NCBI RefSeq assembly: GCF_000829395.1
Contig: NZ_AP014680.1
Span: forward strand, 2,046,001 to 2,110,000
Direction of reading: 5' to 3'
DNA from: Paucilactobacillus hokkaidonensis JCM 18461
Lineage (GTDB): Bacteria > Bacillota > Bacilli > Lactobacillales > Lactobacillaceae
DNA: 64,000 nt
Shown piece after piece: positions 1-64,000 of the stretch. Below the pieces are notes generated by a model. It did no database searches. It had not been told where the DNA came from and worked only from the letters and a program-made list of their open reading frames with translations. The position numbers were made by a program, and so were the translations under genes. Position 1 is the stretch's first letter. Each line of letters begins with the position of its first letter.

Positions 1-2
1 TA

Positions 3-65
3 ATTTTAGGTACCATTGTTTCAACTGTGAAAAGTATTTTTACACTATTTGGTTTATGGATTTAA
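3..65 (+). CDS. C-terminal end of an unidentified upstream gene
   Basis: An open frame enters from the left edge and stops with TAA at 63-65. Its last residues are hydrophobic with one Lys (ending KSIFTLFGLWI), which suggests the end of a membrane protein. It finishes 14 bases before the next gene, so the two could be co-transcribed. About 20 residues are too few to name a family. Confidence 0.35.
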   Translation: MLGTIVSTVKSIFTLFGLWI

Positions 66-79
66 GAAATGAGGAATAG

Positions 80-1453
80 TTGTTGGATAGCGGTCAGATA
101 CTAATTAATCTCGTGATTATTTTAATCACTTTCCTGTTTGCCGCATTTTTCGTGGCTGCAGAATTTGCGCTTGTTCAAACACGTTTGACGGCGTTGCAAG
201 AGGCCCAAGAAGAACGTGAAAAACCATCTTTGAAGATTAATCGGGCTATCAAGATGGTCACCAACCTTAATGAGTATCTTTCTACTACTCAAGTTGGTGT
301 GTCAGTCTGTGGTATTATCTTGGGTTGGTTAGGAGAATCTACCATTGAAACGATGTTGCTGGATGTAATCAATCTTTCACATCTTCCAATCGGCCAAGGT
401 GGTCTCCATGTTATCGGTGCAATTTTCGGTGTCCTGATTTTGACATATCTTGAAGTGGTATTCACTGAAATCGTGCCCAAAAACGTAGCTATTGATATGC
501 CAATGAAGGTAATGATGTTCGTCACAACACCATTGCACGTATTCCATATTACTTTCTACCCATTCGTTTGGTTACTTAACACTTCAGCTAATGGAGTTGT
601 GAAAATGATTGGTTTAAAACCAGCCGATGAGGCTGATGAAGTTCTTTCCCAAGGAGAGATTTTAAGCCTATCCAAAAATGCCGTTGCTGGTGGTGAACTT
701 GAGAAAAATGATCTGCTTTATATGCAACGAGCCTTTGACCTTAATGATAAGGTTGCTAAGGATATCATGATTGATCGAACTCAATTAGTGGTCATTGATA
801 TCAAGGATTCAATTAAAGATGCAATTAAAGTTTACTTACAAGAAAAGTACAGTCGCCTACCAGTTGTGGCCGACAATGATAAAGACAAAGTTCTGGGGTA
901 CGTTTATAACTACGATTTAATTCGCCAGTCACACACTGACCCCGATATTTCACTAAGTAAGATCATTCGTCATATTTCTACCACACCTGAATCGACACCG
1001 ATCACGGCTGTCTTGCAACAAATGATTCATAAACGGACCCCAATTGTTGTGGTTGTTGATGAATACGGTGGAACCAGTGGTATTATCACTGACAAAGACA
1101 TCTATGAAGAATTATTTGGCACCGTTCGTGATGAAATTGATGATGTGTCTGATGAAATTATTTTTAAGCAAGACGATGGATCGTACAAAATTAGTGGTAA
1201 AACCACTACTTATGATTTTGAACGTTACTTTCAAACTGAAATTAAAGAATTTGATCTCTCAGAAGTGGTTACAATCACAGGCTACATCATTGATAAATAT
1301 TCCAACATCCATGTTGGTGATATCTTTACCATTCAAGATTTTAACTTCGAAGTGCTTGATTTCGAAAACTCATACATTAATTGGTTCAAAGTAACTAAAA
1401 AAGTTGATATCAAACCAATCAATGATGAATTCACAGCTGAAACATTAAAATAA
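80..1453 (+). CDS. CNNM/CBS-pair membrane protein (HlyC/CorC-like 'hemolysin' family)
   Basis: This integral membrane protein of 457 aa belongs to the CNNM-CBS-CorC family, usually linked to divalent cation (Mg or Co) efflux or homeostasis. The N-terminal third holds several hydrophobic spans (about residues 8-30, 65-85, 100-135 and 145-165). A pair of CBS domains follows (about 220-345, with the motif DEYGGTSGIIT), then a CorC_HlyC domain to the C-terminus. The start is a TTG preceded by GAGGAA at 71-76. Length is normal for the family. The hemolysin label is historical. The transported ion cannot be read from the sequence. Confidence 0.9.
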   Translation: MLDSGQILINLVIILITFLFAAFFVAAEFALVQTRLTALQEAQEEREKPSLKINRAIKMVTNLNEYLSTTQVGVSVCGIILGWLGESTIETMLLDVINLSHLPIGQGGLHVIGAIFGVLILTYLEVVFTEIVPKNVAIDMPMKVMMFVTTPLHVFHITFYPFVWLLNTSANGVVKMIGLKPADEADEVLSQGEILSLSKNAVAGGELEKNDLLYMQRAFDLNDKVAKDIMIDRTQLVVIDIKDSIKDAIKVYLQEKYSRLPVVADNDKDKVLGYVYNYDLIRQSHTDPDISLSKIIRHISTTPESTPITAVLQQMIHKRTPIVVVVDEYGGTSGIITDKDIYEELFGTVRDEIDDVSDEIIFKQDDGSYKISGKTTTYDFERYFQTEIKEFDLSEVVTITGYIIDKYSNIHVGDIFTIQDFNFEVLDFENSYINWFKVTKKVDIKPINDEFTAETLK

Positions 1454-1458
1454 CACTT

Positions 1459-1490
1459 AAAAGCAGCTGTTTTTAGGCTGCTTTTTCTTT
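1459..1490 (+). terminator. Rho-independent terminator of the CBS-protein gene
   Basis: The inverted repeat AAAAGCAGC / GCTGCTTTT follows the stop codon closely and ends in a T-rich run. Confidence 0.8.
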
Positions 1491-1588
1491 TCACAAAATA
1501 ATTCAAAAAAAGATGTACCACTTTGAACTAATCACGGGTAGAATAATTAAAGATGATAAACTCGCTAGAATGAAAGAAGAGGGAAACT

Positions 1589-2056
1589 ATGGACCCAATT
1601 AATGTACTATATATTTCAATCGAAGGTAACACGCGCTCGTTCATGGAACGCTTGATGACTTATGCCAATCAGCAACATGCAATTGACAATGCTCATCCCG
1701 AAATCAAAGCACGTGAGATCACTGAACAAAGTGATTTCACAGACGAACGCGAGCCATTCTTTGCATCAGTACCAACCTATTTAGATGGTGGTAATGGAAT
1801 CGATTCAGGGGTTAAGGAATTAATGACAAATGTTTTAGGCGAATACATTCGCTATCATAATAACGCCCGCTTGTGTATCGGGGTGATTGGTAGTGGTAAC
1901 CGCAACTTCAATGAACAATATTGTTTAACTGCCAAACGATATGCTCGACAGTTTAATGCACCATTTATTGCTGACTATGAATTACGTGGTACTTCAAATG
2001 ATATTGAACGAATCTACAAAATTTTAATTGAACAAACCCAAGCTCAAACAAACTAG
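1589..2056 (+). CDS. nrdI: NrdI-like flavodoxin
   Basis: The 155-aa product resembles NrdI, the FMN flavodoxin-like protein that helps assemble the dimanganese-tyrosyl cofactor of class Ib ribonucleotide reductase. The N-terminus gives the phosphate-binding loop (YISIEGNTRSF). The central part carries FFASVPTYLDGG and the C-terminal half GVIGSGNRNFNEQYC, as in NrdI. It is slightly longer than the usual 130-140 aa. The RBS is a purine run (GAAGAGGGAA) before ATG. No nrdHEF genes are adjacent. The next gene is a nitroreductase 14 bases downstream, so it may have a flavin role outside an nrd operon. Confidence 0.82.
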   Translation: MDPINVLYISIEGNTRSFMERLMTYANQQHAIDNAHPEIKAREITEQSDFTDEREPFFASVPTYLDGGNGIDSGVKELMTNVLGEYIRYHNNARLCIGVIGSGNRNFNEQYCLTAKRYARQFNAPFIADYELRGTSNDIERIYKILIEQTQAQTN

Positions 2057-2070
2057 AAAGAACTGATTCC

Positions 2071-2829
2071 ATGGATACTAGTCAAACCATTCATACATTA
2101 TTAAACCATCGTAGTGTACGTAATTTTAAAGATCGAGCTCTTGATCAATCAACAGTTGATCAATTGATTTCTGTTGCCTCGCACACTGCAACATCTATGT
2201 TCATGCAGCAATTTAGCATTGTTAGCGTAACGGATCCAAACATCAAACATGCATTTGCTGAGATAACGGGACACGAACATGCTGCTAATAATGGCCATTT
2301 ATTTGTCTTTGTTGCAGATCAATACCGCAATTATTTAATTGGACAAGCAGCTGGCGAATCAACTGAATTGCTCGGCGAAGCTGATCGCTTATTTGCTGCC
2401 GTCTATGATGCCTCAATTGCATCTGAAGCTTTAACTACAGCCGCTGAAAGTATGGGCCTTGGCGCCGTTTACCTTGGCAGTATTTTAAATGAACCGCAAC
2501 AAGTTATCGATTTGTTGAAACTACCAAAATTAACCTTCCCGGCTTTTGCAGTGGCAGTAGGTTATCCGGCCAGTGTTCCAGAAATAAAACCTCGTTTGCC
2601 GTTAGAAACGATTCACTTCACCAATCAGTACCAATTACCTGATAATTATTCAGCTTTGTTAGATGATTATGACGCTAAGTTAACTGATTATTATCAACAT
2701 CGCGGTACTAACGCGCGTGCTGAAACATTTCGCCACAACATTACACGTCAGATTTCTAAGTCACCAAAACATCGACGCACGATGTTTACGGTATTACAAC
2801 GACAAGGATTTTTGCTAAATGAACGATAA
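2071..2829 (+). CDS. NADPH-dependent nitro/flavin oxidoreductase (NfsA/Frp type)
   Basis: A 252-aa nitroreductase-fold FMN enzyme. The N-terminal motif NHRSVRNFKDRALD binds FMN phosphate. The middle section, from SEALTTAAESMGLGAVYLG to FAVAVGYPA, is typical of the NfsA/FRP group that reduces nitroaromatics, quinones or free flavin with NADPH. It lies 14 bases behind the NrdI-like flavodoxin and is probably co-transcribed with it; a reductase-flavodoxin partnership is inference. A strong hairpin ends the unit. Confidence 0.88.
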   Translation: MDTSQTIHTLLNHRSVRNFKDRALDQSTVDQLISVASHTATSMFMQQFSIVSVTDPNIKHAFAEITGHEHAANNGHLFVFVADQYRNYLIGQAAGESTELLGEADRLFAAVYDASIASEALTTAAESMGLGAVYLGSILNEPQQVIDLLKLPKLTFPAFAVAVGYPASVPEIKPRLPLETIHFTNQYQLPDNYSALLDDYDAKLTDYYQHRGTNARAETFRHNITRQISKSPKHRRTMFTVLQRQGFLLNER

Positions 2830-2833
2830 ACAC

Positions 2834-2877
2834 AACACTAAAGGTCAATCCGAAAAAATGGATTGACCTTTAGTGTT
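2834..2877. terminator. Bidirectional terminator between convergent genes
   Basis: A perfect 18-bp inverted repeat (2834-2851 and 2860-2877) with an 8-base loop separates the nitroreductase gene from the convergent cupin gene. T-rich sequence follows on both sides. Confidence 0.9.
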
Positions 2878-2896
2878 TATTCTAATATTGAAACTG

Positions 2897-3244
2897 TTAT
2901 TTCAAAAAATCTGCTCTAGCAGGTGTAAAGCTATCTAACAATTCACTACCGTCCTCCATTGGAATACAACCATGGTAAACGTTGCTAGGAAAATAGATAC
3001 TATCTCCAACATGGACAATTTGAGTCTTTACTTGCCCGTCTTCATGAATAGCAAACTTGAAAGAACCTTTCAGGACGTAAGTTAGTTGTTCATGAACATG
3101 ATTATGCGTTTTAATTTCCTCGTTTGGTGTTGCCTTTTTAAAGTAAACACGTGCATTCATTATGTTGTCACTATGAGCCAACACTTTTCTGCTAGAGTTA
3201 CTGTCAATTTGATCAAGTTTGATATCTGAATCATTAAAAAACAT
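2897..3244 (-). CDS. Small cupin-domain protein
   Basis: A 115-aa single-domain cupin. The first cupin motif contains metal-type histidines (THNHVHEQ) and is followed by LKGSFKFAIHEDG. The second has PSNVYHGCIP. Such proteins are small beta-barrels that bind metal and sugar-like or hydroxylated ligands, but the substrate is not predictable. It is monocistronic, convergent with the nitroreductase and separated from it by a terminator. An extended -10 box on the minus strand (TGTTATAAC, near 3293-3301) may be its promoter. Confidence 0.8.
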   Translation of the reverse strand: MFFNDSDIKLDQIDSNSSRKVLAHSDNIMNARVYFKKATPNEEIKTHNHVHEQLTYVLKGSFKFAIHEDGQVKTQIVHVGDSIYFPSNVYHGCIPMEDGSELLDSFTPARADFLK

Positions 3245-3360
3245 TTCGTTGCCCTCTTTTTTAAATTAGTTATTTAAATGAATTTATGAATTAGTTATAA
3301 CATAATTTGTGATTACTGTGCAGTGGTTGTTGGTAACATCGGAGTATTTTAGATGTTCTA

Positions 3361-3490
3361 AAACGTGCTCACAGCCACAGAAGCTTACATGTAACAATAA
3401 AATGCCACTGATAAATGGTCAAAGTTCGACCATTTATCAGTGGCATTTTATTGTTACATTACAGCTTCTAAACGTGGCTGTTCGCACTCT
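3361..3490 (-). repeat. Polarised palindromic element A, at the stop codon of gntZ-like gnd
   Basis: A nearly fully self-complementary segment of about 130 bp. Read on the minus strand it begins AGAGTGCGAACAGCC and ends GGCTGTGAGCACGTTT. The inner helix ends in an apical GGTC...GACC loop. The TAG stop of the 6-phosphogluconate dehydrogenase gene (3489-3491) overlaps the element terminus. It could act as a terminator or 3'-end stabiliser. Confidence 0.85.
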
Positions 3491-4397
3491 ATTTTTTGTC
3501 TACTGCATGTCCACCAAATCCGTTACGTAGTGCTGCAACAACTTTACCTGTAAAGTTATCATCAGCATCACGCATTGATTCATAGCGCATCATCAATGAC
3601 AAGGCAATAACTGGTGTTGGTACCGCCATATCAAGTGACTCTTGTAAAGTCCATTGGCCCTCACCAGATGAATGCATCCGACCAAGTAAGCTATCTAGCT
3701 TAGGATCATCCGCAAATGCATCTTGTGCTAATTCCATTAACCAACTACGAACAACTGAACCGTGGTTCCATAGCTTAGCAACAGCTTCATTGTCATAGTT
3801 GTATTGACTATTTTCAAGCACATCAAAGCCTTCACCAATGGCTTCCATCATACCGTACTCAATTCCGTTATGGACCATCTTCAAGTAGTGACCTGAACCG
3901 GCAGCACCAGTGTACAAGAAACCATCTGGTTCTGAAACTAATTCAAAGATTGGACGTAGTAATTGATCAAATGCAGCTGCATCATCTCCACCAATCATGA
4001 AGTTACCACCATTCAAAGCACCGCTTTGTCCACCAGAGGTTCCACAATCGAAGAACTTCATGCCAGCATCGGTAACGATTTTGTTATGTTCTAAGGAACC
4101 CTTATAAAATGAGTTACCGCCATCAACAATTAAGTCGTCTTTGTCTAGAATTGTCGTTAATTGATGGATTGTTGCATCAGTTGGTTTACCAGCTGGTAAC
4201 ATCATCCAAGCAATCCGTGGCTGATCTAATTTAGAAACCAGTTCTTCTAGGCTGCTTGCTGGAATTGCTCCAGCCTCTTGTGCTGCTTTAACATTGTCAG
4301 TTGCCAAATCAAATCCAACAACTTCAATTCCATTACGTACCATGTTTTTTGTAAGGTTAAGGCCCATTTTTCCAAGACCGATCATTCCAACTCGCAT
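3489..4397 (-). CDS. 6-phosphogluconate dehydrogenase, short (GntZ/YqeC-like) form
   Basis: This 302-aa enzyme oxidatively decarboxylates 6-phosphogluconate to ribulose-5-phosphate. The N-terminal Rossmann motif is MIGLGKMGLN. Substrate and catalytic signatures follow: DGGNSFYKGS, FFDCGTSGGQSGAL, and GSGHYLKMVHNGIEYG with the catalytic Lys and Asn. About 300 aa marks the short, often NAD-preferring class, unlike the 476-aa paralogue at 42328. It diverges from an RpiR regulator, a likely controller, and would accept the product of the gluconokinase at 18 kb. A palindromic element starts at its stop codon. Confidence 0.9.
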   Translation of the reverse strand: MRVGMIGLGKMGLNLTKNMVRNGIEVVGFDLATDNVKAAQEAGAIPASSLEELVSKLDQPRIAWMMLPAGKPTDATIHQLTTILDKDDLIVDGGNSFYKGSLEHNKIVTDAGMKFFDCGTSGGQSGALNGGNFMIGGDDAAAFDQLLRPIFELVSEPDGFLYTGAAGSGHYLKMVHNGIEYGMMEAIGEGFDVLENSQYNYDNEAVAKLWNHGSVVRSWLMELAQDAFADDPKLDSLLGRMHSSGEGQWTLQESLDMAVPTPVIALSLMMRYESMRDADDNFTGKVVAALRNGFGGHAVDKK

Positions 4398-4509
4398 TAA
4401 AAGATACCTCTTTCTTTATCGTTAAATTTATTTACAAAATTTATTATATGCAAAAAGCTGTCAAAAATCAACCCAAAAGAATGAAAAACGTGCAAATAGA
4501 TTTTATTTT

Positions 4510-4517
4510 GTTATAAT
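4510..4517 (+). promoter_or_regulatory. Extended -10 promoter of the RpiR gene
   Basis: TG-T-TATAAT (4509-4517) lies about 33 bases before the start codon, in the shared intergenic region with the divergent dehydrogenase gene. No strong -35 box is evident. Confidence 0.55.
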
Positions 4518-4550
4518 ATTTATAGAAGAATTAAACTGGAGGATTTATTC

Positions 4551-5393
4551 ATGGCTTTACAATTAACTGAACGCATTTATTCCAACTACGATTCCTTTGG
4601 CACTAGTAGTCGTAAAATTGCTGATTTTTTATTACACAATTTAGCTACCAGTAATCATCGATCGATTCAAGCGTTGGCTGATCAAATCGATACCTCAGTT
4701 TCGACCATTTCGAGATTTGCAAAACGTTTGGGGTACGCCAGTTATCCAGAACTGCAATTGGCAATTAGTCAGCAGCTTCAACAACCCGAGAACTTATCTG
4801 CAGATATTGATCGTACCGATCCGGATATTTTAGTGGCTCAAAAAGTATTTAATTCAAATAGTTCTTCGCTTAATAAAACTTTAGATCTATTGAGTGAATC
4901 TAAACTAACCAACGCCGTATCTTTAATCCAAAAATGTCAGCGTCTTAGTTTCTTTGGACTGGGTGCTTCTGATGTCGTTGCGTTGGATGCTTACCACAAA
5001 TTTTTACGAACACAGGTTAATGCAGTCTTCAATACGGACTACCATATGGCTTTAATGCAGGCGGCTAAAATGGACGAATACGATTGCGCCATTGTCATTT
5101 CACATAGTGGTCGCAACTTAGATACTCTAAAAATGGCGCATATTCTAAAAGATAATCATGTACCAATCATTGTAATCACAAGTTTTTCATCATCTGAACT
5201 CGCCAAATTGGGAGATACTACTTTTTATTCAGTGTCAGATGACTCTAAGTACCGTTCTCAGGCGCTCTCATCCCTTATTTCACAAATGAGTATCATTGAC
5301 TGCCTTTATATGTCGGTTATGCGTGACGAAGCAGCCAACGGTAGTACTAAGCTAGATAAGATTAACAGTGTTATTAAGAGAACAAGGGAATAA
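4551..5393 (+). CDS. MurR/RpiR-family transcriptional regulator
   Basis: A 280-aa regulator with an N-terminal RpiR helix-turn-helix (about 20-65, including SIQALADQIDTSVSTISRFAKRLG split over the motif) and a C-terminal SIS sugar-phosphate domain (about 120-260, with SHSGRN). This family senses phosphosugars. Placement divergent from the short 6-phosphogluconate dehydrogenase suggests control of gluconate or pentose-phosphate flux; the effector is inferred to be 6-phosphogluconate or a relative. RBS CTGGAGG is well spaced before ATG. Confidence 0.9.
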   Translation: MALQLTERIYSNYDSFGTSSRKIADFLLHNLATSNHRSIQALADQIDTSVSTISRFAKRLGYASYPELQLAISQQLQQPENLSADIDRTDPDILVAQKVFNSNSSSLNKTLDLLSESKLTNAVSLIQKCQRLSFFGLGASDVVALDAYHKFLRTQVNAVFNTDYHMALMQAAKMDEYDCAIVISHSGRNLDTLKMAHILKDNHVPIIVITSFSSSELAKLGDTTFYSVSDDSKYRSQALSSLISQMSIIDCLYMSVMRDEAANGSTKLDKINSVIKRTRE

Positions 5394-5412
5394 AGTCAGT
5401 AATTTTCATAAC

Positions 5413-5463
5413 CAAAAAAGTATAATTAGTGATCTGCATCAGATTAACTAATTATACTTTTTT
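5413..5463 (+). terminator. Terminator after the RpiR gene
   Basis: The inverted repeat AAAAAAGTATAATTAGT / ACTAATTATACTTTTTT forms a long A/T-rich stem ending in a T run, 25 bases after the stop codon. Confidence 0.85.
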
Positions 5464-5599
5464 ATTGGCTTTATATATCACAAGTTAATTTTAGCTAGGC
5501 ATTAACCATACGTAAAGAAATTATTTTCCGCTAAAAAAATTTATTAGAATTTGCTAGTGCAATTCTAATTCAATTGTCACTGTTAACTACTGTAAGTAT

Positions 5600-5608
5600 T
5601 GATATAAT
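5600..5608 (+). promoter_or_regulatory. Extended -10 promoter of the holin-like toxin mRNA
   Basis: TGATATAAT is a perfect TG-N-TATAAT extended -10, about 100 bases upstream of the toxin GTG. This leaves a leader of roughly 90 nt. No canonical -35 is needed for this class. Confidence 0.6.
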
Positions 5609-5659
5609 AATTATCAGTAGGAATCTTAAAGGTCGGCCGGTTGGTTCTAAAGTGAGGTG

Positions 5660-5734
5660 ATGTGTATGAAATATTGCACGAAATCTAACGAAAGGAGCGA
5701 CCATCTGTGTCTAACAAAGACGCAATTACATTGA
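5660..5734 (+). CDS. Leader ORF overlapping the toxin start
   Basis: A short open frame runs from ATG at 5660 (second ATG at 5666) to TGA at 5732-5734. It overlaps the first codons of the toxin in another frame and passes through the toxin ribosome binding site. GTGAGGTG lies just upstream. Its product (MKYCTKSNERSDHLCLTKTQLH from the second ATG) has no recognisable domain. It may couple or restrain toxin translation, or be chance. Confidence 0.3.
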   Translation: MCMKYCTKSNERSDHLCLTKTQLH

Positions 5735-5808
5735 TGATCATGTTTGCGATGTTAATCGTAACCTTGATTGGAGTAATTGTAAGTATTATTATCGCAGTTA
5801 CTGCGTAA
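5707..5808 (+). CDS. Holin-like toxin of a type I toxin-antitoxin system (Hol_Tox/TxpA-BsrG type)
   Basis: A 33-residue single-pass membrane peptide beginning (GTG) SNKDAITLMIMFAMLIVTL and continuing as an uninterrupted hydrophobic helix. The polar head with an ALTLM-like patch followed by one transmembrane span is the pattern of Firmicutes holin-like toxins such as TxpA and BsrG. AAAGGAG at 5691-5697 sits 9 bases before GTG. A convergent promoter and a terminator on the opposite strand downstream fit an antisense RNA. Toxicity is inferred from the family, not shown. Confidence 0.75.
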   Translation: MSNKDAITLMIMFAMLIVTLIGVIVSIIIAVTA

Positions 5809-5825
5809 TAATAATGTTTGTTGAT

Positions 5826-5946
5826 GCATATAAAAAGCCACCTCTACTTTTCGACAGTTGGTGGCTTAATGAGTCATGAACCAGTCAGCCGTCTTTGTAA
5901 CGGTTCTACTGGAGAGGACATGTTCACGCATGTTCCCTTATTTGTA
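5826..5946 (-). ncRNA. Candidate antisense antitoxin RNA
   Basis: An extended -10 box (TGGTATAAT on the minus strand, TATAAT at 5952-5957) would start a leftward RNA near 5946. The hairpin TAAGCCACC...GGTGGC followed by TTTTTAT (about 5867 down to 5826, minus strand) is a convincing terminator. The resulting RNA of about 120 nt is complementary to the 3' untranslated part of the toxin mRNA, the layout of TxpA/RatA and BsrG/SR4. A second hairpin (CCAGT...ACTGG, 5881-5912) lies inside it. Boundaries are predictions. Confidence 0.6.
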
Positions 5947-5965
5947 TCTTGATTATACCATGGAT

Positions 5966-6026
5966 CAGTGTTCACAGCATAGCATTTAACAACTTAAGGC
6001 CTAAAACCATATGCTTTATCACACTG
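5966..6026. other. Imperfect hairpin between the toxin locus and the acetyltransferase gene
   Basis: CAGTGT-N4-AGCATA pairs with TATGCT-N5-ACACTG across a 28-base loop. It could end the toxin mRNA on the plus strand or the acetyltransferase mRNA on the minus strand. Confidence 0.4.
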
Positions 6027-6032
6027 TTTATT

Positions 6033-6683
6033 CTATCGATGAAAACTAGATCCATTCTTCAGCATATCCAAATATTCCTGTGACACCTTTCGCTGCTTGA
6101 AATAATATTTCTTGTCATGTTCATTAAACTTACGATTAACCTTAGCAGGATTACCAAAAGCAAGTACATTTGCTGGAATATCTTTGGTAACCACTGATCC
6201 AGCTCCGATGACAGCGCTATCACCAATCGTTACACCAGGTAAAATTGTGACACTGGCACCTATCCACACGTTATTACCAATTTTAACTGGAAAGCCATAC
6301 TCTCCACCCGTTTTTAATCTTAATTCTGGATCTAACGCATGCCCTGCTGTATAAATACCTACATTTGAGGCAATTAAAACATCATTACCAATTTCAATTG
6401 TTGATGTATCTAATAATGTTAATCCGTTATTAGCAAAAAAATTGTCCCCAATTTTAACATTAGATCCATAGTCTGTGTGAAAAGGTAATTCAATGAAACA
6501 ATTCTCTCCGACACGTCCAAACATTTCTTTGATAAGTTCACTACGCCGCTTTAAGTCACGGTAATTTAATCTGTTATATTCGAATAATAGGTCCCGTACT
6601 TTTAACCGCATGTCCATTAGTTCTGGTGTTTGGTGATATAACTCACCATTTAAGATGTGTTTCATTTGATCTTGGCCTGTCAT
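6033..6683 (-). CDS. Maltose/galactoside O-acetyltransferase (Maa/LacA type)
   Basis: A 216-aa left-handed beta-helix acetyltransferase using acetyl-CoA to acetylate sugars at O6. An N-terminal Mac domain (about 1-60, MTGQDQMKHILNGELYHQ) precedes hexapeptide repeats (about 75-190) that contain IYTAGHALDPELR with the likely catalytic His and VWIGASVTILPGVTIGDSAVIGAGSVV. Such enzymes are thought to detoxify non-metabolised sugars. It follows the kdg genes on the same strand but a terminator lies between, so it is likely its own unit. Confidence 0.88.
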   Translation of the reverse strand: MTGQDQMKHILNGELYHQTPELMDMRLKVRDLLFEYNRLNYRDLKRRSELIKEMFGRVGENCFIELPFHTDYGSNVKIGDNFFANNGLTLLDTSTIEIGNDVLIASNVGIYTAGHALDPELRLKTGGEYGFPVKIGNNVWIGASVTILPGVTIGDSAVIGAGSVVTKDIPANVLAFGNPAKVNRKFNEHDKKYYFKQRKVSQEYLDMLKNGSSFHR

Positions 6684-6760
6684 TACATACGCCCCTTAAA
6701 AACAATATATAGTTTATTCTACTACAAATTGGACTACTAGGAACTTTTTTAAAAGTAAGT

Positions 6761-6800
6761 AAAAAAAATGATATCCACTCAGAATTTCTGATCGAATACC
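6761..6800 (-). terminator. Terminator after kdgA
   Basis: On the minus strand a hairpin (GGTATTCGATCAGA / TCTGAGTGGATATC, partly mismatched) is followed by eight T residues. It ends the kdgT-kdgK-kdgA transcript. Confidence 0.75.
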
Positions 6801-6812
6801 ATATTTTTACCT

Positions 6813-7457
6813 TTAACTATTCTTAATTCGTTTATATTCACTAATATATTCTTCAGCATTCTTAGTAACACCAGCAAAGTCATCATTTGCAGCTGGTGCA
6901 GTCAGTCCACCACCAGCGCCAACCACCACGGCACCTGCTTCAAACCATTCATGCATATTTTGAACGTTGACACCACCAGATGGCATGACGTTCAAATAAG
7001 GGAATGGACCATGGTATTCCTTAATGGCACTAGCTCCAGCCATCGATCCAGGGAATAACTTAACCACCTCAGAACCATATTTCAAAGCAGTTTGTGCTTC
7101 TGTAATCGTAAAGGTTCCTGGTGTGTATGGAACTTGGTACAGGTTACACATTAAGGCCACTTCTTTATCAAATGTGGGACTAACAATAAAGTTAGCACCT
7201 GCAATGATGGCTAATCTAGCAGAAGTTGCATCTAGCACAGTTCCGGCACCAACCACCACATTCGTATCCTTATATTTTTCTACTAAGTCTGAAATTACAG
7301 TATCAGCATGTGGAACACTATACGTTAATTCAAGTCCTGTAACGCCGCCAGCAATTACTGCATCTGCAACTTTAACTGCCTTTTTTGGTGTCTCTGCACG
7401 AATAACGGCGATGACGCCAGTATTAACCATTTTTTCTACTAATTCTGCTCGTTTCAT
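6813..7457 (-). CDS. kdgA: 2-keto-3-deoxy-6-phosphogluconate (KDPG/KHG) aldolase
   Basis: A 214-aa class I aldolase that cleaves KDPG to pyruvate and glyceraldehyde-3-phosphate in the cytoplasm. The TIM-barrel order is clear: VIAVIRAE (strand 1), GLELTYSVPHA with the general-base Glu, VVGAGTVLD, FIVSPTFD, and EVVKLFPGS with the Schiff-base Lys. It is the last gene of the kdgT-kdgK-kdgA unit, 15 bases after kdgK, which supplies its substrate. RBS GAGGAG precedes ATG. Confidence 0.92.
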   Translation of the reverse strand: MKRAELVEKMVNTGVIAVIRAETPKKAVKVADAVIAGGVTGLELTYSVPHADTVISDLVEKYKDTNVVVGAGTVLDATSARLAIIAGANFIVSPTFDKEVALMCNLYQVPYTPGTFTITEAQTALKYGSEVVKLFPGSMAGASAIKEYHGPFPYLNVMPSGGVNVQNMHEWFEAGAVVVGAGGGLTAPAANDDFAGVTKNAEEYISEYKRIKNS

Positions 7458-7472
7458 ATCTTGTTACTCCTC

Positions 7473-8423
7473 TTAATTATTGGCATAAAATTCTTTTAAT
7501 TGTTCAGGTGTTGGATAACCGCCATTATCACTAGGGCTCATAACAGCCAAAGCACCAATTGCACAACCACGTTTAGCCGCTTCTTGCATCGGTAATCCTT
7601 CAATTAGTCCTGAAATCAGACCAACCGCAAATCCATCCCCTGCACCAACCGTGTCGATTACTTGATCAACTTTAAATCCAGGTACATGGAATTTCTTACC
7701 ATCTTTTTGTTTAATAAACGCACCTGCAGTTCCTAACTTAACGACCACTGTTTGTGTGTTAGTTCCCTGTTTTAAATAAAAGTCAGAAATTTCTTCAGGA
7801 TCACGAGATCCCATTAAAACTTCACCCTCATTTATTCCAGGCAATACGATATCGGCTAATTTTGCTAACTCATTGGTAACTTTCACCATTGACTCATGAC
7901 TTTTCCAAATTGTTGGACGTAAATTGGGATCAAATGTAACTTTTGTTCCGTGTTCATGCAGCATTTTAAACAACGTAAATTCTGACTCTCGATTACCATC
8001 AGATAATGCAGCGAAAATGCCAGATAAGTGAGCAAATTTTACTTCATCAAAATTAATCGTATTTAATACACTAGCATCAAAATGTGATGCAGCAGAGTTG
8101 CAACGGAAATAATAAGTTGCCGGATCACCTTTGCTAATTTTTTGTTTGAGATAATATCCAGTCCAATAATTTTCATTGCTACCAAGATAAGTAGTCCCAA
8201 CATTATTTTTTTCAATTGTTTTTTTTACAAACTCACCAAATGGATCCTCACCAACAGCCGAAATATACTCACTAGAATGACCCAGTCGAGACACTCCAAT
8301 AGCTACATTCAACTCTGCACCTGCTAAATATTTTTTAAAATCAGTTGCATCAGTCAGCGAAGCATCCACATTCTCTGAAGCAAAAACTACCAGCGGTTCA
8401 CCAATTGTTAAAAATTCAGCCAC
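7473..8423 (-). CDS. kdgK: 2-keto-3-deoxygluconate kinase (PfkB family)
   Basis: A 316-aa ribokinase-fold sugar kinase phosphorylating KDG to KDPG with ATP. The N-terminal part starts FLTIGEPLVVFAS. The sugar-binding GG-type region (KYLAGAELNVAIGVSRLG) follows. The C-terminal anion-hole motif DTVGAGDGFAVGL contains the catalytic Asp. The start is GTG with TGAGGT upstream. It sits between the transporter (43 bases upstream) and the aldolase (15 bases downstream), which supports KDG rather than fructose as substrate. Confidence 0.9.
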   Translation of the reverse strand: MAEFLTIGEPLVVFASENVDASLTDATDFKKYLAGAELNVAIGVSRLGHSSEYISAVGEDPFGEFVKKTIEKNNVGTTYLGSNENYWTGYYLKQKISKGDPATYYFRCNSAASHFDASVLNTINFDEVKFAHLSGIFAALSDGNRESEFTLFKMLHEHGTKVTFDPNLRPTIWKSHESMVKVTNELAKLADIVLPGINEGEVLMGSRDPEEISDFYLKQGTNTQTVVVKLGTAGAFIKQKDGKKFHVPGFKVDQVIDTVGAGDGFAVGLISGLIEGLPMQEAAKRGCAIGALAVMSPSDNGGYPTPEQLKEFYANN

Positions 8424-8466
8424 TGAACTAACCTCATTTCTTTTATAATATCTAAAATCTAGATGA

Positions 8467-9444
8467 TTATTTAGTCTGTGTTACTGTACCATTTTTCTTA
8501 TTCATTCGTTTGTAAAACCACATCGTGACGATTGGTGTCAAAATGGCTGTTACCAATACACTAGTAGCAACAATGGCCGTTGCAGACTCAGCAGTTGATT
8601 TGAAGTTTGGATCCATTTGTGCAATCACAATTGGCACTGAAACAGCAGCACCGGCAGTCGATGATGCAGCCCAACCAGCTAATCCATCTGAACGAACCAA
8701 GTATTTGTCGAGTAGATACAGTACATAACCCGAAACAAAGACAACCAAAACACCAATCAGGATACCCATCAAACCAGATTTAAGAATCATTTCTAGACTC
8801 AAGCTATATCCAATTGTAAATGCGAAAAATGGTACCAGTGCTCCTTGTAATGGACTAAACATTTTCTTCATTTCAGGATCTAGCCCACCAATTACCATTC
8901 CAAGTACAAAAGGAACTAGCGTAGAAACAAGCGCTGGCCATGGAAAGGCACCAATTCCAGCTAATCCAAGTGTAACCATTGTAAAGAATGGACCAGACTG
9001 GATACTAAAGAATGGATAGGCAGCAACATCCACTTCACGATCGGGAATAGTTGTCATTAAAGCAACGTATAATCCACCATTTGAAGCGTTAAATGAAGCT
9101 AGTACGGCTAAAACAGATAAGCCTGAAAATACACCAGTTGTGATCCCTTCTTTTGGTAAGAACATGTTCATAACAATTGCAATAATAGCAGCTAGGATAA
9201 CTTTCCCAAACAGTAAGTTAAGTCCTTTTGCTGCGATTTTTCCCGAAGATTTCAGGTTAATATTTGTTCCAACGGCAAAGAAGAAAATAAACAATATAAC
9301 TGATGTTCCGACCATATATGATCCAGTCACCCCGGTTAATAAAACATCAGCTTTTGGCCAGATAGAGTGGATTATTGCTCCTAAAACCAACGGAACAACC
9401 ATCATACCACCTGGAATTTTTTCTATATTCTTTTTGATTTCCAT
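8467..9444 (-). CDS. kdgT: 2-keto-3-deoxygluconate permease
   Basis: A 325-aa polytopic membrane protein of the KdgT family, a proton symporter for KDG and related deoxy-sugar acids. It has about ten hydrophobic spans. Characteristic stretches include the N-terminal IPGGMMVVPLVLGAIIHS, the central ASNGGLYVALM, and LAGWAASSTAGAAVSVP near the C-terminus. It is first in the kdgTKA unit. An operator-like near-palindrome (9472-9485) lies just upstream, with a terminator of the previous unit beyond it. Confidence 0.92.
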   Translation of the reverse strand: MEIKKNIEKIPGGMMVVPLVLGAIIHSIWPKADVLLTGVTGSYMVGTSVILFIFFFAVGTNINLKSSGKIAAKGLNLLFGKVILAAIIAIVMNMFLPKEGITTGVFSGLSVLAVLASFNASNGGLYVALMTTIPDREVDVAAYPFFSIQSGPFFTMVTLGLAGIGAFPWPALVSTLVPFVLGMVIGGLDPEMKKMFSPLQGALVPFFAFTIGYSLSLEMILKSGLMGILIGVLVVFVSGYVLYLLDKYLVRSDGLAGWAASSTAGAAVSVPIVIAQMDPNFKSTAESATAIVATSVLVTAILTPIVTMWFYKRMNKKNGTVTQTK

Positions 9445-9471
9445 AATTTATAACCCCACACGATTTTTAAT

Positions 9472-9485
9472 TGAAACATATTTCA
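9472..9485 (-). promoter_or_regulatory. KdgR-like operator upstream of kdgT
   Basis: TGAAACATATTTCA is a near-perfect palindrome 27 bases before the kdgT start. It resembles the enterobacterial KdgR (IclR family) box, which has TGAAAC and GTTTCA halves. The IclR regulator encoded at 13164 is the natural candidate to bind it; this is inference. Confidence 0.45.
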
Positions 9486-9490
9486 CAATA

Positions 9491-9521
9491 AATTAAAAAT
9501 AAAAACAGAGATCTCCTCTGT
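9491..9521 (-). terminator. Terminator after kduD
   Basis: ACAGAG-N5-CTCTGT (9505-9521) is followed on the minus strand by TTTTTATTTTT. It splits kduI-kduD from kdgT-kdgK-kdgA. Confidence 0.8.
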
Positions 9522-9550
9522 CTTTAATTTAATCATTTTTGTTCTACAGC

Positions 9551-10366
9551 CTATCGAACTAGGTAACCACCATCAACAGGAATAATAGCACCGTTAATGT
9601 AGTTAGAAGCGTTCCCGGCTAAATAAACTGAGATACCCATTAATTCATAAGGCTCTGCCCAGTGTCCAGCAGGAATTCGGCCTAAAATTTCATCATTTCG
9701 TGATTTGTCAGCTCGAATTGGAGCAGTATTGGCAGTCTTAATGTAACCAGGAGCAATTGCATTAACTTGCACATTATATGCACCCATCTCACTAGCAAAA
9801 GCCTTTGTTAAACCAGCAACACCATGCTTAGCAGCCGTGTATGATGGAATAAACTTACCACCTTGGAACGACAACATTGAGCCAATATTAATAATTTTAC
9901 CTGATTTTTGTTTAGCAAATTCCTTACTAGCAGCTAATGACATGTGATATACAGCGGATAAATTGATACTAATTACTTTATCCCAATCTTCATCTTTAGA
10001 TTCTAGTAACGGATTTCGTTTGATCATCCCAGCATTATTGATCAAAATATCAATATGTCCGAATAATTCCATTGCTTTAGCAATAACTTCTTGTGCAACG
10101 CCAGCCTTTGTCAAATCGACGTCCATAAATTCAACTTTACGGCCTCGTTTTTCAATTAGAGTACGTGTTTCATCCCAACCCTGTGTACCAAATGTTGGAA
10201 TAAATACGTCGGCACCAGCTTCAGCCATTGCAACAGCGTAACCTTGTCCCAAGCCGGTGTTCCCACCAGTGATAACGGCTACTTTACCTTTAAGGCTGTA
10301 CCAGTCCATTTTGAACTGATCAAGTTCTTCTGTGTTATGTTCGATTTCTTCTTTTGATTGAGCCAT
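9551..10366 (-). CDS. kduD: 2-dehydro-3-deoxy-D-gluconate 5-dehydrogenase (KduD, SDR family)
   Basis: A 271-aa classical short-chain dehydrogenase that interconverts 2,5-diketo-3-deoxygluconate and KDG with NAD(H). Visible are the cofactor motif TGGNTGLGQGYA (about 33-44), NNAG (about 109-112), and the catalytic Ser and YxxxK (SYTAAK). The 17-residue N-terminal extension is longer than in the 253-aa E. coli enzyme. RBS AGGAGA precedes ATG. It follows kduI on the same strand, separated by three tandem palindromes. Confidence 0.92.
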   Translation of the reverse strand: MAQSKEEIEHNTEELDQFKMDWYSLKGKVAVITGGNTGLGQGYAVAMAEAGADVFIPTFGTQGWDETRTLIEKRGRKVEFMDVDLTKAGVAQEVIAKAMELFGHIDILINNAGMIKRNPLLESKDEDWDKVISINLSAVYHMSLAASKEFAKQKSGKIINIGSMLSFQGGKFIPSYTAAKHGVAGLTKAFASEMGAYNVQVNAIAPGYIKTANTAPIRADKSRNDEILGRIPAGHWAEPYELMGISVYLAGNASNYINGAIIPVDGGYLVR

Positions 10367-10388
10367 TAATTATTTTCTCCTATATTAG

Positions 10389-10506
10389 ACGTGTTCCGAA
10401 AGGCAACGTCTTGTGCTTAGCCCGATTCAAGTAACGATCCCAAATTCGGGGATCATTACTTGAATCATGCTAATGCTCGGAAGTTAATCGCCTTTCGCCA
10501 CACTCT
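10389..10506 (-). repeat. Palindromic element E1 (tandem copy nearest kduD)
   Basis: Minus-strand orientation: it begins AGAGTGTGGCGAAAGGCG and ends GCCTTTCGGAACACGT. The inner arm GATTCAAGTA pairs with its complement around a GATCCC...GGGGATC loop. It is the third of three tandem copies between kduI and kduD. Confidence 0.88.
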
Positions 10507-10516
10507 TTTTTCCTAA

Positions 10517-10635
10517 ACGTGCTCCGAAAAGGCAACGTCCTCCGCTTAGCCCGATTCAAGCAACGATTCCAAATGCAGGGATCATTACTTGAATCACGCT
10601 AATGCTCAGAAGTTAACCGCCTTTCGCCACACTCT
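10517..10635 (-). repeat. Palindromic element E2 (middle tandem copy)
   Basis: About 90% like E1 and E3 by eye, with a period of 128-129 bp. Small changes such as CCAAATGCAGGG in the loop weaken the apical pairing relative to its neighbours. Confidence 0.88.
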
Positions 10636-10645
10636 TTTTTCATAA

Positions 10646-10763
10646 ACGTGCTCTGAAAGGCAACGTCCTCCGCTTAGCCCGATTCAAGCAACGATCCCAA
10701 ATTCGGGGATCGTTGCTTGAATCATGCTAATGCTCGGAAGTTAACCGCCTTTCGCCACACTCT
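10646..10763 (-). repeat. Palindromic element E3, 8 bases after the kduI stop
   Basis: Same class as E1. The AGAGTGTGG terminus lies 8 bases after the TAA of kduI, so mRNA passing into kduD must cross three large hairpins. They could set the kduI:kduD transcript ratio. Confidence 0.88.
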
Positions 10764-10770
10764 TTTTGTA

Positions 10771-11616
10771 TTAACGTAATTCGTGCATGTCAACGGCGTC
10801 CATATCATCATATGTTTGGTTTTCACCACACATTGCCCAGATAAATGAGTAATTAGTAGTACCAACACCACAATGAACTGAGAAACTTGGGTTGACAACT
10901 GCTTGATCAGGTTCCAACCAAATATGTTTCGTGTTATCTGGTGTTCCCATGAAATGAGAAACTCGCGTATCTTTTGAACCAAATTCAGTATAAAGATATG
11001 TTTCCATCCGACGAGCATGTGTATGGGCTGGCATTGTATTCCATGAATTACCCGGTTCCAAAACGGTGTAACCCATTTGCAATTGACAAGTATCCATAAT
11101 TGAAGCATCAATATACTTGTGAATTGTCCGTTTGTTCATATGTGCTTGATCACCCATTGGCATTGCAATTGCATCTTTGTAAGAGAGCTTCTTACTTGGA
11201 TATGCTTTATGAGCTGGTGTAGAAACAACATAGAACTTAGCTGGTTTCTTAGCATCGTCTGATTCAAACACAACATGTTTTGTTCCCATGCTGATGTAAT
11301 AACCATCATGAGGTTCAATTTCTTGTTTGTCGCCATCAATAGTAACAGTTCCTTTACCACCAATATTGATGAATCCCATTTCACGGCGTTGCAAGAAGAA
11401 CTCAACACCTAATTCTTTACCTAGTTTAATTTCTAGTGGACCAGATACAGGTGTTACACCACCAAAAATCATCCGATCATTGTATGTGTAAGTTAACAAT
11501 ACATCGTCAGCACTGAAAATCTTTTCCATCAAGAATTCTTCGCGCATTTGATCTGTGCTGTAATGTTCAATATCCTTAGGACTATGAGCATATTTTGTTA
11601 CCATTTTAAATGACAT
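10771..11616 (-). CDS. kduI: 5-keto-4-deoxyuronate isomerase
   Basis: A cupin-fold isomerase converting 5-keto-4-deoxyuronate (from unsaturated uronates of pectin or glycosaminoglycans) to 2,5-diketo-3-deoxygluconate. Diagnostic stretches include RRELGF-type RREMGFINIGGKGTV, MPAHTHARRMETYLY with zinc-ligand His and Glu, HCGVGTTNYSFIWAMCGENQ, and the C-terminal DAVDMHELR. An upstream in-frame ATG at 11631 exists. GGAGG sits 8 bases before the ATG used here, giving 281 aa, close to the 278 aa of E. coli KduI. Confidence 0.92.
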   Translation of the reverse strand: MSFKMVTKYAHSPKDIEHYSTDQMREEFLMEKIFSADDVLLTYTYNDRMIFGGVTPVSGPLEIKLGKELGVEFFLQRREMGFINIGGKGTVTIDGDKQEIEPHDGYYISMGTKHVVFESDDAKKPAKFYVVSTPAHKAYPSKKLSYKDAIAMPMGDQAHMNKRTIHKYIDASIMDTCQLQMGYTVLEPGNSWNTMPAHTHARRMETYLYTEFGSKDTRVSHFMGTPDNTKHIWLEPDQAVVNPSFSVHCGVGTTNYSFIWAMCGENQTYDDMDAVDMHELR

Positions 11617-11631
11617 TACAAAAGCCTCCAT

Positions 11632-11941
11632 AATTTCTTATTAGGAAATGTGTATTTCCTGTTTACAACAAAAGCATATAACGCAAACGAAATAAATGCA
11701 AGTGTAAAAATACACTTGTTGGTTAATTAATCTTTAAAGCGCTTACCAAAGGTGCTGACGTACCTGCATTTACGCACGAAAAATATAGTTACATCACAAA
11801 TAAATTTTTTTCTTAGCATCGAGTAAACACACAAAAACAAAAGACAAGCTAGAATTATTTCATGTGAACGAATCATCAAAATTGACCAATCTTAGATTTG
11901 CTGTAGCATTAAGTTGAGTACAAAATATTGGAGGTTTTATT
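11632..11941. other. Non-coding region upstream of kduI
   Basis: No gene seen. It holds a perfect inverted repeat AGGAAAT-N4-ATTTCCT (11643-11660), a second inverted repeat CAAGTGTA-N4-TACACTTG (about 11699-11718), and a weak cre-like box around an AAGCGCTT core (11734-11747, 12 of 14 consensus positions). These are likely operator sites for kduI. Confidence 0.5.
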
Positions 11942-12217
11942 ATGAGCTCAGAAACTATTCGTATTGACCCAGAAAAATTTGCATACCACTTCATGGATTC
12001 GGTTGCTAAAACCGATATTTCTAAAGCTGATATGAAAGCAGCATCAAAAGACCAGCTGTTTGCCTATCTATCTGCATATGTTTTAATCGAACAATTCAAT
12101 CAATCAGAAGCCAGCAACTTCCTAAACCACTCAGAAGAAGATATTAGTAAACTTTCAATGGGTAAATTTCTAGAATTAATTTCACAAAAGAATACATTTG
12201 GACCTGCTCAAAAATAA
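11942..12217 (+). CDS. Hypothetical small acidic helical protein
   Basis: A 91-aa protein I do not recognise. It has no signal peptide, membrane span or cysteines and looks helical and soluble (MSSETIRIDPEKFAYHF start, QKNTFGPAQK end). A strong RBS (TTGGAGG) and a clear terminator downstream make it a real gene. It lies between kduI and a TIM-barrel isomerase, divergent from kduI, but its own terminator makes it a separate unit. Confidence 0.7.
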   Translation: MSSETIRIDPEKFAYHFMDSVAKTDISKADMKAASKDQLFAYLSAYVLIEQFNQSEASNFLNHSEEDISKLSMGKFLELISQKNTFGPAQK

Positions 12218-12249
12218 TTTTTTATTTTTGGGATAATCCTTAATACTAA

Positions 12250-12285
12250 AAGAACGGCTCAATATTTATAGATTGAGCCGTTCTT
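12250..12285 (+). terminator. Terminator after the 91-aa gene
   Basis: AAGAACGGCTCAAT / ATTGAGCCGTTCTT is a perfect 14-bp stem with an 8-base loop. Confidence 0.85.
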
Positions 12286-12296
12286 GACTTCTCAAA

Positions 12297-12310
12297 TGTA
12301 AACGGTTAAT
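12297..12310 (+). promoter_or_regulatory. Near-consensus cre box
   Basis: TGTAAACGGTTAAT matches 13 of 14 positions of TGWAARCGNTWNCW, 40 bases before the TIM-barrel isomerase gene. CcpA control is likely. Confidence 0.5.
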
Positions 12311-12349
12311 CTTTAGCTGCTTTTATTAACATAAATTTGGAGGTTAATT

Positions 12350-13090
12350 ATGGACATCAATAAAATTGTTTTGAACACCTTGGTATTCGACACTGAACAC
12401 AATGCAGGATTACCACAACCAGACATGCTACAAAAGGTTGCTGACTTTGGCATCAAGACGGTTGAAGTACGTCGAGAATATTTTAAAAATATTCAAACTG
12501 AAACTGCACAAGTCAAGGACATCAATAAAAAATTAGGATTAAAAATTTTTTATAGCGTACCTGAAAAAATATTTACAGACACTGGTGATCTTAATCCTGA
12601 ATTGGCTGCATATTTTGATGAAGCTAAAACTATGGGTGTAAGTGCCGTAAAAATGAATATTGGTAATTTTACTGGATTAACTGATGAGATTATTTCCGGA
12701 TTGACTAACGTAATAAATTCTGGGATTCAACTAAATATTGAAAATGACCAGACAACTCAAAACGGGTCAAGTAAAAATATTATCAACTTTTTAGTTGTGG
12801 CTCAGGAAAACAAACTTGATATCAAGTTCGTTTTTGATTTAGGTAATTGGCGCTTTGTTGATGAAAACGAACAAAGCGTGGCCGCTAAAATAAACCAATA
12901 CGTTCGGTATATCCATGTTAAAAATGTTTCCCAAGAAAATGGTAAAACCTCTGTTGTTGCGTTAGACAAAGGTATAATTGATTGGCAAAAAACGTTGAAA
13001 GATTTACCAACTGATGTTCCAGTTGCTTTGGAATATCCTGCAACCAGTGATGAGATTAAGCACGGTATTAATTTGTTGTTGGCTTATTAA
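12350..13090 (+). CDS. Sugar phosphate isomerase/epimerase-like TIM barrel
   Basis: A 246-aa protein of the AP-endonuclease-2 / xylose-isomerase-like TIM-barrel superfamily. Metal-ligand positions are suggested by VEVRREYF (Glu), LNIENDQT, VFDLGNW (Asp), RYIHVKN (His) and VALEYPA (Glu). The family includes sugar epimerases and hydroxypyruvate isomerases, and the substrate cannot be told. Its place between kduI and the IclR regulator suggests a sugar-acid or keto-sugar role. RBS TTGGAGG precedes ATG. Confidence 0.78.
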   Translation: MDINKIVLNTLVFDTEHNAGLPQPDMLQKVADFGIKTVEVRREYFKNIQTETAQVKDINKKLGLKIFYSVPEKIFTDTGDLNPELAAYFDEAKTMGVSAVKMNIGNFTGLTDEIISGLTNVINSGIQLNIENDQTTQNGSSKNIINFLVVAQENKLDIKFVFDLGNWRFVDENEQSVAAKINQYVRYIHVKNVSQENGKTSVVALDKGIIDWQKTLKDLPTDVPVALEYPATSDEIKHGINLLLAY

Positions 13091-13106
13091 CTTAAAATAA
13101 AATACC

Positions 13107-13150
13107 GAAAAGCAGCGCAAACCATGTCAAATAGTTTGTGCTGCTTTTGG
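13107..13150. terminator. Bidirectional terminator
   Basis: AAAAGCAGCGCAAAC / GTTTGTGCTGCTTTT with an imperfect stem lies between the convergent isomerase and IclR genes. Confidence 0.8.
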
Positions 13151-13163
13151 TGTTCCATTTTAA

Positions 13164-13922
13164 TTAACTATTAATCTCTGTCTCAATTTTTACTTTAATA
13201 TCCAAAATGGCTTTGATAATTTTATTTCTGTACGCTTCTGTCATTCTAAACTTAGGTAAGCTAATACTTAGTGCACCAACCGTGATGTCCGCTTGTTTTA
13301 TATAAGTGGCAACGCAGTACATATCCTTTTCTTGTTCTTCATCATCAATTGAAAAGCCCTGTTTGCGGATCTTTTTGATCTCTGTCAACAGTTTTTGTGG
13401 AGTAGTGATGGTGTGATCAGTAAAAGGAATCAGTTTTGTTGTGGCTAAGTAATCATTAATTACTGTGTCATCATAGGTGCTCAACACTGCTTTACCAATC
13501 CCAGAACTATATAGTGGCCGCGTTAAACCGATTTTTGAAGTCATGTATATATTCTGATTTTTAGGCTCAATTTTATTTACATAGACAACCTCATTTTCAC
13601 GGGGCACAGCAAAATGAACCGTTTCATCGATCTCACTTTGTAGCATTTGTAAGAATGGCTGGGTGATTTCAATTAGTGAAGTTGTATCCGTCTTAACATT
13701 CCCAAATTGAATCAACTTGGTGCCTAAAAAGTATTCCTTACTTTCTCTAGCTTTTGATACATATCCAATATATACCAATGTGGTTAATATCTTGGAAACT
13801 GTCGGTGGAGTAATCCCCGTTACCGTTGAAATCTCATGAATCGTTTTACTTTTTCCGTCTCCAAGAACATCAAGAATTTGGGCAGCTTTGATTAAGACAC
13901 TGCCATACAATTTAGTTTCCAA
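13164..13922 (-). CDS. IclR-family transcriptional regulator (probable KdgR)
   Basis: A 252-aa IclR regulator. The N-terminal winged helix-turn-helix (about 8-70) contains KTIHEISTVTGITPPTVSKILTTLVYIGYV. The C-terminal effector domain (about 80-250) contains SGIGKAVLSTYDD and the usual QGFSIDDEEQEKDMYCVA. It lies in the KDG gene island, so KDG control as by KdgR is plausible. Candidate operators are at 9472 and upstream of kduI. No direct proof. Confidence 0.85.
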   Translation of the reverse strand: METKLYGSVLIKAAQILDVLGDGKSKTIHEISTVTGITPPTVSKILTTLVYIGYVSKARESKEYFLGTKLIQFGNVKTDTTSLIEITQPFLQMLQSEIDETVHFAVPRENEVVYVNKIEPKNQNIYMTSKIGLTRPLYSSGIGKAVLSTYDDTVINDYLATTKLIPFTDHTITTPQKLLTEIKKIRKQGFSIDDEEQEKDMYCVATYIKQADITVGALSISLPKFRMTEAYRNKIIKAILDIKVKIETEINS

Positions 13923-14025
13923 TATTTTCCTCCCCAGAGATCAAATCTAGTCTATCCATTCTAGCATACAAATTTACTTTTTTATAAGATTGGCCCTGGT
14001 TTTGATCTTTTTATTTTTACTGACA

Positions 14026-14098
14026 AAATGTGTTCGCAACCGCAGATGGCTACATGTAACAAAGAAATGGCGTTTACATGGTCAAAATTCGACCATGT
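14026..14098 (-). repeat. Truncated palindromic element B1
   Basis: Only half of a class-1 element is present: the ACGTGYTC-type end, the CGCAGATGGCTACATGTAAC arm and the apical GGTC...GACC loop. The other arm is missing. It lies next to the full copy B2 in the same orientation, so it is probably the decayed second copy of a tandem pair. Confidence 0.75.
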
Positions 14099-14115
14099 CT
14101 TTTATCTTTATTGAT

Positions 14116-14247
14116 GAAACGTGTTCGTCAACCGCAAAAGCTTACATGTAACGATAAAATACTGCCTATGAATGGTCACGGTTCGACCATTCATAGGCAG
14201 TATTTTATCGTTACATGTAAGCTTCTAAGCACGGTTGCTCACACTCT
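14116..14247 (-). repeat. Palindromic element B2, overlapping a stop codon
   Basis: Full 130-bp class-1 copy. On the minus strand it starts AGAGTGTGAGCAACCG and ends ACGTTTC. The TAG stop of the 2-hydroxyacid dehydrogenase gene (14246-14248) overlaps its first bases. The apical loop is GGTC-N8-GACC within a long perfect inner helix. Confidence 0.88.
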
Positions 14248-15238
14248 AAATTGACTGTGTCAACTCTCTAACTAGTGGCTTCCCATTCACAATATTAATC
14301 ACATCAGAAACACACTTTTCGCCCATTCCGTGCAAACATTCGTACGTATATGCAGATGTATGGGGTGTGATTAAGAAATGTTGATCCTTCAAAAATGGAT
14401 GGTCAGCACGAACTGGTTCAACTTCCATTGTATCAGCTGCATAACCTGAGACTTTACCACTCTTGACGGCATCCAACATTGCTGCTTCATCAATCAAAGC
14501 TCCACGTGCGTGGTTGACAAAATACACGCCATCTTTGGCCTTTCTTAGGGCATCTACGTTGATCAAATGGTAATCACCATCATTTAGTGATGCGTTTAAT
14601 GAAATATAATCACAGTTTGCTAGTAACTCGTCTAATTCAACTCGTTTAACATCTGGATTCTTTTCGAACCAGCCTTCAGGAGCGTGTGGCTCTGGATCAT
14701 TAACCATCACTTTACCACCAAAAAACTGGAATAATTCAGCTACTCGACTACCAATATTTCCACAGCCGATCACACCAAATGTTTTGCCACTAAACTCGTG
14801 ACCCATAAACTCAGCGCGATCTTCATAGCGATCATCTTTAATCCGTTGTGATGATGGGGCAGATTGACGAACGACGGACATCAAGTTAGCCATGGCATTT
14901 TCAGCAACAGAATTACGTTCAACCAAAGGTGGTACGATCGTTACCTTGGTACCATGTTTTTTGGCTGCTTTTAAATCAATATTATTGTAACCAATTCCAT
15001 GACGCGAAATTAGTAACAATTCATCTTTATTATCAAAGAAATCAGCCTTGAAAAACGGTGTCACACTTGAAACAATGACATTATAGCCATGTAACTTATC
15101 AGCCAGTTCTGGGCCAGAGATGTTAGGATCCACCATAAATCGATCCACTGTCCCCACTGCCTCTAATTGTTTCCAATGTTCTTTAAATACTTGACCAAAA
15201 CTACTTGAATTAACTACCGCAATTTTATACTCTGTCAT
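14246..15238 (-). CDS. D-2-hydroxyacid dehydrogenase (phosphoglycerate dehydrogenase-like)
   Basis: A 330-aa NAD(P)-dependent D-isomer-specific 2-hydroxyacid dehydrogenase. It shows SRHGIGYNNIDL (catalytic Arg), GVIGCGNIGSRVAELF (Rossmann motif, about 150-165), VNHARGALIDEAAM, DTMEVEP (catalytic Glu) and ITPHTSAYT (catalytic His). The ATG used has GGGAAGG upstream; a longer frame begins at 15259. It follows uxuB by under 60 bases and is probably in its operon, so a hexuronate-derived 2-keto acid is a possible substrate. The true substrate is unknown. Confidence 0.85.
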   Translation of the reverse strand: MTEYKIAVVNSSSFGQVFKEHWKQLEAVGTVDRFMVDPNISGPELADKLHGYNVIVSSVTPFFKADFFDNKDELLLISRHGIGYNNIDLKAAKKHGTKVTIVPPLVERNSVAENAMANLMSVVRQSAPSSQRIKDDRYEDRAEFMGHEFSGKTFGVIGCGNIGSRVAELFQFFGGKVMVNDPEPHAPEGWFEKNPDVKRVELDELLANCDYISLNASLNDGDYHLINVDALRKAKDGVYFVNHARGALIDEAAMLDAVKSGKVSGYAADTMEVEPVRADHPFLKDQHFLITPHTSAYTYECLHGMGEKCVSDVINIVNGKPLVRELTQSI

Positions 15239-15287
15239 GTCTAACCTTCCCATCCTCATTTCTCAATGTTCATCTACTAATTTACCA

Positions 15288-16934
15288 CTATTTTACTGGT
15301 TGTGCTTTTTGAGCTAATGTATCATGCAATACTTGTGCAATTGCACCTTTACCGGCTAACATTTGTTTGAAGTATGCTTCGACCTTGTCGCCCAAACCAA
15401 CTGCATATAGATCCATATTAAAGATTGTCTTATTGCTCAAGATTCCCTTGACAGCATCGTGAACTTCAACATTAGCATCACCTAACTTAAGTCCAGCAAC
15501 TTGTGCATGTAATTCATCAAACATTGGGTCTGGACTTGGTTCAAATGTATCACCTTTGTCATTAACAGCCATTAAATAACGTAACCATGTTGCTATTACT
15601 AATGGGATAAAGTTCAATGTCTTTGGATCACGACTAGCATCATCGACATAATGCTGAATGGTTACTCCATAACGAACACCCAATTTTTGTGATGTATCGC
15701 TGGCAATTCGTTGCGGTGTATCTGGAGTGTATGGATTAGGCAATCGTTTTGTTAATAACTCATTAATAAATTCTTGTGGATTAATTACTTTAGGATCCTT
15801 AACCACTGGCAATCCTTCAACATATCCAATTTGTTTAATCAAAGCAACTAAATCTTCGTTTTGCATTTCGTCAGCAATTGAATGGTAATCTAAAATGCTA
15901 CCATAAATAGCAAGCGCCGTATGCAATGGGTTCAAACAAGTAGTTACCTTCATCTCATCAGCATCGTTAACTGTATTACGATCAGTCATGATGACGCCAG
16001 CTTTTTCAAAGTCTGGTCGCCCGTTTGGAAAGTCATCTTCAACTACCAAATAGTGTGCCTCTTCAGTGTTAGTGAAAGCAGCAATATTGGTGTGTTTCTC
16101 TGAATGCAAGATCGTTGCATCTTCAAAGCCATCATTTTTCAAATCTGTGGCAATTGTTTCGGATGGATTTGGCGTAATCCGATCAATCATTGAAAGTGGG
16201 AAACCAACTTTATTCTTGTCTGATAAGTAATCAATAAAATCCTGTTTAACAAACCCATTAGCCAGCCATTGGTTAGCAATAGTTAAGACACTATCCTTAA
16301 GCTTGTCTCCATTTTGTGAAAAGTTATCCGTACTCATTAAAGTCAATGGAATCGCACCATTTTCAAAACGAGTCAATAAGAGGCTAACTAATAATGCCAT
16401 ATTGTTTTGTGGCTTAGCAGGTCCATTTTTGATGTCAGCTGCAACTGGTGGGAAAAATTCACCAGCACCGCTTTGTAAATGATAACCTTTTTCAGTAATT
16501 GAAAAAGAAACCACTTGTAAGCTGGACTGTTTAAAGATTTCCTTTAACCGATCAAAACTAGTTGTATCGTCACCAACTGGGCCAGCATAGATAGCGTCAG
16601 CTACTGAAGCAAACAGCTCACGATCCTGTGATCCGTCTGCTTTGGTCACTACACGAACAACCCGATTATTATATTTACCATAAATATCACTAACAACCGC
16701 ATCATCATATGTCTCGGCCACAATCACACCAGTTTTGCTCTCGCCACTTTCCAATAATCGACTAGCAATCGCTGCATGGAATGCACGAAAAAGATTACCG
16801 CCACCAAAATGAACCCAACGAGGGCTTGCCAATGTTTCTTTTTTCATTGCTGCTTGATCAAAAGTTGGTACCTTAATATTGCTACCATCAAATGCAGCTT
16901 TATTTTGTAAATAATCATCTGTAATTTTAACCAT
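15288..16934 (-). CDS. uxuB: Fructuronate reductase / mannitol dehydrogenase family protein
   Basis: A 548-aa long-chain polyol dehydrogenase. The N-terminal nucleotide-binding motif is VHFGGGNLFRAFHAA (about 42-56). The C-terminal catalytic domain has MIDRITPNPS and CLNPLHTALAIYGS, with the conserved Asn and His. UxuB reduces D-fructuronate to D-mannonate with NADH; the family also holds mannitol and arabinitol dehydrogenases. The nearby GntR regulator, glucuronate isomerase and KDG genes favour the fructuronate assignment. A cre box and a palindromic operator precede it. Confidence 0.8.
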   Translation of the reverse strand: MVKITDDYLQNKAAFDGSNIKVPTFDQAAMKKETLASPRWVHFGGGNLFRAFHAAIASRLLESGESKTGVIVAETYDDAVVSDIYGKYNNRVVRVVTKADGSQDRELFASVADAIYAGPVGDDTTSFDRLKEIFKQSSLQVVSFSITEKGYHLQSGAGEFFPPVAADIKNGPAKPQNNMALLVSLLLTRFENGAIPLTLMSTDNFSQNGDKLKDSVLTIANQWLANGFVKQDFIDYLSDKNKVGFPLSMIDRITPNPSETIATDLKNDGFEDATILHSEKHTNIAAFTNTEEAHYLVVEDDFPNGRPDFEKAGVIMTDRNTVNDADEMKVTTCLNPLHTALAIYGSILDYHSIADEMQNEDLVALIKQIGYVEGLPVVKDPKVINPQEFINELLTKRLPNPYTPDTPQRIASDTSQKLGVRYGVTIQHYVDDASRDPKTLNFIPLVIATWLRYLMAVNDKGDTFEPSPDPMFDELHAQVAGLKLGDANVEVHDAVKGILSNKTIFNMDLYAVGLGDKVEAYFKQMLAGKGAIAQVLHDTLAQKAQPVK

Positions 16935-16982
16935 GTGTGAAACTCCTTCCAGCTATTAAATAGCTTTTGAAAATTAACTGGT

Positions 16983-16992
16983 ATACTAGTAT
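16983..16992. promoter_or_regulatory. Palindromic operator ATACTAGTAT upstream of uxuB
   Basis: This perfect 10-bp palindrome also occurs in the promoter of the GntR gene (17836-17845). FadR-type GntR proteins bind short AT-rich palindromes of this kind, so autoregulation plus control of uxuB is inferred. Confidence 0.55.
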
Positions 16993-16995
16993 GCT

Positions 16996-17009
16996 TGAAT
17001 ACGCTTTCA
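16996..17009 (-). promoter_or_regulatory. cre box upstream of uxuB
   Basis: On the minus strand TGAAAGCGTATTCA matches 13 of 14 positions of the CcpA consensus. It adjoins the ATACTAGTAT operator. Confidence 0.6.
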
Positions 17010-17111
17010 GTTTATCACAAATCCACAAACTGTCAATGCTATTTTTACAAAAATGCGCTAACAACTAGCATTCCACTACCAGACACTTTCTTTATTTTCT
17101 TTTGGCTTACT

Positions 17112-17801
17112 TCATTCATTGTCATTATCAGCAAAATAATCAGGAAACTTTTCTAATAAGCTAGGTGCTTCACTTAGCATTAAGCGTAAATGAGCAGCAC
17201 TAGTAAATCGGATACTTTCTACATTTTTGTCTTTAACTGCTTGATAAATATTTTGATGCTGCTCCAATATAGTATCCCAATTTAAATTAGCAACTTCCAG
17301 TCTCAACCAACGATAACGATTTAAATGCATATTAATGGTTTGTAGCCAATCCCAAATTTGCTGACGTCCAGCACCAATGTAAAATAATTGATGGAATTCT
17401 TCATCCAAATCAAAAAATAAATTATTGTCACTATTCTTGGCAGCCTCAGTCTGACGATCCAAATTATCCTCAAGTCGGTGAAATATTTCTGGTGTAGATT
17501 TAACATCAAACTCAAGCAAAATATCAGGATCAATTTCTCGACGCAAAAACTGTGCATTTTCAGCAGATTTCATATCAATTCGAGTTACATAAGTTCCACT
17601 TTGTGGTACTACTTCAACCAATGAATAGCGTTCCAACCGAATAATGGCTTCCCTTACCGGGGTTCGACCAATCCCTAAATCCTGTGACACAATTTTTTCA
17701 GAAATTTTTTGTCCAGGAAAATAAGCTCCATGTAAAATTTCATATTTTAACCGGTTGTACGCGTCGGTTCTCATATTTAAATTATTATTTTCTTCATCCA
17801 T
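17112..17801 (-). CDS. GntR-family regulator, FadR subfamily (UxuR/ExuR-like)
   Basis: A regulator of about 229 aa. An N-terminal winged helix domain (about 10-75, ISEKIVSQDLGIGRTPVREAI with the GntR signature) is joined to an all-helical FCD effector domain (about 90-215, with FFDLDEEFHQLFY metal-type residues). FCD regulators sense sugar acids such as glucuronate, fructuronate or gluconate. It lies between uxuB and the divergent gluconokinase and shares an ATACTAGTAT palindrome with uxuB. The start is uncertain; a GTG lies 9 bases upstream. Confidence 0.88.
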   Translation of the reverse strand: MDEENNNLNMRTDAYNRLKYEILHGAYFPGQKISEKIVSQDLGIGRTPVREAIIRLERYSLVEVVPQSGTYVTRIDMKSAENAQFLRREIDPDILLEFDVKSTPEIFHRLEDNLDRQTEAAKNSDNNLFFDLDEEFHQLFYIGAGRQQIWDWLQTINMHLNRYRWLRLEVANLNWDTILEQHQNIYQAVKDKNVESIRFTSAAHLRLMLSEAPSLLEKFPDYFADNDNE

Positions 17802-17835
17802 TAAGTTCACTCACTTCACGTATTTAGCTTCTATT

Positions 17836-17845
17836 ATACTAGTAT
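17836..17845. promoter_or_regulatory. Palindromic operator ATACTAGTAT in the gntR promoter
   Basis: Same sequence as at 16983-16992, 35 bases upstream of the GntR gene, consistent with autorepression. Confidence 0.55.
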
Positions 17846-17945
17846 TTTATTTTTATACAGTTTTTCTTTCAAAATATTTAAATTTATGTATTTTAGACAA
17901 AACTGATATACTTGTTATTGACATTATATCAAAATAGTTGTTAAA

Positions 17946-17959
17946 TGAAAGCGTTAACA
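17946..17959 (+). promoter_or_regulatory. Perfect cre box upstream of gluconokinase
   Basis: TGAAAGCGTTAACA matches all 14 positions of TGWAARCGNTWNCW, 57 bases before the start codon. Carbon catabolite repression by CcpA is expected. Confidence 0.75.
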
Positions 17960-18016
17960 GCTAAATCTAATCTTTTAAATACTTTTTTGATTAACATTAT
18001 AGGAGGTAATCGTTTT

Positions 18017-19555
18017 ATGGATTACGTAGTAGGAATTGATATTGGAACTACAAGTACGAAAGCCGTTTTATATACTTTGCACGGCGATATTAAAGGTTAT
18101 TCAAACCAACTCTATCCATTACTTCAGGACAAACCTGATATGGCAGAAGAGGACCCAGATGTTATTTTCAACGCCACTGTCACAGCATTGAGTGAAGTAG
18201 TTAAAAATGCTGATGGCCGTGTTCGGGCTGTTTCGTTTTCAACCCAGCAACACAGCCTGGTTGGACTGGATGCAGATCATAAACCATTGACCAACGTTAT
18301 CACATGGGCAGATAATCGTGCCGAAAAACAAGCGACTGAATTAGGCAAGAACGGTCAAGGAATGAAAATTTACAACAAGACCGGCTTACCGATTCATCCT
18401 ATGGGCCCTGTCTATAAACTGTTATGGTTAAAACAAGATGAAACTGAGCTCTTCAATAAAACCAGTTATTGGGTTGGAATTAAAGAATATGTTTTATGGC
18501 GTTTCTTCCATCAATTAAAAGAAGAAACTGCAATGGCAGCTACAACAGGTCTAATGAACATCTTCAAAATGGACTGGGACGAAGATATTATGAAATTCGT
18601 GGGTATCAAACGCGAACAGCTCCCTGAACTAGTTGATCCAAAAGATCAATTGTCTGGCATGGATCCTAAACTAGCAGATCAAATTGGTATTCCTGCAGAC
18701 ACACCATTTGTTATGGGTGCCACTGATGGTGCCTTGGCTGAAATTGGTTTAGGTGCCATTGGTAAAGGAGAAGTTGCTGTTACCATCGGAACCTCTGGCG
18801 CAGTTAGAACGTTTATTGATAAACCACAACTTGATCCCAAGGGGCGGACTTATTGTTACCCTGTTATGGACGGCAAATGGATCGTTGGTGGACCGGTTAA
18901 TAATGGAGGCATCGTCTTCCGTTGGGTTCGTGATAATTTGTTTGGTCCAGAAAAAGAAACTGCTAGAATGCTTAATATGGATCCATACGATTTATTGACG
19001 GATATCGCTAAAAAGGTGCCTGCTGGCTCAGATGGCTTAATTTTCCACCCATTTATCGGTGGTGAACGAGCACCAATTTGGAATGGAAATGCTCGGGGCT
19101 CGTTCTTTGGATTAACTCGAAATCATACTCGTGCTCACATGGTTAGAGCGGCACTTGAAGGAGTTGTTTATAACCTCTATACCGTGCAATTGGCGCTCCA
19201 AGAAGCAGTTGGTGAACCAACTTTAATCACGGCAACTGGTGGCTTTGCCCGTTCAGCTTTATGGCGCCAAATGTTGGCTGACATCTTCGAGCATCCAGTT
19301 ACTATTCCTGAAGCATTTGAAAGTGGTTGCTTGGGTGCTATGACTGTCGCACTTATGAGCATTGGCGAAGCAGACGACATGTCAGTTGTTAAAAAATTTA
19401 TTGGTAAACAAAATACCTATCAACCAGATCCAGCAAACTTCAAGAACTACCGTGATTTACTACCAATCTATCTAAATGTTGGTCGTAAATTAGAGGGAGA
19501 ATACGATAGCATCGCTGAATATCAACGACAACATCCAAATCCAGGTAATAAATAA
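18017..19555 (+). CDS. gntK: Gluconokinase (FGGY family)
   Basis: A 512-aa FGGY kinase phosphorylating gluconate to 6-phosphogluconate. The phosphate loop VGIDIGTTSTKAV is at residues 4-16. WADNRAE, GATDGALAEIGLG (catalytic Asp) and VTIGTSGAVRTF (ATP site) follow. A longer in-frame start at 17945 exists, but AGGAGGT lies just before the ATG used here, and the longer form would run through the cre box. Its product feeds either 6-phosphogluconate dehydrogenase in this window. Divergent from the GntR regulator. No gluconate permease is adjacent. Confidence 0.9.
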   Translation: MDYVVGIDIGTTSTKAVLYTLHGDIKGYSNQLYPLLQDKPDMAEEDPDVIFNATVTALSEVVKNADGRVRAVSFSTQQHSLVGLDADHKPLTNVITWADNRAEKQATELGKNGQGMKIYNKTGLPIHPMGPVYKLLWLKQDETELFNKTSYWVGIKEYVLWRFFHQLKEETAMAATTGLMNIFKMDWDEDIMKFVGIKREQLPELVDPKDQLSGMDPKLADQIGIPADTPFVMGATDGALAEIGLGAIGKGEVAVTIGTSGAVRTFIDKPQLDPKGRTYCYPVMDGKWIVGGPVNNGGIVFRWVRDNLFGPEKETARMLNMDPYDLLTDIAKKVPAGSDGLIFHPFIGGERAPIWNGNARGSFFGLTRNHTRAHMVRAALEGVVYNLYTVQLALQEAVGEPTLITATGGFARSALWRQMLADIFEHPVTIPEAFESGCLGAMTVALMSIGEADDMSVVKKFIGKQNTYQPDPANFKNYRDLLPIYLNVGRKLEGEYDSIAEYQRQHPNPGNK

Positions 19556-19561
19556 TTTTTT

Positions 19562-19595
19562 AAGCAGATCATTAATTAATTGACCTGCTTTTTTT
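19562..19595 (+). terminator. Terminator after gntK
   Basis: AAGCAGATC / GACCTGCTT stem followed by seven T residues, immediately before the RBS of the MATE gene. Confidence 0.75.
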
Positions 19596-19609
19596 GAGGA
19601 GTACGTAAA

Positions 19610-20971
19610 ATGAAAAAAAAGGGATTAATCGATCTAACAACCGGACGTCCTTTAACACAAATAATTATTTTCGCCATTCCTTTAGTTGGCGGTACTCTTT
19701 TCCAACAACTATATAATTTCGTTGATACCTTAATTGTCGGTAGAATGATCGGTATTGATGCCCTTGCTGCTGTTGGAACCTACTACCCATTAAGTTTTTT
19801 AATTTTAGGCTTTATACAAGGCAGTTGTGTCGGCTTTAGTATTCCTTTGGCTAGGAGTATTGGTAATAAAAATGATAACGATATATACAGCTTTCTAATT
19901 AACGCAATCTGGGTTTGCATACTAATGATGATAATCATGACACCAATGATGATCCTTTTTTCGTCAAATTTGCTAGTATTATTGCATACACCCAACAATA
20001 TATTCTCAATGGCAAGTATATTTTCAATAATTTCTTTTAGTGGTATACCTGCAAATATTGCCTACAACTATTCAGCAAATGTTCTTCGCTCTTTTGGAGA
20101 CTCCAAGCATCCATTCTATTTTTTAATCATCTCGCTAGTAATCAATGTTATTTTAGATTTAATTTTAATTGGCCCTTTAAATATGGGAATTGCCGGTGCT
20201 GCTGTCGCAACTGTAATTAGTGAGGCAGTTAGTGCCATGTTAAATATTGGATGGATTTTAAAAAAATTTCATATAAAAAAATTTAGTGAAAACAGCTTCA
20301 GCCTAACTCATATTTCAGAAATTTGTTTAATTGGTATACCAATGGGTTTGGAATACTCTATTTCTGCTATTGGAGCAATCGTTATGCAAGATGCTATTAA
20401 TCAATTGGGAACAGCTTCAATCGCTGCCCAATCAGCCGGTGATAAGATTAGACAATTATTTACACTACCAATGGAAAGTGTAGGTATGGCCATGGCCACT
20501 TACACAGCACAAAATTATGGTGCCAAAAAGATTAATAGAATTAAAGAAGGAATTAAAAGTGGTCTACTTATTCAACTGGTTTATTCAATAGTGGCATTTT
20601 TCATCGTTGCCCTTTCAAAGAACAGCCTTATTTCATTGGTGTTAGGAAGAAAAGATGGTACTGTCTTTTCTAAAGCTAATGAATATTTAATAATAATAAG
20701 TTTATTTTTTATAGTGCATGGTTCATTAATGATTTTTAGAAACGTCATACAAGGGCTTGGACGTAGCCTTTATGCTATTTTCTCTGGCTTTGGGGAATTG
20801 ATCGGTCGATCCATTGGGGGCATGTTAGCCCTAACTTCTTTAGGCTACACAGCAATTTGTTACTCAAACCAGTTGGCTTGGTCTATTTCGTTAATCTATT
20901 GTTTCATTATTACGTTAATTTTATTTAAAACAGATAAATCACTAATGGTTGTTGGTAAAAAAACTAAATAA
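19610..20971 (+). CDS. MATE-family efflux transporter
   Basis: A 453-aa protein with twelve hydrophobic spans in two homologous halves, as in MATE (NorM/DinF-like) cation-coupled exporters. The start region GRPLTQIIIFAIPLVGGTLFQQLYNFVD and the following VDTLIVGRMIG are diagnostic. The second half shows AAQSAGDKIRQLFTLPMESVGMAMATYTAQNYGA. Substrate unknown; drugs, metabolites or flavins are possible. It follows gntK on the same strand beyond a terminator and ends 9 bases from the convergent GH28 gene. Confidence 0.9.
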   Translation: MKKKGLIDLTTGRPLTQIIIFAIPLVGGTLFQQLYNFVDTLIVGRMIGIDALAAVGTYYPLSFLILGFIQGSCVGFSIPLARSIGNKNDNDIYSFLINAIWVCILMMIIMTPMMILFSSNLLVLLHTPNNIFSMASIFSIISFSGIPANIAYNYSANVLRSFGDSKHPFYFLIISLVINVILDLILIGPLNMGIAGAAVATVISEAVSAMLNIGWILKKFHIKKFSENSFSLTHISEICLIGIPMGLEYSISAIGAIVMQDAINQLGTASIAAQSAGDKIRQLFTLPMESVGMAMATYTAQNYGAKKINRIKEGIKSGLLIQLVYSIVAFFIVALSKNSLISLVLGRKDGTVFSKANEYLIIISLFFIVHGSLMIFRNVIQGLGRSLYAIFSGFGELIGRSIGGMLALTSLGYTAICYSNQLAWSISLIYCFIITLILFKTDKSLMVVGKKTK

Positions 20972-20980
20972 AACTAATTG

Positions 20981-22198
20981 TTATATTTTTTTACCATTAA
21001 AAATTACTCCCTGATCATTTTTATGCTCAATATATTTTAAACTTGTGTTTATTCTATCAATTTCTAAACATGGTCTAAGATCATACACTACTTTAGATCC
21101 AACTGGCACCCTTAGATCTATATCCACATTTTCAAAGGTTATATCTTGGATGGCATTATCTACATTAGTATATAGTAAAATTCCATTTTCGGCATTGCAT
21201 TTGATGTTTTTAAACTGTATATTTTTTATCACTTGACCCGCTAAATCGGTATCTTTATTTCTGGGTAACAATGTTATAAAAATTGGTTCTCCGGATCCCC
21301 ACCATTCTTCGGTGAAATGCTTTGTTACAATATTTATATCTTCAAAAATAATATTTTTAGCACTACCTGGATCCCTTAACTGAAAGGCAAGCCCTCGATT
21401 CGAATCTTTAATTGATATTTTTTTAAAGTTACAATTTACAAAATTACCAAAACTACTGCTTCCAAATTTTATACCTGAGCTTTGACTTGTAAGCTGGCAG
21501 TTTTCAACCAATAAATTAGTACAATCTCCATATTGCTTTGTTTCTTCAGTACATTTAGAGCATATAGCATCATCCCCCGTTACAATTATGCAATTATGAA
21601 TAAACGTATTTTTACTCCTATCAATGTCAATTCCATCAGTATTTGGCATTCTTGATTCATTATAAATTTTGATATCATCAATTTCAGTATTAACACATCC
21701 AACCAAATGGATAGTCCAAAATGGTGCATCAGAAATGGTAACATTATTTATATAAATATTTTTACAATTTTCAAAGTAAATTGTCATTGGCCTCGGATAT
21801 TTATAGGACTTAAGATGAGGTGCCAATTTCTGTTCCGGAAAAATAAACTTTTGATAACTCCCAATTATTTTTCCAGCGCCCACTATTGAAATATGCGAAG
21901 AGTTTTTCGCATAAATTAGACTGCAAATTGGTGTATCATTTTTTAATAGTTCAAATGGTCCTTCCCGCTTGATATATTTGGATTCATTACCAGAGCCAAT
22001 CAAACGTGCACCTTTTTCGATACTTAAAGTTACATTATTCTCCATTACTATGCCATCAATAATATAATCCCCATTACCCGGAATTATAACAGTACCACCA
22101 CCGTTCTTAGAACATTCATTTATTGCATTTTGAATTAATTTAGTAGTACTCCCATTGAGATCCAGAAAATCCCTCTGATCTAAAATGTTAATTATCAT
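20981..22198 (-). CDS. Glycoside hydrolase family 28-like (polygalacturonase fold), cytoplasmic
   Basis: A protein of about 405 aa with a right-handed beta-helix and GH28 hallmarks. NTDGID (187-192, counted from the upstream ATG at 22201) and TGDDAI (208-213) hold the three catalytic Asp positions. The usual GHG is replaced by QSSG, and the RIK site reads RGLAF, so substrate binding probably differs from endo-polygalacturonase. No signal peptide, so it would act on imported oligosaccharides. Two adjacent ATGs follow GGGGAG; the second is better spaced. It is in line behind the lactonase and beta-glucuronidase genes. Confidence 0.78.
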   Translation of the reverse strand: MIINILDQRDFLDLNGSTTKLIQNAINECSKNGGGTVIIPGNGDYIIDGIVMENNVTLSIEKGARLIGSGNESKYIKREGPFELLKNDTPICSLIYAKNSSHISIVGAGKIIGSYQKFIFPEQKLAPHLKSYKYPRPMTIYFENCKNIYINNVTISDAPFWTIHLVGCVNTEIDDIKIYNESRMPNTDGIDIDRSKNTFIHNCIIVTGDDAICSKCTEETKQYGDCTNLLVENCQLTSQSSGIKFGSSSFGNFVNCNFKKISIKDSNRGLAFQLRDPGSAKNIIFEDINIVTKHFTEEWWGSGEPIFITLLPRNKDTDLAGQVIKNIQFKNIKCNAENGILLYTNVDNAIQDITFENVDIDLRVPVGSKVVYDLRPCLEIDRINTSLKYIEHKNDQGVIFNGKKI

Positions 22199-22235
22199 CA
22201 TGAGCTCCCCGTTTCTAATAAAATATTAATAAACT

Positions 22236-22282
22236 AATAATAGCGCTAACATTCATAATTGAACATCTGCGCTACTATTAGT
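22236..22282 (-). terminator. Hairpin between the lactonase and GH28 genes
   Basis: ACTAATAATAGCGC and GCGCTACTATTAGT form a long stem around a 20-base loop, with T-rich sequence after it on the minus strand. The left arm overlaps an imperfect cre-like box (22238-22251, 12 of 14). It may attenuate GH28 expression. Confidence 0.5.
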
Positions 22283-23320
22283 TTACTTTAGAGCAACTAT
22301 TGCTGTTGGTTCTGGAACCTTGAAATTATTATTAACCAATTCCAATAGGCCACTGGCCTTTTGCCTTTTAAATACACTTAAATTATCGGACTTTTGATTT
22401 GCCACCAATGCAAATCTATCGTCCAAACTAAACTTCAAATCTCTAGGAAAATCACCACCGCATTCAACATTTTGGATTAACTTCAAATATCCATGTTCAT
22501 GTATTTCAAAAACTGCAACCGAATTATATCCACGATTTGTTACATATAAGTTTTTAAAATCTTTTGAGATCCTAATTGCAGCTGCCCCATTATACCTATT
22601 CCACCAAGCAGGTATGGTATGTGTGATTTGAATTAGACCAAATATTCCACTTTTTTCGTCATACTTAAGTGTAGCAACATTACTACTTAGTTCTCCAACA
22701 ACATAGCTCACTTTTCTTTTTAAATCGAATCTAATATGTCTTGGGCCAAAACCCGCAGGTAGGGTAAATGTAGTTTTAAGTTCTAACCTGTTTTTATTTG
22801 AAATATCATAAATAAAAATTTTATCTAGCCCAAGATCACACACAACTACTCTACCCTCTGGTGTCAAATTAATAAAATGTGGGTGGGGCCCATCTTTTTG
22901 TTCTTTTTCTGGTCCCACCTCTCCAATATCATCAATACGATCCAATAATGTACAGCTACTCTGATTAACCCTATACATACTTAATTGATTGGCATGGTAA
23001 TTGGCAGTAAACAACCTGCGTGTATTCTTATCAAAAGAAATATATGCTCCTGAAATTGGTGCATCATGAAGATGGTACACAATTTTAGCCGGATTTTGAC
23101 TAACATCAAAAACCTTTATCCCACCGTTATTTAAAGAATACTGACTGCTATTGTCTATGCAGTAAATCAAATTATTGTTTCCCATGGCTAAATAAGTAGG
23201 ATTACCTGCGGTGCCCACTAGCTTTAACCTTGATGGTTCACCCGTATTTACATCAAAATCAAAAGAATAGATGCCTTTGCTTAGCCGCTTCGTATAAGTT
23301 CCAAGAAAAAACTTTTCCAA
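22283..23320 (-). CDS. Lactonase family protein (YbhE-type 6-phosphogluconolactonase-like)
   Basis: A 345-aa seven-bladed beta-propeller of the cytoplasmic lactonase family. Typical features are the start FFLGTYTKRLSKGIYSF, ANYHANQLSMY, DGPHPHFINLTPEG and DFPRDLKFSLDDRFALVANQ. The family hydrolyses 6-phosphogluconolactone in E. coli but other aldonolactones elsewhere. It sits between GH28 and beta-glucuronidase genes, which suggests an aldono- or uronolactone from a plant polymer. It could also serve zwf at 40 kb. Confidence 0.82.
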   Translation of the reverse strand: MEKFFLGTYTKRLSKGIYSFDFDVNTGEPSRLKLVGTAGNPTYLAMGNNNLIYCIDNSSQYSLNNGGIKVFDVSQNPAKIVYHLHDAPISGAYISFDKNTRRLFTANYHANQLSMYRVNQSSCTLLDRIDDIGEVGPEKEQKDGPHPHFINLTPEGRVVVCDLGLDKIFIYDISNKNRLELKTTFTLPAGFGPRHIRFDLKRKVSYVVGELSSNVATLKYDEKSGIFGLIQITHTIPAWWNRYNGAAAIRISKDFKNLYVTNRGYNSVAVFEIHEHGYLKLIQNVECGGDFPRDLKFSLDDRFALVANQKSDNLSVFKRQKASGLLELVNNNFKVPEPTAIVALK

Positions 23321-23363
23321 AAAATCATCACCTTAATGATATCCCATGACCTAGTTAAATTTA

Positions 23364-25181
23364 TTATTTCTTATAATCAAAATTTGGAATATTATTCCAT
23401 CGTTTAGAAAGGTATCTAGCAACCATCTTCGGCTCTCTAGATCTTGTAAATATTCCTTTTTTGTTACCTTGAACTCGATTAATCCCAAATTTAGTTTGAA
23501 AGTCAGCAAAATTCCATAATTGTTCACCCACAAAATTTGGAATTTCATCAAATACTTTACTGTTCATTTTATAATAATCTTCTTGGTATTCTTCGGAGAA
23601 CGGTTCATCATAAACACTATGCAAACCAGATATTGTATCAGCGCCATATTCTGTGTACATGATTGGCTTGCCAGGATACCTATCTTGCCACTCTAGTAAT
23701 TCATTACGGGTTTTATCCTCTGCTGTTTTTAAATCTCCATTTTGCATATACCACCCATAGTATCTATTCAATGCTATGACATCTACTAGATCTGTACACT
23801 TATCGGCTTCTGGTGTTGTCATCATTATTGCTACATAGGTACATGGCCTTTTTTGAGGATCTAATTTTCTAGCAAGTTTAAACAGTGGTTCAAAATACTC
23901 CTTAGCACCAGTTGAATAGTTAGCCGCTTCATTCGCAATAGACCACATTACAACACATGCATGATTTTTATCACGATCAATCATTTCTCTAATCACTTGT
24001 TGATGCGCTTTTTGTGTATTTAATTCTTTCCAAGTGTTATCTTCATACGAACTATTTACCATGGCCGATACATCAAAAGTAAATGACAACATTAATCCAA
24101 CTGCAGGAGTTTCATCTATAACTACAATTCCTTCTTGGTCACACAATCTCATCATTTCTTCAGAGTAAGGGTAGTGTGATGTTCTGAATGAATTTGCTCC
24201 CATTTTTTTCATTAAATTAAGATCTAAGACATTATAAGCTTCATTTAATCCCTTTCCATTAACGTATGTGTCTTCGTGTTTGCCAAATCCTTTAAAATAA
24301 AATGGCCGCTCATTAATCATAAATTTTCCATTTTTAGTTTCAACTTGTCGAACACCAAAAGGTTCTTCGTATACATCAATTACTCTACCATCTTTAATTC
24401 CACAAACTTTTGCTGTATACATGTATGAATTTAGTGGCTGCCATAAATTAACATTGTCTATTTTTGCTAACGCTTCGGTACCTGAACATTCACAAACAAT
24501 TTCTTTTTTTGCATCTAAAATATAAATTTTTACATCATCAAAAGAACCCACAGCTTTTGATGATATTTTGATATTAGCACTGTTGTTAGTAAAATTTATT
24601 TCTGGGGTAACCACAATATCATCAATATAGTCTTTAGGTGTTGAATATATTTTGACCGGTCGATGAATTCCAGCATAGTTGAAAAAGTCAAAATTTTCAT
24701 CAACATTGTATTCTTTATTACCATGTTTATCAGAAGTTTCAGAAAAATTTCCAACAGGTAATGTTGTAAAATCTAGTAAATTGCTGATCCTGACTGTAAC
24801 ACGATTACTACCCTCAATTAATTCTTTATTAATTTCGGCTTCAAACGGAGTGAATCCGCCTTTGTGATGAGCTACTTCATTCCCATTTACATAGACCCAA
24901 GCTTCATGAGTAACAGAACCAAAACGTAGAACTAATCTTTCGTTTCTTAAAATCCTGGCTATATTAAATTCTTTTTCATACCAAAAATAACCATTGTAAT
25001 TTCTAATCTTTGCATCAGCAGTTTGGTCGTTAAATGATGCTGGAACAGCCATCACATCGCTTGTCTCCAATGGATGTGATACATCTATATTTTTTTCTGA
25101 ATTTTCTACCATGAATTTCCAAATACCATCTAAATTTAAAATTGTTCGACTATCTGTTGAAATTGGATATAACAACTTCAT
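23364..25181 (-). CDS. uidA: Beta-glucuronidase (GH2)
   Basis: A GH2 enzyme of 605 aa releasing D-glucuronate from beta-glucuronides. A sugar-binding domain, an immunoglobulin-like domain and a TIM barrel follow in order. Catalytic residues (counted from the longer start at 25193) are Glu422 in NEAAN and Glu515 in YTEYGAD. The NKKGIFTR segment (577-584) supplies the Asn-x-Lys pair that binds the glucuronate carboxylate and separates this enzyme from beta-galactosidases. No signal peptide. Neither start has an ideal RBS; GGAG lies only two bases before the ATG chosen. First gene of the set with the lactonase and GH28. Confidence 0.92.
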   Translation of the reverse strand: MKLLYPISTDSRTILNLDGIWKFMVENSEKNIDVSHPLETSDVMAVPASFNDQTADAKIRNYNGYFWYEKEFNIARILRNERLVLRFGSVTHEAWVYVNGNEVAHHKGGFTPFEAEINKELIEGSNRVTVRISNLLDFTTLPVGNFSETSDKHGNKEYNVDENFDFFNYAGIHRPVKIYSTPKDYIDDIVVTPEINFTNNSANIKISSKAVGSFDDVKIYILDAKKEIVCECSGTEALAKIDNVNLWQPLNSYMYTAKVCGIKDGRVIDVYEEPFGVRQVETKNGKFMINERPFYFKGFGKHEDTYVNGKGLNEAYNVLDLNLMKKMGANSFRTSHYPYSEEMMRLCDQEGIVVIDETPAVGLMLSFTFDVSAMVNSSYEDNTWKELNTQKAHQQVIREMIDRDKNHACVVMWSIANEAANYSTGAKEYFEPLFKLARKLDPQKRPCTYVAIMMTTPEADKCTDLVDVIALNRYYGWYMQNGDLKTAEDKTRNELLEWQDRYPGKPIMYTEYGADTISGLHSVYDEPFSEEYQEDYYKMNSKVFDEIPNFVGEQLWNFADFQTKFGINRVQGNKKGIFTRSREPKMVARYLSKRWNNIPNFDYKK

Positions 25182-25203
25182 CACTCCATTCATATAGGTT
25201 AGT

Positions 25204-25230
25204 AGTGTACACTTAATGTAAGCGTTATCA
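25204..25230. promoter_or_regulatory. Palindrome and perfect cre box between uidA and the AraC gene
   Basis: AGTGTACACT (25204-25213) is a perfect palindrome. TGTAAGCGTTATCA (25217-25230) matches all 14 positions of the cre consensus. Both lie just upstream of the beta-glucuronidase gene. Confidence 0.7.
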
Positions 25231-25356
25231 TCATTTTAAATTATTTCTATAACTATCATTTATACTATTTTTACTATTATTGAAATATTTATACTCACAA
25301 AGTATAATAAAATGCATAGTTCAATTAAGCTAGGGTATTAAGGAGTACATTCGAAT

Positions 25357-26538
25357 ATGACAGAGGAATTAATATCTATCGTTAAATCTTTAAGTGTAAT
25401 TTCTAAATTAAAAATAAAAATATTTGATAAAGCTAATGATCTAATATTTGAATCTAATAGCAAAATCAGCACAACTAATCTAAAAATAAGAAAATCAGTC
25501 TTGGTAAGTATCTCCAAAACTGCGGAAACTTCTTCTAAAACAAATTGTTATTGCATACAAATAGATAATGCGAGTTTCCTAATATCAGGATTATGGAATA
25601 ATGAAATTTTTCAGGGAATTCTATCCTGCGGACCATTTTTTACTAGCATACCTGTGACAAATAATTTGGATACTTCATTAAAGTTATATTATCAATCACT
25701 ACCTATACTTAACAATTTAGAACTTAATAGTTTAGCAACTTTGATTGTGAACATAACTTCCGGTCGACCGACCAAACCTAACATTATAAAAACCAGTACA
25801 GACTTCTCTTTTAACGTTGCTGATAATCAGTCAATTTCTAGTTACAATGAAGATATTATTAATTCTAGATATTCCAATCAGCGATCCATAATGACTGCAA
25901 TTTCCACTGGCAATAAAGAACTAGCTGACTCATTAATTGGAGATGCTGCTGCTTTTTTATCACCATTTTCGCAAAGGACTCCAAACAGACCTCTTCGTTC
26001 TGCTAAAAATATTGCTTTTGTTTTCAACACAATGTGTAGAATTGCAAGCGAACACAGCGGTGTGGCTCCAATCTATCTACACTTAATTTCTGAAAAATAC
26101 GCTTTAATAATTGAACGTTCATCAACTCTAGCTCAACTTGCAAAAAGCATTCATGCAATGTCCGACGATTACTGCGATCTAGTTGTTAAACTTAATAATA
26201 ACCGGTATAGTGCAAAAATAAAAAAATCGATTTCTTTTATTAATCTAAGATACTCTGAACCAATTAAGTTAAACGACATTGCAATTTATTCAAATACAAA
26301 CCCTGCTTACCTATCGAGGAAGTTCAAACAAGAAACTGGACAGAGTGTAATTGGTTTCTTAAATCGCACAAAAATTAATAAAGCACAAAATCTTATAAAA
26401 AATACCGATAATTCTATTACTGATGTAAGTATCCTAGTTGGATTTAATAATTTAACATATTTTTGTAAAGTTTTTAAAAATATAACTGGTACAACCCCTT
26501 CCAGTTTTCAAAAAAACTTAGGACTATTTAAACAATAA
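25357..26538 (+). CDS. AraC-family transcriptional regulator
   Basis: A 393-aa regulator. The C-terminal third carries two AraC helix-turn-helix motifs: IKLNDIAIYSNTNPAYLSRKFK, then ITDVSILVGFNNLTYFCKVFK with the closing TGTTPSSF. The N-terminal 280 residues form a sensor-like region I cannot assign with confidence; a CGPF segment near residue 90 recalls PocR-type sensory domains. It is divergent from uidA-lactonase-GH28 and is their likely activator. RBS AAGGAG precedes ATG. Confidence 0.85.
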   Translation: MTEELISIVKSLSVISKLKIKIFDKANDLIFESNSKISTTNLKIRKSVLVSISKTAETSSKTNCYCIQIDNASFLISGLWNNEIFQGILSCGPFFTSIPVTNNLDTSLKLYYQSLPILNNLELNSLATLIVNITSGRPTKPNIIKTSTDFSFNVADNQSISSYNEDIINSRYSNQRSIMTAISTGNKELADSLIGDAAAFLSPFSQRTPNRPLRSAKNIAFVFNTMCRIASEHSGVAPIYLHLISEKYALIIERSSTLAQLAKSIHAMSDDYCDLVVKLNNNRYSAKIKKSISFINLRYSEPIKLNDIAIYSNTNPAYLSRKFKQETGQSVIGFLNRTKINKAQNLIKNTDNSITDVSILVGFNNLTYFCKVFKNITGTTPSSFQKNLGLFKQ

Positions 26539-26561
26539 TATTGAAAATTCAGAAATTAAAA

Positions 26562-26613
26562 AATAGTGTCAGTTACAACAGAATTTATAATTCCTGTTAT
26601 AACTGACACTATT
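26562..26613. terminator. Bidirectional terminator
   Basis: AATAGTGTCAGTTA-c-AACAG pairs with CTGTT-a-TAACTGACACTATT around a 12-base loop, between the convergent AraC and aldose epimerase genes. Confidence 0.88.
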
Positions 26614-26627
26614 AATTATGGCTTTCT

Positions 26628-27509
26628 TCACTTAAGCGTAATCTGATACCCAAGTGTTTTTGATTCACCTGCATCCAAGTCAGTATTAGCCTCTTTAGTG
26701 AGCAATTCGCTCTGTCGTCCACTAATATCTGGTAACCCCTGGAATGGTTCAATACACAAGAATGGTGCGTCTGCACCTTCCTTAGTCCATAAACAAACAT
26801 AACGAAAATCAGTTAAAGATAATTCGATACTATGTTTAGACTTTGCTGAACTTAGTTTGACCCCGGTAATCCCGTCATTTTCAACAATTACTAACCCATC
26901 AGCAAACATGTCATAATTTAAATTGATGTTGCTTTTGTTAGCAGCTGAAATAGGAATCACTTTACCATCACGAAATGGTGCTGGTGTTTTAACAATTTCA
27001 AATTGTTTCAAGTCTAAATTGCTTGGACTGAATTCTAGTTTGTAATCTGTAAATTTACCATCGCCGTTGATTGGAACATTAAATGCTGGGTGAGATCCAA
27101 GGGAAAAGCTTAGTTTCTTATCGTCTAAATTTTCTACTTTAAAGTTAAAATTCAGCCCTTCTGCAGAAAGCGTGAACGTAATCGTTAATCTAAAACTAAA
27201 TGGATAGTACTTCTGTGTTGTTTGATTATCCGTTAACGATAACACCAGCTTTGAGCCACTATTTTCTTCAACAGAAAAAGTTTCTTCCGAAACAAATCCA
27301 TGTTGTGGCATTTCATAAGTTTTACCCTCAAACGTATATGCGTCGCCTTCTGAACGACCAATCGCAGGGAAAAGTACTGGTGCATGTTTGGGCCATAAAT
27401 CATTATTCCAAATGTAATCAAAATTACCGTCATTATTAAACAGATGGGTTAATTGAGCGCCATGTTCATCAATTTGCGCTTTAAATTGTGCATTTTCAAT
27501 AGTTTGCAT
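26628..27509 (-). CDS. Aldose 1-epimerase family protein (LacX-like)
   Basis: A 293-aa galactose-mutarotase-like beta-sandwich protein that interconverts anomers of free or phosphorylated aldoses. Stretches such as AQLTHLFNNDG, PVLFPAIGRSEGDAY, PQHGFV (with the His), LGSHPAFNVPI and LCIEPFQGLPD fit the LacX/YeaD subgroup. RBS GGAGGAG precedes ATG. It follows uxaC on the same strand beyond a terminator, so it may convert anomers of glucuronate released by UidA; this is inference. Confidence 0.87.
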   Translation of the reverse strand: MQTIENAQFKAQIDEHGAQLTHLFNNDGNFDYIWNNDLWPKHAPVLFPAIGRSEGDAYTFEGKTYEMPQHGFVSEETFSVEENSGSKLVLSLTDNQTTQKYYPFSFRLTITFTLSAEGLNFNFKVENLDDKKLSFSLGSHPAFNVPINGDGKFTDYKLEFSPSNLDLKQFEIVKTPAPFRDGKVIPISAANKSNINLNYDMFADGLVIVENDGITGVKLSSAKSKHSIELSLTDFRYVCLWTKEGADAPFLCIEPFQGLPDISGRQSELLTKEANTDLDAGESKTLGYQITLK

Positions 27510-27526
27510 ATTTTTCTCCTCCAGTG

Positions 27527-27562
27527 AAAAAAGTCAGCCGAAAAATTCCGACTGACTTTTTA
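27527..27562 (-). terminator. Terminator after uxaC
   Basis: AAAAGTCAG-c-CG / CG-a-CTGACTTTT with T runs at both ends separates uxaC from the aldose epimerase gene. Confidence 0.8.
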
Positions 27563-27601
27563 TATCTCAACCAGTCTAATCTATATCATTGTCTAATCCG
27601 A

Positions 27602-29029
27602 CTAATCTTTATCAAAAAATCCAAAGTAACTGTGAGCATTATTATATGAAATGTCTTCAACAATTTTACCAAGGTACTCTTCATCATCAGGTACTTGGCC
27701 ACGTTGTGCTAATGATCCAATATAATCACATAGTACCCGGCGGAAGTATTCATGACGTGGATATGATAAGAAACTACGTGAGTCAGTCAACATTCCAACA
27801 AAGTTTGCTAACAAACTCTGTTCTGCCATTACTCGTAACTGTTCTTGCATTCCTTCACGCGTATCGTTAAACCACCAAGCACATCCCAGTTGCATTTTTT
27901 GCGTAACCCCACCGCCATAGAAGTCACCCATACCAGTAGCTAACTGCATCCAATCATTAGGATTCAATGAATAGAGCATTGTCCGTGGAATATTGTCTTC
28001 ATTTTGCATGTCAGTTAACAATTCCATAATTTGAGCTGCAATATCTGGTTGTGTCCCCATGGAATCAAATCCAGCATCTGCACCTATCTTTTTGAACATT
28101 GGTTTATTAGCATTCCGAGTTGCATTCATATGATACTGCATCGTCCAGTCAAACTTCTTGTTTAATCGCATTAATACCTCGATCAAACCAGTTGCGTATG
28201 CATCAATGTCATGCGCAGTTAATTCTTCATTGTTTTGTCCCTTAACCAAAATTTGGTTTAATTCAGCTTCTGGCACTTTCACAAAGTGGAATGAATTTAG
28301 ACCATGATCCGAAAGTCGACCACCCAAACTAGCAAAGAATTCAAACCGTTGTTCAAAGGCAGCAGTAAGTCCGTCAAAGTCCTTAATATCAACCCCAGCA
28401 GCATTACCTAATTCCTTTAAGTAATCTCCAAATGAATCTGCAGCAATATTGAATGCCTTATCAGGACGCATTGCAGGTAAGACCTTAAATCCATTCTCTT
28501 TTTCTTCTTTTTTCAATAAAACATGATATTTAAGATCTGAAGCAGGATCATCTGTTGTACAAACAACTTTTACATTTGAATTACGAATTAAACTACGTGG
28601 TTTAAAATCTTCTGTAGCCAATAATTCATTTGCTTTATCCCAAACTTGTTTAACATTTTTAGTAGTGAATGGTGCATCGATACCAAAGAATCGTTGTAGT
28701 TCTAGATGTGTCCACTCATAAAGTGGGTTTCCAATGGCTTTTTCGATTGTGCCTGCCCACGCAACTAATTTCTGATATTCGTCACCATCACCAGTAATTA
28801 ATTCTTCGTCAACACCATTAGCACGCATCAAACGCCATTTATAATGGTCGCCAAACGATCCATCATTGATCCAAATTCTGGTTAAATTAGGATAATTTTT
28901 ATTTTCGTAAATTTCTTGTGGATTTAAATGACAGTGAAAATCGATAATTGGCATTTTACTGGCATGATCGTGAAACAACTTTTTACCCATTTCATTTGTT
29001 AATAGAAAATCTTTGTCTAATAAACTCAT
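27602..29029 (-). CDS. uxaC: Glucuronate isomerase
   Basis: A 475-aa enzyme of the uronate isomerase family (amidohydrolase superfamily), converting D-glucuronate to D-fructuronate and D-galacturonate to D-tagaturonate. The metal site motif IIDFHCHLNPQEIYENK is near residue 30. CTTDDPASDLKYH, TMQYHMNATRN and MLTDSRSFLSYPRHEYFRR are diagnostic. It would receive glucuronate from UidA and pass fructuronate to UxuB. It ends the symporter-GH31-uxaC run. Confidence 0.93.
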   Translation of the reverse strand: MSLLDKDFLLTNEMGKKLFHDHASKMPIIDFHCHLNPQEIYENKNYPNLTRIWINDGSFGDHYKWRLMRANGVDEELITGDGDEYQKLVAWAGTIEKAIGNPLYEWTHLELQRFFGIDAPFTTKNVKQVWDKANELLATEDFKPRSLIRNSNVKVVCTTDDPASDLKYHVLLKKEEKENGFKVLPAMRPDKAFNIAADSFGDYLKELGNAAGVDIKDFDGLTAAFEQRFEFFASLGGRLSDHGLNSFHFVKVPEAELNQILVKGQNNEELTAHDIDAYATGLIEVLMRLNKKFDWTMQYHMNATRNANKPMFKKIGADAGFDSMGTQPDIAAQIMELLTDMQNEDNIPRTMLYSLNPNDWMQLATGMGDFYGGGVTQKMQLGCAWWFNDTREGMQEQLRVMAEQSLLANFVGMLTDSRSFLSYPRHEYFRRVLCDYIGSLAQRGQVPDDEEYLGKIVEDISYNNAHSYFGFFDKD

Positions 29030-29092
29030 TAAAAAAATCTCCTTTTATTAATTATATTTTTAAGGTTATTAATACCGTACTAAAATTATATC

Positions 29093-31588
29093 TTACAAAG
29101 AAATTAAATCCTTAATATCAAAATTAATTTGTACTTTGTAAACATCAATATTTTGGTTAGCATATCTAACTGTAACTTGTTTTGTTTCACCGTTGAAATA
29201 CCAGCCCTCACTTGCGTTTTTAAATTTATCAAAATTTAAAAATTGTTCAAGTGGTGCATCCTCTATTTCAATGCTGAAAGGTGCTACTTGAGGACAACAT
29301 ACTGACAACACAATACTTTTAACTTTTGTCTTGTATTTACCAGTGCGTTTAACATCAATTGAAACTCCATTTTTTGAAGGATTAACATTAAACTTAGTCT
29401 CTAAAGATAAACCTTTCTTATAGTCATTCGATTTTCCATCATCTTCATAAACTGTGAATTCAGACTTTTCACTTGGTTCAATCAATAAATCTAACTTTTC
29501 AATATCTTGATTGTGCAGATTCATTAATTTAGGACTACGTGGAATAATTCCACCACTTTTTAAGAACATGGGAATGGATCCTAAATCAACCGAAATATTG
29601 ATTGTTTGGCCACCTTTATAATACTTAGAAGTATTAATCTCATACCAGTTTGAGCCTTCTGGTAAATATATCTCTTTTTTATTCTCACCTTTTTCTAGCA
29701 CATTGGCTACAAGTAAAGATGATCCCAACATAAATTCAAAACTTTCTTCAGCAACATTAGGATCATTTTGAAATTCATACACAAGTGGTCTCATAATTGG
29801 TGATCCAACAGTTGCTGCTTCATGCAATAATGAGTAAAAATAAGGGATAAGAGTATATCTAAGCTGTATTGCATCACGAATGTATTTCGTATATTTAGGA
29901 TACATCCATGGTTCCGTTACCGTATTATCATCGTTGGATGAGTGAATTGAGAAACGAGGTTGGAAAATTCCATTTTGAACCCATCTGACAAAAAGTTCTG
30001 GTTCTGGTGCTGGTCCATCAAATCCACCAATATCACAACCCTGATTAGCTACACCTGACAATCCCATTCCTAGAACAGTTGGGATATTATATTTTAAATT
30101 ATTCCAGCTTGTACGATTATCTCCTGCCCATGTTTGAGCATACCTTTGAATACCAGCAAATCCGGCTCTATTAACTAAATATGGTCGTTCATTAGGAGCA
30201 TAATCATTTAGAGCATCCTTAGCGGTCTTCGCCATCATCGTTGACATAATTGGCTTGACAGCGCCAATCTGTTTATTCAATCCTTCCGCTTCAACAAGGG
30301 CACTATTATCATTTATTTCATATTCGTTGTTATCATTCCAAATTGAAGTAATTCCTAATGATAATAGTGAATCACTAAGATGCTTCGTCCAAGAGTCTCT
30401 GCCCGCTGAACTGGTAAAATCAACAAAATGGGCATCACCACCCCAATACTGATCTATCTGAGAATTTTTCCCATCAGGGCTCTTTACAAAAGCACCATTA
30501 TCCTTAAATTCATTAGTAAGCTGATGTGTGACTAGCATCCCAGGCTTAATGTTAGGAGCCAATAAAACTCCCTTTTCTTTAAGCTTATCCACAAACTTTT
30601 GTGGATTAGGGAACCTTTTTTTGTTCCAGTTAAAAACATAACGTTTACCGTCAGCCCCACTTGTATAACCAGAAGAAAGAAAGAATCCATCACATGGTAT
30701 TTCATTTTTTTTGCAAGTATCAACAAAATCAAGGATTGCTTCATCCGCATTTTTCTCTAATTCTGTATAATACATTGTTGATCCCATATACCCAAATGAT
30801 GGTAATGGCATCATTGCACTTTTACCGGTTAAATCCGTGTAATGTTCGACCACATCTTTGATGGTTGGGCCACCAATGAAAAAGACGTCCAACTCGCCAC
30901 CATCGCACTCAAAGTAACTAAAGCGTTTCCAATAGTTACTGTGTTCGCTATCTAAATCAAAAACTGAATCATATGAATTATTGTAGAATAATCCACTCGC
31001 AACTTGTTTTTCACCATCAAAATCAATGTAAAATGGAATCATTTTATACAATGGATCTGATTTTGCAGCATTCCAACCTAAAGAATCTGTATTATGCATT
31101 CTCATCCGACGTTTAAATTTATTTAACTCACCAGATTTTTCACCAAATCCATAAAAATAATCATGATCACCCATTGAACTATAGTGATATGAACGACCTA
31201 AATCATCTTGTAAAAATGATCTTTTGGGGAGATCTTGATGTACAACTTTTCCATTTTGATCAGTAATTTCGAAATAGAAAGGATCTTCGAAAATGCTTAA
31301 CTTATATAATCCATTTGAGACAGAATAACCAAAATCTGTTTTTATCAATTCAATAGGAATTGGACTAACTTTTGTACGTTCATCACCAAGTAATTTATCT
31401 GTTTTATCATCCCAAGCAGTTTTAGTTAACGCATATGATTCTTCAGGAGCAAACTTATCATCAAATGTACCCCGCATTCTGATAATATTTTTATCTAAAA
31501 GATAAACACGAAACTTTGCTCCATCGGTAATTAGCTCTAAAAAGTCCTTGTTATTAACAGCTTTTAACAGTTTTGTACTTCTTTTCAT
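29093..31588 (-). CDS. Glycoside hydrolase family 31 (alpha-glucosidase/alpha-xylosidase-like)
   Basis: A GH31 enzyme of 831 aa without a signal peptide. An N-terminal beta-sandwich (to about 260) leads into a TIM barrel. The nucleophile is Asp425 in IWNDNNE and the acid/base Asp496 in WAGDN (numbering from the TTG at 31606). C-terminal beta domains follow. The ATG used has GAGG six bases upstream. The family covers alpha-glucosidases, alpha-xylosidases and alpha-galactosidases; specificity is not decided. Position between a GPH symporter and uxaC suggests a uronate-bearing plant oligosaccharide. Confidence 0.88.
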   Translation of the reverse strand: MKRSTKLLKAVNNKDFLELITDGAKFRVYLLDKNIIRMRGTFDDKFAPEESYALTKTAWDDKTDKLLGDERTKVSPIPIELIKTDFGYSVSNGLYKLSIFEDPFYFEITDQNGKVVHQDLPKRSFLQDDLGRSYHYSSMGDHDYFYGFGEKSGELNKFKRRMRMHNTDSLGWNAAKSDPLYKMIPFYIDFDGEKQVASGLFYNNSYDSVFDLDSEHSNYWKRFSYFECDGGELDVFFIGGPTIKDVVEHYTDLTGKSAMMPLPSFGYMGSTMYYTELEKNADEAILDFVDTCKKNEIPCDGFFLSSGYTSGADGKRYVFNWNKKRFPNPQKFVDKLKEKGVLLAPNIKPGMLVTHQLTNEFKDNGAFVKSPDGKNSQIDQYWGGDAHFVDFTSSAGRDSWTKHLSDSLLSLGITSIWNDNNEYEINDNSALVEAEGLNKQIGAVKPIMSTMMAKTAKDALNDYAPNERPYLVNRAGFAGIQRYAQTWAGDNRTSWNNLKYNIPTVLGMGLSGVANQGCDIGGFDGPAPEPELFVRWVQNGIFQPRFSIHSSNDDNTVTEPWMYPKYTKYIRDAIQLRYTLIPYFYSLLHEAATVGSPIMRPLVYEFQNDPNVAEESFEFMLGSSLLVANVLEKGENKKEIYLPEGSNWYEINTSKYYKGGQTINISVDLGSIPMFLKSGGIIPRSPKLMNLHNQDIEKLDLLIEPSEKSEFTVYEDDGKSNDYKKGLSLETKFNVNPSKNGVSIDVKRTGKYKTKVKSIVLSVCCPQVAPFSIEIEDAPLEQFLNFDKFKNASEGWYFNGETKQVTVRYANQNIDVYKVQINFDIKDLISL

Positions 31589-31672
31589 AAACGTCCTCGC
31601 CTTCAATCATATTGACAACACATACATTCATAAAAAAGATCCTACTATAAATTATAGGACCTCTCTTCATAA

Positions 31673-33106
31673 CTATTTACCTTCAACCTCTTCTTCAGCA
31701 TTCTCATTATGAATTGCTGCTAGTTTAGCTGCATTTTCATTAACTTTCTTCTTACTCAAAGGATAGAAGAACAATAAAACAAGCGCTGCAAGTGCCAAAC
31801 ACACAGTTGGAATTCCAGTTGCAAGAGTATAAATACGGTCTACAACTGCAGTTGTTTGGATTGCTCCACCACCGGTAGATGATTTATACCCGATGAACGT
31901 TAACATAAATCCACCAAAGCCGCCAGCAATTGCTTGTGCAACCTTTCGAGCAAAGGAATTAACTCCATACACAATTCCATCTTCACGAACACCAGTTATA
32001 ACTTCGTGATTATCAATAACATCTGTAATAAATGCCCAAACCATCAAGTTAAATACCCCGGCACCTAATGATCCAAAGAATAACATTACAAGATAAAATC
32101 CAGCACTATGCGTATGAATAATCATTAATGCACCATAAATGATAGCACCAAAAATCAAGGCCACAATTGAACACTCTTTCCGGCCAAACTTGCGTGTCAT
32201 CCAATTACTAAATGGAGCCAATAAAAGGACAGTAGCAAAGTTAAAGATTAAAGCAATTGACATTGCACCTTTATTTCTAAAGTAATCATTAAATAAATAT
32301 GAAATCATCGTACCAGAAAGGTTTTGGTTAATAACCAGAATTAAATCAACAATAACCAAGATAAGCAAAGCCTTATTTTTGAGCATTCCTTTAACCAAGT
32401 CGCCCATTGGTACTTTTGCACTTTTTTCAGTTTGAATACGTTCAGTGGTTAAATGAGTTGTTAATTCATAACATCCCCATCCTAAAATGGCACAGACAAC
32501 TACCACCCAAAAGAATCGGTTCCCAGAAATTTTTTGGGTTGCACCAACGTAGATAAACATTGGAATAATATAACTAGTAATAGCACTCCCTAAAGCAGAA
32601 CCCATTGCACGGAATGTTGACAATGATGTTTTGTCATCAGGATCACCACTAATAGCTGAGGCCATTGATCCATAAGGGATATTAACTGAAGAATAAAAGA
32701 TCCCCCATGCCAAGTAAGTAACAAATACATATACAAGTCTAACTGGTAATGCAAAATCTTTAACGAACGGAACGAACAGTAAAACTAGTGCTATAAGTAA
32801 AGGATATTTCATCCGGTTAATCCAAGGCTTAAATCGTCCGATTTTGTGTAGCTTACTGTTATCAACCATTCTACCGATAGTGATATCAGCAAACGCATCA
32901 ACGAACCGTGCTAATATAAACAGGACCCCAACTTGAGCACCGGTTAATCCCAAAACATTGGTATAGAAGATCATTAAGAATGAATTAACAACGTTAAAAG
33001 AAAAGTTATTTCCAATGTCTCCAAACATATAACCAATCTTATCTTTAATACCAAAAGGATCTGCAGAAACTGCAATTGTCTTTTGTGTCTTATTTTTCTT
33101 ATCCAA
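31673..33106 (-). CDS. GPH-family glycoside/hexuronide:cation symporter
   Basis: A 477-aa major-facilitator protein of the glycoside-pentoside-hexuronide family (UidB, XylP, MelB relatives) with twelve spans. Diagnostic parts are FGIKDKIGYMFGDIGNNFSF at the N-terminus, RFVDAFADITIGRMVDNS after span 2, and GAGVFNLMVWAFITDVIDNHEVITGVREDGIVY in the second half. Given uidA, uxaC and GH31 near it, a beta-glucuronide or uronate oligosaccharide is the likely cargo. First gene of its operon, with a perfect cre box upstream. Confidence 0.9.
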   Translation of the reverse strand: MDKKNKTQKTIAVSADPFGIKDKIGYMFGDIGNNFSFNVVNSFLMIFYTNVLGLTGAQVGVLFILARFVDAFADITIGRMVDNSKLHKIGRFKPWINRMKYPLLIALVLLFVPFVKDFALPVRLVYVFVTYLAWGIFYSSVNIPYGSMASAISGDPDDKTSLSTFRAMGSALGSAITSYIIPMFIYVGATQKISGNRFFWVVVVCAILGWGCYELTTHLTTERIQTEKSAKVPMGDLVKGMLKNKALLILVIVDLILVINQNLSGTMISYLFNDYFRNKGAMSIALIFNFATVLLLAPFSNWMTRKFGRKECSIVALIFGAIIYGALMIIHTHSAGFYLVMLFFGSLGAGVFNLMVWAFITDVIDNHEVITGVREDGIVYGVNSFARKVAQAIAGGFGGFMLTFIGYKSSTGGGAIQTTAVVDRIYTLATGIPTVCLALAALVLLFFYPLSKKKVNENAAKLAAIHNENAEEEVEGK

Positions 33107-33506
33107 CTAACTCCACTCCCTAAAATTAGAATTTAAAATAACATTGCAAAAAATAGCGCTTCCATAAAAACAAAAGATAGTTTATCTACATAAAATTCCT
33201 CCTCACTAAAACTGATACACCAGTTGTGTACAGGATAACACCAAAAGATAACGCTTTCAATAGAATTTTGCCAATTAAAAAAATTTATTACTTTTTTCAC
33301 TTGTTGCTAATTTATTTTGGTTAAAGGTAGCCTTGCCTCATCTTTAGCTTGTTAACTGTTCTACACGCATCAGAACAAACGATTATTATAAATCATTTTC
33401 TCGGTGAAATAGGGTTGCTTGCTTTACTTTTTGAGTTATAATGAAAGCGAATTCATTGTGTAACTAACATACTAGAGAACTTTAGCATCACTAGTTAACT
33501 GATTAT
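33107..33506. promoter_or_regulatory. Divergent control region of the symporter operon and GH30
   Basis: No gene seen. Leftward: a perfect cre box, TGAAAGCGTTATCT on the minus strand (33246-33259), and the inverted repeat TACAC-N5-GTGTA (33216-33230). Rightward: a promoter with TTGCTT (33415-33420), 16 bases, TATAAT (33437-33442), overlapped by a near-perfect cre box TGAAAGCGAATTCA (33442-33455, 13 of 14). CcpA bound there would block the GH30 promoter. Confidence 0.75.
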
Positions 33507-33530
33507 ATGAATATACAAGGAGGAGCTCAC

Positions 33531-35081
33531 ATGCAAATTACTAACGAAAATGACAGTTTAAATGAATTTTGGACATCTACATCAGGTGACCTATCACAGA
33601 AACGTGAACAAGTAGATATCCCAAAATATCAACGAACTACAGGTAACGCAAGTGAAATAATTATTGATCCATCTGTAAAAAAACAAGATTGGCTAGGTGC
33701 AGGTGCTGCAATCACAGATTCTGCTGCATCCCTGATTTGGGATGTTTTAGATAAAAAACAACGATCTTCATTACTTCAAGAACTTTTTGATCCGGCTCAA
33801 GGTGGATTTTCTTCAATTCGTGTTCCTCTGGGTTCGTGTGATTTTCAAAGTCAAGACTACTACACTTACGATGACGTACCCTTTGGAGAACACGATAATA
33901 AGCTTGAAAAATTTTCAATTGGTACGGGTACACCTGGTAGGCCTGATGCCACGAAGGATTTAAAACACATTGTCCCTGTAATTCAAGAAATTTTAAAAAT
34001 AAATCCTGCAGTTAAAATCATTGCATCACCATGGTCCTCGCCAGCTTGGATGAAAAACTCCGGACACTTAACCTTTGGAGGGCACTTGCGTTTTGGTGAA
34101 TATACAGGAAATGGTTTTACCGAAGAAAATCGATTTGAGTATATTTACGCTCAGTACTTTGTTCGCTATATAGAAGAATATAGAAAATTAGGAATACCAA
34201 TATACGGAGTAACCATTCAAAACGAACCATCCAACGCTGCACACTGGCCAGCTATGATTTGGACCTTACCTCAATTAGCTAGCTTTGGATACAAATATCT
34301 ACGTCCCGCATTGAACCATTCATTTCCAGACACAAAAATGTATATTCTTGATGATAGTTTTCATGCCTTAGATAAACCTATAACAGAAGAAGTTACACGC
34401 GATCAGGCAACAGCTTTTGATGGTATGGCTGTCCACACATATACTGGTCCTTATGACAATTTATACAATGCAAACCGAGCATTTCCCAACTGGTCACTAA
34501 TTATGACCGAACGTCGTTGTATGATGGAAGAAACACCAGAAAATGCTGCTCACATCATGTTTGGTATTATCGGGAACTGGCTTGTACGTAATGGACTAAA
34601 CATGATAACTCTTTGGAATCTAGCTTTGGACGAACGCGGTTTGCCAAACGCTGCTGATTCAACCGGCAGACGCGGAGTTGTCACTATTGATCATGCAACT
34701 GGTAAAATAAAGAGAAACTTAGAATATTATATGCTCAGGAATTTTGGACAAGATGTAACTGTTGGCTCAAAAGTGATTGGATCCAGTAACTATACTATTG
34801 ATGGCTACACTGGCGGGCTTGGTTCAGTTGCTTTTCAAGCTCCAGATGGTTCTATTTCTGCTCACATTTATAATCCAACTGGTCAACCCTTAAATGCTGC
34901 AATCACAATAAATGGATTAGGAAGTACGTGGCAAGTTGTTACTGTGCCAGCTTGGGGTACGGTTACCCTTCATAAATCTACAGCTAAATTAAATACATCC
35001 TCCATACCAAAAGACGATGAATTTAAATTGAATCCAACTCCTGCAAACAGATCTGATTTTGCTCCGGGAGAAAATAAATAA
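33531..35081 (+). CDS. Glycoside hydrolase family 30 (glucosylceramidase-like)
   Basis: A 516-aa GH30 enzyme with a TIM barrel followed by a beta domain. GAGAAITDSAA near the start and ASPWSSPAWMK are family signatures. Catalytic residues (numbered from an upstream ATG at 33507) are Glu240 in IQNEPSN and Glu335 in MTERR. LALDERGLPN closes the barrel. AAGGAGGAG precedes the ATG used. No signal peptide, so it acts inside the cell, probably as a beta-glucosidase, beta-xylosidase or beta-glucuronidase on imported oligosaccharides. Divergent from the symporter operon and cre-controlled. Confidence 0.88.
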   Translation: MQITNENDSLNEFWTSTSGDLSQKREQVDIPKYQRTTGNASEIIIDPSVKKQDWLGAGAAITDSAASLIWDVLDKKQRSSLLQELFDPAQGGFSSIRVPLGSCDFQSQDYYTYDDVPFGEHDNKLEKFSIGTGTPGRPDATKDLKHIVPVIQEILKINPAVKIIASPWSSPAWMKNSGHLTFGGHLRFGEYTGNGFTEENRFEYIYAQYFVRYIEEYRKLGIPIYGVTIQNEPSNAAHWPAMIWTLPQLASFGYKYLRPALNHSFPDTKMYILDDSFHALDKPITEEVTRDQATAFDGMAVHTYTGPYDNLYNANRAFPNWSLIMTERRCMMEETPENAAHIMFGIIGNWLVRNGLNMITLWNLALDERGLPNAADSTGRRGVVTIDHATGKIKRNLEYYMLRNFGQDVTVGSKVIGSSNYTIDGYTGGLGSVAFQAPDGSISAHIYNPTGQPLNAAITINGLGSTWQVVTVPAWGTVTLHKSTAKLNTSSIPKDDEFKLNPTPANRSDFAPGENK

Positions 35082-35093
35082 AACTTTTAATCA

Positions 35094-35144
35094 AAAATAG
35101 ATCCTTGAATTCAGGTAAAAATCTGAAATTCAAAGATCTATTTT
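35094..35144. terminator. Bidirectional terminator after GH30
   Basis: AAAATAGATC-c-TTGAATT pairs with AATTCAA-a-GATCTATTTT around a hairpin loop, between GH30 and the convergent flavin reductase gene. Confidence 0.85.
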
Positions 35145-35164
35145 GATTTGAATACATACAATAG

Positions 35165-35926
35165 CTACTTTCTCCTATGTTTCATAGCCGTCATAAAGTG
35201 CAAGATGAACGCTAGCAAAACATAAAAAATAACGACAAACGAACCAACCGACAACCAAAAGCGACCACCAACCAACGTTGGATTAATCAACCGCTGAATC
35301 CCCATTGTAACGATTGCCATGATGGCAACCATAAAGAACAACTCAATATACCGTTTCACTGTGTTATCATCTCGTTTCTGCTTATTAGCAATCTTTTTAC
35401 CCCAGCGAGCACATTCATCTTTTTTAGCTTGTGATAATTGGGTTTGCCCAAATGAATTAGTCAACACTAATTCATGAACCTTAATTAAACCTGCTAACGA
35501 CATTGCTTTATCAATTGTTTTGAAAGTATCATCTGTTGCTCCGGTTAAGACATTTTCAACCGTACTGGTATAACAACTAGTAATTGATAAATAATGCTTG
35601 TCCTTGAACTTGGTCGGATGAATGGCACCGGTATGATCAAAACGTCCCATTCGTTGCCGTAAACAATCGAAAAAGTTCTTCATAACACCAGATAACGCAC
35701 CAATATAAGTTGGCGCTGCCAGTATCCATACATCACTAGCTACTAGTTTTGCTTCAATTTGATCTAATTGTGGATTAGGTGCGCCAGTATCTGGTTTAAT
35801 TTCATAGTCTTCCAAAAACAATAGTTCCGTTTCATGCGGTGCAGGCACGGCTGCTAACACAGTCTCTAACATCTTGGCTGTAATGCCATCCCGTTTATGT
35901 GCTCCTAAAATCCCCAAAACTCTCAT
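35165..35926 (-). CDS. NAD(P)H-dependent FMN reductase/flavodoxin-fold protein with membrane tail
   Basis: A 253-aa protein. Residues 1-180 form an NADPH-dependent FMN reductase-like flavodoxin fold (GILGAHKRDGITAKML phosphate loop, APTYIGALSGVMKNFFDC). Residues about 193-250 give two predicted transmembrane helices (FFMVAIMAIVTMGI and FVVIFYVLLAFIL) and a basic C-terminus. The membrane tail is not usual for the soluble family. It lies 14 bases behind an MFS gene, so a role linked to transport or membrane quinones is possible. Substrate unknown. Confidence 0.82.
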   Translation of the reverse strand: MRVLGILGAHKRDGITAKMLETVLAAVPAPHETELLFLEDYEIKPDTGAPNPQLDQIEAKLVASDVWILAAPTYIGALSGVMKNFFDCLRQRMGRFDHTGAIHPTKFKDKHYLSITSCYTSTVENVLTGATDDTFKTIDKAMSLAGLIKVHELVLTNSFGQTQLSQAKKDECARWGKKIANKQKRDDNTVKRYIELFFMVAIMAIVTMGIQRLINPTLVGGRFWLSVGSFVVIFYVLLAFILHFMTAMKHRRK

Positions 35927-35940
35927 TTGTATCTCACCAG

Positions 35941-37113
35941 CTAACTCTTAATTTTTCGAACGTGCCAAACATTTTGCATTACTAATAGTAAGCAAATTCC
36001 CATAATCACTGTTACTGACAAAAACAATGAACGATAACCGAATCCATCAATGATCATCCCTCCATACAGTGGACCAATTGCACGTCCAACCGAAATCGAC
36101 ATATTCATGATTCCCTGATACTTACCAGTTTGAGCCGGATTGGTTAACTGATCAATCCAAGCCGGAATGCTTGGTAATCCCATCATTTCGCCAATGGTAA
36201 GAATAATGAAATCGACAACAAACCATGCAAAGGAATCCGCAAAGATCAAAAGGAAAAATGAAAAGGCAAATATCACAATTCCGATTTCAATTTGATGATC
36301 AATTTTTAAATATGGTTCCAACTTATTTACTAATGGCTGACCCACTAAAATAATAATACCATTCATTGTCCACAATAAACTGTATGCATAAAATGGAATG
36401 TGCATATTAGTCAGGTGAACCGCCATCACGCTTTCCCACAAAGTATAACTTAGATAAGCAGAAATAACTAATAGACAAATCATCCAAACCAATGAACTAG
36501 TCTTAGTTGGTGCTTTGAAGCCCTCTTCCACGGCCTCCAATTTTGCGTTTCGTTTAGGTACCGGAACATTAAACACAGAAATAGTTAATATTAAAAATAA
36601 AATGTAAAAGACACTAGTTACTGTGAAAACCACAGTTATTCCTCGTGCCATCAAAAAACCAACCAATAAAGTTCCAACAACCACACCTAAGTTTAATGCC
36701 ATATATAAGACGTTAAAAACATGGCGAACTCGGTGGCCCTTTAACGATGCAGCATACGCATTAATGACCGTAATATTGGCTCCATCCCCAAAACCGACAA
36801 ACATTAACAAAACAGCAAAAATTGGCCAACTATGGAAAAAAATCAATGCAATCACTGCTGCAGTGGCAATACTGACTGAAGTTAATGCCGTTTGATAGGG
36901 GCTCCAATGATCAAAGAGCCAGCCACCCAAATAGTTTCCCAAAATCATTGCGCATGACATGAAAAATAAAACCAGTCCAGCCGTCGCCAAACTTTCGTGT
37001 AAATAATTGTGCATATAAACTGTGGTTAATGGCCACAAAAACGAAGCCCCCGTATTGTTCAAGAAGCTTGCTAAAAAAATCCATTTTAATTTAATTTCTT
37101 TGACTTGGCGCAT
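35941..37113 (-). CDS. MFS transporter
   Basis: A 390-aa twelve-span major-facilitator protein. The loop after span 2 (GNYLGGWLFDHWSPYQTA) is the family signature A. The fold resembles multidrug/export MFS proteins (YttB/MdtH-like). The substrate cannot be told. It is followed by the membrane-anchored flavin reductase 14 bases later, so the two are probably one operon. Divergent from the glycerol kinase homologue. Confidence 0.85.
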   Translation of the reverse strand: MRQVKEIKLKWIFLASFLNNTGASFLWPLTTVYMHNYLHESLATAGLVLFFMSCAMILGNYLGGWLFDHWSPYQTALTSVSIATAAVIALIFFHSWPIFAVLLMFVGFGDGANITVINAYAASLKGHRVRHVFNVLYMALNLGVVVGTLLVGFLMARGITVVFTVTSVFYILFLILTISVFNVPVPKRNAKLEAVEEGFKAPTKTSSLVWMICLLVISAYLSYTLWESVMAVHLTNMHIPFYAYSLLWTMNGIIILVGQPLVNKLEPYLKIDHQIEIGIVIFAFSFFLLIFADSFAWFVVDFIILTIGEMMGLPSIPAWIDQLTNPAQTGKYQGIMNMSISVGRAIGPLYGGMIIDGFGYRSLFLSVTVIMGICLLLVMQNVWHVRKIKS

Positions 37114-37320
37114 TTATTTACCTCTACTTTCTTAATCCCTTCACTTTAAAATCAGAAAGCAGACTTACTGTTGTGACAGCACCACTACATTAATCATCAT
37201 ATCTCCTCCATGTTCCTTCTAGGCCTAATTATATGGGGCTTTAGAGCCTGAGTCAAACTAGTTTTTTAGCTGCCATACCAAATTTAGTAAATCACAAATA
37301 AAACCTATTATATTAATCCT

Positions 37321-37349
37321 TTGTAACCGATACCAATTACTGGTATGAT
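37321..37349 (+). promoter_or_regulatory. Promoter and operator of the glycerol kinase homologue
   Basis: TTGTAA, 17 bases, TATGAT form a good promoter. Between them ATACCA-N5-TGGTAT (37330-37346) is a perfect inverted repeat that overlaps the -10 box, the expected place for a repressor. The same 11 bases ATACCAATTAC recur upstream of zwf at 40165-40175. Confidence 0.6.
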
Positions 37350-37380
37350 TCCACTAGATGATTTAACAGGAGGAATTAAA

Positions 37381-38895
37381 ATGGCATTAAAAACACCCAA
37401 CAAATATATTTTAGCAATTGACCAAGGGACGTTAACCACTCGGGCAATGTTATTTAATCAACGCGGCTTTAAAGTTTCCGAAGTAGAGCGGCAACTACGT
37501 AGTTTTGCCCCTCACCCTGGCTGGATGGAGCATGATGCCAACGAAATTTGGAATGCCGTTCAGCAAGTCATTGCAACCATTTTAATTAACACTAGTATTC
37601 AACCACAAAATATTGCTGGAATTGGTATCACCAATCAACGGGAGACAACGGTTGTTTGGGATCGAGAAACCGGTGAACCAATTTATCATGCCATTGGATG
37701 GCAATCACAACAATCAGCTGCCATCGTACAACAACTAATTGACGATGGTTGTCACGATCAAATTCGACAAAAAACCGGCTTAAATATTAATGCATATTTT
37801 TCTGCTACCAAAATCCGCTGGTTATTAGATCATATTCCTGGTGCTCAAAAACGAGCTGAAAAGGGTGAATTATTATTTGGGACAATTGACTCTTGGCTCA
37901 CCTGGAAACTTTCAGAAGGTGCCGTTCATGTAACCGACTATTCGAATGCCAGTCGGACAATGTTATTTAATATTCATACCTTACAATGGGACACTGATAT
38001 TTTAAAACTTTTGAACATTCCGTTAGCAATGCTTCCAGAAGTCCATTCTAGTTCTGAAGTCTATGCAACCACCAAAACGTTCCAATTTTATGGTGCAGAA
38101 GTTCCCATTGCCGGCATTTGTGGTGACCAACAAGCTGCTTTGTTTGGGCAAGCCGGATTTGAAAAAGGAACAGTTAAAAACACCTATGGACCGGGTTCGT
38201 TTATTGTGATGAACACTGGTGATAAACCACAATTATCACAAAACAATCTGATCACTACGATTGCTTATGGTATCAATGGCCACGTACGCTATGCCTTAGA
38301 GGGAAGTATTTTTGTTGCCGGCCAAGCTATTGACTGGTTACAAGATAATCTAGGCATGATTAGTAATGCGTTTGAATCACGCGAAGCAGCACTAGCTTCC
38401 ACCAATAATGATGAAGTTTATGTGGTTCCTGCCTTTACTGGTTTAGGAGCTCCGTATTGGGATCCAGACGCTCGTGGAGCAGTATTTGGCTTAACACGCG
38501 GAACTAATAAAAATGACTTTATTAAAGCCACACTCCAATCAATTGCCTATCAAACTAAAGATGTTATTGAAACGATGCAAAAAGACACCGGGTTATCAAT
38601 TCCCCGTTTAAAGGCTGATGGTGGGGCCTCTCGCAATACTTACCTAATGCAATTTCAGGCTGACATTTTAAATATTGAAGTGGATCGGGCCGCAGAAGAA
38701 GAAACTACTGCTTTGGGTGCCGCCTTTCTGGCTGGTCTAGCAGTTGATTATTGGAAAAATACAGATGAACTCAAACAAGTTCTAGAAGATGGTAAATTAT
38801 TTAAGCCGTCAATGGAAGAAAATAAAATCCAAAAGCTTTATCAAGGCTGGCAAAACGCCGTTGCAGCGACCCAATCTTTTAAACCGCAAAATTAG
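37381..38895 (+). CDS. glpK: Glycerol kinase (FGGY family)
   Basis: A 504-aa FGGY kinase close to GlpK, which makes sn-glycerol-3-phosphate from glycerol. The P-loop is [13 protein letters not shown] (usual DQGTTSSRA). The glycerol-contact motif [10 protein letters not shown], the YFSATK segment and [10 protein letters not shown] (catalytic Asp) are present. AGGAGG lies before the ATG used; a frame from 37345 is longer. The position before FYG that carries a phosphorylatable His in some Firmicutes GlpK is Gln here. No glpF or glpO is adjacent. Confidence 0.87.
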
Positions 38896-38956
38896 TTTTA
38901 AGGTTAACCCTATGGTATGATGGTGTTTGCAATTATATTAGATAGGATGTGGGTTT

Positions 38957-40126
38957 TTGAACAACACGCGTAAACACAGCGTATTTTTAGTTTTAGGAAT
39001 TTTTCTGCTCGGGGCTTGTATGCGAACACCAATTACTTCAATTCCGACAGTGATTAACAACATTGCGGCCACTCTTGGTGTTCAGGCTACCAGCTTAGGG
39101 ATTTTAACGACATTGCCATTAATCTGTTTTGGAGTTTTTGCCCCATTTGTACCAATAATTAGTCGGCGACTGGGTAATGAGCTTACGATTGCTATTATTA
39201 CTGTTATTTTATTTATTGGATCGTACATGCGAATCATTAATCAACCATTGTTGTTTATTGGTACCATCTTAGTCGGACTAGCAATTACGTTTATGAACGT
39301 ATTGCTGCCTGCCATAATTACCGATAATATGCCGGCTAAAATCGGAACAATGACTAGTCTCTACACGCTTTCAATGACTTTTTTCAGTGTCTTTGGAGCC
39401 GGTTTAAGTGCACCAATTGCACAAAAAACGAGTTGGCAATTTGTTGTTCAGCTCATTAGTCTAATCGCATTAATTACATTCATTGTCTGGTTACCAAACG
39501 TTAGGTTTAACCGTCGTGACAAGGTAATTACTGCCAGTAAAACTGCTTCTGTGTGGCAGAATAAAACAGCTTGGTTCATGCTATTTTACTTTGGCCTAGC
39601 CTCACTTATCTTCTACACACTTGTTGCTTGGTTGCCTACAATGGCAATTGCGGCCGGAATATCAGCTAACACAGCTAGTCTATTAGCCGGTCTATTTCAA
39701 CTAGCGTCTGTACCAACATCGTTTTTAATGCCAATTTTGGCTGTTCGTACCCATAACCGAACCAGGTTAATTGTCATCGCAGCGGTTGCTACCCTTGTTG
39801 GAATTGTTGCATTAATGATTCCGATTCATTCAGTGATCTATTTTGCCATCATCAACATTATTTTGGGATTAGCTACTGCCGCAACCTTCTCATTAACGAT
39901 GACCATGTTTGGTTTAAAAACAAAAACACCTGAACAAACTAGAAACTTATCTGGAATGGCGCAATCAATTGGATACTTAATCGCTGCAGTTGGACCGGTT
40001 TTAACTGGCGCATTGCAAAATATGACTCACTCATGGTTAACCAGTGATTTATTCATGCTCGCAGTCATCATTATTTTTACAATTTGCGGAATTATCTGTG
40101 AAAAACGCGAATTTATTTTCGATTAA
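38957..40126 (+). CDS. MFS transporter, CynX/NimT type
   Basis: A 389-aa twelve-span transporter of the CynX/NimT (cyanate/nitroimidazole) branch. The N-terminal motif MRTPITSIPTVINNIAATLGV followed by LGILTTLPLI is diagnostic and is shared with the gene at 43916. The start is TTG with AGGATGTGGG upstream. Natural substrates of this group in lactobacilli are not established. It lies 61 bases behind glpK with a possible own promoter (TGGTATGAT near 38913-38921). Confidence 0.85.
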   Translation: MNNTRKHSVFLVLGIFLLGACMRTPITSIPTVINNIAATLGVQATSLGILTTLPLICFGVFAPFVPIISRRLGNELTIAIITVILFIGSYMRIINQPLLFIGTILVGLAITFMNVLLPAIITDNMPAKIGTMTSLYTLSMTFFSVFGAGLSAPIAQKTSWQFVVQLISLIALITFIVWLPNVRFNRRDKVITASKTASVWQNKTAWFMLFYFGLASLIFYTLVAWLPTMAIAAGISANTASLLAGLFQLASVPTSFLMPILAVRTHNRTRLIVIAAVATLVGIVALMIPIHSVIYFAIINIILGLATAATFSLTMTMFGLKTKTPEQTRNLSGMAQSIGYLIAAVGPVLTGALQNMTHSWLTSDLFMLAVIIIFTICGIICEKREFIFD

Positions 40127-40219
40127 GACCAACTTTGAATAAAATTACACAAATTTATTGACCTATACCAATTACTTTTTTTTGATTACTAATTGGCCTA
40201 TGTTGGTAATCATTGCTAT

Positions 40220-40266
40220 GGCCCATTTTCGTGAACTAAGTTAGTTTATGAAAACGGTGCCTTTTT
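40220..40266 (+). terminator. Terminator upstream of zwf
   Basis: GGCCCATTTTC...AACT pairs with AGTT...GAAAACGGTGCC and is followed by five T residues. It ends the MFS transcript or acts as a leader attenuator. A TATAAT box at 40293-40298 beyond it can start zwf. Confidence 0.7.
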
Positions 40267-40365
40267 AGCGTGCACATCACTTTAAGAGAGTATATAATCG
40301 TAACTGTTAGAATTGTGTCCAGGCTATTTGGGACGATTCATTCAAAAGACAAGGAGTGAATATTT

Positions 40366-41844
40366 TTGGCAAAAGAGAATACAGCAATCTTCACATTTTT
40401 TGGTGCATCTGGTGATTTAGCCAAACGTAAACTGTACCCATCATTATTTAAGCTTTATCAGAAGGGGTACTTAAAGGATCACTTTGCAATTATTGGAACC
40501 TCCCGTGCTGACTGGAGCGATGATGAGTTTCAAAACATCGTTGCAAAATCAATTAGCGATATTAAAGAAGAAGCTAAAGATCAGGCCAGCGAATTTGTTA
40601 GTCACTTTTACTACATTTCTCACGATGTAACCGACAAGGCACATTATGCCGCTTTAGATGACTTAGTAACTAAATTAGATAAACAATACGAGGCCAAAGG
40701 TAACCGATTATTCTACCTGTCAATGGCCCCAAGCTTCTTTGGTCAAATTGCCCTCAACTTAAAGTCCGAAGGCTTAATCACTGAAGAAGGTTACAATCGA
40801 CTAGTCATTGAAAAACCGTTTGGTCGTGATTACAAATCTGCTAAACAGTTAAACGAGGATTTGACGAGTACTTTTGAAGAGGATCAAATTTTTAGAATTG
40901 ATCACTACTTAGGCAAAGAAATGATTCAAAATATTGAAGCAATTCGGTTTGGTAACACAATTATTGAATCATTATGGAATAATCGTTACATCGACAACGT
41001 CCAAATTACACTTAGTGAAAAGCTTGGTGTTGAAGATCGTGCTTCATACTACGATACATCTGGTGCCTTACGTGATATGGTACAAAACCATATCCTGCAA
41101 ATCGTCAGCCAACTAGCTATGGAACAACCAGTCGCCTTTACGGATGCTGATGTTCGAGTTGAAAAAGTGAAGGCACTACGTAGTCTGCGTGTCTATACTC
41201 CTTCTGAAGCTGCTGGCAACTTTGTTCGTGGACAATATGATGCTGGTGATACTGGCAATCAATATCGTGATGAAAATGACGTGCCAAAGGATTCAAATAC
41301 GGAAACATTTGTTGCCGGTAAATTATTATTTGATAACTATCGTTGGTCTGGCGTACCATTTTATATTCGGACCGGTAAAAAATTGGCAGATAAATTTACC
41401 CGTATTGATGTTGTCTTCAAGAAACCATTGATCGACATCTTTGCCTTTCCCCAAAACCCGAATGCTGCATTATCAGCAAACGTATTAACAATTTACGTAG
41501 AACCACAATCTGGATTTTCACTGAAGGTTAATGCTAAGAGTGCTGGCCAAGGATTTGAAACTGAGCCAGTCAACTTAGACTTCTTTCAAGATGCAGACAA
41601 AGAAAAAGAAGTCCCAGAACCATATGAACGACTATTGCATGATGCACTAGAAGGTAACAGTACCAACTTTGCTTCATGGTCAGAAGTGGCCTATGCATGG
41701 AAGTTTGTAGATGTTATCCGTAAGTTATGGGATATTGAAGATCCAATCTTCCCTAACTACTTACCAGGTTCAATGGGACCAGTTGCATCGGATGAATTAT
41801 TGCAACGAGATCACCGTGCTTGGGTTTATCGGCTAAACAATTAG
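40366..41844 (+). CDS. zwf: Glucose-6-phosphate 1-dehydrogenase
   Basis: A 492-aa enzyme oxidising glucose-6-phosphate to 6-phosphogluconolactone, first step of the oxidative pentose-phosphate or phosphoketolase route. The nucleotide motif FFGASGDLAKRK is at 11-22. The substrate motif RIDHYLGKE has catalytic His180 (HYLGK). Length fits the family. The start is TTG after AAGGAG. A tandem pair of palindromic elements begins exactly at its TAG stop. gnd lies about 480 bases downstream on the same strand but has its own promoter. Confidence 0.95.
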   Translation: MAKENTAIFTFFGASGDLAKRKLYPSLFKLYQKGYLKDHFAIIGTSRADWSDDEFQNIVAKSISDIKEEAKDQASEFVSHFYYISHDVTDKAHYAALDDLVTKLDKQYEAKGNRLFYLSMAPSFFGQIALNLKSEGLITEEGYNRLVIEKPFGRDYKSAKQLNEDLTSTFEEDQIFRIDHYLGKEMIQNIEAIRFGNTIIESLWNNRYIDNVQITLSEKLGVEDRASYYDTSGALRDMVQNHILQIVSQLAMEQPVAFTDADVRVEKVKALRSLRVYTPSEAAGNFVRGQYDAGDTGNQYRDENDVPKDSNTETFVAGKLLFDNYRWSGVPFYIRTGKKLADKFTRIDVVFKKPLIDIFAFPQNPNAALSANVLTIYVEPQSGFSLKVNAKSAGQGFETEPVNLDFFQDADKEKEVPEPYERLLHDALEGNSTNFASWSEVAYAWKFVDVIRKLWDIEDPIFPNYLPGSMGPVASDELLQRDHRAWVYRLNN

Positions 41845-41966
41845 AGTGTGAACAGCCGCGTTTAGATGATGGAGTGTAACGTAATAAGGACTCTTGCATG
41901 GTGATTTTTCCATGTGAGGGTCCTTATTTTGTTACACGTAATCATCTGCGGCTGTGAACACATTTC
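41843..41966 (+). repeat. Palindromic element C1, overlapping the zwf stop codon
   Basis: Class-1 element beginning AGAGTGTGAACAGCCGCG, whose first AG belongs to the TAG stop (41842-41844), and ending GTGAACACATTTC. Conserved mid-stem TGTAAC/GTTACA. The inner hairpin differs from the other copies but stays paired. Confidence 0.88.
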
Positions 41967-41972
41967 AAAAAC

Positions 41973-42101
41973 AGTGTGAACAGCCGCGCATAGAAGCTGG
42001 AATGTAACGGTAAAATACCGCTTAGAAATGGTCGAATTTTGACAATTTCTAAGCGGTATTTTGGTGTTACATGCAAGCTTTTGCGGCTGTGAGCACATTT
42101 C
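41973..42101 (+). repeat. Palindromic element C2, tandem to C1
   Basis: Same orientation as C1, 6 bases behind it. It begins AGTGTGAACAGCCGCG and ends GTGAGCACATTTC. Outer arms match C1 while the inner arm (TAAAATACCGCTTAGAAAT) is unrelated, so the pair is not a simple recent duplication. Confidence 0.88.
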
Positions 42102-42251
42102 GGCAATAAAAATAGAAAATATATTGACCTAAAATATTCAAGCTCCATCAACAAACTTGCAAAAAAATAAACAATTTCCCTCAACCCTGACCTAATAAAT
42201 CGCCCTAATTATAAAATATTGTGAATTTGGTAACTTTTTCGCTCATAATAG

Positions 42252-42279
42252 TTTACGTTTACCAAAACAATGTTAAAAT
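42252..42279 (+). promoter_or_regulatory. Promoter of gnd
   Basis: TTTACG (42252-42257), 16 bases, TAAAAT (42274-42279), about 49 bases before the ATG. Confidence 0.55.
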
Positions 42280-42327
42280 AGACTCGAACCGTTTTTTATT
42301 TTGAAAACTTAAAGGAGAGTTGTTTAC

Positions 42328-43758
42328 ATGTCTGATCAAAAAGCACAAATTGGTGTTGTTGGCCTAGCTGTCATGGGTAAAAACTTAGCCCTAAACATCG
42401 AAAGTCGTGGATTTACGGTGGGCGTCTTTAACCGTTCACGTTCTAAGACTGATGATATGATGAAGGACCATTCTGAAAAGAAATTGGTACCTAGTTTTAC
42501 CGTTGAAGATTTCGTTAGCTCACTAGAAAAGCCTCGTCGTATTTTGATGATGGTAAAGGCTGGAGCTCCAACTGACGCTGTGATTGACGAATTGATCCCA
42601 TTGCTCGATAAGGGTGATGTTTTGATTGATGGTGGAAATACTAATTTCCATGACACAATTGCTCGTAACAAACGACTAGATGAATCTGGTATCAACTTTA
42701 TTGGTATGGGTGTTTCTGGTGGTGAACTTGGTGCCCTTCAAGGACCTTCACTAATGCCAGGTGGCCAAAAAGATGCTTATGATTTGGTGGCTCCAATTTT
42801 GGAACAAATCGCTGCTAAAGCTAAAGACGGCAAACCTTGTGTTGCTTATATCGGCGCAAATGGTGCTGGTCATTACGTTAAGATGATTCATAATGGAATC
42901 GAATATGGCGATGAAGAATTAATCGACGAAAGTTACAACATTTTACGTAACGTCGCTGGTTTATCAGTTGACGAAATGGCTGATATCTTCAAGGACTGGA
43001 ACAAAGGCGAATTAGATAGTTACCTTGTTGAAATTACAGCTGACATCTTAACTCGTAAAGATGACTTGGGCGATGACAAGAACTTGCCAATCGTTGATGC
43101 TATTTTGGACCGCGGTGCCAACAAAGGTACTGGTAAGTGGAGTTCAGAAGATGCATTAGCAATCGGTGTACCACAATCAGTTATTACTGAAGCCGTTTAT
43201 GCTCGTTACATCTCAATGATGAAAAACGAACGTGTTGCTGCTAGCAAGCAACTTGCTGGTCCTTCAGCTAAAGTTGATTTTGACAAGAATACAATCGTTG
43301 AAAAGGTCCGCCAAGCATTATTCTTTGGTAAGATCATGAGTTACGCTCAAGGATTCGAACAACTTCGAATCGCTTCTGAAGAATATGATTGGGATCTCCA
43401 ATTTGGCGAACTTGCTCAAATCTGGCGTGAAGGTTGTATCATTCGTGCTCAATTCCTACAAAGTATCACAGATGCCTTTGATAAAGATCCTAAGTTAACC
43501 AACTTGTTACTAGATGGTTACTTTAAAGACATTGCTGCTAAATACCAAGAATCAATTCGTGAAGTGGTTGCATTAGCTGTTAAAGCTGGTGTGCCAGTGC
43601 CAAGTTTAAGTGCCGCAGTTACTTACTACGACTCATATCGTGCTGAAGTGTTACCCGCTAACTTACTTCAAGCACAACGTGATTACTTCGGTGCCCACAC
43701 TTACGAACGAAACGACCGTCCAGGTAGTTTCCATTATTCATGGTACGAAGAACAATAG
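42328..43758 (+). CDS. gnd: 6-phosphogluconate dehydrogenase, decarboxylating, long form
   Basis: A 476-aa NADP-type enzyme making ribulose-5-phosphate and CO2. Motifs: [20 protein letters not shown] (Rossmann), [56 protein letters not shown] with catalytic Lys and Glu, and the C-terminal [21 protein letters not shown]. It completes the zwf route needed in obligate heterofermenters and differs from the 302-aa paralogue at 3489. RBS AAGGAGAG. A palindromic element starts at its TAG stop. Confidence 0.95.
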
Positions 43759-43879
43759 AGTGATTTTATCCACGCTTAGATGGTGTGGTATAAGACAGAA
43801 AAACACCAACTCCACGATTTTTGGAGTTGGTGTTTTTTTGTCTTATACCATGGCCATCTGCGGATAAAACCACGTTTTA
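43757..43879 (+). repeat. Palindromic element D, overlapping the gnd stop codon
   Basis: Begins AGAGTGATTTTATCC within the TAG stop (43756-43758) and ends GGATAAAACCACGTTTTA. Stem sequences differ fully from class 1, but the asymmetric CTTAGATGG / GCCATCTGCGG internal loop is kept. The inner hairpin ends in seven T residues and can itself serve as terminator. Confidence 0.87.
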
Positions 43880-43915
43880 ACAATTAAAATAATTCCGTGC
43901 TCATATAAATATCTT

Positions 43916-45112
43916 CTATATCTGTTTAATTCGCACAATAATTAAACTAGAAACCAGTGCTATCAAAACTAATGCCAGATAAACACTATTCTGTAAATTT
44001 CCAGTTGGGTTAGCTGCAAATGCAACTCCATATAATGATGGTCCAAAGGCCGACATTAAGTATCCTCCTGCCTGTGCCATGCCAGATAATTTTGCTGTCG
44101 CATATGGATTATCAGTTTTAACTGCAAACATCGTCATATCAAATATGAAAAAAACACCAATTGCATATCCAATTAGGAGACTTTCTGTCATCCAAAAAGT
44201 TATCGAAGATGTGTTTTGAATAAACAACATTCCCGCAGCAATGATTCCACATAATCCGGCTGACCAAATTAACAAACTTTTACCTCGTTGCTTAAATACC
44301 ACTAGTAATTGCGGTAAAAATATAGAAATTGGTAACCCGATAAATGCAAACGAAGCTGTGATCACACCAATAATTTCAGCGGGTACATGATGATACGCCA
44401 TTAAAGTTGGCATCCAAGCGCTAAATGTGTAGCTCATAGTAGCTTGCCCACCGAACGTCAATAAAAATGGCCAAGCATGTTTATTATTCCAAACATGAAT
44501 ATTACTTTTGTCTGGTCCTTTTACCCCACTTTGATTACGTTCAATTTTTTCTGGTAACCACGTAGAGATCAATAACCAACTCACCAGTGCCAGTACTGCC
44601 GTGATCACTAGCAACCACATCATTGCCTTCCACCCTAACGCTTTAGCTACCGGAGCCGTAATTAAATTAAAAATTGCATTACCAGAGATCATTGCAAACG
44701 AATAAAGGGTCGTATATAAACCAATTCGGTTGGGAAAATATGCCGTTACTAATGATGGCATGAAAACATTTAAGTGGGCAATTCCAATCCCAATCAGGCA
44801 AGTACCGAGTAACATCGTTGGCATGGTAATAATTAATCGCATAAAGGAACCAGCCGTTAAAATCCCCAGCGCAAATATCATTGCCCTTTTGAAGCCATAT
44901 CGATTCAACACTACTGACGCAAAGTTAGAAAATAGCAAAAACATAATTAACGGTAAGGTGGTTAAAATTCCTAATTGACTTTGAGCAACGTGTAGATTAA
45001 CTGCTAATTCCTTCAACATCAATGGCAACGTTGTAATGGGAGAACGCATAATAAAGCCAATTAATAAGATAACTGGCAACATCCATTTCATTTTTCTCAT
45101 GGTTGAGCTCAT
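43916..45112 (-). CDS. MFS transporter, CynX/NimT type (paralogue)
   Basis: A transporter of about 398 aa with twelve spans and the branch motif MRSPITTLPLMLKELAVNLHVAQSQLGILTTLPLI, parallel to the protein at 38957. The two paralogues flank zwf and gnd. Substrate unknown. The start is uncertain: a GTG lies at 45121 and neither start has a strong RBS. Monocistronic, convergent with gnd. Confidence 0.83.
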   Translation of the reverse strand: MSSTMRKMKWMLPVILLIGFIMRSPITTLPLMLKELAVNLHVAQSQLGILTTLPLIMFLLFSNFASVVLNRYGFKRAMIFALGILTAGSFMRLIITMPTMLLGTCLIGIGIAHLNVFMPSLVTAYFPNRIGLYTTLYSFAMISGNAIFNLITAPVAKALGWKAMMWLLVITAVLALVSWLLISTWLPEKIERNQSGVKGPDKSNIHVWNNKHAWPFLLTFGGQATMSYTFSAWMPTLMAYHHVPAEIIGVITASFAFIGLPISIFLPQLLVVFKQRGKSLLIWSAGLCGIIAAGMLFIQNTSSITFWMTESLLIGYAIGVFFIFDMTMFAVKTDNPYATAKLSGMAQAGGYLMSAFGPSLYGVAFAANPTGNLQNSVYLALVLIALVSSLIIVRIKQI

Positions 45113-45218
45113 TTTGTGCACCGCTTTTCTATGTATTTTATCAATTTAGTAATATGTGGGTAATAATAACAGCCAATGAGCTTAGACTATCAGAACTTCA
45201 GCAACAATTCCATACTAA

Positions 45219-45277
45219 AAGCCTGAAAAGGATCTTCAGGCTTACCTAAATTTATTGGATTTCTTCTTAAATCCAAT
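45219..45277. terminator. Two hairpins between the MFS and AbiEii genes
   Basis: AAGCCTGA...TCAGGCTT (about 45219-45243) and ATTGGATTT-N6-AAATCCAAT (45254-45277) lie between the 5' end of the MFS gene and the 3' end of the AbiE operon. On the minus strand they probably terminate AbiE transcription. Confidence 0.65.
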
Positions 45278-45295
45278 TCTTAAATGCTGTCTATG

Positions 45296-46153
45296 TCACT
45301 TCATACCTGATTTACGGACTAAATCAATAGCAGCATCACACCTATCTTCAAAATCAATTCCATGCGCATACTTATTTGGCTTTTGGTAGGCAATCCATAA
45401 TTTCTGGAGGTTTTGACTTGATTTAAGATCTGTTAGTGATGAAATATAAGTTCCTAATTGTTCAGTAGTTCCTCGCTTAGTGGCAGTTGCATGTATTGCT
45501 TTATTCAACATATTCAACCTTATTTCAGTTCGATTCTGATGATCGAGCAAGTATAAATCGTAAAAGTCCTTCAATCTTGTATTTGTATCATCCCTACTAA
45601 TGATTGTCTCCAACTTTTCAGCAATAATAGTCTCAACCGTGTAAGCCATAATTTTAACAGTCCGATCCTCAAGTATCATCTTGTGTTCATATTGGATTGC
45701 ACGTTCGGTGATTACATCCCCGGTTGATATATCAATTTTGACCTCAACTTGAGTGTTATAAATTTGTACCAGAATATGTATCCGATAACCTGAATACTCA
45801 TTATCTTCCCTAATTTCCCCGATTTTCACAATTGATAGTTTCACGGTATCGTCTGGTAGTCTGATAGCACAGATTTCTTGGATTACATTCTTCATTTTAT
45901 ATTCCGTAACCGGTAACCCAATAATTGACGTATCTATATCACGCGTAGATCGTGTATCAGTTCCAATAAGTGATGCAATTAAGAAACCGCCCTTTAGTAC
46001 AAGATTATCTTTATAGTTAGAATACGAGATTCGATCAATGAGGTCATCCAAAACAATCTCCTGGAGCATAATCTGTGGAGTAATGTTTCTTTCATTTGCC
46101 AACTTTTTGACTTTAGCCAAAAATTGCTTTTTATCAACAAATTCAAGTTTCAT
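45296..46153 (-). CDS. AbiEii-type nucleotidyltransferase toxin (type IV TA)
   Basis: A 285-aa AbiEii/AbiGii family protein, a DNA-polymerase-beta-like nucleotidyltransferase. The motif LKGGFLIASLIGTDTRSTRDIDTSI (about residues 50-74, written here in parts: KGGFLIAS and TRDIDTS) carries the Gly-Gly/Ser and DxD metal site. IAEKLETIISRDDTNTRLKDFYDLYLL is the conserved motif 3-4 region with Lys and Asp. It forms the toxin half of AbiE abortive-infection systems. Its ATG overlaps the antitoxin TGA by 4 bases, so they are translationally coupled. Confidence 0.9.
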   Translation of the reverse strand: MKLEFVDKKQFLAKVKKLANERNITPQIMLQEIVLDDLIDRISYSNYKDNLVLKGGFLIASLIGTDTRSTRDIDTSIIGLPVTEYKMKNVIQEICAIRLPDDTVKLSIVKIGEIREDNEYSGYRIHILVQIYNTQVEVKIDISTGDVITERAIQYEHKMILEDRTVKIMAYTVETIIAEKLETIISRDDTNTRLKDFYDLYLLDHQNRTEIRLNMLNKAIHATATKRGTTEQLGTYISSLTDLKSSQNLQKLWIAYQKPNKYAHGIDFEDRCDAAIDLVRKSGMK

Positions 46154-46743
46154 AGTAAGACCTCCATATACTTTCTAACCTCTTCTTCAACCTTGAATGT
46201 CCTTGCGTACTCCATTAACTGACGGATGTTTTTTCTTTTCTGGTGGACATAGCTGTTCATCGCTTGTTTAATCGTTTCAGCGTCAGACCTGTCCCTCGTC
46301 CTTAGAATATCACATAAGGTACGCTCAATATTGTAGACCCTAACCATATGTCCACCAGGAGTTTTAATCTTGGCTATGCCAATTTCATAGAGCTCTTTTT
46401 TTTGCCGATAAATTTTTATTGGTGCGTCTGCTTTAGTACTGTATGCATATGGCAACGGAAAATTCATTTCATAAGTACTTGGCGTCCGATCAATCATTCC
46501 ATAAAGAAACAATGCTGTATCTTTGAAATAGATACCCTTTGATAATCCGTATTGCAACGCCGCAATATCATCACCAAACTCACTCGGATCGATATAAACA
46601 CCTGGTGCCAACCTCTCAAGTTGGCCATGAGCAAACATGTTACGTAGAATTCTAGGTGATATTCCCATTGAGTTAACTGTTTTAGACGTAATTTGACCGT
46701 TATTTTTTTTCAAGTATTCGATGATTTCATCTTGTTGATTCAT
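46150..46743 (-). CDS. AbiEi-family antitoxin/repressor
   Basis: A 197-aa antitoxin with an N-terminal winged helix-turn-helix (about 1-60, ITSKTVNSMGISPRILRNMFAHGQLERLAPGVYI) and a C-terminal antitoxin domain with VRVYNIERTLCDILR. AbiEi neutralises AbiEii without stable binding and represses the operon by binding inverted repeats in its promoter. Such a repeat is present at 46764-46810. First gene of the pair, overlapping the toxin gene. Confidence 0.9.
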   Translation of the reverse strand: MNQQDEIIEYLKKNNGQITSKTVNSMGISPRILRNMFAHGQLERLAPGVYIDPSEFGDDIAALQYGLSKGIYFKDTALFLYGMIDRTPSTYEMNFPLPYAYSTKADAPIKIYRQKKELYEIGIAKIKTPGGHMVRVYNIERTLCDILRTRDRSDAETIKQAMNSYVHQKRKNIRQLMEYARTFKVEEEVRKYMEVLL

Positions 46744-46763
46744 TACTTCACCTCACAAAAAAA

Positions 46764-46810
46764 ATCCGCTTTATACTCACATTATAACATGTAGTGAGTA
46801 TAAAACGGAT
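46764..46810 (-). promoter_or_regulatory. AbiE operon promoter with operator inverted repeat
   Basis: A 17-bp inverted repeat with a single mismatch (46764-46780 and 46794-46810, half site GTGAGTATAAA) brackets an extended -10 box on the minus strand (TGTTATAAT). This is the layout expected for autorepression by AbiEi. Confidence 0.75.
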
Positions 46811-46871
46811 AACATTTACACCGATTGTATTTTTTTAAAACACTTTAAGCATCTGTTGCACATATAACTAA

Positions 46872-47459
46872 CTATGCCAACACTTTTTGCGCGGTTGAAA
46901 CCTGCAAATGACGATAGTGATGATCACCAATCATAATTTTCCCAGCGTTTTCAAACCCTAGTCGGCGATACAGCTTTTCAGCCAGCGGATTTAAAGTATC
47001 TACGTTTAATCCCAATGTATGATACCCCAAGTCAGCCGCGTGATTAGCAATTGATTGAATTAATTTAGTAGCAATTCCGAACCCACGATAACTATCATCT
47101 ACTGCGATAGAATCCAAGTAAAATTCATCATCAAACGACTCTGGATCAGCAAAAAAATCGACGTCCTTAATTGATGGAATCTTTTCGGCAGCCTTTTCGT
47201 AAACCCGATTAACAGCTGTCTCGTTAGTGTCCGGATAAGCAAACGCCATGCCAACAACCTCATCGTCAACTTCGGCGACTATGGTAGTAGCAATATATCC
47301 CAGGAGCGCCCGGCGTTGGTAGGCGTTCCTGATCATCTGCTGAGGGTCTTCGTCAGGAACCGACTCAAATTCGGTCAATTCCATTTCGTCATAAATCAAA
47401 GACATAAGTGGCACTATCTGCCCAGCGTCCTCAGGTTCAGCTTTGCGGATTGTTAAAAT
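46872..47459 (-). CDS. GNAT-family N-acetyltransferase, apparent ATT start
   Basis: A GNAT acetyltransferase of about 195 aa. The acetyl-CoA site reads LDSIAVDDSYRGFGIATKLI, and LGLNVDTLNPLAEKLYRRLGFENAG closes the fold. From the first standard start (GTG 47414) the first GNAT strand is lost. The frame stays open upstream and encodes ILTIRKAEPEDAGQIVPLM, a typical GNAT beginning. No ATG, GTG or TTG occurs there, but GGAGGG (47466-47471) lies six bases before an ATT at 47457-47459. I therefore place the start there. Substrate unknown. Confidence 0.75.
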   Translation of the reverse strand: MLTIRKAEPEDAGQIVPLMSLIYDEMELTEFESVPDEDPQQMIRNAYQRRALLGYIATTIVAEVDDEVVGMAFAYPDTNETAVNRVYEKAAEKIPSIKDVDFFADPESFDDEFYLDSIAVDDSYRGFGIATKLIQSIANHAADLGYHTLGLNVDTLNPLAEKLYRRLGFENAGKIMIGDHHYRHLQVSTAQKVLA

Positions 47460-47523
47460 AAATATCCCTCCATTTCAAGATAGTAACATCATATAGGAAA
47501 TTGAGGAAAAAGGCAAAGAATAG

Positions 47524-47532
47524 GAGTGTGAG
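47524..47532 (+). repeat. Left target-site duplication of the insertion sequence
   Basis: GAGTGTGAG, repeated exactly at 49080-49088 on the other side of the element. Confidence 0.85.
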
Positions 47533-49079
47533 GTATGTGTCAAGTTTTCCTAGATACCTTTTATTCGACTTAATATTTATACATCCGAATTAACGGGAGT
47601 ATGCTTTTGCCATTGCCCCTATGGGGCTACTCGTTGATGAATCAACAGTAATATTACCAATTTTAACGCCTATGTGATGTGAACGTGTTTTTCGGTTTAA
47701 ATCTGTGAACCTAATTGATTTAATTGGCTCGAGAGATACTTCAATTTTAAGTTCTCTTAGCCTTCTTAATCCTGATGATAGATCTTGATTAAGATGTCTG
47801 TTAACTCTTGCTAGTATGAGAACTAGCATAGCTTGTAATCCTTCTTTAGACCAACTCTTACCCTGCTTTTTTAAGCGGTAAGTGAAAGCTCTGTGTGAGC
47901 TCTCAACTGAGCCTAATTTGCCCATATATTTATAGCCGCGATCTTTGGGACGTTTGATATATTTCCAATTACGGCTTAGATAATGTCTTAATTTGATCAA
48001 CTTTTCGGAATCTTTTCCAGTTGTAATTTGCGATTCAAAAGTATCTAAAATAGCCTCCAATTGGTTCAAATTATGTCCTCTAATAGCGGCTGTAGCCTTT
48101 CTACTTAACGGGTTTTGTAGACCGATGGTCTGCTCGAATTTTCGAATAAAGTGATACCGATCAATTACATACTCAACTTTTTTTGCCCCAGGAACTAATT
48201 CGCGCATACTGATGGGATCATATCCAGGACCGGCATCACTTGCTAAAAACACTACCATTTCGCTTAATTTATAATGTACTTCCAGATAATCACAAACTTG
48301 TTTTCGTGCTTTTAAATGATTGGTTTCAACAAATTCACGCTTATTTACTGGACCAGCATTAGTGGATTCGTATACCCTATAATGATGCACAGAAACCCGT
48401 TGCTTACCACGTTCTCGGGCTTCAAAAGCATCTCCTTCAATTACTAAATTATCCACTTTTTTACGATGAACAATTTTTTTATCAAGTGTTTCTTCCTCGA
48501 CAGCAACGATGTCGGCCATCTCTCTAACGATTTTGTCGACTGCCCATGCACTAATATCAGTCTGACTGGCAAGGTTAATCATATCCGCTGTGTTTCTCAT
48601 GGTAGTCATTTGACCAATCTTACTAACCACACTTTTAAAATATGGTGAAAACCTTTTTCGCGACACAAGTTTTAAATGTGTATCCAGTGGAAAATAATTG
48701 GTTCCATCTGTCTTCCTATAACATCTACGTTCAAATGAAACAGCACCAAACATAAAATTAATTGTTCGTGGTTGTCGGTTAATAAAGGTATGGTCACTTG
48801 GAATCTGAGAAACTAACGTTTCGTCTAATTGAATTAAGTATTTAGATACAATTTCTTGAAACATTTCCCGCAAACAACGAATAACTTGTTCCTCCAAATC
48901 AAATAAACTATCTAAATTATTCAATGAATCAATAAAATCTGCTAAAATAAACATGAAAGACCTGCATCCTTTCTTTTAATCTTCGTCGATTAAAAGGCTA
49001 CAGGTCTTTTCTTATATATTCAATCTAAAATGAATATTCCTAGAAATATGTTGACCATCTAGGAAAACCTTACACTAAC
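47533..49079 (-). mobile_element. ISLre2-like insertion sequence
   Basis: A 1547-bp element bounded by 23-bp terminal inverted repeats with four mismatches, both ending in TTTTCCTAGAT, and flanked by an exact 9-bp direct repeat GAGTGTGAG. It carries one intact transposase gene. Size, transposase type and 9-bp duplication fit the ISLre2 family. It has inserted into a palindromic element (F). An exact duplication and intact gene suggest a fairly recent insertion. Confidence 0.88.
47590..48954 (-). CDS. ISLre2-type (UPF0236) transposase
   Basis: A 454-aa full-length transposase. An N-terminal zinc-like/helical part with RRCYRKTDGTNYFPLD leads to the central region LVIEGDAFEARERGKQ and FLASDAGPGYDP, then VEYVIDRYHFIRKFEQTIG with DDE-like acidic residues. 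The C-terminal part has LGSVESSHRAFTYRLKKQGKSWSKEG. No frameshift seen, so it may be active. The frame lies wholly within the inverted repeats. Confidence 0.9.
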   Translation of the reverse strand: MFILADFIDSLNNLDSLFDLEEQVIRCLREMFQEIVSKYLIQLDETLVSQIPSDHTFINRQPRTINFMFGAVSFERRCYRKTDGTNYFPLDTHLKLVSRKRFSPYFKSVVSKIGQMTTMRNTADMINLASQTDISAWAVDKIVREMADIVAVEEETLDKKIVHRKKVDNLVIEGDAFEARERGKQRVSVHHYRVYESTNAGPVNKREFVETNHLKARKQVCDYLEVHYKLSEMVVFLASDAGPGYDPISMRELVPGAKKVEYVIDRYHFIRKFEQTIGLQNPLSRKATAAIRGHNLNQLEAILDTFESQITTGKDSEKLIKLRHYLSRNWKYIKRPKDRGYKYMGKLGSVESSHRAFTYRLKKQGKSWSKEGLQAMLVLILARVNRHLNQDLSSGLRRLRELKIEVSLEPIKSIRFTDLNRKTRSHHIGVKIGNITVDSSTSSPIGAMAKAYSR

Positions 49080-49118
49080 GAGTGTGAGCAGCCGTGAATA
49101 GCGGCTGCGAACACGTTC
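49080..49118 (+). repeat. Minimal palindromic element F, split by the insertion sequence
   Basis: GAGTGTGAGCAGCCG and CGGCTGCGAACACGTTC form the outer stem of the element family with only a few loop bases. The long inner hairpin is absent. Its GAGTGTGAG terminus is the 9-bp target duplicated by the insertion sequence. It is the only copy not placed 3' of a gene in the usual orientation. Confidence 0.75.
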
Positions 49119-49211
49119 AATCAAAAAAAATCGCGAGTTAAACTATTTTTAGTTTAGCCATATCAAAAAACAGCAAATATCCGAAAATATTCACTGCCAC
49201 CTAAATCCTAT

Positions 49212-49694
49212 TTATTTTTTGCTATTGTCGATTTGTTCGTTTTGAACGGTTGTCCGAACTACCAAAACATCTACAACGGCATTCCGATTAACAAATGATG
49301 TAACTGATCCCATCACAGCCCGTTGCATCGTAGATAAACCACTAGCACCCATCATGATCAAATCAAGCTTGTGATCATTTGGAAAATCGTACGCAATGAC
49401 GGTTTTAGGATTACCCAACCGGATATGAATATCAACATTCGTGAAACTATCCGTTGAACGCAGATGATCAACCAACCGATTCAAATATTCTTTTGATTCA
49501 TTAACTAGTTGATATGTGATGCTGCCATCAGACATCCCCGCATAATTATAAGTTACTGATCTTGTATCCAAAACATTTAATAAATCAATGTGCGCGTTGT
49601 TTCGTTTTGCGACCGCAACCGCTTTCTCTAAAGCCAGTTTTGCTTCCTGTGATCCGTCAACTGGCACCAAAATGTTTTCATAAACTTGATCCAT
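49212..49694 (-). CDS. Universal stress protein (UspA family)
   Basis: A 160-aa single-domain UspA protein. It starts YENILVPVDGSQEAKLALEKAV and ends with the ATP-site pattern MGASGLSTMQRAVMGSVTSFVNRNAVVDVLVV (GxxG-9x-GS). Such proteins bind ATP and modulate stress survival. The ATG used gives the standard N-terminus; a frame from 49745 adds 17 residues unlike the family. Monocistronic, next to the insertion sequence. Confidence 0.88.
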   Translation of the reverse strand: MDQVYENILVPVDGSQEAKLALEKAVAVAKRNNAHIDLLNVLDTRSVTYNYAGMSDGSITYQLVNESKEYLNRLVDHLRSTDSFTNVDIHIRLGNPKTVIAYDFPNDHKLDLIMMGASGLSTMQRAVMGSVTSFVNRNAVVDVLVVRTTVQNEQIDNSKK

Positions 49695-49768
49695 AAGCCA
49701 ACCATCCCTTCGCAACATCCAATTTTTATAATTATATTGTACCATTAAATTTAGTGAAACAGTACACG

Positions 49769-50419
49769 TTATAATTCATTTAATGCATCATCAATTGGTT
49801 TTTCTCCACTAATTAGATTAAATACTCGCTGTGTTGTTTTTGTATTGTGCAATGAAGCTGCTACTACCTTGGCAACATCTTCACGGGCAATACTGCCAGC
49901 AACATCTTGTTCAGTATCTAATTGGACCAATCCTGTCCCAGCATCATCAGTTAATCTACCAGGACGAACGATTGTATAATTCAATTCAGTCTGGTTCATC
50001 AACCATTGATCAGCATAATATTTAGCAGCATAGTATGGTCGCATATCGCCAACCCATTTTTCACGGTCATCAGTATATAGCGCACTCACAATCACAAACC
50101 GTTGCACTCCTGCAATTTGAGCGGCCTGCATACTTTTAACGGCTCCGTCTAAATCTACCAACATTGTTTTATCAGCACCCGTTTTACCACCAGATCCGGC
50201 TGCAAAAACAATTGCATCAATCCCAATCATTTTTTGTGCCAAAATTTCTGGTAGTTGTTCTAAATCGAATTTAGTTGGAATAATATTTTCATCATGTAAA
50301 TCTGTCAATTGTGCTGGGTCCCGGACACCAGCTAATACTTGGTCATCTTGATCGCTTAAAATCCGAATCAACTTCTGGCCCACATTACCATGGGCTCCAA
50401 TTACTAAAATTTTCATCAT
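49769..50419 (-). CDS. NAD(P)-binding SDR family oxidoreductase (YhfK-like)
   Basis: A 216-aa atypical short-chain dehydrogenase. The N-terminal VIGAHGNVGQKLIRIL binds NAD(P). AIVFAAGSGGKTGADKTMLVDLDGA and YYAAKYYADQWL (YxxxK-like) follow, then NYTIVRPGRLTDD. This group includes NAD(P)H-binding stress proteins and flavin or quinone reductases. Substrate unknown. RBS AGGAGG precedes ATG. Confidence 0.85.
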   Translation of the reverse strand: MMKILVIGAHGNVGQKLIRILSDQDDQVLAGVRDPAQLTDLHDENIIPTKFDLEQLPEILAQKMIGIDAIVFAAGSGGKTGADKTMLVDLDGAVKSMQAAQIAGVQRFVIVSALYTDDREKWVGDMRPYYAAKYYADQWLMNQTELNYTIVRPGRLTDDAGTGLVQLDTEQDVAGSIAREDVAKVVAASLHNTKTTQRVFNLISGEKPIDDALNEL

Positions 50420-50570
50420 TGACCTCCTATTAAAAATAGTATGAACACGTCCACTTATTGGTTAATTATAGTCAATTTACTTGTGAAATGCTATTTATAT
50501 CCATTCTATTGTCTCACTTAGTAAAATGCGGTATAATTTCTGACATTGTTGAAAAAAAGGAAGTGTTTTT

Positions 50571-51095
50571 ATGTCTGCAGCTTATGTTCGTCAGGCGACT
50601 AACCAAGATCTACCAATTATCAAAGCAATTATGGCCGATGCCAAGTCATATCTTAAACAACAAGGAATTGACCAATGGCAAGATGGCTATCCTTCTGATC
50701 AAAATCTCGTGGATGATATTAACAACGAAATCACCTATGTACTGATTATAGATGGCCAAATTGCTGGCACGGCGGCTTTATGGCAAGGAATTGATTTAAA
50801 CTATCTAAAAATTGAAGATGGCTCGTGGTTAAACGGCGTTGAGGCTCGTTATACTGCAATCCATCGTATCGCTTTATCAGGAAATTTTCGCGGTCAACAT
50901 TTATCTGAGAAGCTTATTTCAGGATTGTTAACAGTTTCTAGAACCCTTGGATATCATGATGTTCGTATTGACACCCACCCAGATAATGTTGGCATGCAAC
51001 ATGTAATCGCAACTAATGGATTTGACTATCGTGGAATCATCTACATGCACGATGGATCAGCCAAACGCTTTGCTTACCAATTACTATTAGAATAA
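50571..51095 (+). CDS. GNAT-family N-acetyltransferase
   Basis: A 174-aa acetyltransferase. It begins VRQATNQDLPIIKAIM. The acetyl-CoA motif is AIHRIALSGNFRGQHLSEKLISG, followed by DVRIDTHPDNVGMQHVIATNGFDYRGI. The IDTHxxNxxMQ pattern is seen in several small-molecule acetyltransferases of lactobacilli, but the acceptor is unknown. RBS AAGGAAG precedes ATG. A terminator follows. Confidence 0.87.
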   Translation: MSAAYVRQATNQDLPIIKAIMADAKSYLKQQGIDQWQDGYPSDQNLVDDINNEITYVLIIDGQIAGTAALWQGIDLNYLKIEDGSWLNGVEARYTAIHRIALSGNFRGQHLSEKLISGLLTVSRTLGYHDVRIDTHPDNVGMQHVIATNGFDYRGIIYMHDGSAKRFAYQLLLE

Positions 51096-51134
51096 GAACA
51101 ATAAAAATCATGAATTGCGCTCATGTCACAAGAT

Positions 51135-51181
51135 AAAATATCCCGATGAACTTCAAACCTTGAAGTCTATCGGGATATTTT
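51135..51181 (+). terminator. Terminator after the GNAT gene
   Basis: AAAATATCCCGAT / ATCGGGATATTTT outer stem with a second inner pairing AACTTCAA/TTGAAGT. Confidence 0.85.
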
Positions 51182-51269
51182 GTCTAACGAGTTTGTAAAC
51201 TTATTAGGCCGTATAAATCAACAGCAAATAAAAAGTGACAATTCCCGTAGGCATCATCACATCAAATTT

Positions 51270-51761
51270 CTATTTATCCAAATCAGCTTTTACTTCGCTA
51301 CGTGTAGCAAAATAACCAGGTTCTTTTGTCACAACTTCTTGAGTAAACTCCTCAATAAACTTCAAGACCTGACCCAATCTTTCTACACCAAAAATCTTGG
51401 TCCATTCACGTGCACGTTTAAGGCTAATTTCAAGTAACTTAGCCTCAACCTTTTTACCCTGTTCCGTTAACCCCAAAATTTTACGACGGCGATCATGTGG
51501 ATCAATTTGTTGGAAAACATAATCATTATCCAACAATCCACTAATTTGACGGGAAATGGCTGAACGTGAAACTCGGTGCGCCTCTGCCACATCCATTAAC
51601 GTGATTTCCCCTTTTGCTTCTTCAACCTCACGTAAAATCAAGAATTGATCAAACGAGATCCCATACTCTGCAGCTGGTGCAGAAATAAAATCTTGCAAGT
51701 ATTTTAATGAAAACAAGTATGATTTGATAAAAGCATCAAACAGTTCATTTTCTTTATCCAT
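51270..51761 (-). CDS. MarR-family transcriptional regulator
   Basis: A 163-aa winged helix regulator. ITLMDVAEAHRVSRSAISRQISGLL is the recognition helix region and DRRRKILGLTEQGK the wing (DxRxxxxxLT signature). MarR proteins control stress, resistance or fatty-acid genes in response to small ligands. No target is adjacent. RBS GGAGGGG precedes ATG. Probably autoregulated. Confidence 0.9.
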   Translation of the reverse strand: MDKENELFDAFIKSYLFSLKYLQDFISAPAAEYGISFDQFLILREVEEAKGEITLMDVAEAHRVSRSAISRQISGLLDNDYVFQQIDPHDRRRKILGLTEQGKKVEAKLLEISLKRAREWTKIFGVERLGQVLKFIEEFTQEVVTKEPGYFATRSEVKADLDK

Positions 51762-51876
51762 ATTTTTAAACCCCTCCGTTAAAAATTAAGCACCTTTAAC
51801 TTTAACGGTTTATTTCCAAAAAGCAAGGGTTTTAGATAATAAATATCCATAATAGATAAAGTTTTACTATTTTACA

Positions 51877-52113
51877 TTAAATTTGAACAGTAAGGCTTAA
51901 TTTCCCGGTAGTTGATAATTTTTCAGTTCCGACTTTATAATCAAGATCCGTCTTCGAAAATTCTTTTTCTATCTCAGCTTTAACTTTGTCGCTTACTCGA
52001 CGATCAACGTTTTCCTGCTCAATCTCAACATCTAATTCACTATCTTGTTCAGTAATTTGATAATCCACATCAATCACATTCAAAATTTGTTGTACCAATT
52101 GTCGTGTAGTCAT
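51877..52113 (-). CDS. Hypothetical small protein
   Basis: A 78-aa acidic protein I do not recognise (MTTRQLVQQILNVIDVDYQ start, KLSTTGKLSLTVQI end). No membrane span or signal peptide. Alternating polar strands suggest a small alpha/beta fold. The ATG chosen has GGGGAT upstream; a longer frame from 52149 lacks an RBS. Monocistronic. Upstream lies a cre-like box (52159-52172). Confidence 0.6.
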   Translation of the reverse strand: MTTRQLVQQILNVIDVDYQITEQDSELDVEIEQENVDRRVSDKVKAEIEKEFSKTDLDYKVGTEKLSTTGKLSLTVQI

Positions 52114-52158
52114 TATTGCATCCCCTAAATTTATTAATTGTGTTCGCATATAATTAAC

Positions 52159-52172
52159 TGTAAACGTTCACA
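52159..52172 (+). promoter_or_regulatory. Near-consensus cre box
   Basis: TGTAAACGTTCACA matches 13 of 14 cre positions, between the divergent 78-aa gene and the amidotransferase gene. Confidence 0.45.
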
Positions 52173-52367
52173 CTTTTGCCACTACCTTACTGTAATGCTC
52201 TTTGGTGAAAAAGTAAAAGATATCGTCAAATTAGTTTTTGAGTCTGTCTATGGAATTAATATTACGAGTTCAAACATTAAAATTGACATCATTTCCGTTT
52301 TAGCATACAATTTCCAAAATCAGACATTACATACTGCGTTCAATTTAATTACAGGGGGATTACATAC

Positions 52368-53117
52368 ATGAAACCAAGAATTGCGTTGCCGGCCGATACA
52401 TTTACCGAAGCAACAAACATTATTAATGAAAGAAACGCCGAATTCTCACCAGATCCAGCCATTCAGGCAATCACTAAAGCTGGTGGAATTCCCATTATTT
52501 TACCGTCAATTGATCCAGAAGATGCCATTAATTACATTGACTTATTCGATGGCGTCTTAATGTTAGGCGGATTCGATATTGATCCAACGTTCTTTAATGA
52601 AGAACCACATGCTGATCTTGGCGAAACATATCGTAAGCGCGACTTATTTGAAATTGCATTATTAAAGTCTGCCATCAAAGCTGGTAAGGCCGTCATGGGG
52701 ATTTGCCGTGGCATGCAAGTGATCAATGTAGCGCTGGGTGGCACATTATACCAGGACCTGTCTGAAGATCCACAGGCTAAATTGAAACATAGTCAGCAAG
52801 CTGCCGGTAACCTGCCAACCCATCACGTAAACATTCAAACTGGTAGTATGTTATCGTCATTAATTGGCGAACGCAGTTGTGTTAACTCACGCCACCATCA
52901 AACTATCCATCAAGTAGCACCGACATTACAAGCCGTTGCCAAAGCCGATGATGGCGTCATTGAAGCCGTTGAATCAAAAATGAACAGACAAATTCTGGGT
53001 GTTCAATGGCATCCTGAAAATATGTATAAACATAATAAAGAATCACAAGCCTTATTCACTAACTTTATCAAACGTAGTAGTGAAGCAGGTTCACAGACCA
53101 ATGTTCGAACGGCCTAA
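52368..53117 (+). CDS. Gamma-glutamyl-gamma-aminobutyrate hydrolase family (peptidase C26)
   Basis: A 249-aa class I glutamine-amidotransferase-like hydrolase (PuuD family). The nucleophile is Cys113 in MGICRGMQVIN, with His215 and Glu217 in QWHPEN completing the triad. GGFDIDPTFFNEEP forms the early substrate loop. The family removes gamma-glutamyl groups from amines such as gamma-glutamyl-GABA. RBS AGGGGG. An Lrp regulator follows closely on the same strand. Confidence 0.88.
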   Translation: MKPRIALPADTFTEATNIINERNAEFSPDPAIQAITKAGGIPIILPSIDPEDAINYIDLFDGVLMLGGFDIDPTFFNEEPHADLGETYRKRDLFEIALLKSAIKAGKAVMGICRGMQVINVALGGTLYQDLSEDPQAKLKHSQQAAGNLPTHHVNIQTGSMLSSLIGERSCVNSRHHQTIHQVAPTLQAVAKADDGVIEAVESKMNRQILGVQWHPENMYKHNKESQALFTNFIKRSSEAGSQTNVRTA

Positions 53118-53213
53118 TTTTAAAGCTTCTACATTAGGGTGCAGACTTACACCTTCAATGTAGAAGATTTTTTAATTATGTTAAAATGGATCAAAGCAAA
53201 AGGGAGTGGTTCT

Positions 53214-53660
53214 ATGGATCAAATTGATCGTAAAATTTTAAATGCATTGCAAAAAAATGCACGAATTTCATTGAAAACTTTATCAGAACAATGTTTTATT
53301 TCCTCGCCAGCCATTGCGGCACGAATTAACCGCTTAGAAAAGCAAGGAATCATTGCTGATTATCAAACCACCGTCAATTATGAAAAATTATCTTATCATG
53401 TTAAGGCGTTTATCCGCCTGCAGCTAGATCCAACTCAAAAAAAGGAATTCTATCCATATGTTAGCTCCATTCCGAATGTACTGGAATGCAATTGCGTTAC
53501 TGGCGATTATTCCGAATTACTTGAAGTGGTGTTTGAGTCTACCGCTGCTTTAGATAGCTTTGTTAATGGACTACAAACTTATGGTAAAACTAGTACCCAA
53601 ATTGTATTTACCACTAGCGTTGCTCGGCGTGGATTAGATTTCGAGGATGCTGAGGATTAA
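53214..53660 (+). CDS. Lrp/AsnC-family regulator
   Basis: A 148-aa Lrp/AsnC protein. The N-terminal helix-turn-helix reads MDQIDRKILNALQKNARISLK then SSPAIAARINRLEKQGII. The C-terminal RAM domain (about 65-140) includes VLECNCVTGDYSELLEV, the amino-acid-binding pattern. AAGGGAG precedes the ATG used. A frame from 53139 adds 25 residues with no family likeness. Its closeness to the amidotransferase suggests amino-acid-responsive control. Confidence 0.88.
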   Translation: MDQIDRKILNALQKNARISLKTLSEQCFISSPAIAARINRLEKQGIIADYQTTVNYEKLSYHVKAFIRLQLDPTQKKEFYPYVSSIPNVLECNCVTGDYSELLEVVFESTAALDSFVNGLQTYGKTSTQIVFTTSVARRGLDFEDAED

Positions 53661-53713
53661 AGTTGAGGGTTAAATATGATATTTTTATAGATCTCTTTCT
53701 ATGCTTTATTGCG

Positions 53714-53840
53714 GAAACGCGCTCACAGGAGCAGGAATCTAGGGCTAAGTTAGCAATGACCATCAATGAATCAAAAATCGATTCATCAATGGTCATTGCT
53801 AACTTAGCCTACGATCCCTGGACACTCCTGCTTACGCTCT
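53714..53840 (-). repeat. Palindromic element G1
   Basis: Second of a tandem pair downstream of pepF, minus orientation. It begins AGAGCGTAAGCAGGAG and ends CTCCTGTGAGCGCGTTTC. The inner helix GCTAAGTTAGCAATGACCAT is long and unique to this copy. Confidence 0.87.
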
Positions 53841-53847
53841 GGTTTTT

Positions 53848-53969
53848 GAAACGCGTTCGCACCCACCGATACCTAACGTATAGCGCAAAAGACACGACTA
53901 CTTCCAAGTACGAAGTAATCGTGTCTTTTACGTTATACCACGGTATCAACCCGTGGGTGCTCACGCTCT
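53848..53969 (-). repeat. Palindromic element G2, containing the pepF stop codon
   Basis: Begins AGAGCGTGAGCACCCACGGG and ends GGGTGCGAACGCGTTTC on the minus strand. Its first bases AGA GCG TGA are the last two codons and the stop of pepF. Inner helix AAAAGACACGATTACTTCGTA and complement. Confidence 0.88.
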
Positions 53970-55769
53970 TATTAGCTTTTCAATCCAATCCAATCTCTTT
54001 TCAAACACTTCAAAAGCACGGACTAAATATTGATCATTAGTCATATCCACTCCCGCGTGTTTTAGAATCTCAATTGGGTAGTCTGAACCTCCGGCACTTA
54101 GGAATTGATAATATTTTTCTAATGCTCCATTTTCGTGTTGCCAGACTCCCTGTGACAATGCCGTGGCGGCCGCCCATGAAGTTGCATATTGATAAACATA
54201 ATAATTCATATAAAAGTGCGGTACGTAGGCCCAGCTTTGTGTCCGTGTACCAGATTCTGCTACTGCCGGTCCATAATATTTATTAACCAACTCACCATTT
54301 AACTGGTCTAAATAATCCGCTGTTAATGTCTGACCGTTTTGTTCAGCTTGATAAGCTTGATGTTCAAACTCAGCAAATTGAGTTTGCCGGAAAATTGTAC
54401 CAACAAATCCAGAAATAGATTGTTCCAAAATGAAGATCAAAGCTTGCTTGTCATCGGCATATTTTTCTAATAAATAATCTGTCAGAATATTCTCATTAAA
54501 TGTTGAGGCAACCTCTGCCAAAAAGATTGGTGCATCCGCATATTCTGATGGTTGCTTTTTTTGTGAAAAATAACTATGCATAGCATGTCCAGATTCGTGT
54601 GCCAATACATACGTACTATAAAGTTTGTCCGTCCAATTTAGTAAAATAAATGGATTGGCAGAATAGACGCTCGCTTGGTAGCCGCCTGACCGTTTTCCTT
54701 TATTTTCGGCTGCATCAATCCAACGATTATCGAACTCCTGCTTTAATCCAGCAACATACTCCGGTCCTAATACTGATAAAGCATCTAATGTCATAGCTTT
54801 GCCTTCTTCAAAGGTAGTCTTTAATAAATCTTGACCAGCCAACGGCACATTAATATCATACTTATAAAATGGATCTAATTTAGACACTTCTTTTTTTAGC
54901 GCATACCATCGATGAACTAATGGCAAATGTTCATTAACACTTTTAACTAACGTGTCGTAAACACTTTCTGGAATCTGTTCACCACTCAATGCAGCTTCAC
55001 GGCCACTGCGATAACGCCTAACCTCAGCTTGCATATTTTGCGAACTAATAAAACTGTTCAGCGTTTGTGCAAATGTATTCCGTAAATTATGATATGGCTT
55101 TTCATACGCAAACGTTGCTTCTTTTCGAACCTCGCGATTTTGAGACTCAGTAAACTGACTACGATTACCATGAGTCAATGGAACTTCGTTACCATTGTCA
55201 TCATGAACTAACCCAAAGTCCAAGTCGGCATCATTAAGCGTATTATAAATGTCATCTGCTGCATCTAGTGATTTGCTGGCGCGTCCGAGTAACTGTTCTT
55301 CTTTATCCGATAAAATATGTGCCTTTTGTTGGCGAATCTTTGTCAGCATAAACTTAAATTCATTTAGCTGCGGTTCACTAGCAATAAATTGTTGCAGTTG
55401 ATCTTCATCAATTGCAACAATTTCAGGTTCTAAAAATGCCGTTTGTGCACTGATTTGGCTAAGTGTATTCGCCACTTCACCATACAATGTAGCTGCCTGC
55501 GCTTGCGTTGTATCACTATCCCGTCGTAAAAAGCCATACACATATTCGCGTTCTAGCTCCTCATCAATTACTTTTTCTGATTGCAACGCCGTCAGTAAAT
55601 TGTTGGCACTTTGACCAACTTTGCCGTTTAGTTTGGTAAATTGTTCCACACGCTTAAGTGTCTTTTGAAGTGCAGTTTTCATTGCTTCATCAGATTCAAA
55701 TAATAATTTCAAATTCCATTTTAACTGCTCTGGAACCTGATCACGCGGTAATAATTTTTCAGTTGCCAT
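53961..55769 (-). CDS. pepF: Oligoendopeptidase F
   Basis: A 602-aa M3 zinc metallopeptidase that cleaves oligopeptides of about 7-17 residues in the cytoplasm. The zinc motif is HESGH at 391-395 in VLAHESGHAMHSYFS. The N-terminal start LPRDQVPEQLKWNLKLLFES is typical of the PepF/M3B group, and length matches. The last codons and the TGA stop fall inside palindromic element G2. It lies 13 bases downstream of the symporter gene and may be co-transcribed with it. Confidence 0.94.
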   Translation of the reverse strand: MATEKLLPRDQVPEQLKWNLKLLFESDEAMKTALQKTLKRVEQFTKLNGKVGQSANNLLTALQSEKVIDEELEREYVYGFLRRDSDTTQAQAATLYGEVANTLSQISAQTAFLEPEIVAIDEDQLQQFIASEPQLNEFKFMLTKIRQQKAHILSDKEEQLLGRASKSLDAADDIYNTLNDADLDFGLVHDDNGNEVPLTHGNRSQFTESQNREVRKEATFAYEKPYHNLRNTFAQTLNSFISSQNMQAEVRRYRSGREAALSGEQIPESVYDTLVKSVNEHLPLVHRWYALKKEVSKLDPFYKYDINVPLAGQDLLKTTFEEGKAMTLDALSVLGPEYVAGLKQEFDNRWIDAAENKGKRSGGYQASVYSANPFILLNWTDKLYSTYVLAHESGHAMHSYFSQKKQPSEYADAPIFLAEVASTFNENILTDYLLEKYADDKQALIFILEQSISGFVGTIFRQTQFAEFEHQAYQAEQNGQTLTADYLDQLNGELVNKYYGPAVAESGTRTQSWAYVPHFYMNYYVYQYATSWAAATALSQGVWQHENGALEKYYQFLSAGGSDYPIEILKHAGVDMTNDQYLVRAFEVFEKRLDWIEKLIRA

Positions 55770-55782
55770 TTTAGTCCCTTCC

Positions 55783-57063
55783 TTACGACTTTAACTTTAA
55801 TTCTTCCAAATATTTAGCATTCTTCTCTTCATCAAATTCATTTTCTGATTTACCAATAACCATCGTTGCTAATGAGTTACCCACCACATTAACCGCTGTT
55901 CGGCCCATGTCGACAAACCGGTCAATTCCGGCAATAAATGTTAAGCCAGACATTGGCACTCCAATTGTTGAAACGGTTGCTAATAAAACCACAAAAGATG
56001 CACCTGGTACACCGGCCATCCCCTTGGAAGTGATCATCAAGACAACTAACAGTGTAATTTGATGCGCCAAAGTTAGATGAATCCCATAAGCTTGAGCCAA
56101 AAACAATGCGGCTAATGATTGATAGATTGCGGATCCATCTAAGTTAAATGTATACCCAGTTGGAATAACAAAGGAAACAATCCCTTTGCTGACCCCATAT
56201 TTTTGCATCTTATCAATTAAACGAGGCAAAGTAGCTTCCGAGCTGGCCGTTGAAAAGGCAATGACAATTTCATCTTTGATAACGTTCATTAATGACCAAT
56301 ATTTGAAACCAAATATTTTAGCGACTAGGCCTAAAATACAAACCACAAAAATAGCCATCGTCACATATGCAATCAAAACAAATAATCCTAATGGCGCTAG
56401 TGCACTAAAGCCCATTTCACCAACCGTCATTCCAATTAAGCCAAAAACCCCAATTGGAGCAAATTTCATCACCCAGTTAGTGACTTTAAACATTACCTCA
56501 GAGACTGCTTGAAGAAAATCGATAATAATTTGTCCACGTTTGCCAATAGCGGCAGTTCCTAAACCAAAGAAAACCGAGAAAAAGATTACGGGCATCATGT
56601 CGCCTTCCGATAACGACTTGAAGAAGTTAGTCGGAATAATCCCCATAATGGTAGACCAAATACCCGTGTGTGATGCCGACTTAGCTGTCGTCATGTACTG
56701 TGAAATGTCAGTACTCTTAAGTTGGTGAATATCGATAAATGTACCAGGATGGGTGATATTTCCAACAATCAACCCTAATGCAATCGCGATGGTGGTCATT
56801 ATTTCAAAGTAAATCAGTGTTTTTCCACCAATTCGACCAAGTTTGTGAATATCGCCCATATTGGCAATTCCAACAGTTAAACACGAGACCACAATTGGTA
56901 ATACGATCATTTGAATCAAACTAATGAACATCGTACCCAAATTTTGCATCACTGTGATCGCTGATTTATTATGATAAAAAATTCCTCCAGCAATAATTCC
57001 TAAAATCAAGCCAATCACGATCTGCCAGCCTAAGCTGAGTCGCGTAAAGTGATAATGTTTCAT
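55783..57063 (-). CDS. Dicarboxylate/amino acid:cation symporter (DAACS, GltP-like)
   Basis: A 426-aa glutamate-transporter-fold protein. Signatures include SLIQMIVLPIVVSCLTVGIA, IAFSTASSEATLPRLIDKM (serine-rich hairpin 1), FVIPTGYTFNLDGSAIYQS (NLDGS motif) and SKGMAGVPGASFVVL. It imports acidic amino acids or C4-dicarboxylates with protons or sodium; the cargo is not decided. First gene before pepF, suggesting nitrogen nutrition. Confidence 0.92.
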   Translation of the reverse strand: MKHYHFTRLSLGWQIVIGLILGIIAGGIFYHNKSAITVMQNLGTMFISLIQMIVLPIVVSCLTVGIANMGDIHKLGRIGGKTLIYFEIMTTIAIALGLIVGNITHPGTFIDIHQLKSTDISQYMTTAKSASHTGIWSTIMGIIPTNFFKSLSEGDMMPVIFFSVFFGLGTAAIGKRGQIIIDFLQAVSEVMFKVTNWVMKFAPIGVFGLIGMTVGEMGFSALAPLGLFVLIAYVTMAIFVVCILGLVAKIFGFKYWSLMNVIKDEIVIAFSTASSEATLPRLIDKMQKYGVSKGIVSFVIPTGYTFNLDGSAIYQSLAALFLAQAYGIHLTLAHQITLLVVLMITSKGMAGVPGASFVVLLATVSTIGVPMSGLTFIAGIDRFVDMGRTAVNVVGNSLATMVIGKSENEFDEEKNAKYLEELKLKS

Positions 57064-57418
57064 CGTCTTGCAATCCTCCTCATAAGATTTTAATATTTCC
57101 AGTTTAGCACAATTATCTCGTACCGGGTATTTTCAATTAAATTTTTGTAATTCAATTGAAAACGTGCAAGATCGCACAACCAAATTGTATTTCATTTTAG
57201 ACCGTCAACAAATTAATTACATTTGGTTTTTAGATTACACATTAATCATTAATATCCTTTGCTAATATAGGGGTTGCAAAATGTAATCCATACATTTACA
57301 ATAAGCACTGAACAAAAAAGAATAGTTCTAATTAGCGTAATTAAATACCCCAAATTTATTTTTTTGCAATTGATTGTGAACTATTTTTCAAATACTTTTA
57401 ATTCCTGGAGGGATTCAC
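57064..57418. promoter_or_regulatory. Control region between the symporter and the alcohol dehydrogenase
   Basis: No gene seen. It contains the inverted repeat TTTTCAATT...AATTGAAAA (about 57130-57162), TGTAA-N9-TTACA (57282-57300), and a Rex-like box TTGTGA-N6-TTTCAA (57374-57391, second half 4 of 6) 28 bases before the ADH start. Redox control of the dehydrogenase is plausible. Confidence 0.45.
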
Positions 57419-58585
57419 ATGGTAGAACCAAATACAGATTTCATGATGCCTAACGTTAACTTTTTTGGACCTGGTGTAATTAAGAAAATCGGTGATCGTG
57501 CTAAGCTTTTAGGCATGAAAAAGCCACTGATTGTTACTGAAAAGTTTTTACGCAATATGGAAAATGGTCCAGTTAAGCAAACCGAAGCTTCATTAAAGGC
57601 TTCTGGCGTTGATTATATTTTTTATGACAATGTTGAACCAAACCCCAAAGTGCGCAATGTTGAAGAAGGTAAGAAAATTTATCTTGATAGCGGCTGTGAC
57701 AGTATTATTTCTGTCGGTGGTGGCTCATCTCATGACTGTGCCAAAGGAATTGGAATTGTACTAACAAATGGTGATGACATCACTAAACTAGCTGGAATTG
57801 ATACTCTTAAGAATCCACTTCCACCTTTACTGGCTGTTAATACAACTGCTGGGACTGCTAGTGAAATCACACGCCATGATGTTATTACTAATGAAGAAAC
57901 TAAATTAAAGTTTGTTGTTATTTCTTGGCGTAACGTTCCTCTAGTTTCGTTTAATGATCCATTGTTGATGTTAGACGTTCCTAAGGGAATGACTGCTGCT
58001 ACAGGGATGGATGCTTTGACTCACTGTGTTGAATCATATGTTTCCACTCATCGTAATGACATCACAGATGGTCAAGCGATCCAAGGGATCAAATTAATCT
58101 GCAAGTATTTGCCACAAGCTTATGCTGATGGCCATAACGTTGAAGCACGAACCAAGATGGCTGAAGCTTCATTGCTAGCAGGAATGGCATTTAACAATGC
58201 TGATCTTGGTTACGTTCATGCAATGGCGCATCAATTGGGTGGTCAATACGATGCTCCCCATGGTGAATGTTGTGCATCATTAATGCCAACTGTTGAAAAA
58301 TGGAATATCATTTCAGCACCAGAACGATTTGCTGACATTGCCCGTTTCATGGGAGAGGATGTGGACGGCCTAAATGTTTGGGATGCAGCCCAAAAAGCAA
58401 TTGATGCGTTGGAACGAATCTCCAAACAAGTTGGTATTCGCACAGTTAAAGAATTAGGCGCAAAGCCAGAAGACTTCGACCTATTAGCTACAAATGCACT
58501 TAAAGATGGAAATGCGGGTTCTAACCCTCGTAAAGGTAATAAACAAGATATTATTGATCTGTTTACGGAAGCTTACAATAAGTAG
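57419..58585 (+). CDS. Iron-containing (group III) alcohol dehydrogenase
   Basis: A 388-aa Fe-type alcohol dehydrogenase. GGGSSHDCAKGIGI binds NAD. The iron ligands lie in MDALTHCVESYVS (Asp, His) and GYVHAMAHQLGGQYDAPHGECCASL (two His). TTAGTASEITRHDVI is also typical. Close to 1,3-propanediol and butanol/ethanol dehydrogenases, so it likely reduces aldehydes to re-oxidise NADH. RBS GGAGGG. An element begins at its TAG stop, and an FNR-like regulator follows. Confidence 0.92.
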   Translation: MVEPNTDFMMPNVNFFGPGVIKKIGDRAKLLGMKKPLIVTEKFLRNMENGPVKQTEASLKASGVDYIFYDNVEPNPKVRNVEEGKKIYLDSGCDSIISVGGGSSHDCAKGIGIVLTNGDDITKLAGIDTLKNPLPPLLAVNTTAGTASEITRHDVITNEETKLKFVVISWRNVPLVSFNDPLLMLDVPKGMTAATGMDALTHCVESYVSTHRNDITDGQAIQGIKLICKYLPQAYADGHNVEARTKMAEASLLAGMAFNNADLGYVHAMAHQLGGQYDAPHGECCASLMPTVEKWNIISAPERFADIARFMGEDVDGLNVWDAAQKAIDALERISKQVGIRTVKELGAKPEDFDLLATNALKDGNAGSNPRKGNKQDIIDLFTEAYNK

Positions 58586-58706
58586 TGAGCAACCGCGATT
58601 AGATGACGGAGTGTAACGTAGAAATGCCGGTTGCATGGTTGAACTTTAACCATGTAATCGACATTTCTTTGTTACATGTAGTCATCTGCGGTTGCGAGCA
58701 CATTTC
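58584..58706 (+). repeat. Palindromic element H, overlapping the ADH stop codon
   Basis: TAGTGAGCAACCGCG begins with the TAG stop (58583-58585) and the element ends GCGAGCACATTTC. It has the class-1 TGTAAC mid-stem and a GGTTGAACTTTAACC apex, a compensated version of the GGTC...GACC loop. Confidence 0.87.
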
Positions 58707-58811
58707 GGCCACAAAAATAAGAACACAGCTAGATAAGCGCAACATTGTAGGTTTTCTCTCAAAATAGTGCTATCCTAGAACTATTAATACTCCAGAGAGG
58801 AAGTTTATCAA

Positions 58812-59492
58812 ATGACGATGCCAACAGGCCTAGCGCATGAATGCGTATCACTGGTCCCACTATTTAATCAGTTAACTCATGCAGACAAAGAAACCATCGA
58901 ATCAATTGTGCACCAACACCATTATCAACCTGGCGAAACCATCTTTTCTGCTGGCGACTCATTGGACTCACTAATGATTATTGCTAGTGGTCAAGTCAAA
59001 GTATATCAATTAGCAGAAAATGGAAAAGAACAGTTGCTTTATTTATTGAAAACTGGTGATTTCGAGGGCGAATCAGCGCTGTTTTCACAGACTACCCGAC
59101 AATCATTTGGTGAAGCATTATTACCAACCGCCATTTGCCAAATTGAACGTTCCGATTTTCAAATGCTAATGCAACAATACCCTAGCATCAGCATTAATCT
59201 GCTGAACGAATTCGGTCATCGCTTATCAAAATTAGAAAAACGAACCACGCAAGCAACTACCTCTTCAATCGAATCCCGGTTGGCAGACTACTTGGTAGAA
59301 ACGTCTGCTGGATTAAAAGAAACAACATTTAAATTACCGCTTAAGAAAAAAGACTTAGCTACCTACCTTGGAACTACTCCGGAAACAATTAGTCGTAAAC
59401 TAAAAGATTTTGAAGATCAGGGTTTCATTACTCAAGGCGGCGGTAAAAAAGTTACCATTCTAGATAGCGATGCACTCGCTTTAATTAGCTAA
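58812..59492 (+). CDS. flp: FNR-like redox regulator (FLP, Crp/Fnr family)
   Basis: A 226-aa Crp/Fnr protein: cyclic-nucleotide-binding-like beta barrel (about 20-125), dimer helix, and C-terminal helix-turn-helix KKDLATYLGTTPETISRKLKDFE. Only two cysteines are present, Cys11 near the N-terminus and Cys109 (spacing 98). In the known lactobacillus FLP a pair at positions 5 and 102 forms a redox-switching disulphide, and no iron-sulfur cluster is bound. Its place after the alcohol dehydrogenase fits redox sensing. RBS GAGAGGAAG. Confidence 0.85.
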   Translation: MTMPTGLAHECVSLVPLFNQLTHADKETIESIVHQHHYQPGETIFSAGDSLDSLMIIASGQVKVYQLAENGKEQLLYLLKTGDFEGESALFSQTTRQSFGEALLPTAICQIERSDFQMLMQQYPSISINLLNEFGHRLSKLEKRTTQATTSSIESRLADYLVETSAGLKETTFKLPLKKKDLATYLGTTPETISRKLKDFEDQGFITQGGGKKVTILDSDALALIS

Positions 59493-59496
59493 TAAC

Positions 59497-59537
59497 ATAA
59501 AAGTTGCAATCATTATACTCAATGACTGCAACTTTTT
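59497..59537. terminator. Bidirectional terminator
   Basis: AAAAGTTGCA-ATCATT and AATGA-CTGCAACTTTT form a hairpin with a T run, between flp and the convergent oxidoreductase gene. Confidence 0.85.
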
Positions 59538-60553
59538 TACATAAATGGACCTGATAATACTAATTTACCAACCATTCGATTAGCTTCAACTTGCTCATGT
59601 GCCTGTTGTAAGGTAGTCGTTGTAATTGTGTTAATCGTTTGGGCTCTGGTTGTAATTATCTGGCCACTATCCAATAACTTAGCTAATTCACCCAATATTT
59701 TCCCCTGTGATTCTAATTGAACACCATATTTGGCTTTCGCAAACATAAATTCCCAGTCAAAACTGGCAGCTTTATCTTTTAGTTGACCTAATTCTACTGG
59801 TTTAGCTGTTTCAACAATTGATCCCACGTGTCCCAATGGGCTAACCAACCTGGCGGCCACATTAAAATAACTTTCAGTAGAATGTAGAATCATGATGTCA
59901 TCAATTTGGTTTCCGTATTGATCACCCAATTGTTCCCACAAATTTTGTCGATGATTAACTACTAGATCAGCACCCATTTTATTCACCCAAGCAATCGTTT
60001 CCGGCCTTGAAGCTGTTGCGATAACTTTAAATCCAGCCCACTTTGCCAACTGTATTGCAGCCGAGCCAACTCCACCTGCCCCATTAATAATCAAAATGGT
60101 CTTTCCTTGATTAGCATTAGGCGCAAACTTTGCTTGGAATTTTTCAAAAATTAATTCGTATGCCGTCAACATTGTTAATGGCATTGCAGCCGCGTCAGTA
60201 TCATTTAATTTTTTGGGTGCTAAACTCACTAGTCTTGAGTCGACTAATTGAAATTCTTGATTGGAACCAGATCGCTGATTACTGCCAGCATAAAAGACCC
60301 GATCGCCTTGGTTAAATTCAGTCACTTTTGTTCCAACTGACTCAACAATACCAACCGCATCATATCCTAATATTTTTAAATTAGCTTGCTTTGGTGTTGC
60401 TTGACGAACCTTTGTATCCACCGGATTGACCGAAATTGCAGTTACTTTAACTAATAAATCGTAATCTGTTGGCATAGGTTTTTTTATTTCTAACTGTTCA
60501 AATTGTTGTTCTGCCGCTGTGGCAGTTCCTTCGTAAATACCGATTGCTTTCAT
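59537..60553 (-). CDS. Zinc-type alcohol dehydrogenase-like / quinone oxidoreductase
   Basis: A 338-aa medium-chain dehydrogenase of the zinc-binding alcohol-dehydrogenase-like (ZADH/QOR, YjgB-like) group. An N-terminal GroES fold (VKVTAISVNPVDTKVRQ) precedes the Rossmann domain with IINGAGGVGSAAIQLAKWAG. Zinc-ligand cysteines are lacking, so it is probably an NADPH-dependent quinone or enone reductase. RBS AAGGGGA precedes ATG. Monocistronic. Confidence 0.88.
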   Translation of the reverse strand: MKAIGIYEGTATAAEQQFEQLEIKKPMPTDYDLLVKVTAISVNPVDTKVRQATPKQANLKILGYDAVGIVESVGTKVTEFNQGDRVFYAGSNQRSGSNQEFQLVDSRLVSLAPKKLNDTDAAAMPLTMLTAYELIFEKFQAKFAPNANQGKTILIINGAGGVGSAAIQLAKWAGFKVIATASRPETIAWVNKMGADLVVNHRQNLWEQLGDQYGNQIDDIMILHSTESYFNVAARLVSPLGHVGSIVETAKPVELGQLKDKAASFDWEFMFAKAKYGVQLESQGKILGELAKLLDSGQIITTRAQTINTITTTTLQQAHEQVEANRMVGKLVLSGPFM

Positions 60554-60611
60554 TTGGAAGTCCCCTTTTTATCCACTTAATTGAACTCAGTTTACTACTA
60601 AATGGTAAATT

Positions 60612-60652
60612 TAAAAGCAGTTCTGGCTTTGCTGGCCAGAATTGCTTTTAAT
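60612..60652. other. Hairpin upstream of the quinone oxidoreductase gene
   Basis: AAAAGCAGTTCTGGC and GCCAGAATTGCTTTT form a strong stem with A/T runs, between the 5' end of the oxidoreductase gene and element I. It could terminate the minus-strand DUF1002 transcript. Confidence 0.7.
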
Positions 60653-60683
60653 TTGGTTTAATCATTTTTAATTTTTATTGATT

Positions 60684-60803
60684 GAACGTGCTCCGAAAGG
60701 CATGTTCCTGCGCTTAACAAAACTTAACCAACGATCCCAGGATCGGGGATCATTGGTTAAGTTACGTTAATGCTCAAAACCTATACGCCTTTCTCTGCAC
60801 TCC
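60684..60803 (-). repeat. Palindromic element I, just after the DUF1002 gene
   Basis: Diverged class-2 copy akin to E1-E3. It begins GGAGTGCAGAGAAAGGCG and ends GCCTTTCGGAGCACGTT on the minus strand, with the same GATCCC...GGGGATC apex but a different middle arm (AACTTAACCAA). It starts 3 bases after the TAA of the DUF1002 gene. Confidence 0.85.
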
Positions 60804-60806
60804 TAT

Positions 60807-61835
60807 TTAGAATATTCCCTGAAAGAATTCAACTATCTGCTGCCAAACCCTTTGGAATAAATTTCCATACTTTGCCATCAATGCCTTACCGTCTGCACTA
60901 TTTGCAAAATCACCTAATTTGGCCATTGCATTACCAGCACTATTCTTCAATGAACTAGCAACATTTTTAGCATTACTTATATATGTTTTAGATGTCGAAA
61001 CCGGCGCCTTTTGGACTTGAATTAATGCGTTGACAATCAATACCTTCGAACTATCTGGTGTTTTTGAACTGACATTATTTTTTTCAAGTGCCTCATCTAA
61101 CATTTGACGTACTTCTGCTTTAGTAGCATATTCATTATCATCTTGACGTTGCTTAGCTAAATCTGCAGAAACCGTTCCGACTGCTGCCATCAATTTACCA
61201 GAATATGTTTTATCGTCACTATTTTGGTCAATCGCTGGTTGGGTTGCTTCTAAAATACCATTGGCTGCCGAAGTATTTTCAGAACTTAATGTAATCCCAT
61301 CTGCCGCTAATGCCTTATAAACGCCGGTCAACGCTGCCTCACCAGAAACGGCCTTGTTAGCGGTGACCGTGATAATTAGATCGTTAACACCAGCCATCGT
61401 AGCCACCATAGCGTACTGTTGCGCCGTCACACTCGTAATATTACTGTCACCATTATATTTTACAATATTTACCTTCACACCAGTCCCTGAATCCGCTGGT
61501 GCCAAAGCAACCGAACTAATCATTGCTGAATCTGTGGTTCCATCTGAACTAATATATTTGGAATAATCAGTAGCAGTTGAAGTTAATGAAGTATAATTAT
61601 CATTAGCTCCTAAAGCACTAGCTACACTGGAACGATCACTAGAAGCCAATCCGGCACCGTAAACAACGTACGGCTTTGATAGCGCCTTTGTTTGCACAGC
61701 AGAACTGCTGCTTGTGTCTGCAGTTGTTTCAGCATGTGCAACCGTATTCGTTTGTAATTGTGTAACTGCCGGAATTGCAATTGCACCAACTAATACTAGT
61801 GCCAGGGTTAACGCAATTTTTTTGATAAATTTCAT
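60807..61835 (-). CDS. Secreted DUF1002-family protein
   Basis: A 342-aa exported protein. The first 40 residues form a signal peptide (MKFIKKIALTLALVLVGAIA, cleavage likely after AHA before ETTADTSSSS). The mature part matches the DUF1002 pattern: VVYGAGLASSDRSSVASALG, then VNIVKYNGDSNITSVTAQQYAMVATMAGVNDL, and ALTGVYKALAADGI. No catalytic motif known. It lacks a membrane anchor or LPXTG, so it is probably released or wall-associated. A GTG-type longer frame from 61862 lacks support; the ATG has AGGAGGTG upstream. Confidence 0.85.
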   Translation of the reverse strand: MKFIKKIALTLALVLVGAIAIPAVTQLQTNTVAHAETTADTSSSSAVQTKALSKPYVVYGAGLASSDRSSVASALGANDNYTSLTSTATDYSKYISSDGTTDSAMISSVALAPADSGTGVKVNIVKYNGDSNITSVTAQQYAMVATMAGVNDLIITVTANKAVSGEAALTGVYKALAADGITLSSENTSAANGILEATQPAIDQNSDDKTYSGKLMAAVGTVSADLAKQRQDDNEYATKAEVRQMLDEALEKNNVSSKTPDSSKVLIVNALIQVQKAPVSTSKTYISNAKNVASSLKNSAGNAMAKLGDFANSADGKALMAKYGNLFQRVWQQIVEFFQGIF

Positions 61836-61962
61836 TGTGCACCTCCTAGAGTACCCCGTCATTTTACCATTACCACTGATAAAACAAAATTAACTGACTA
61901 GCTTATTAACTAAAAAGCTAATTATTTAGCGTTAACTTAACATTCATAATCGAGGATAAAAA

Positions 61963-62925
61963 ATGGCAACTAACCAACTGCTACCTTCACAAATCATAGA
62001 TCAAACAACCCTAATAGGGCGCTGGACAATTAAATCAATTCATCACACAGACACGTTGTATTCCACCAACCTTGGGTCTTTGATTAAATTTAATCTTACT
62101 AATAGCACCGCTTTAACGATCGACTTTTTTAACAATGGCAATCCGTTTGGGCCTAGCCAAATTGTTGCAGTTCGAATTGATCACCAAATATGGCAACGAT
62201 TTATGACCAACCAAATGCCACAAGTCATTACTTTAACTCCTAACCAACACCTAATTGAATTAATGCTCGTGGGTAATAGTGATCTCGATGAGGTTTGGTC
62301 CGAAAACCAAGGATTTGCACTAAAGTCAATTTCAGTAACATCGTCGGCCGTTATTACTCCAATTGCTATAATACGACCAGTCACATTTATTGGTGACTCC
62401 ATCACCTCTGGTTGTTGGATTAATGGTAATCACGCTGCTTTTGATTATGCAGCAGAAGCCAATTATGTTGCAGTATGTGCCGATCAGCTGAATTTAGATG
62501 CCACTCGAATCTCATATTCTGCCGCCGGTATTTTAAAGCCAGGGACTGGCGGTGTCCCAAACGCGACCACTTTTTTAGATCATATTGATGAAACAACTAA
62601 GTGGCAACCGACACAAACTTCGTTAGTCGTAATTAATATTGGTGTCAACGATCGACGCTTTGAACGAAACATCTTTGCGCACGCGCTTCCTGCATTTATC
62701 ACACAGGTTCAAAAGTTGTTTTTGCAAACACCAATTGTAATGTTGATTCCATTTAGTCAAACTTTTGCACCTATTTTTCGCCAAACAGCTAAACAGTTTA
62801 CCAACGTGCAATTAATTGAGACTAAGGATTGGCATTTGTCTTATACAGATGGATTACATCCTGATGCCAATGGATCTCAACTGGCCGGAAACTACTTGGC
62901 AAAATCGTTGCAGCAACTTTACTAA
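61963..62925 (+). CDS. SGNH/GDSL esterase with N-terminal jelly-roll (CE2-like)
   Basis: A 320-aa cytoplasmic esterase. Residues 1-130 form a beta-rich domain. The SGNH domain starts at FIGDSITSG with Ser146. The oxyanion Asn229 lies in NIGVNDRR, and DGLHPDANG holds Asp296 and His299. The two-domain order resembles carbohydrate esterase family 2, which removes acetyl groups from plant sugars. This would suit the oligosaccharide genes upstream, but the substrate is not shown. RBS GAGGATA. Confidence 0.85.
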   Translation: MATNQLLPSQIIDQTTLIGRWTIKSIHHTDTLYSTNLGSLIKFNLTNSTALTIDFFNNGNPFGPSQIVAVRIDHQIWQRFMTNQMPQVITLTPNQHLIELMLVGNSDLDEVWSENQGFALKSISVTSSAVITPIAIIRPVTFIGDSITSGCWINGNHAAFDYAAEANYVAVCADQLNLDATRISYSAAGILKPGTGGVPNATTFLDHIDETTKWQPTQTSLVVINIGVNDRRFERNIFAHALPAFITQVQKLFLQTPIVMLIPFSQTFAPIFRQTAKQFTNVQLIETKDWHLSYTDGLHPDANGSQLAGNYLAKSLQQLY

Positions 62926-63006
62926 CCAATCATGTCATTGTCTTTTTACCGTCATACACGTTACAATTATATGTAGATTATAAAAACTAGGGATGGGGTA
63001 TCAAAA

Positions 63007-63795
63007 ATGGAATATGAACGACTATTACCAATTCAACATGGTAACAACTTTCGTGATTTGGGTGGCTATGCAACTGATGATGGACATACAATCAAATGGG
63101 GTCGCTTAATTCGCTCGGGTCACTTGAATACTTTAGATCAACAAGATTTAGGAACGCTTGATCATTTAAACATTAAATATGATCTTGATTTTCGTGCTCC
63201 AGACGAAATTACAGCACAACCAGATCGCGTTCCTGCTGGCGCCACGCACAAAGCACTACCGGTTTTTCAAACGGATGAAACTGATGCTTCACACAGTCAG
63301 GAACAAATTATGGCAGACTATTCTGATCGCCCTGATGCAGGCTATGAGCATATGCTGACGGTTTATCACGACATGGTTACTACTGATCAAGCCAAACAAT
63401 CTTATCAGACTTTTTTTGATCAATTACTAGGTAATAGTGATCATACTGCTGTCTTATTCCATTGTACGGCTGGGAAGGACCGTACTGGCATGGGCGCCGC
63501 ATTTTTACTCAGTGCGCTGAATGTAGATCGTCCTACTATTATTCGCGACTATTTATTGACCAACTCAGTTACTAAAAAATACGTCGACGGACGAATTAAA
63601 AAAATGAAACAATCAGGCTTACCAGATGCATTTACCAAAAATATGTTTGCCTTGTCAACTGTTTCACCTGATTATATTAATACTGCTTTACAGGAGATCG
63701 ATAGTCAGTATGGTGATGTTAAAAATTATTTACATTCGTATTTGGGGATTTCAGACGAGCAAATGAAGGATTTACAAAAATTATATCTAGACTAA
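63007..63795 (+). CDS. Tyrosine-protein phosphatase (LipA/PTP-like)
   Basis: A 262-aa protein phosphatase of the bacterial Y_phosphatase3 group. The N-terminal NNFRDLGGYATDDGHTIKWGRLIRSG is the family signature. The phosphate loop HCTAGKDRTG has nucleophile Cys153 and Arg159. Such enzymes act on phosphotyrosine or phosphoinositide substrates. No signal peptide. RBS AGGGATGGGG. It ends at a terminator shared with the convergent partial gene. Confidence 0.9.
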   Translation: MEYERLLPIQHGNNFRDLGGYATDDGHTIKWGRLIRSGHLNTLDQQDLGTLDHLNIKYDLDFRAPDEITAQPDRVPAGATHKALPVFQTDETDASHSQEQIMADYSDRPDAGYEHMLTVYHDMVTTDQAKQSYQTFFDQLLGNSDHTAVLFHCTAGKDRTGMGAAFLLSALNVDRPTIIRDYLLTNSVTKKYVDGRIKKMKQSGLPDAFTKNMFALSTVSPDYINTALQEIDSQYGDVKNYLHSYLGISDEQMKDLQKLYLD

Positions 63796-63826
63796 AAAAT
63801 CAGCCAACCTGGCTGATTTTTTAATA
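63795..63826. terminator. Bidirectional terminator
   Basis: AAAAAATCAGCCA / TGGCTGATTTTTT with a short loop, between convergent genes; it overlaps the stop codon of the partial gene. Confidence 0.85.
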
Positions 63827-64000
63827 GATTGTGCTCGGTAGTCCTAAACTCGTAGCTAATTTTTCTAATTGACGGACATAATCACCATAAACAAGTGCAA
63901 AGTGAGATTCATATCCATTTTCAACAAACTGATCAATCAATTCATTAACTGGTTGTTGCATTTTAATACGACCCGACACACCATTAAATTGTGCTTTTGT
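63821..64000 (-). CDS. C-terminal part of a probable sugar isomerase
   Basis: Sixty codons including the stop, running off the right edge. The end of the protein reads SGRIKMQQPVNELIDQFVE then FALVYGDYVRQLEKLATSLGLP. This pattern resembles the C-terminus of L-fucose/L-arabinose-isomerase-like enzymes, but so short a piece does not decide it. Confidence 0.4.
   Translation of the reverse strand, partial: TKAQFNGVSGRIKMQQPVNELIDQFVENGYESHFALVYGDYVRQLEKLATSLGLPSTIY

Follow-up and report, generated by a model that had tools for sequence, protein, structure and literature searches.

A putative hexuronoside gene island of Paucilactobacillus hokkaidonensis and a GH31 clade proposed to act on alpha-glucuronosyl-glycerol

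Genes and cre sites of the island

The window, that is, the whole 64,000-nucleotide stretch of Paucilactobacillus hokkaidonensis JCM 18461 (2.40 Mb assembly, 3 contigs) analysed here, carries at 20981-35081 the genes for GH28 (20981..22201, minus strand; PF00295), a lactonase (22283..23320, minus), GH2 (uidA; 23364..25193, minus), an AraC-family regulator divergent from uidA (25357..26538, plus; PF12833, PF00165), an aldose 1-epimerase (26628..27509, minus; PF01263), glucuronate isomerase (uxaC; 27602..29029, minus), GH31 (29093..31606, minus), a GPH-family symporter (31673..33106, minus) and GH30 (33507..35081, plus; PF02055), in this order. The likely start of GH30 is 33531, after a Shine-Dalgarno-like run. 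An earlier sequence-only reading had placed GH2, GH31, GH30, the lactonase, uxaC, the symporter and the AraC regulator within 22283-35081, and all of them were found there. The GH28 gene that it placed in the same span is real and lies to the left of it, and the epimerase was absent from that reading. The four glycosidases were said to lack signal peptides, and indeed none of their translations, inspected by eye, has a hydrophobic signal-like N-terminus.

To the left of GH28 are genes for gluconokinase, a GntR regulator, a UxuB-like dehydrogenase, a 2-hydroxyacid dehydrogenase, kduI, kduD, a kdgT-like permease, a kinase presumed to be kdgK, and kdgA. The FGGY gluconokinase (17945..19555, plus; TIGR01314, 674 bits, cut-off 649), the kduD and kduI pair (9551..11631, minus; PRK06935, 451 bits, cut-off 369; PRK00924, 397 bits, cut-off 250), the KDPG/KHG aldolase gene kdgA (PRK06552, 302 bits, cut-off 238), which shares 6813..8423 (minus) with the presumed kdgK, and uxaC (PRK02925, 592 bits, cut-off 387; PF02614, 676 bits) all score above the curated thresholds. 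The dehydrogenase at 15288..16934 (minus) is of the mannitol-dehydrogenase type and fructuronate reductase-like, at 127 bits against PRK15037 (cut-off 603) and 130 bits against a D-arabinitol dehydrogenase model, also below cut-off; relatives of it are present in 24 of the 80 best of 586 GH31 loci (see below). Similarly, the best model for the presumed kdgK is IolC (181 bits) and the next is KDG kinase (149 bits), both below cut-off. Because uxuA (a single copy outside the island, at G000:C1:777505) and a second uxaC are encoded elsewhere in the genome, the route from glucuronate to KDPG is complete on paper when UxuB and KdgK, which score below the curated cut-offs, are counted in.

GH2 is a UidA-type beta-glucuronidase. 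It scores 886 bits against PRK10150 (cut-off 544), bears GH2 domains, and retains both catalytic Glu residues, Glu422 (NEA) and Glu515 (TEYG), and the Asn-x-Lys carboxylate motif (N577-K-K579) of beta-glucuronidases. The island resembles uidR-uidA-uidB-uidC of E. coli in that its GH2 is 47% identical to UidA and its symporter is closest to UidB among five GPH references (31% identity), but the symporter gene adjoins GH31 rather than uidA, and the regulator beside uidA belongs to the AraC family. The symporter is a GPH protein by score (TIGR00792, 303 bits, cut-off 231) and falls short of the UidB model (PRK09848, 251 bits, cut-off 528). GH30 is best matched by the endo-1,6-beta-glucanase BT3312 model (GH30_3) with 193 bits, far below the cut-off of 700, and has orthologues of 65-79% identity in seven of ten Lactobacillaceae genomes, the others giving no match (two) or a distant match only (one). 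LcGUS30 of Lactobacillus brevis subsp. coagulans is described as a beta-glucuronidase of GH30 subfamily 9 (Sakurama et al., via PMC11893618 and PMC8453022), and GH30_9 averages 30.1% identity to GH30_3 (PMC8453022; PMC11893618). Our GH30 is likewise a Lactobacillus enzyme near but outside GH30_3, so that, by analogy with this description, it is probably an LcGUS30-type beta-glucuronidase. GH28 is galacturonidase-like and may act in exo mode; it scores 266 bits against the polygalacturonase PglB model (cut-off 600), and its solved relatives bear the names pectate lyase and exo-poly-alpha-galacturonosidase. The lactonase is a 7-bladed, 6-phosphogluconolactonase-like protein (PF10282, 325 bits) with 212 and 107 bits against 6-phosphogluconolactonase models, each below cut-off.

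We searched the 64 kb window with the cre consensus WTGNNARCGNWWWCAW. Three perfect matches occur at two places, on both strands at 25216..25231 in the uidA/araC divergent promoter region and at 33441..33456 (plus) upstream of GH30, against 0.22 expected, and none of 100 shuffles reached three; as consensus matches, they thus exceed chance. Allowing one mismatch gave 18 matches against 9.33 expected (1 of 100 shuffles as high), including sites upstream of the symporter (33245..33260), GH28 (22237..22252) and the uxuB-like gene (16995..17010, minus) as well as a site at 17945, where the listed gntK ORF starts; the match to the gluconokinase model begins downstream of it, at residue 27. The perfect cre box formerly reported before uidA therefore stands, and the ranking given for the symporter (perfect) and GH30 (near-perfect) is reversed with our consensus, though another consensus may rank them differently. 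The catabolite control proposed on that basis is plausible.

The GH31 protein and its clade

The GH31 protein has 837 aa, or 831 aa from the ATG at 31588. It bears Pfam GH31 domains and the catalytic nucleophile and acid/base, Asp419 and Asp490 (ATG numbering), which are kept in all 89 rows of its clade. Neutral-sugar GH31 enzymes have a pocket-loop Asp that contacts the sugar at its O4/O6 side. This position (305) is Asp in 40 of 40 control GH31s, but the 89 clade rows have Ser (77) or Ala (12), so that the clade departs from neutral alpha-glucosidases and alpha-xylosidases here. The best NCBIfam model is the alpha-glucosidase MalA, at 346 bits, below its cut-off of 800. The nearest sequences are neutral-sugar GH31s such as the dextranase FjDex31A, Agd31B and glucosidase II, and the predicted model (pLDDT 91.3) has a fold closest to FjDex31A, Agd31B and alpha-glucosidases. 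The model scores Z 37-38 with sulfoquinovosidases, on par with glucosidase II. The predicted fold does not decide specificity. With FjDex31A, glucosidase II and MalA, the protein shares the fold, the GH31 domains and the catalytic Asp pair; it differs from them in the Ser/Ala at the pocket position and in the hexuronate and glycerol context of its clade.

Some assignments were rejected. A YicI-type alpha-xylosidase does not fit the score against PRK10658 (267 bits, cut-off 606) or the separate placement on the tree. A sulfoquinovosidase is rejected on residues: the sulfonate site of YihQ consists of Gln288, Arg301, Trp304 and Tyr508, letters which we confirmed in the YihQ sequence, and only the Arg has an aligned counterpart, Gln288, Trp304 and Tyr508 not being shared; a separate YihQ-type enzyme is encoded elsewhere in the same genome. 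The counterpart itself, Arg316 (GKRY), was considered as a carboxylate marker and dropped, because Arg is also present in 20 of 20 alpha-glucosidase controls and is therefore not diagnostic; glucosidase II also carries GKRY.

Across species genomes, this GH31 has at least 586 confirmed relatives, and the best 80 loci among them were analysed, a sample leaning to close kin; the closest named relatives among the matches listed are from Paucilactobacillus suebicus (80%) and P. vaccinostercus (76%). The controls were 20 alpha-glucosidase-type GH31s (of 41 matches listed) and 20 YicI-type GH31s (of 40) from genomes of the same class, their taxa being partly different, with two loci in one genome and four cut by contig ends. 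Uronate genes (uxaC, uxuA or uxuB) are present in 34 of the 80 best clade loci versus 0/20 alpha-glucosidase-type and 1/20 YicI-type loci among these listed matches. GlpK is present in 16 of these 80 and GlpK together with GlpD in 11, versus none of the 40 control loci for either. TRAP importers occur in 15 of the 80 best loci, and the symporter gene adjoins GH31 in 20 (77 of the 80 have a clustered GH31 ORF); neither uronate genes nor GlpK with GlpD were found in 36 of the 80, where some contigs are short. In the window, a GlpK gene lies 2.3 kb past GH30, with two other genes between, and one query for a GlpD homologue in the genome, run without a positive control, found none. In a random sample across the phylum, GH31 was present in 2 of 398 genomes, too few for context statistics.

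The linkage to uxaC is also visible at the genome level. At E <= 1e-200 for GH31 and E <= 1e-50 for uxaC, GH31 is present in 17 and uxaC in 51 of 251 Lactobacillaceae genomes, and all 17 GH31-bearing genomes carry uxaC (p 1.5e-13, kinship ignored), with the two starts at most 12 kb apart in 14 of them; one of the 17 (G645) has an in-frame stop in GH31. The alpha-glucosidase-type GH31 of the same genome, taken as a control, is present in 48 genomes, 18 with uxaC, also above expectation (p 0.0016), which suggests that kinship or genome size adds to the signal.

In a tree built by a quick method, the 89 clade rows and the window protein fall into a single group (SH-aLRT 99), separate from the YihQ, YicI and alpha-glucosidase rows. 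Outside Lactobacillaceae, importers of the TRAP or ABC type often accompany GH31, together with uronate genes in some loci and glycerol genes in others. The two contexts require four changes on the tree (minimum 2, shuffled mean 12.8, 0/200 shuffles as low) and are thus strongly clustered by lineage. The glycerol context is found at least twice on the tree, in a Paenibacillus branch and in a separate Bacillaceae branch, each beside uronate-linked kin. The Paenibacillus locus L029 has the order ABC-glpK-GH31-glpD-like. Among Bacillaceae sisters at 61-67% identity, Halobacillus (L082; TRAP-GH31-uxaC-uxuA-SDR) has uronate genes, Gracilibacillus (L079; TRAP-GH31-MIP channel-glpK-glpD-like-dhaK) has glycerol genes, and Aquibacillus (L077) has both, with uxaC (cut off) and an SDR gene resembling mannonate oxidoreductase upstream and glpK/glpD-like genes downstream of GH31; the Halobacillus protein is 61% identical to the other two.

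A few clade members stand out. One locus without uronate or glycerol markers (L042) has a GH88 gene directly upstream of GH31, GH88 being a family of unsaturated glucuronyl hydrolases. At 6218-9876 of this locus, a protein of about 850 aa without a Pfam hit (tested in L042) precedes the GH88-family gene and GH31; its cluster is also present in L036, L045, L048, L050, L055 and L078, and it is possibly an uncharacterised uronate-related enzyme. Moreover, 12 clade rows (L032, L035, L037, L038, L043, L057-L060, L062, L067 and L073) have a divergent loop (LASGY...NLRY). These proteins are mostly beside or near another clade GH31, the pair in L043 being 49% identical, and perhaps serve a second uronoside.

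Proposed substrate, alternatives and related systems

The region from 6.8 to 35 kb mostly groups known kinds of genes, and the new part is the GH31 assignment. With slightly better than even confidence, we read the region as a hexuronoside island whose GH31 is an alpha-glucuronidase for alpha-glucuronosyl-glycerol. Anionic glycosides would enter the cytoplasm by the GPH symporter, the proposed importer of the GH31 substrate, and meet four cytoplasmic hydrolases, with GH2 and probably GH30 acting on beta-glucuronides, GH28 on galacturonides and GH31 on the alpha-glucuronide. The epimerase would mutarotate the hexuronate and UxaC would isomerise it; reduction by the UxuB-like enzyme and dehydration by UxuA would follow, and KdgK and KdgA would finish the route, the island being probably under catabolite control. 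GH31 would split alpha-D-glucuronosyl-glycerol, the deacylated headgroup of glucuronosyl-diacylglycerol, into glucuronate and glycerol. Since both uronate and glycerol genes neighbour the clade, a single substrate yielding both is the simplest, which points to glucuronosyl-glycerol. The breakdown of uronic-acid glycosides inside the cell, already proposed by the sequence-only reading, is supported as a cytoplasmic glucuronide system.

That reading went further and assumed a single branched oligosaccharide or plant glycoside bearing glucuronic acid, imported intact and needing GH2, GH28, GH30 and GH31 jointly, which we consider quite unlikely. Among the 26 Lactobacillaceae loci within the best 80 of 586 (L019, L021, L023 and L026 being short contigs), the commonest GH31 partners are the symporter (20), uxaC (19) and uxuB (16); GH2, GH28 and GH30 are all present in five loci, two of Paucilactobacillus and three of Limosilactobacillus, while ten have one of them and eleven have none, so that the parts look modular. 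The five full sets still allow, in some species, a substrate common to these enzymes, and gene sets of this kind occur in other named species, so the set is not unique. However, GH2 is of the UidA type, which works without a partner glycosidase, and GH30 is probably a beta-glucuronidase as well, so that the uronidases seem to act in parallel and to supply a single pathway.

The other alternatives concern GH31 itself. It is unlikely, in our estimate, that GH31 works as an alpha-glucosidase on alpha-glucosyl-glycerol or alpha-glucosyl-glucuronate, or that the clade switches substrate by lineage, with the uronate genes neighbouring it for that or other reasons. The dextranase and alpha-glucosidases as nearest solved relatives and the MalA match, even below its cut-off, fit an alpha-glucosidase, glucosylglycerol is a solute of halophiles, and the lineage clustering of contexts makes a change of substrate between lineages possible. 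On the other hand, this explanation has to accommodate the uxaC linkage in several lineages with 17/17 co-occurrence, the loss of a pocket Asp kept in every control, and TRAP importers, which are typical of organic acids, in a part of the 80 best loci. An alpha-glucuronidase for another aglycone, such as xylan aldouronic acids or the glucuronosyl-inositol of plant sphingolipids, would explain the uronate linkage equally, and the Halanaerobium locus L078, which encodes downstream a TIM-barrel protein resembling xylose isomerase and an oxidoreductase of the GFO/IDH/MocA type, is in its favour; given that glpK/glpD-like genes adjoin GH31 on two branches, we regard it as rather improbable.

Our preferred reading, alpha-glucuronosyl-glycerol, has a parallel in the E. 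coli genes yihO/yihP-yihQ-yihR-yihS, which likewise combine GPH, GH31, a mutarotase and an isomerase. YihQ is a cytoplasmic GH31 sulfoquinovosidase whose substrate is an anionic alpha-glycoside of glycerol. The epimerase of the island has a yihR-like position and is weakly similar to YihR (22% over 107 aa). The window GH31 differs from YihQ in sequence (24% identity over 458 aa) and in the sulfonate-site residues, and the downstream genes of the island serve hexuronate, not sulfoglycolysis.

The known alpha-glucuronidase families are GH4, GH67 and GH115. Glucuronosyl-diacylglycerol is an acidic, phosphorus-free membrane lipid, and phosphate-starved plants make it. We tentatively suggest, with less than even confidence, that the clade represents the first alpha-glucuronidase within GH31 and opens a widespread, so far undescribed bacterial route for recycling glucuronosyl-glycerol, parallel to sulfoquinovosyl-glycerol catabolism, and that this lactobacillus has both. 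Among the matches listed from titles and abstract openings of the open-access literature, there was no GH31 alpha-glucuronidase or glucuronosyl-glycerol catabolism, which does not imply their absence. If the suggestion is true, the name of a GH31 clade of several phyla, for which alpha-glucosidase and alpha-xylosidase models are at present the closest, is wrong, and the fate of glucuronosyl-diacylglycerol in bacteria gets its first enzyme along with candidate transporters and an operon open to testing. This would also account for why uronidases of different families stand side by side in some lactobacilli.

Just right of the window, another locus (L093; G000:C1:2109001-2129000, 821-8847) encodes a YihQ-type GH31 (54% to YihQ), a DUF4867/SftX-family protein and, below cut-off, a fructose-6-phosphate-aldolase/transaldolase-like protein; inspection by eye adds an aldehyde dehydrogenase, a transporter of the GPH type and one more ORF. 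This locus resembles the sulfo-SFT pathway. Elsewhere in the window, a 454-aa ORF at 47590-48954 looks by eye like an ISLre2/UPF0236 transposase, and the adjoining ORFs at 45296-46743 likewise look by eye like an AbiEii/AbiEi toxin-antitoxin pair.
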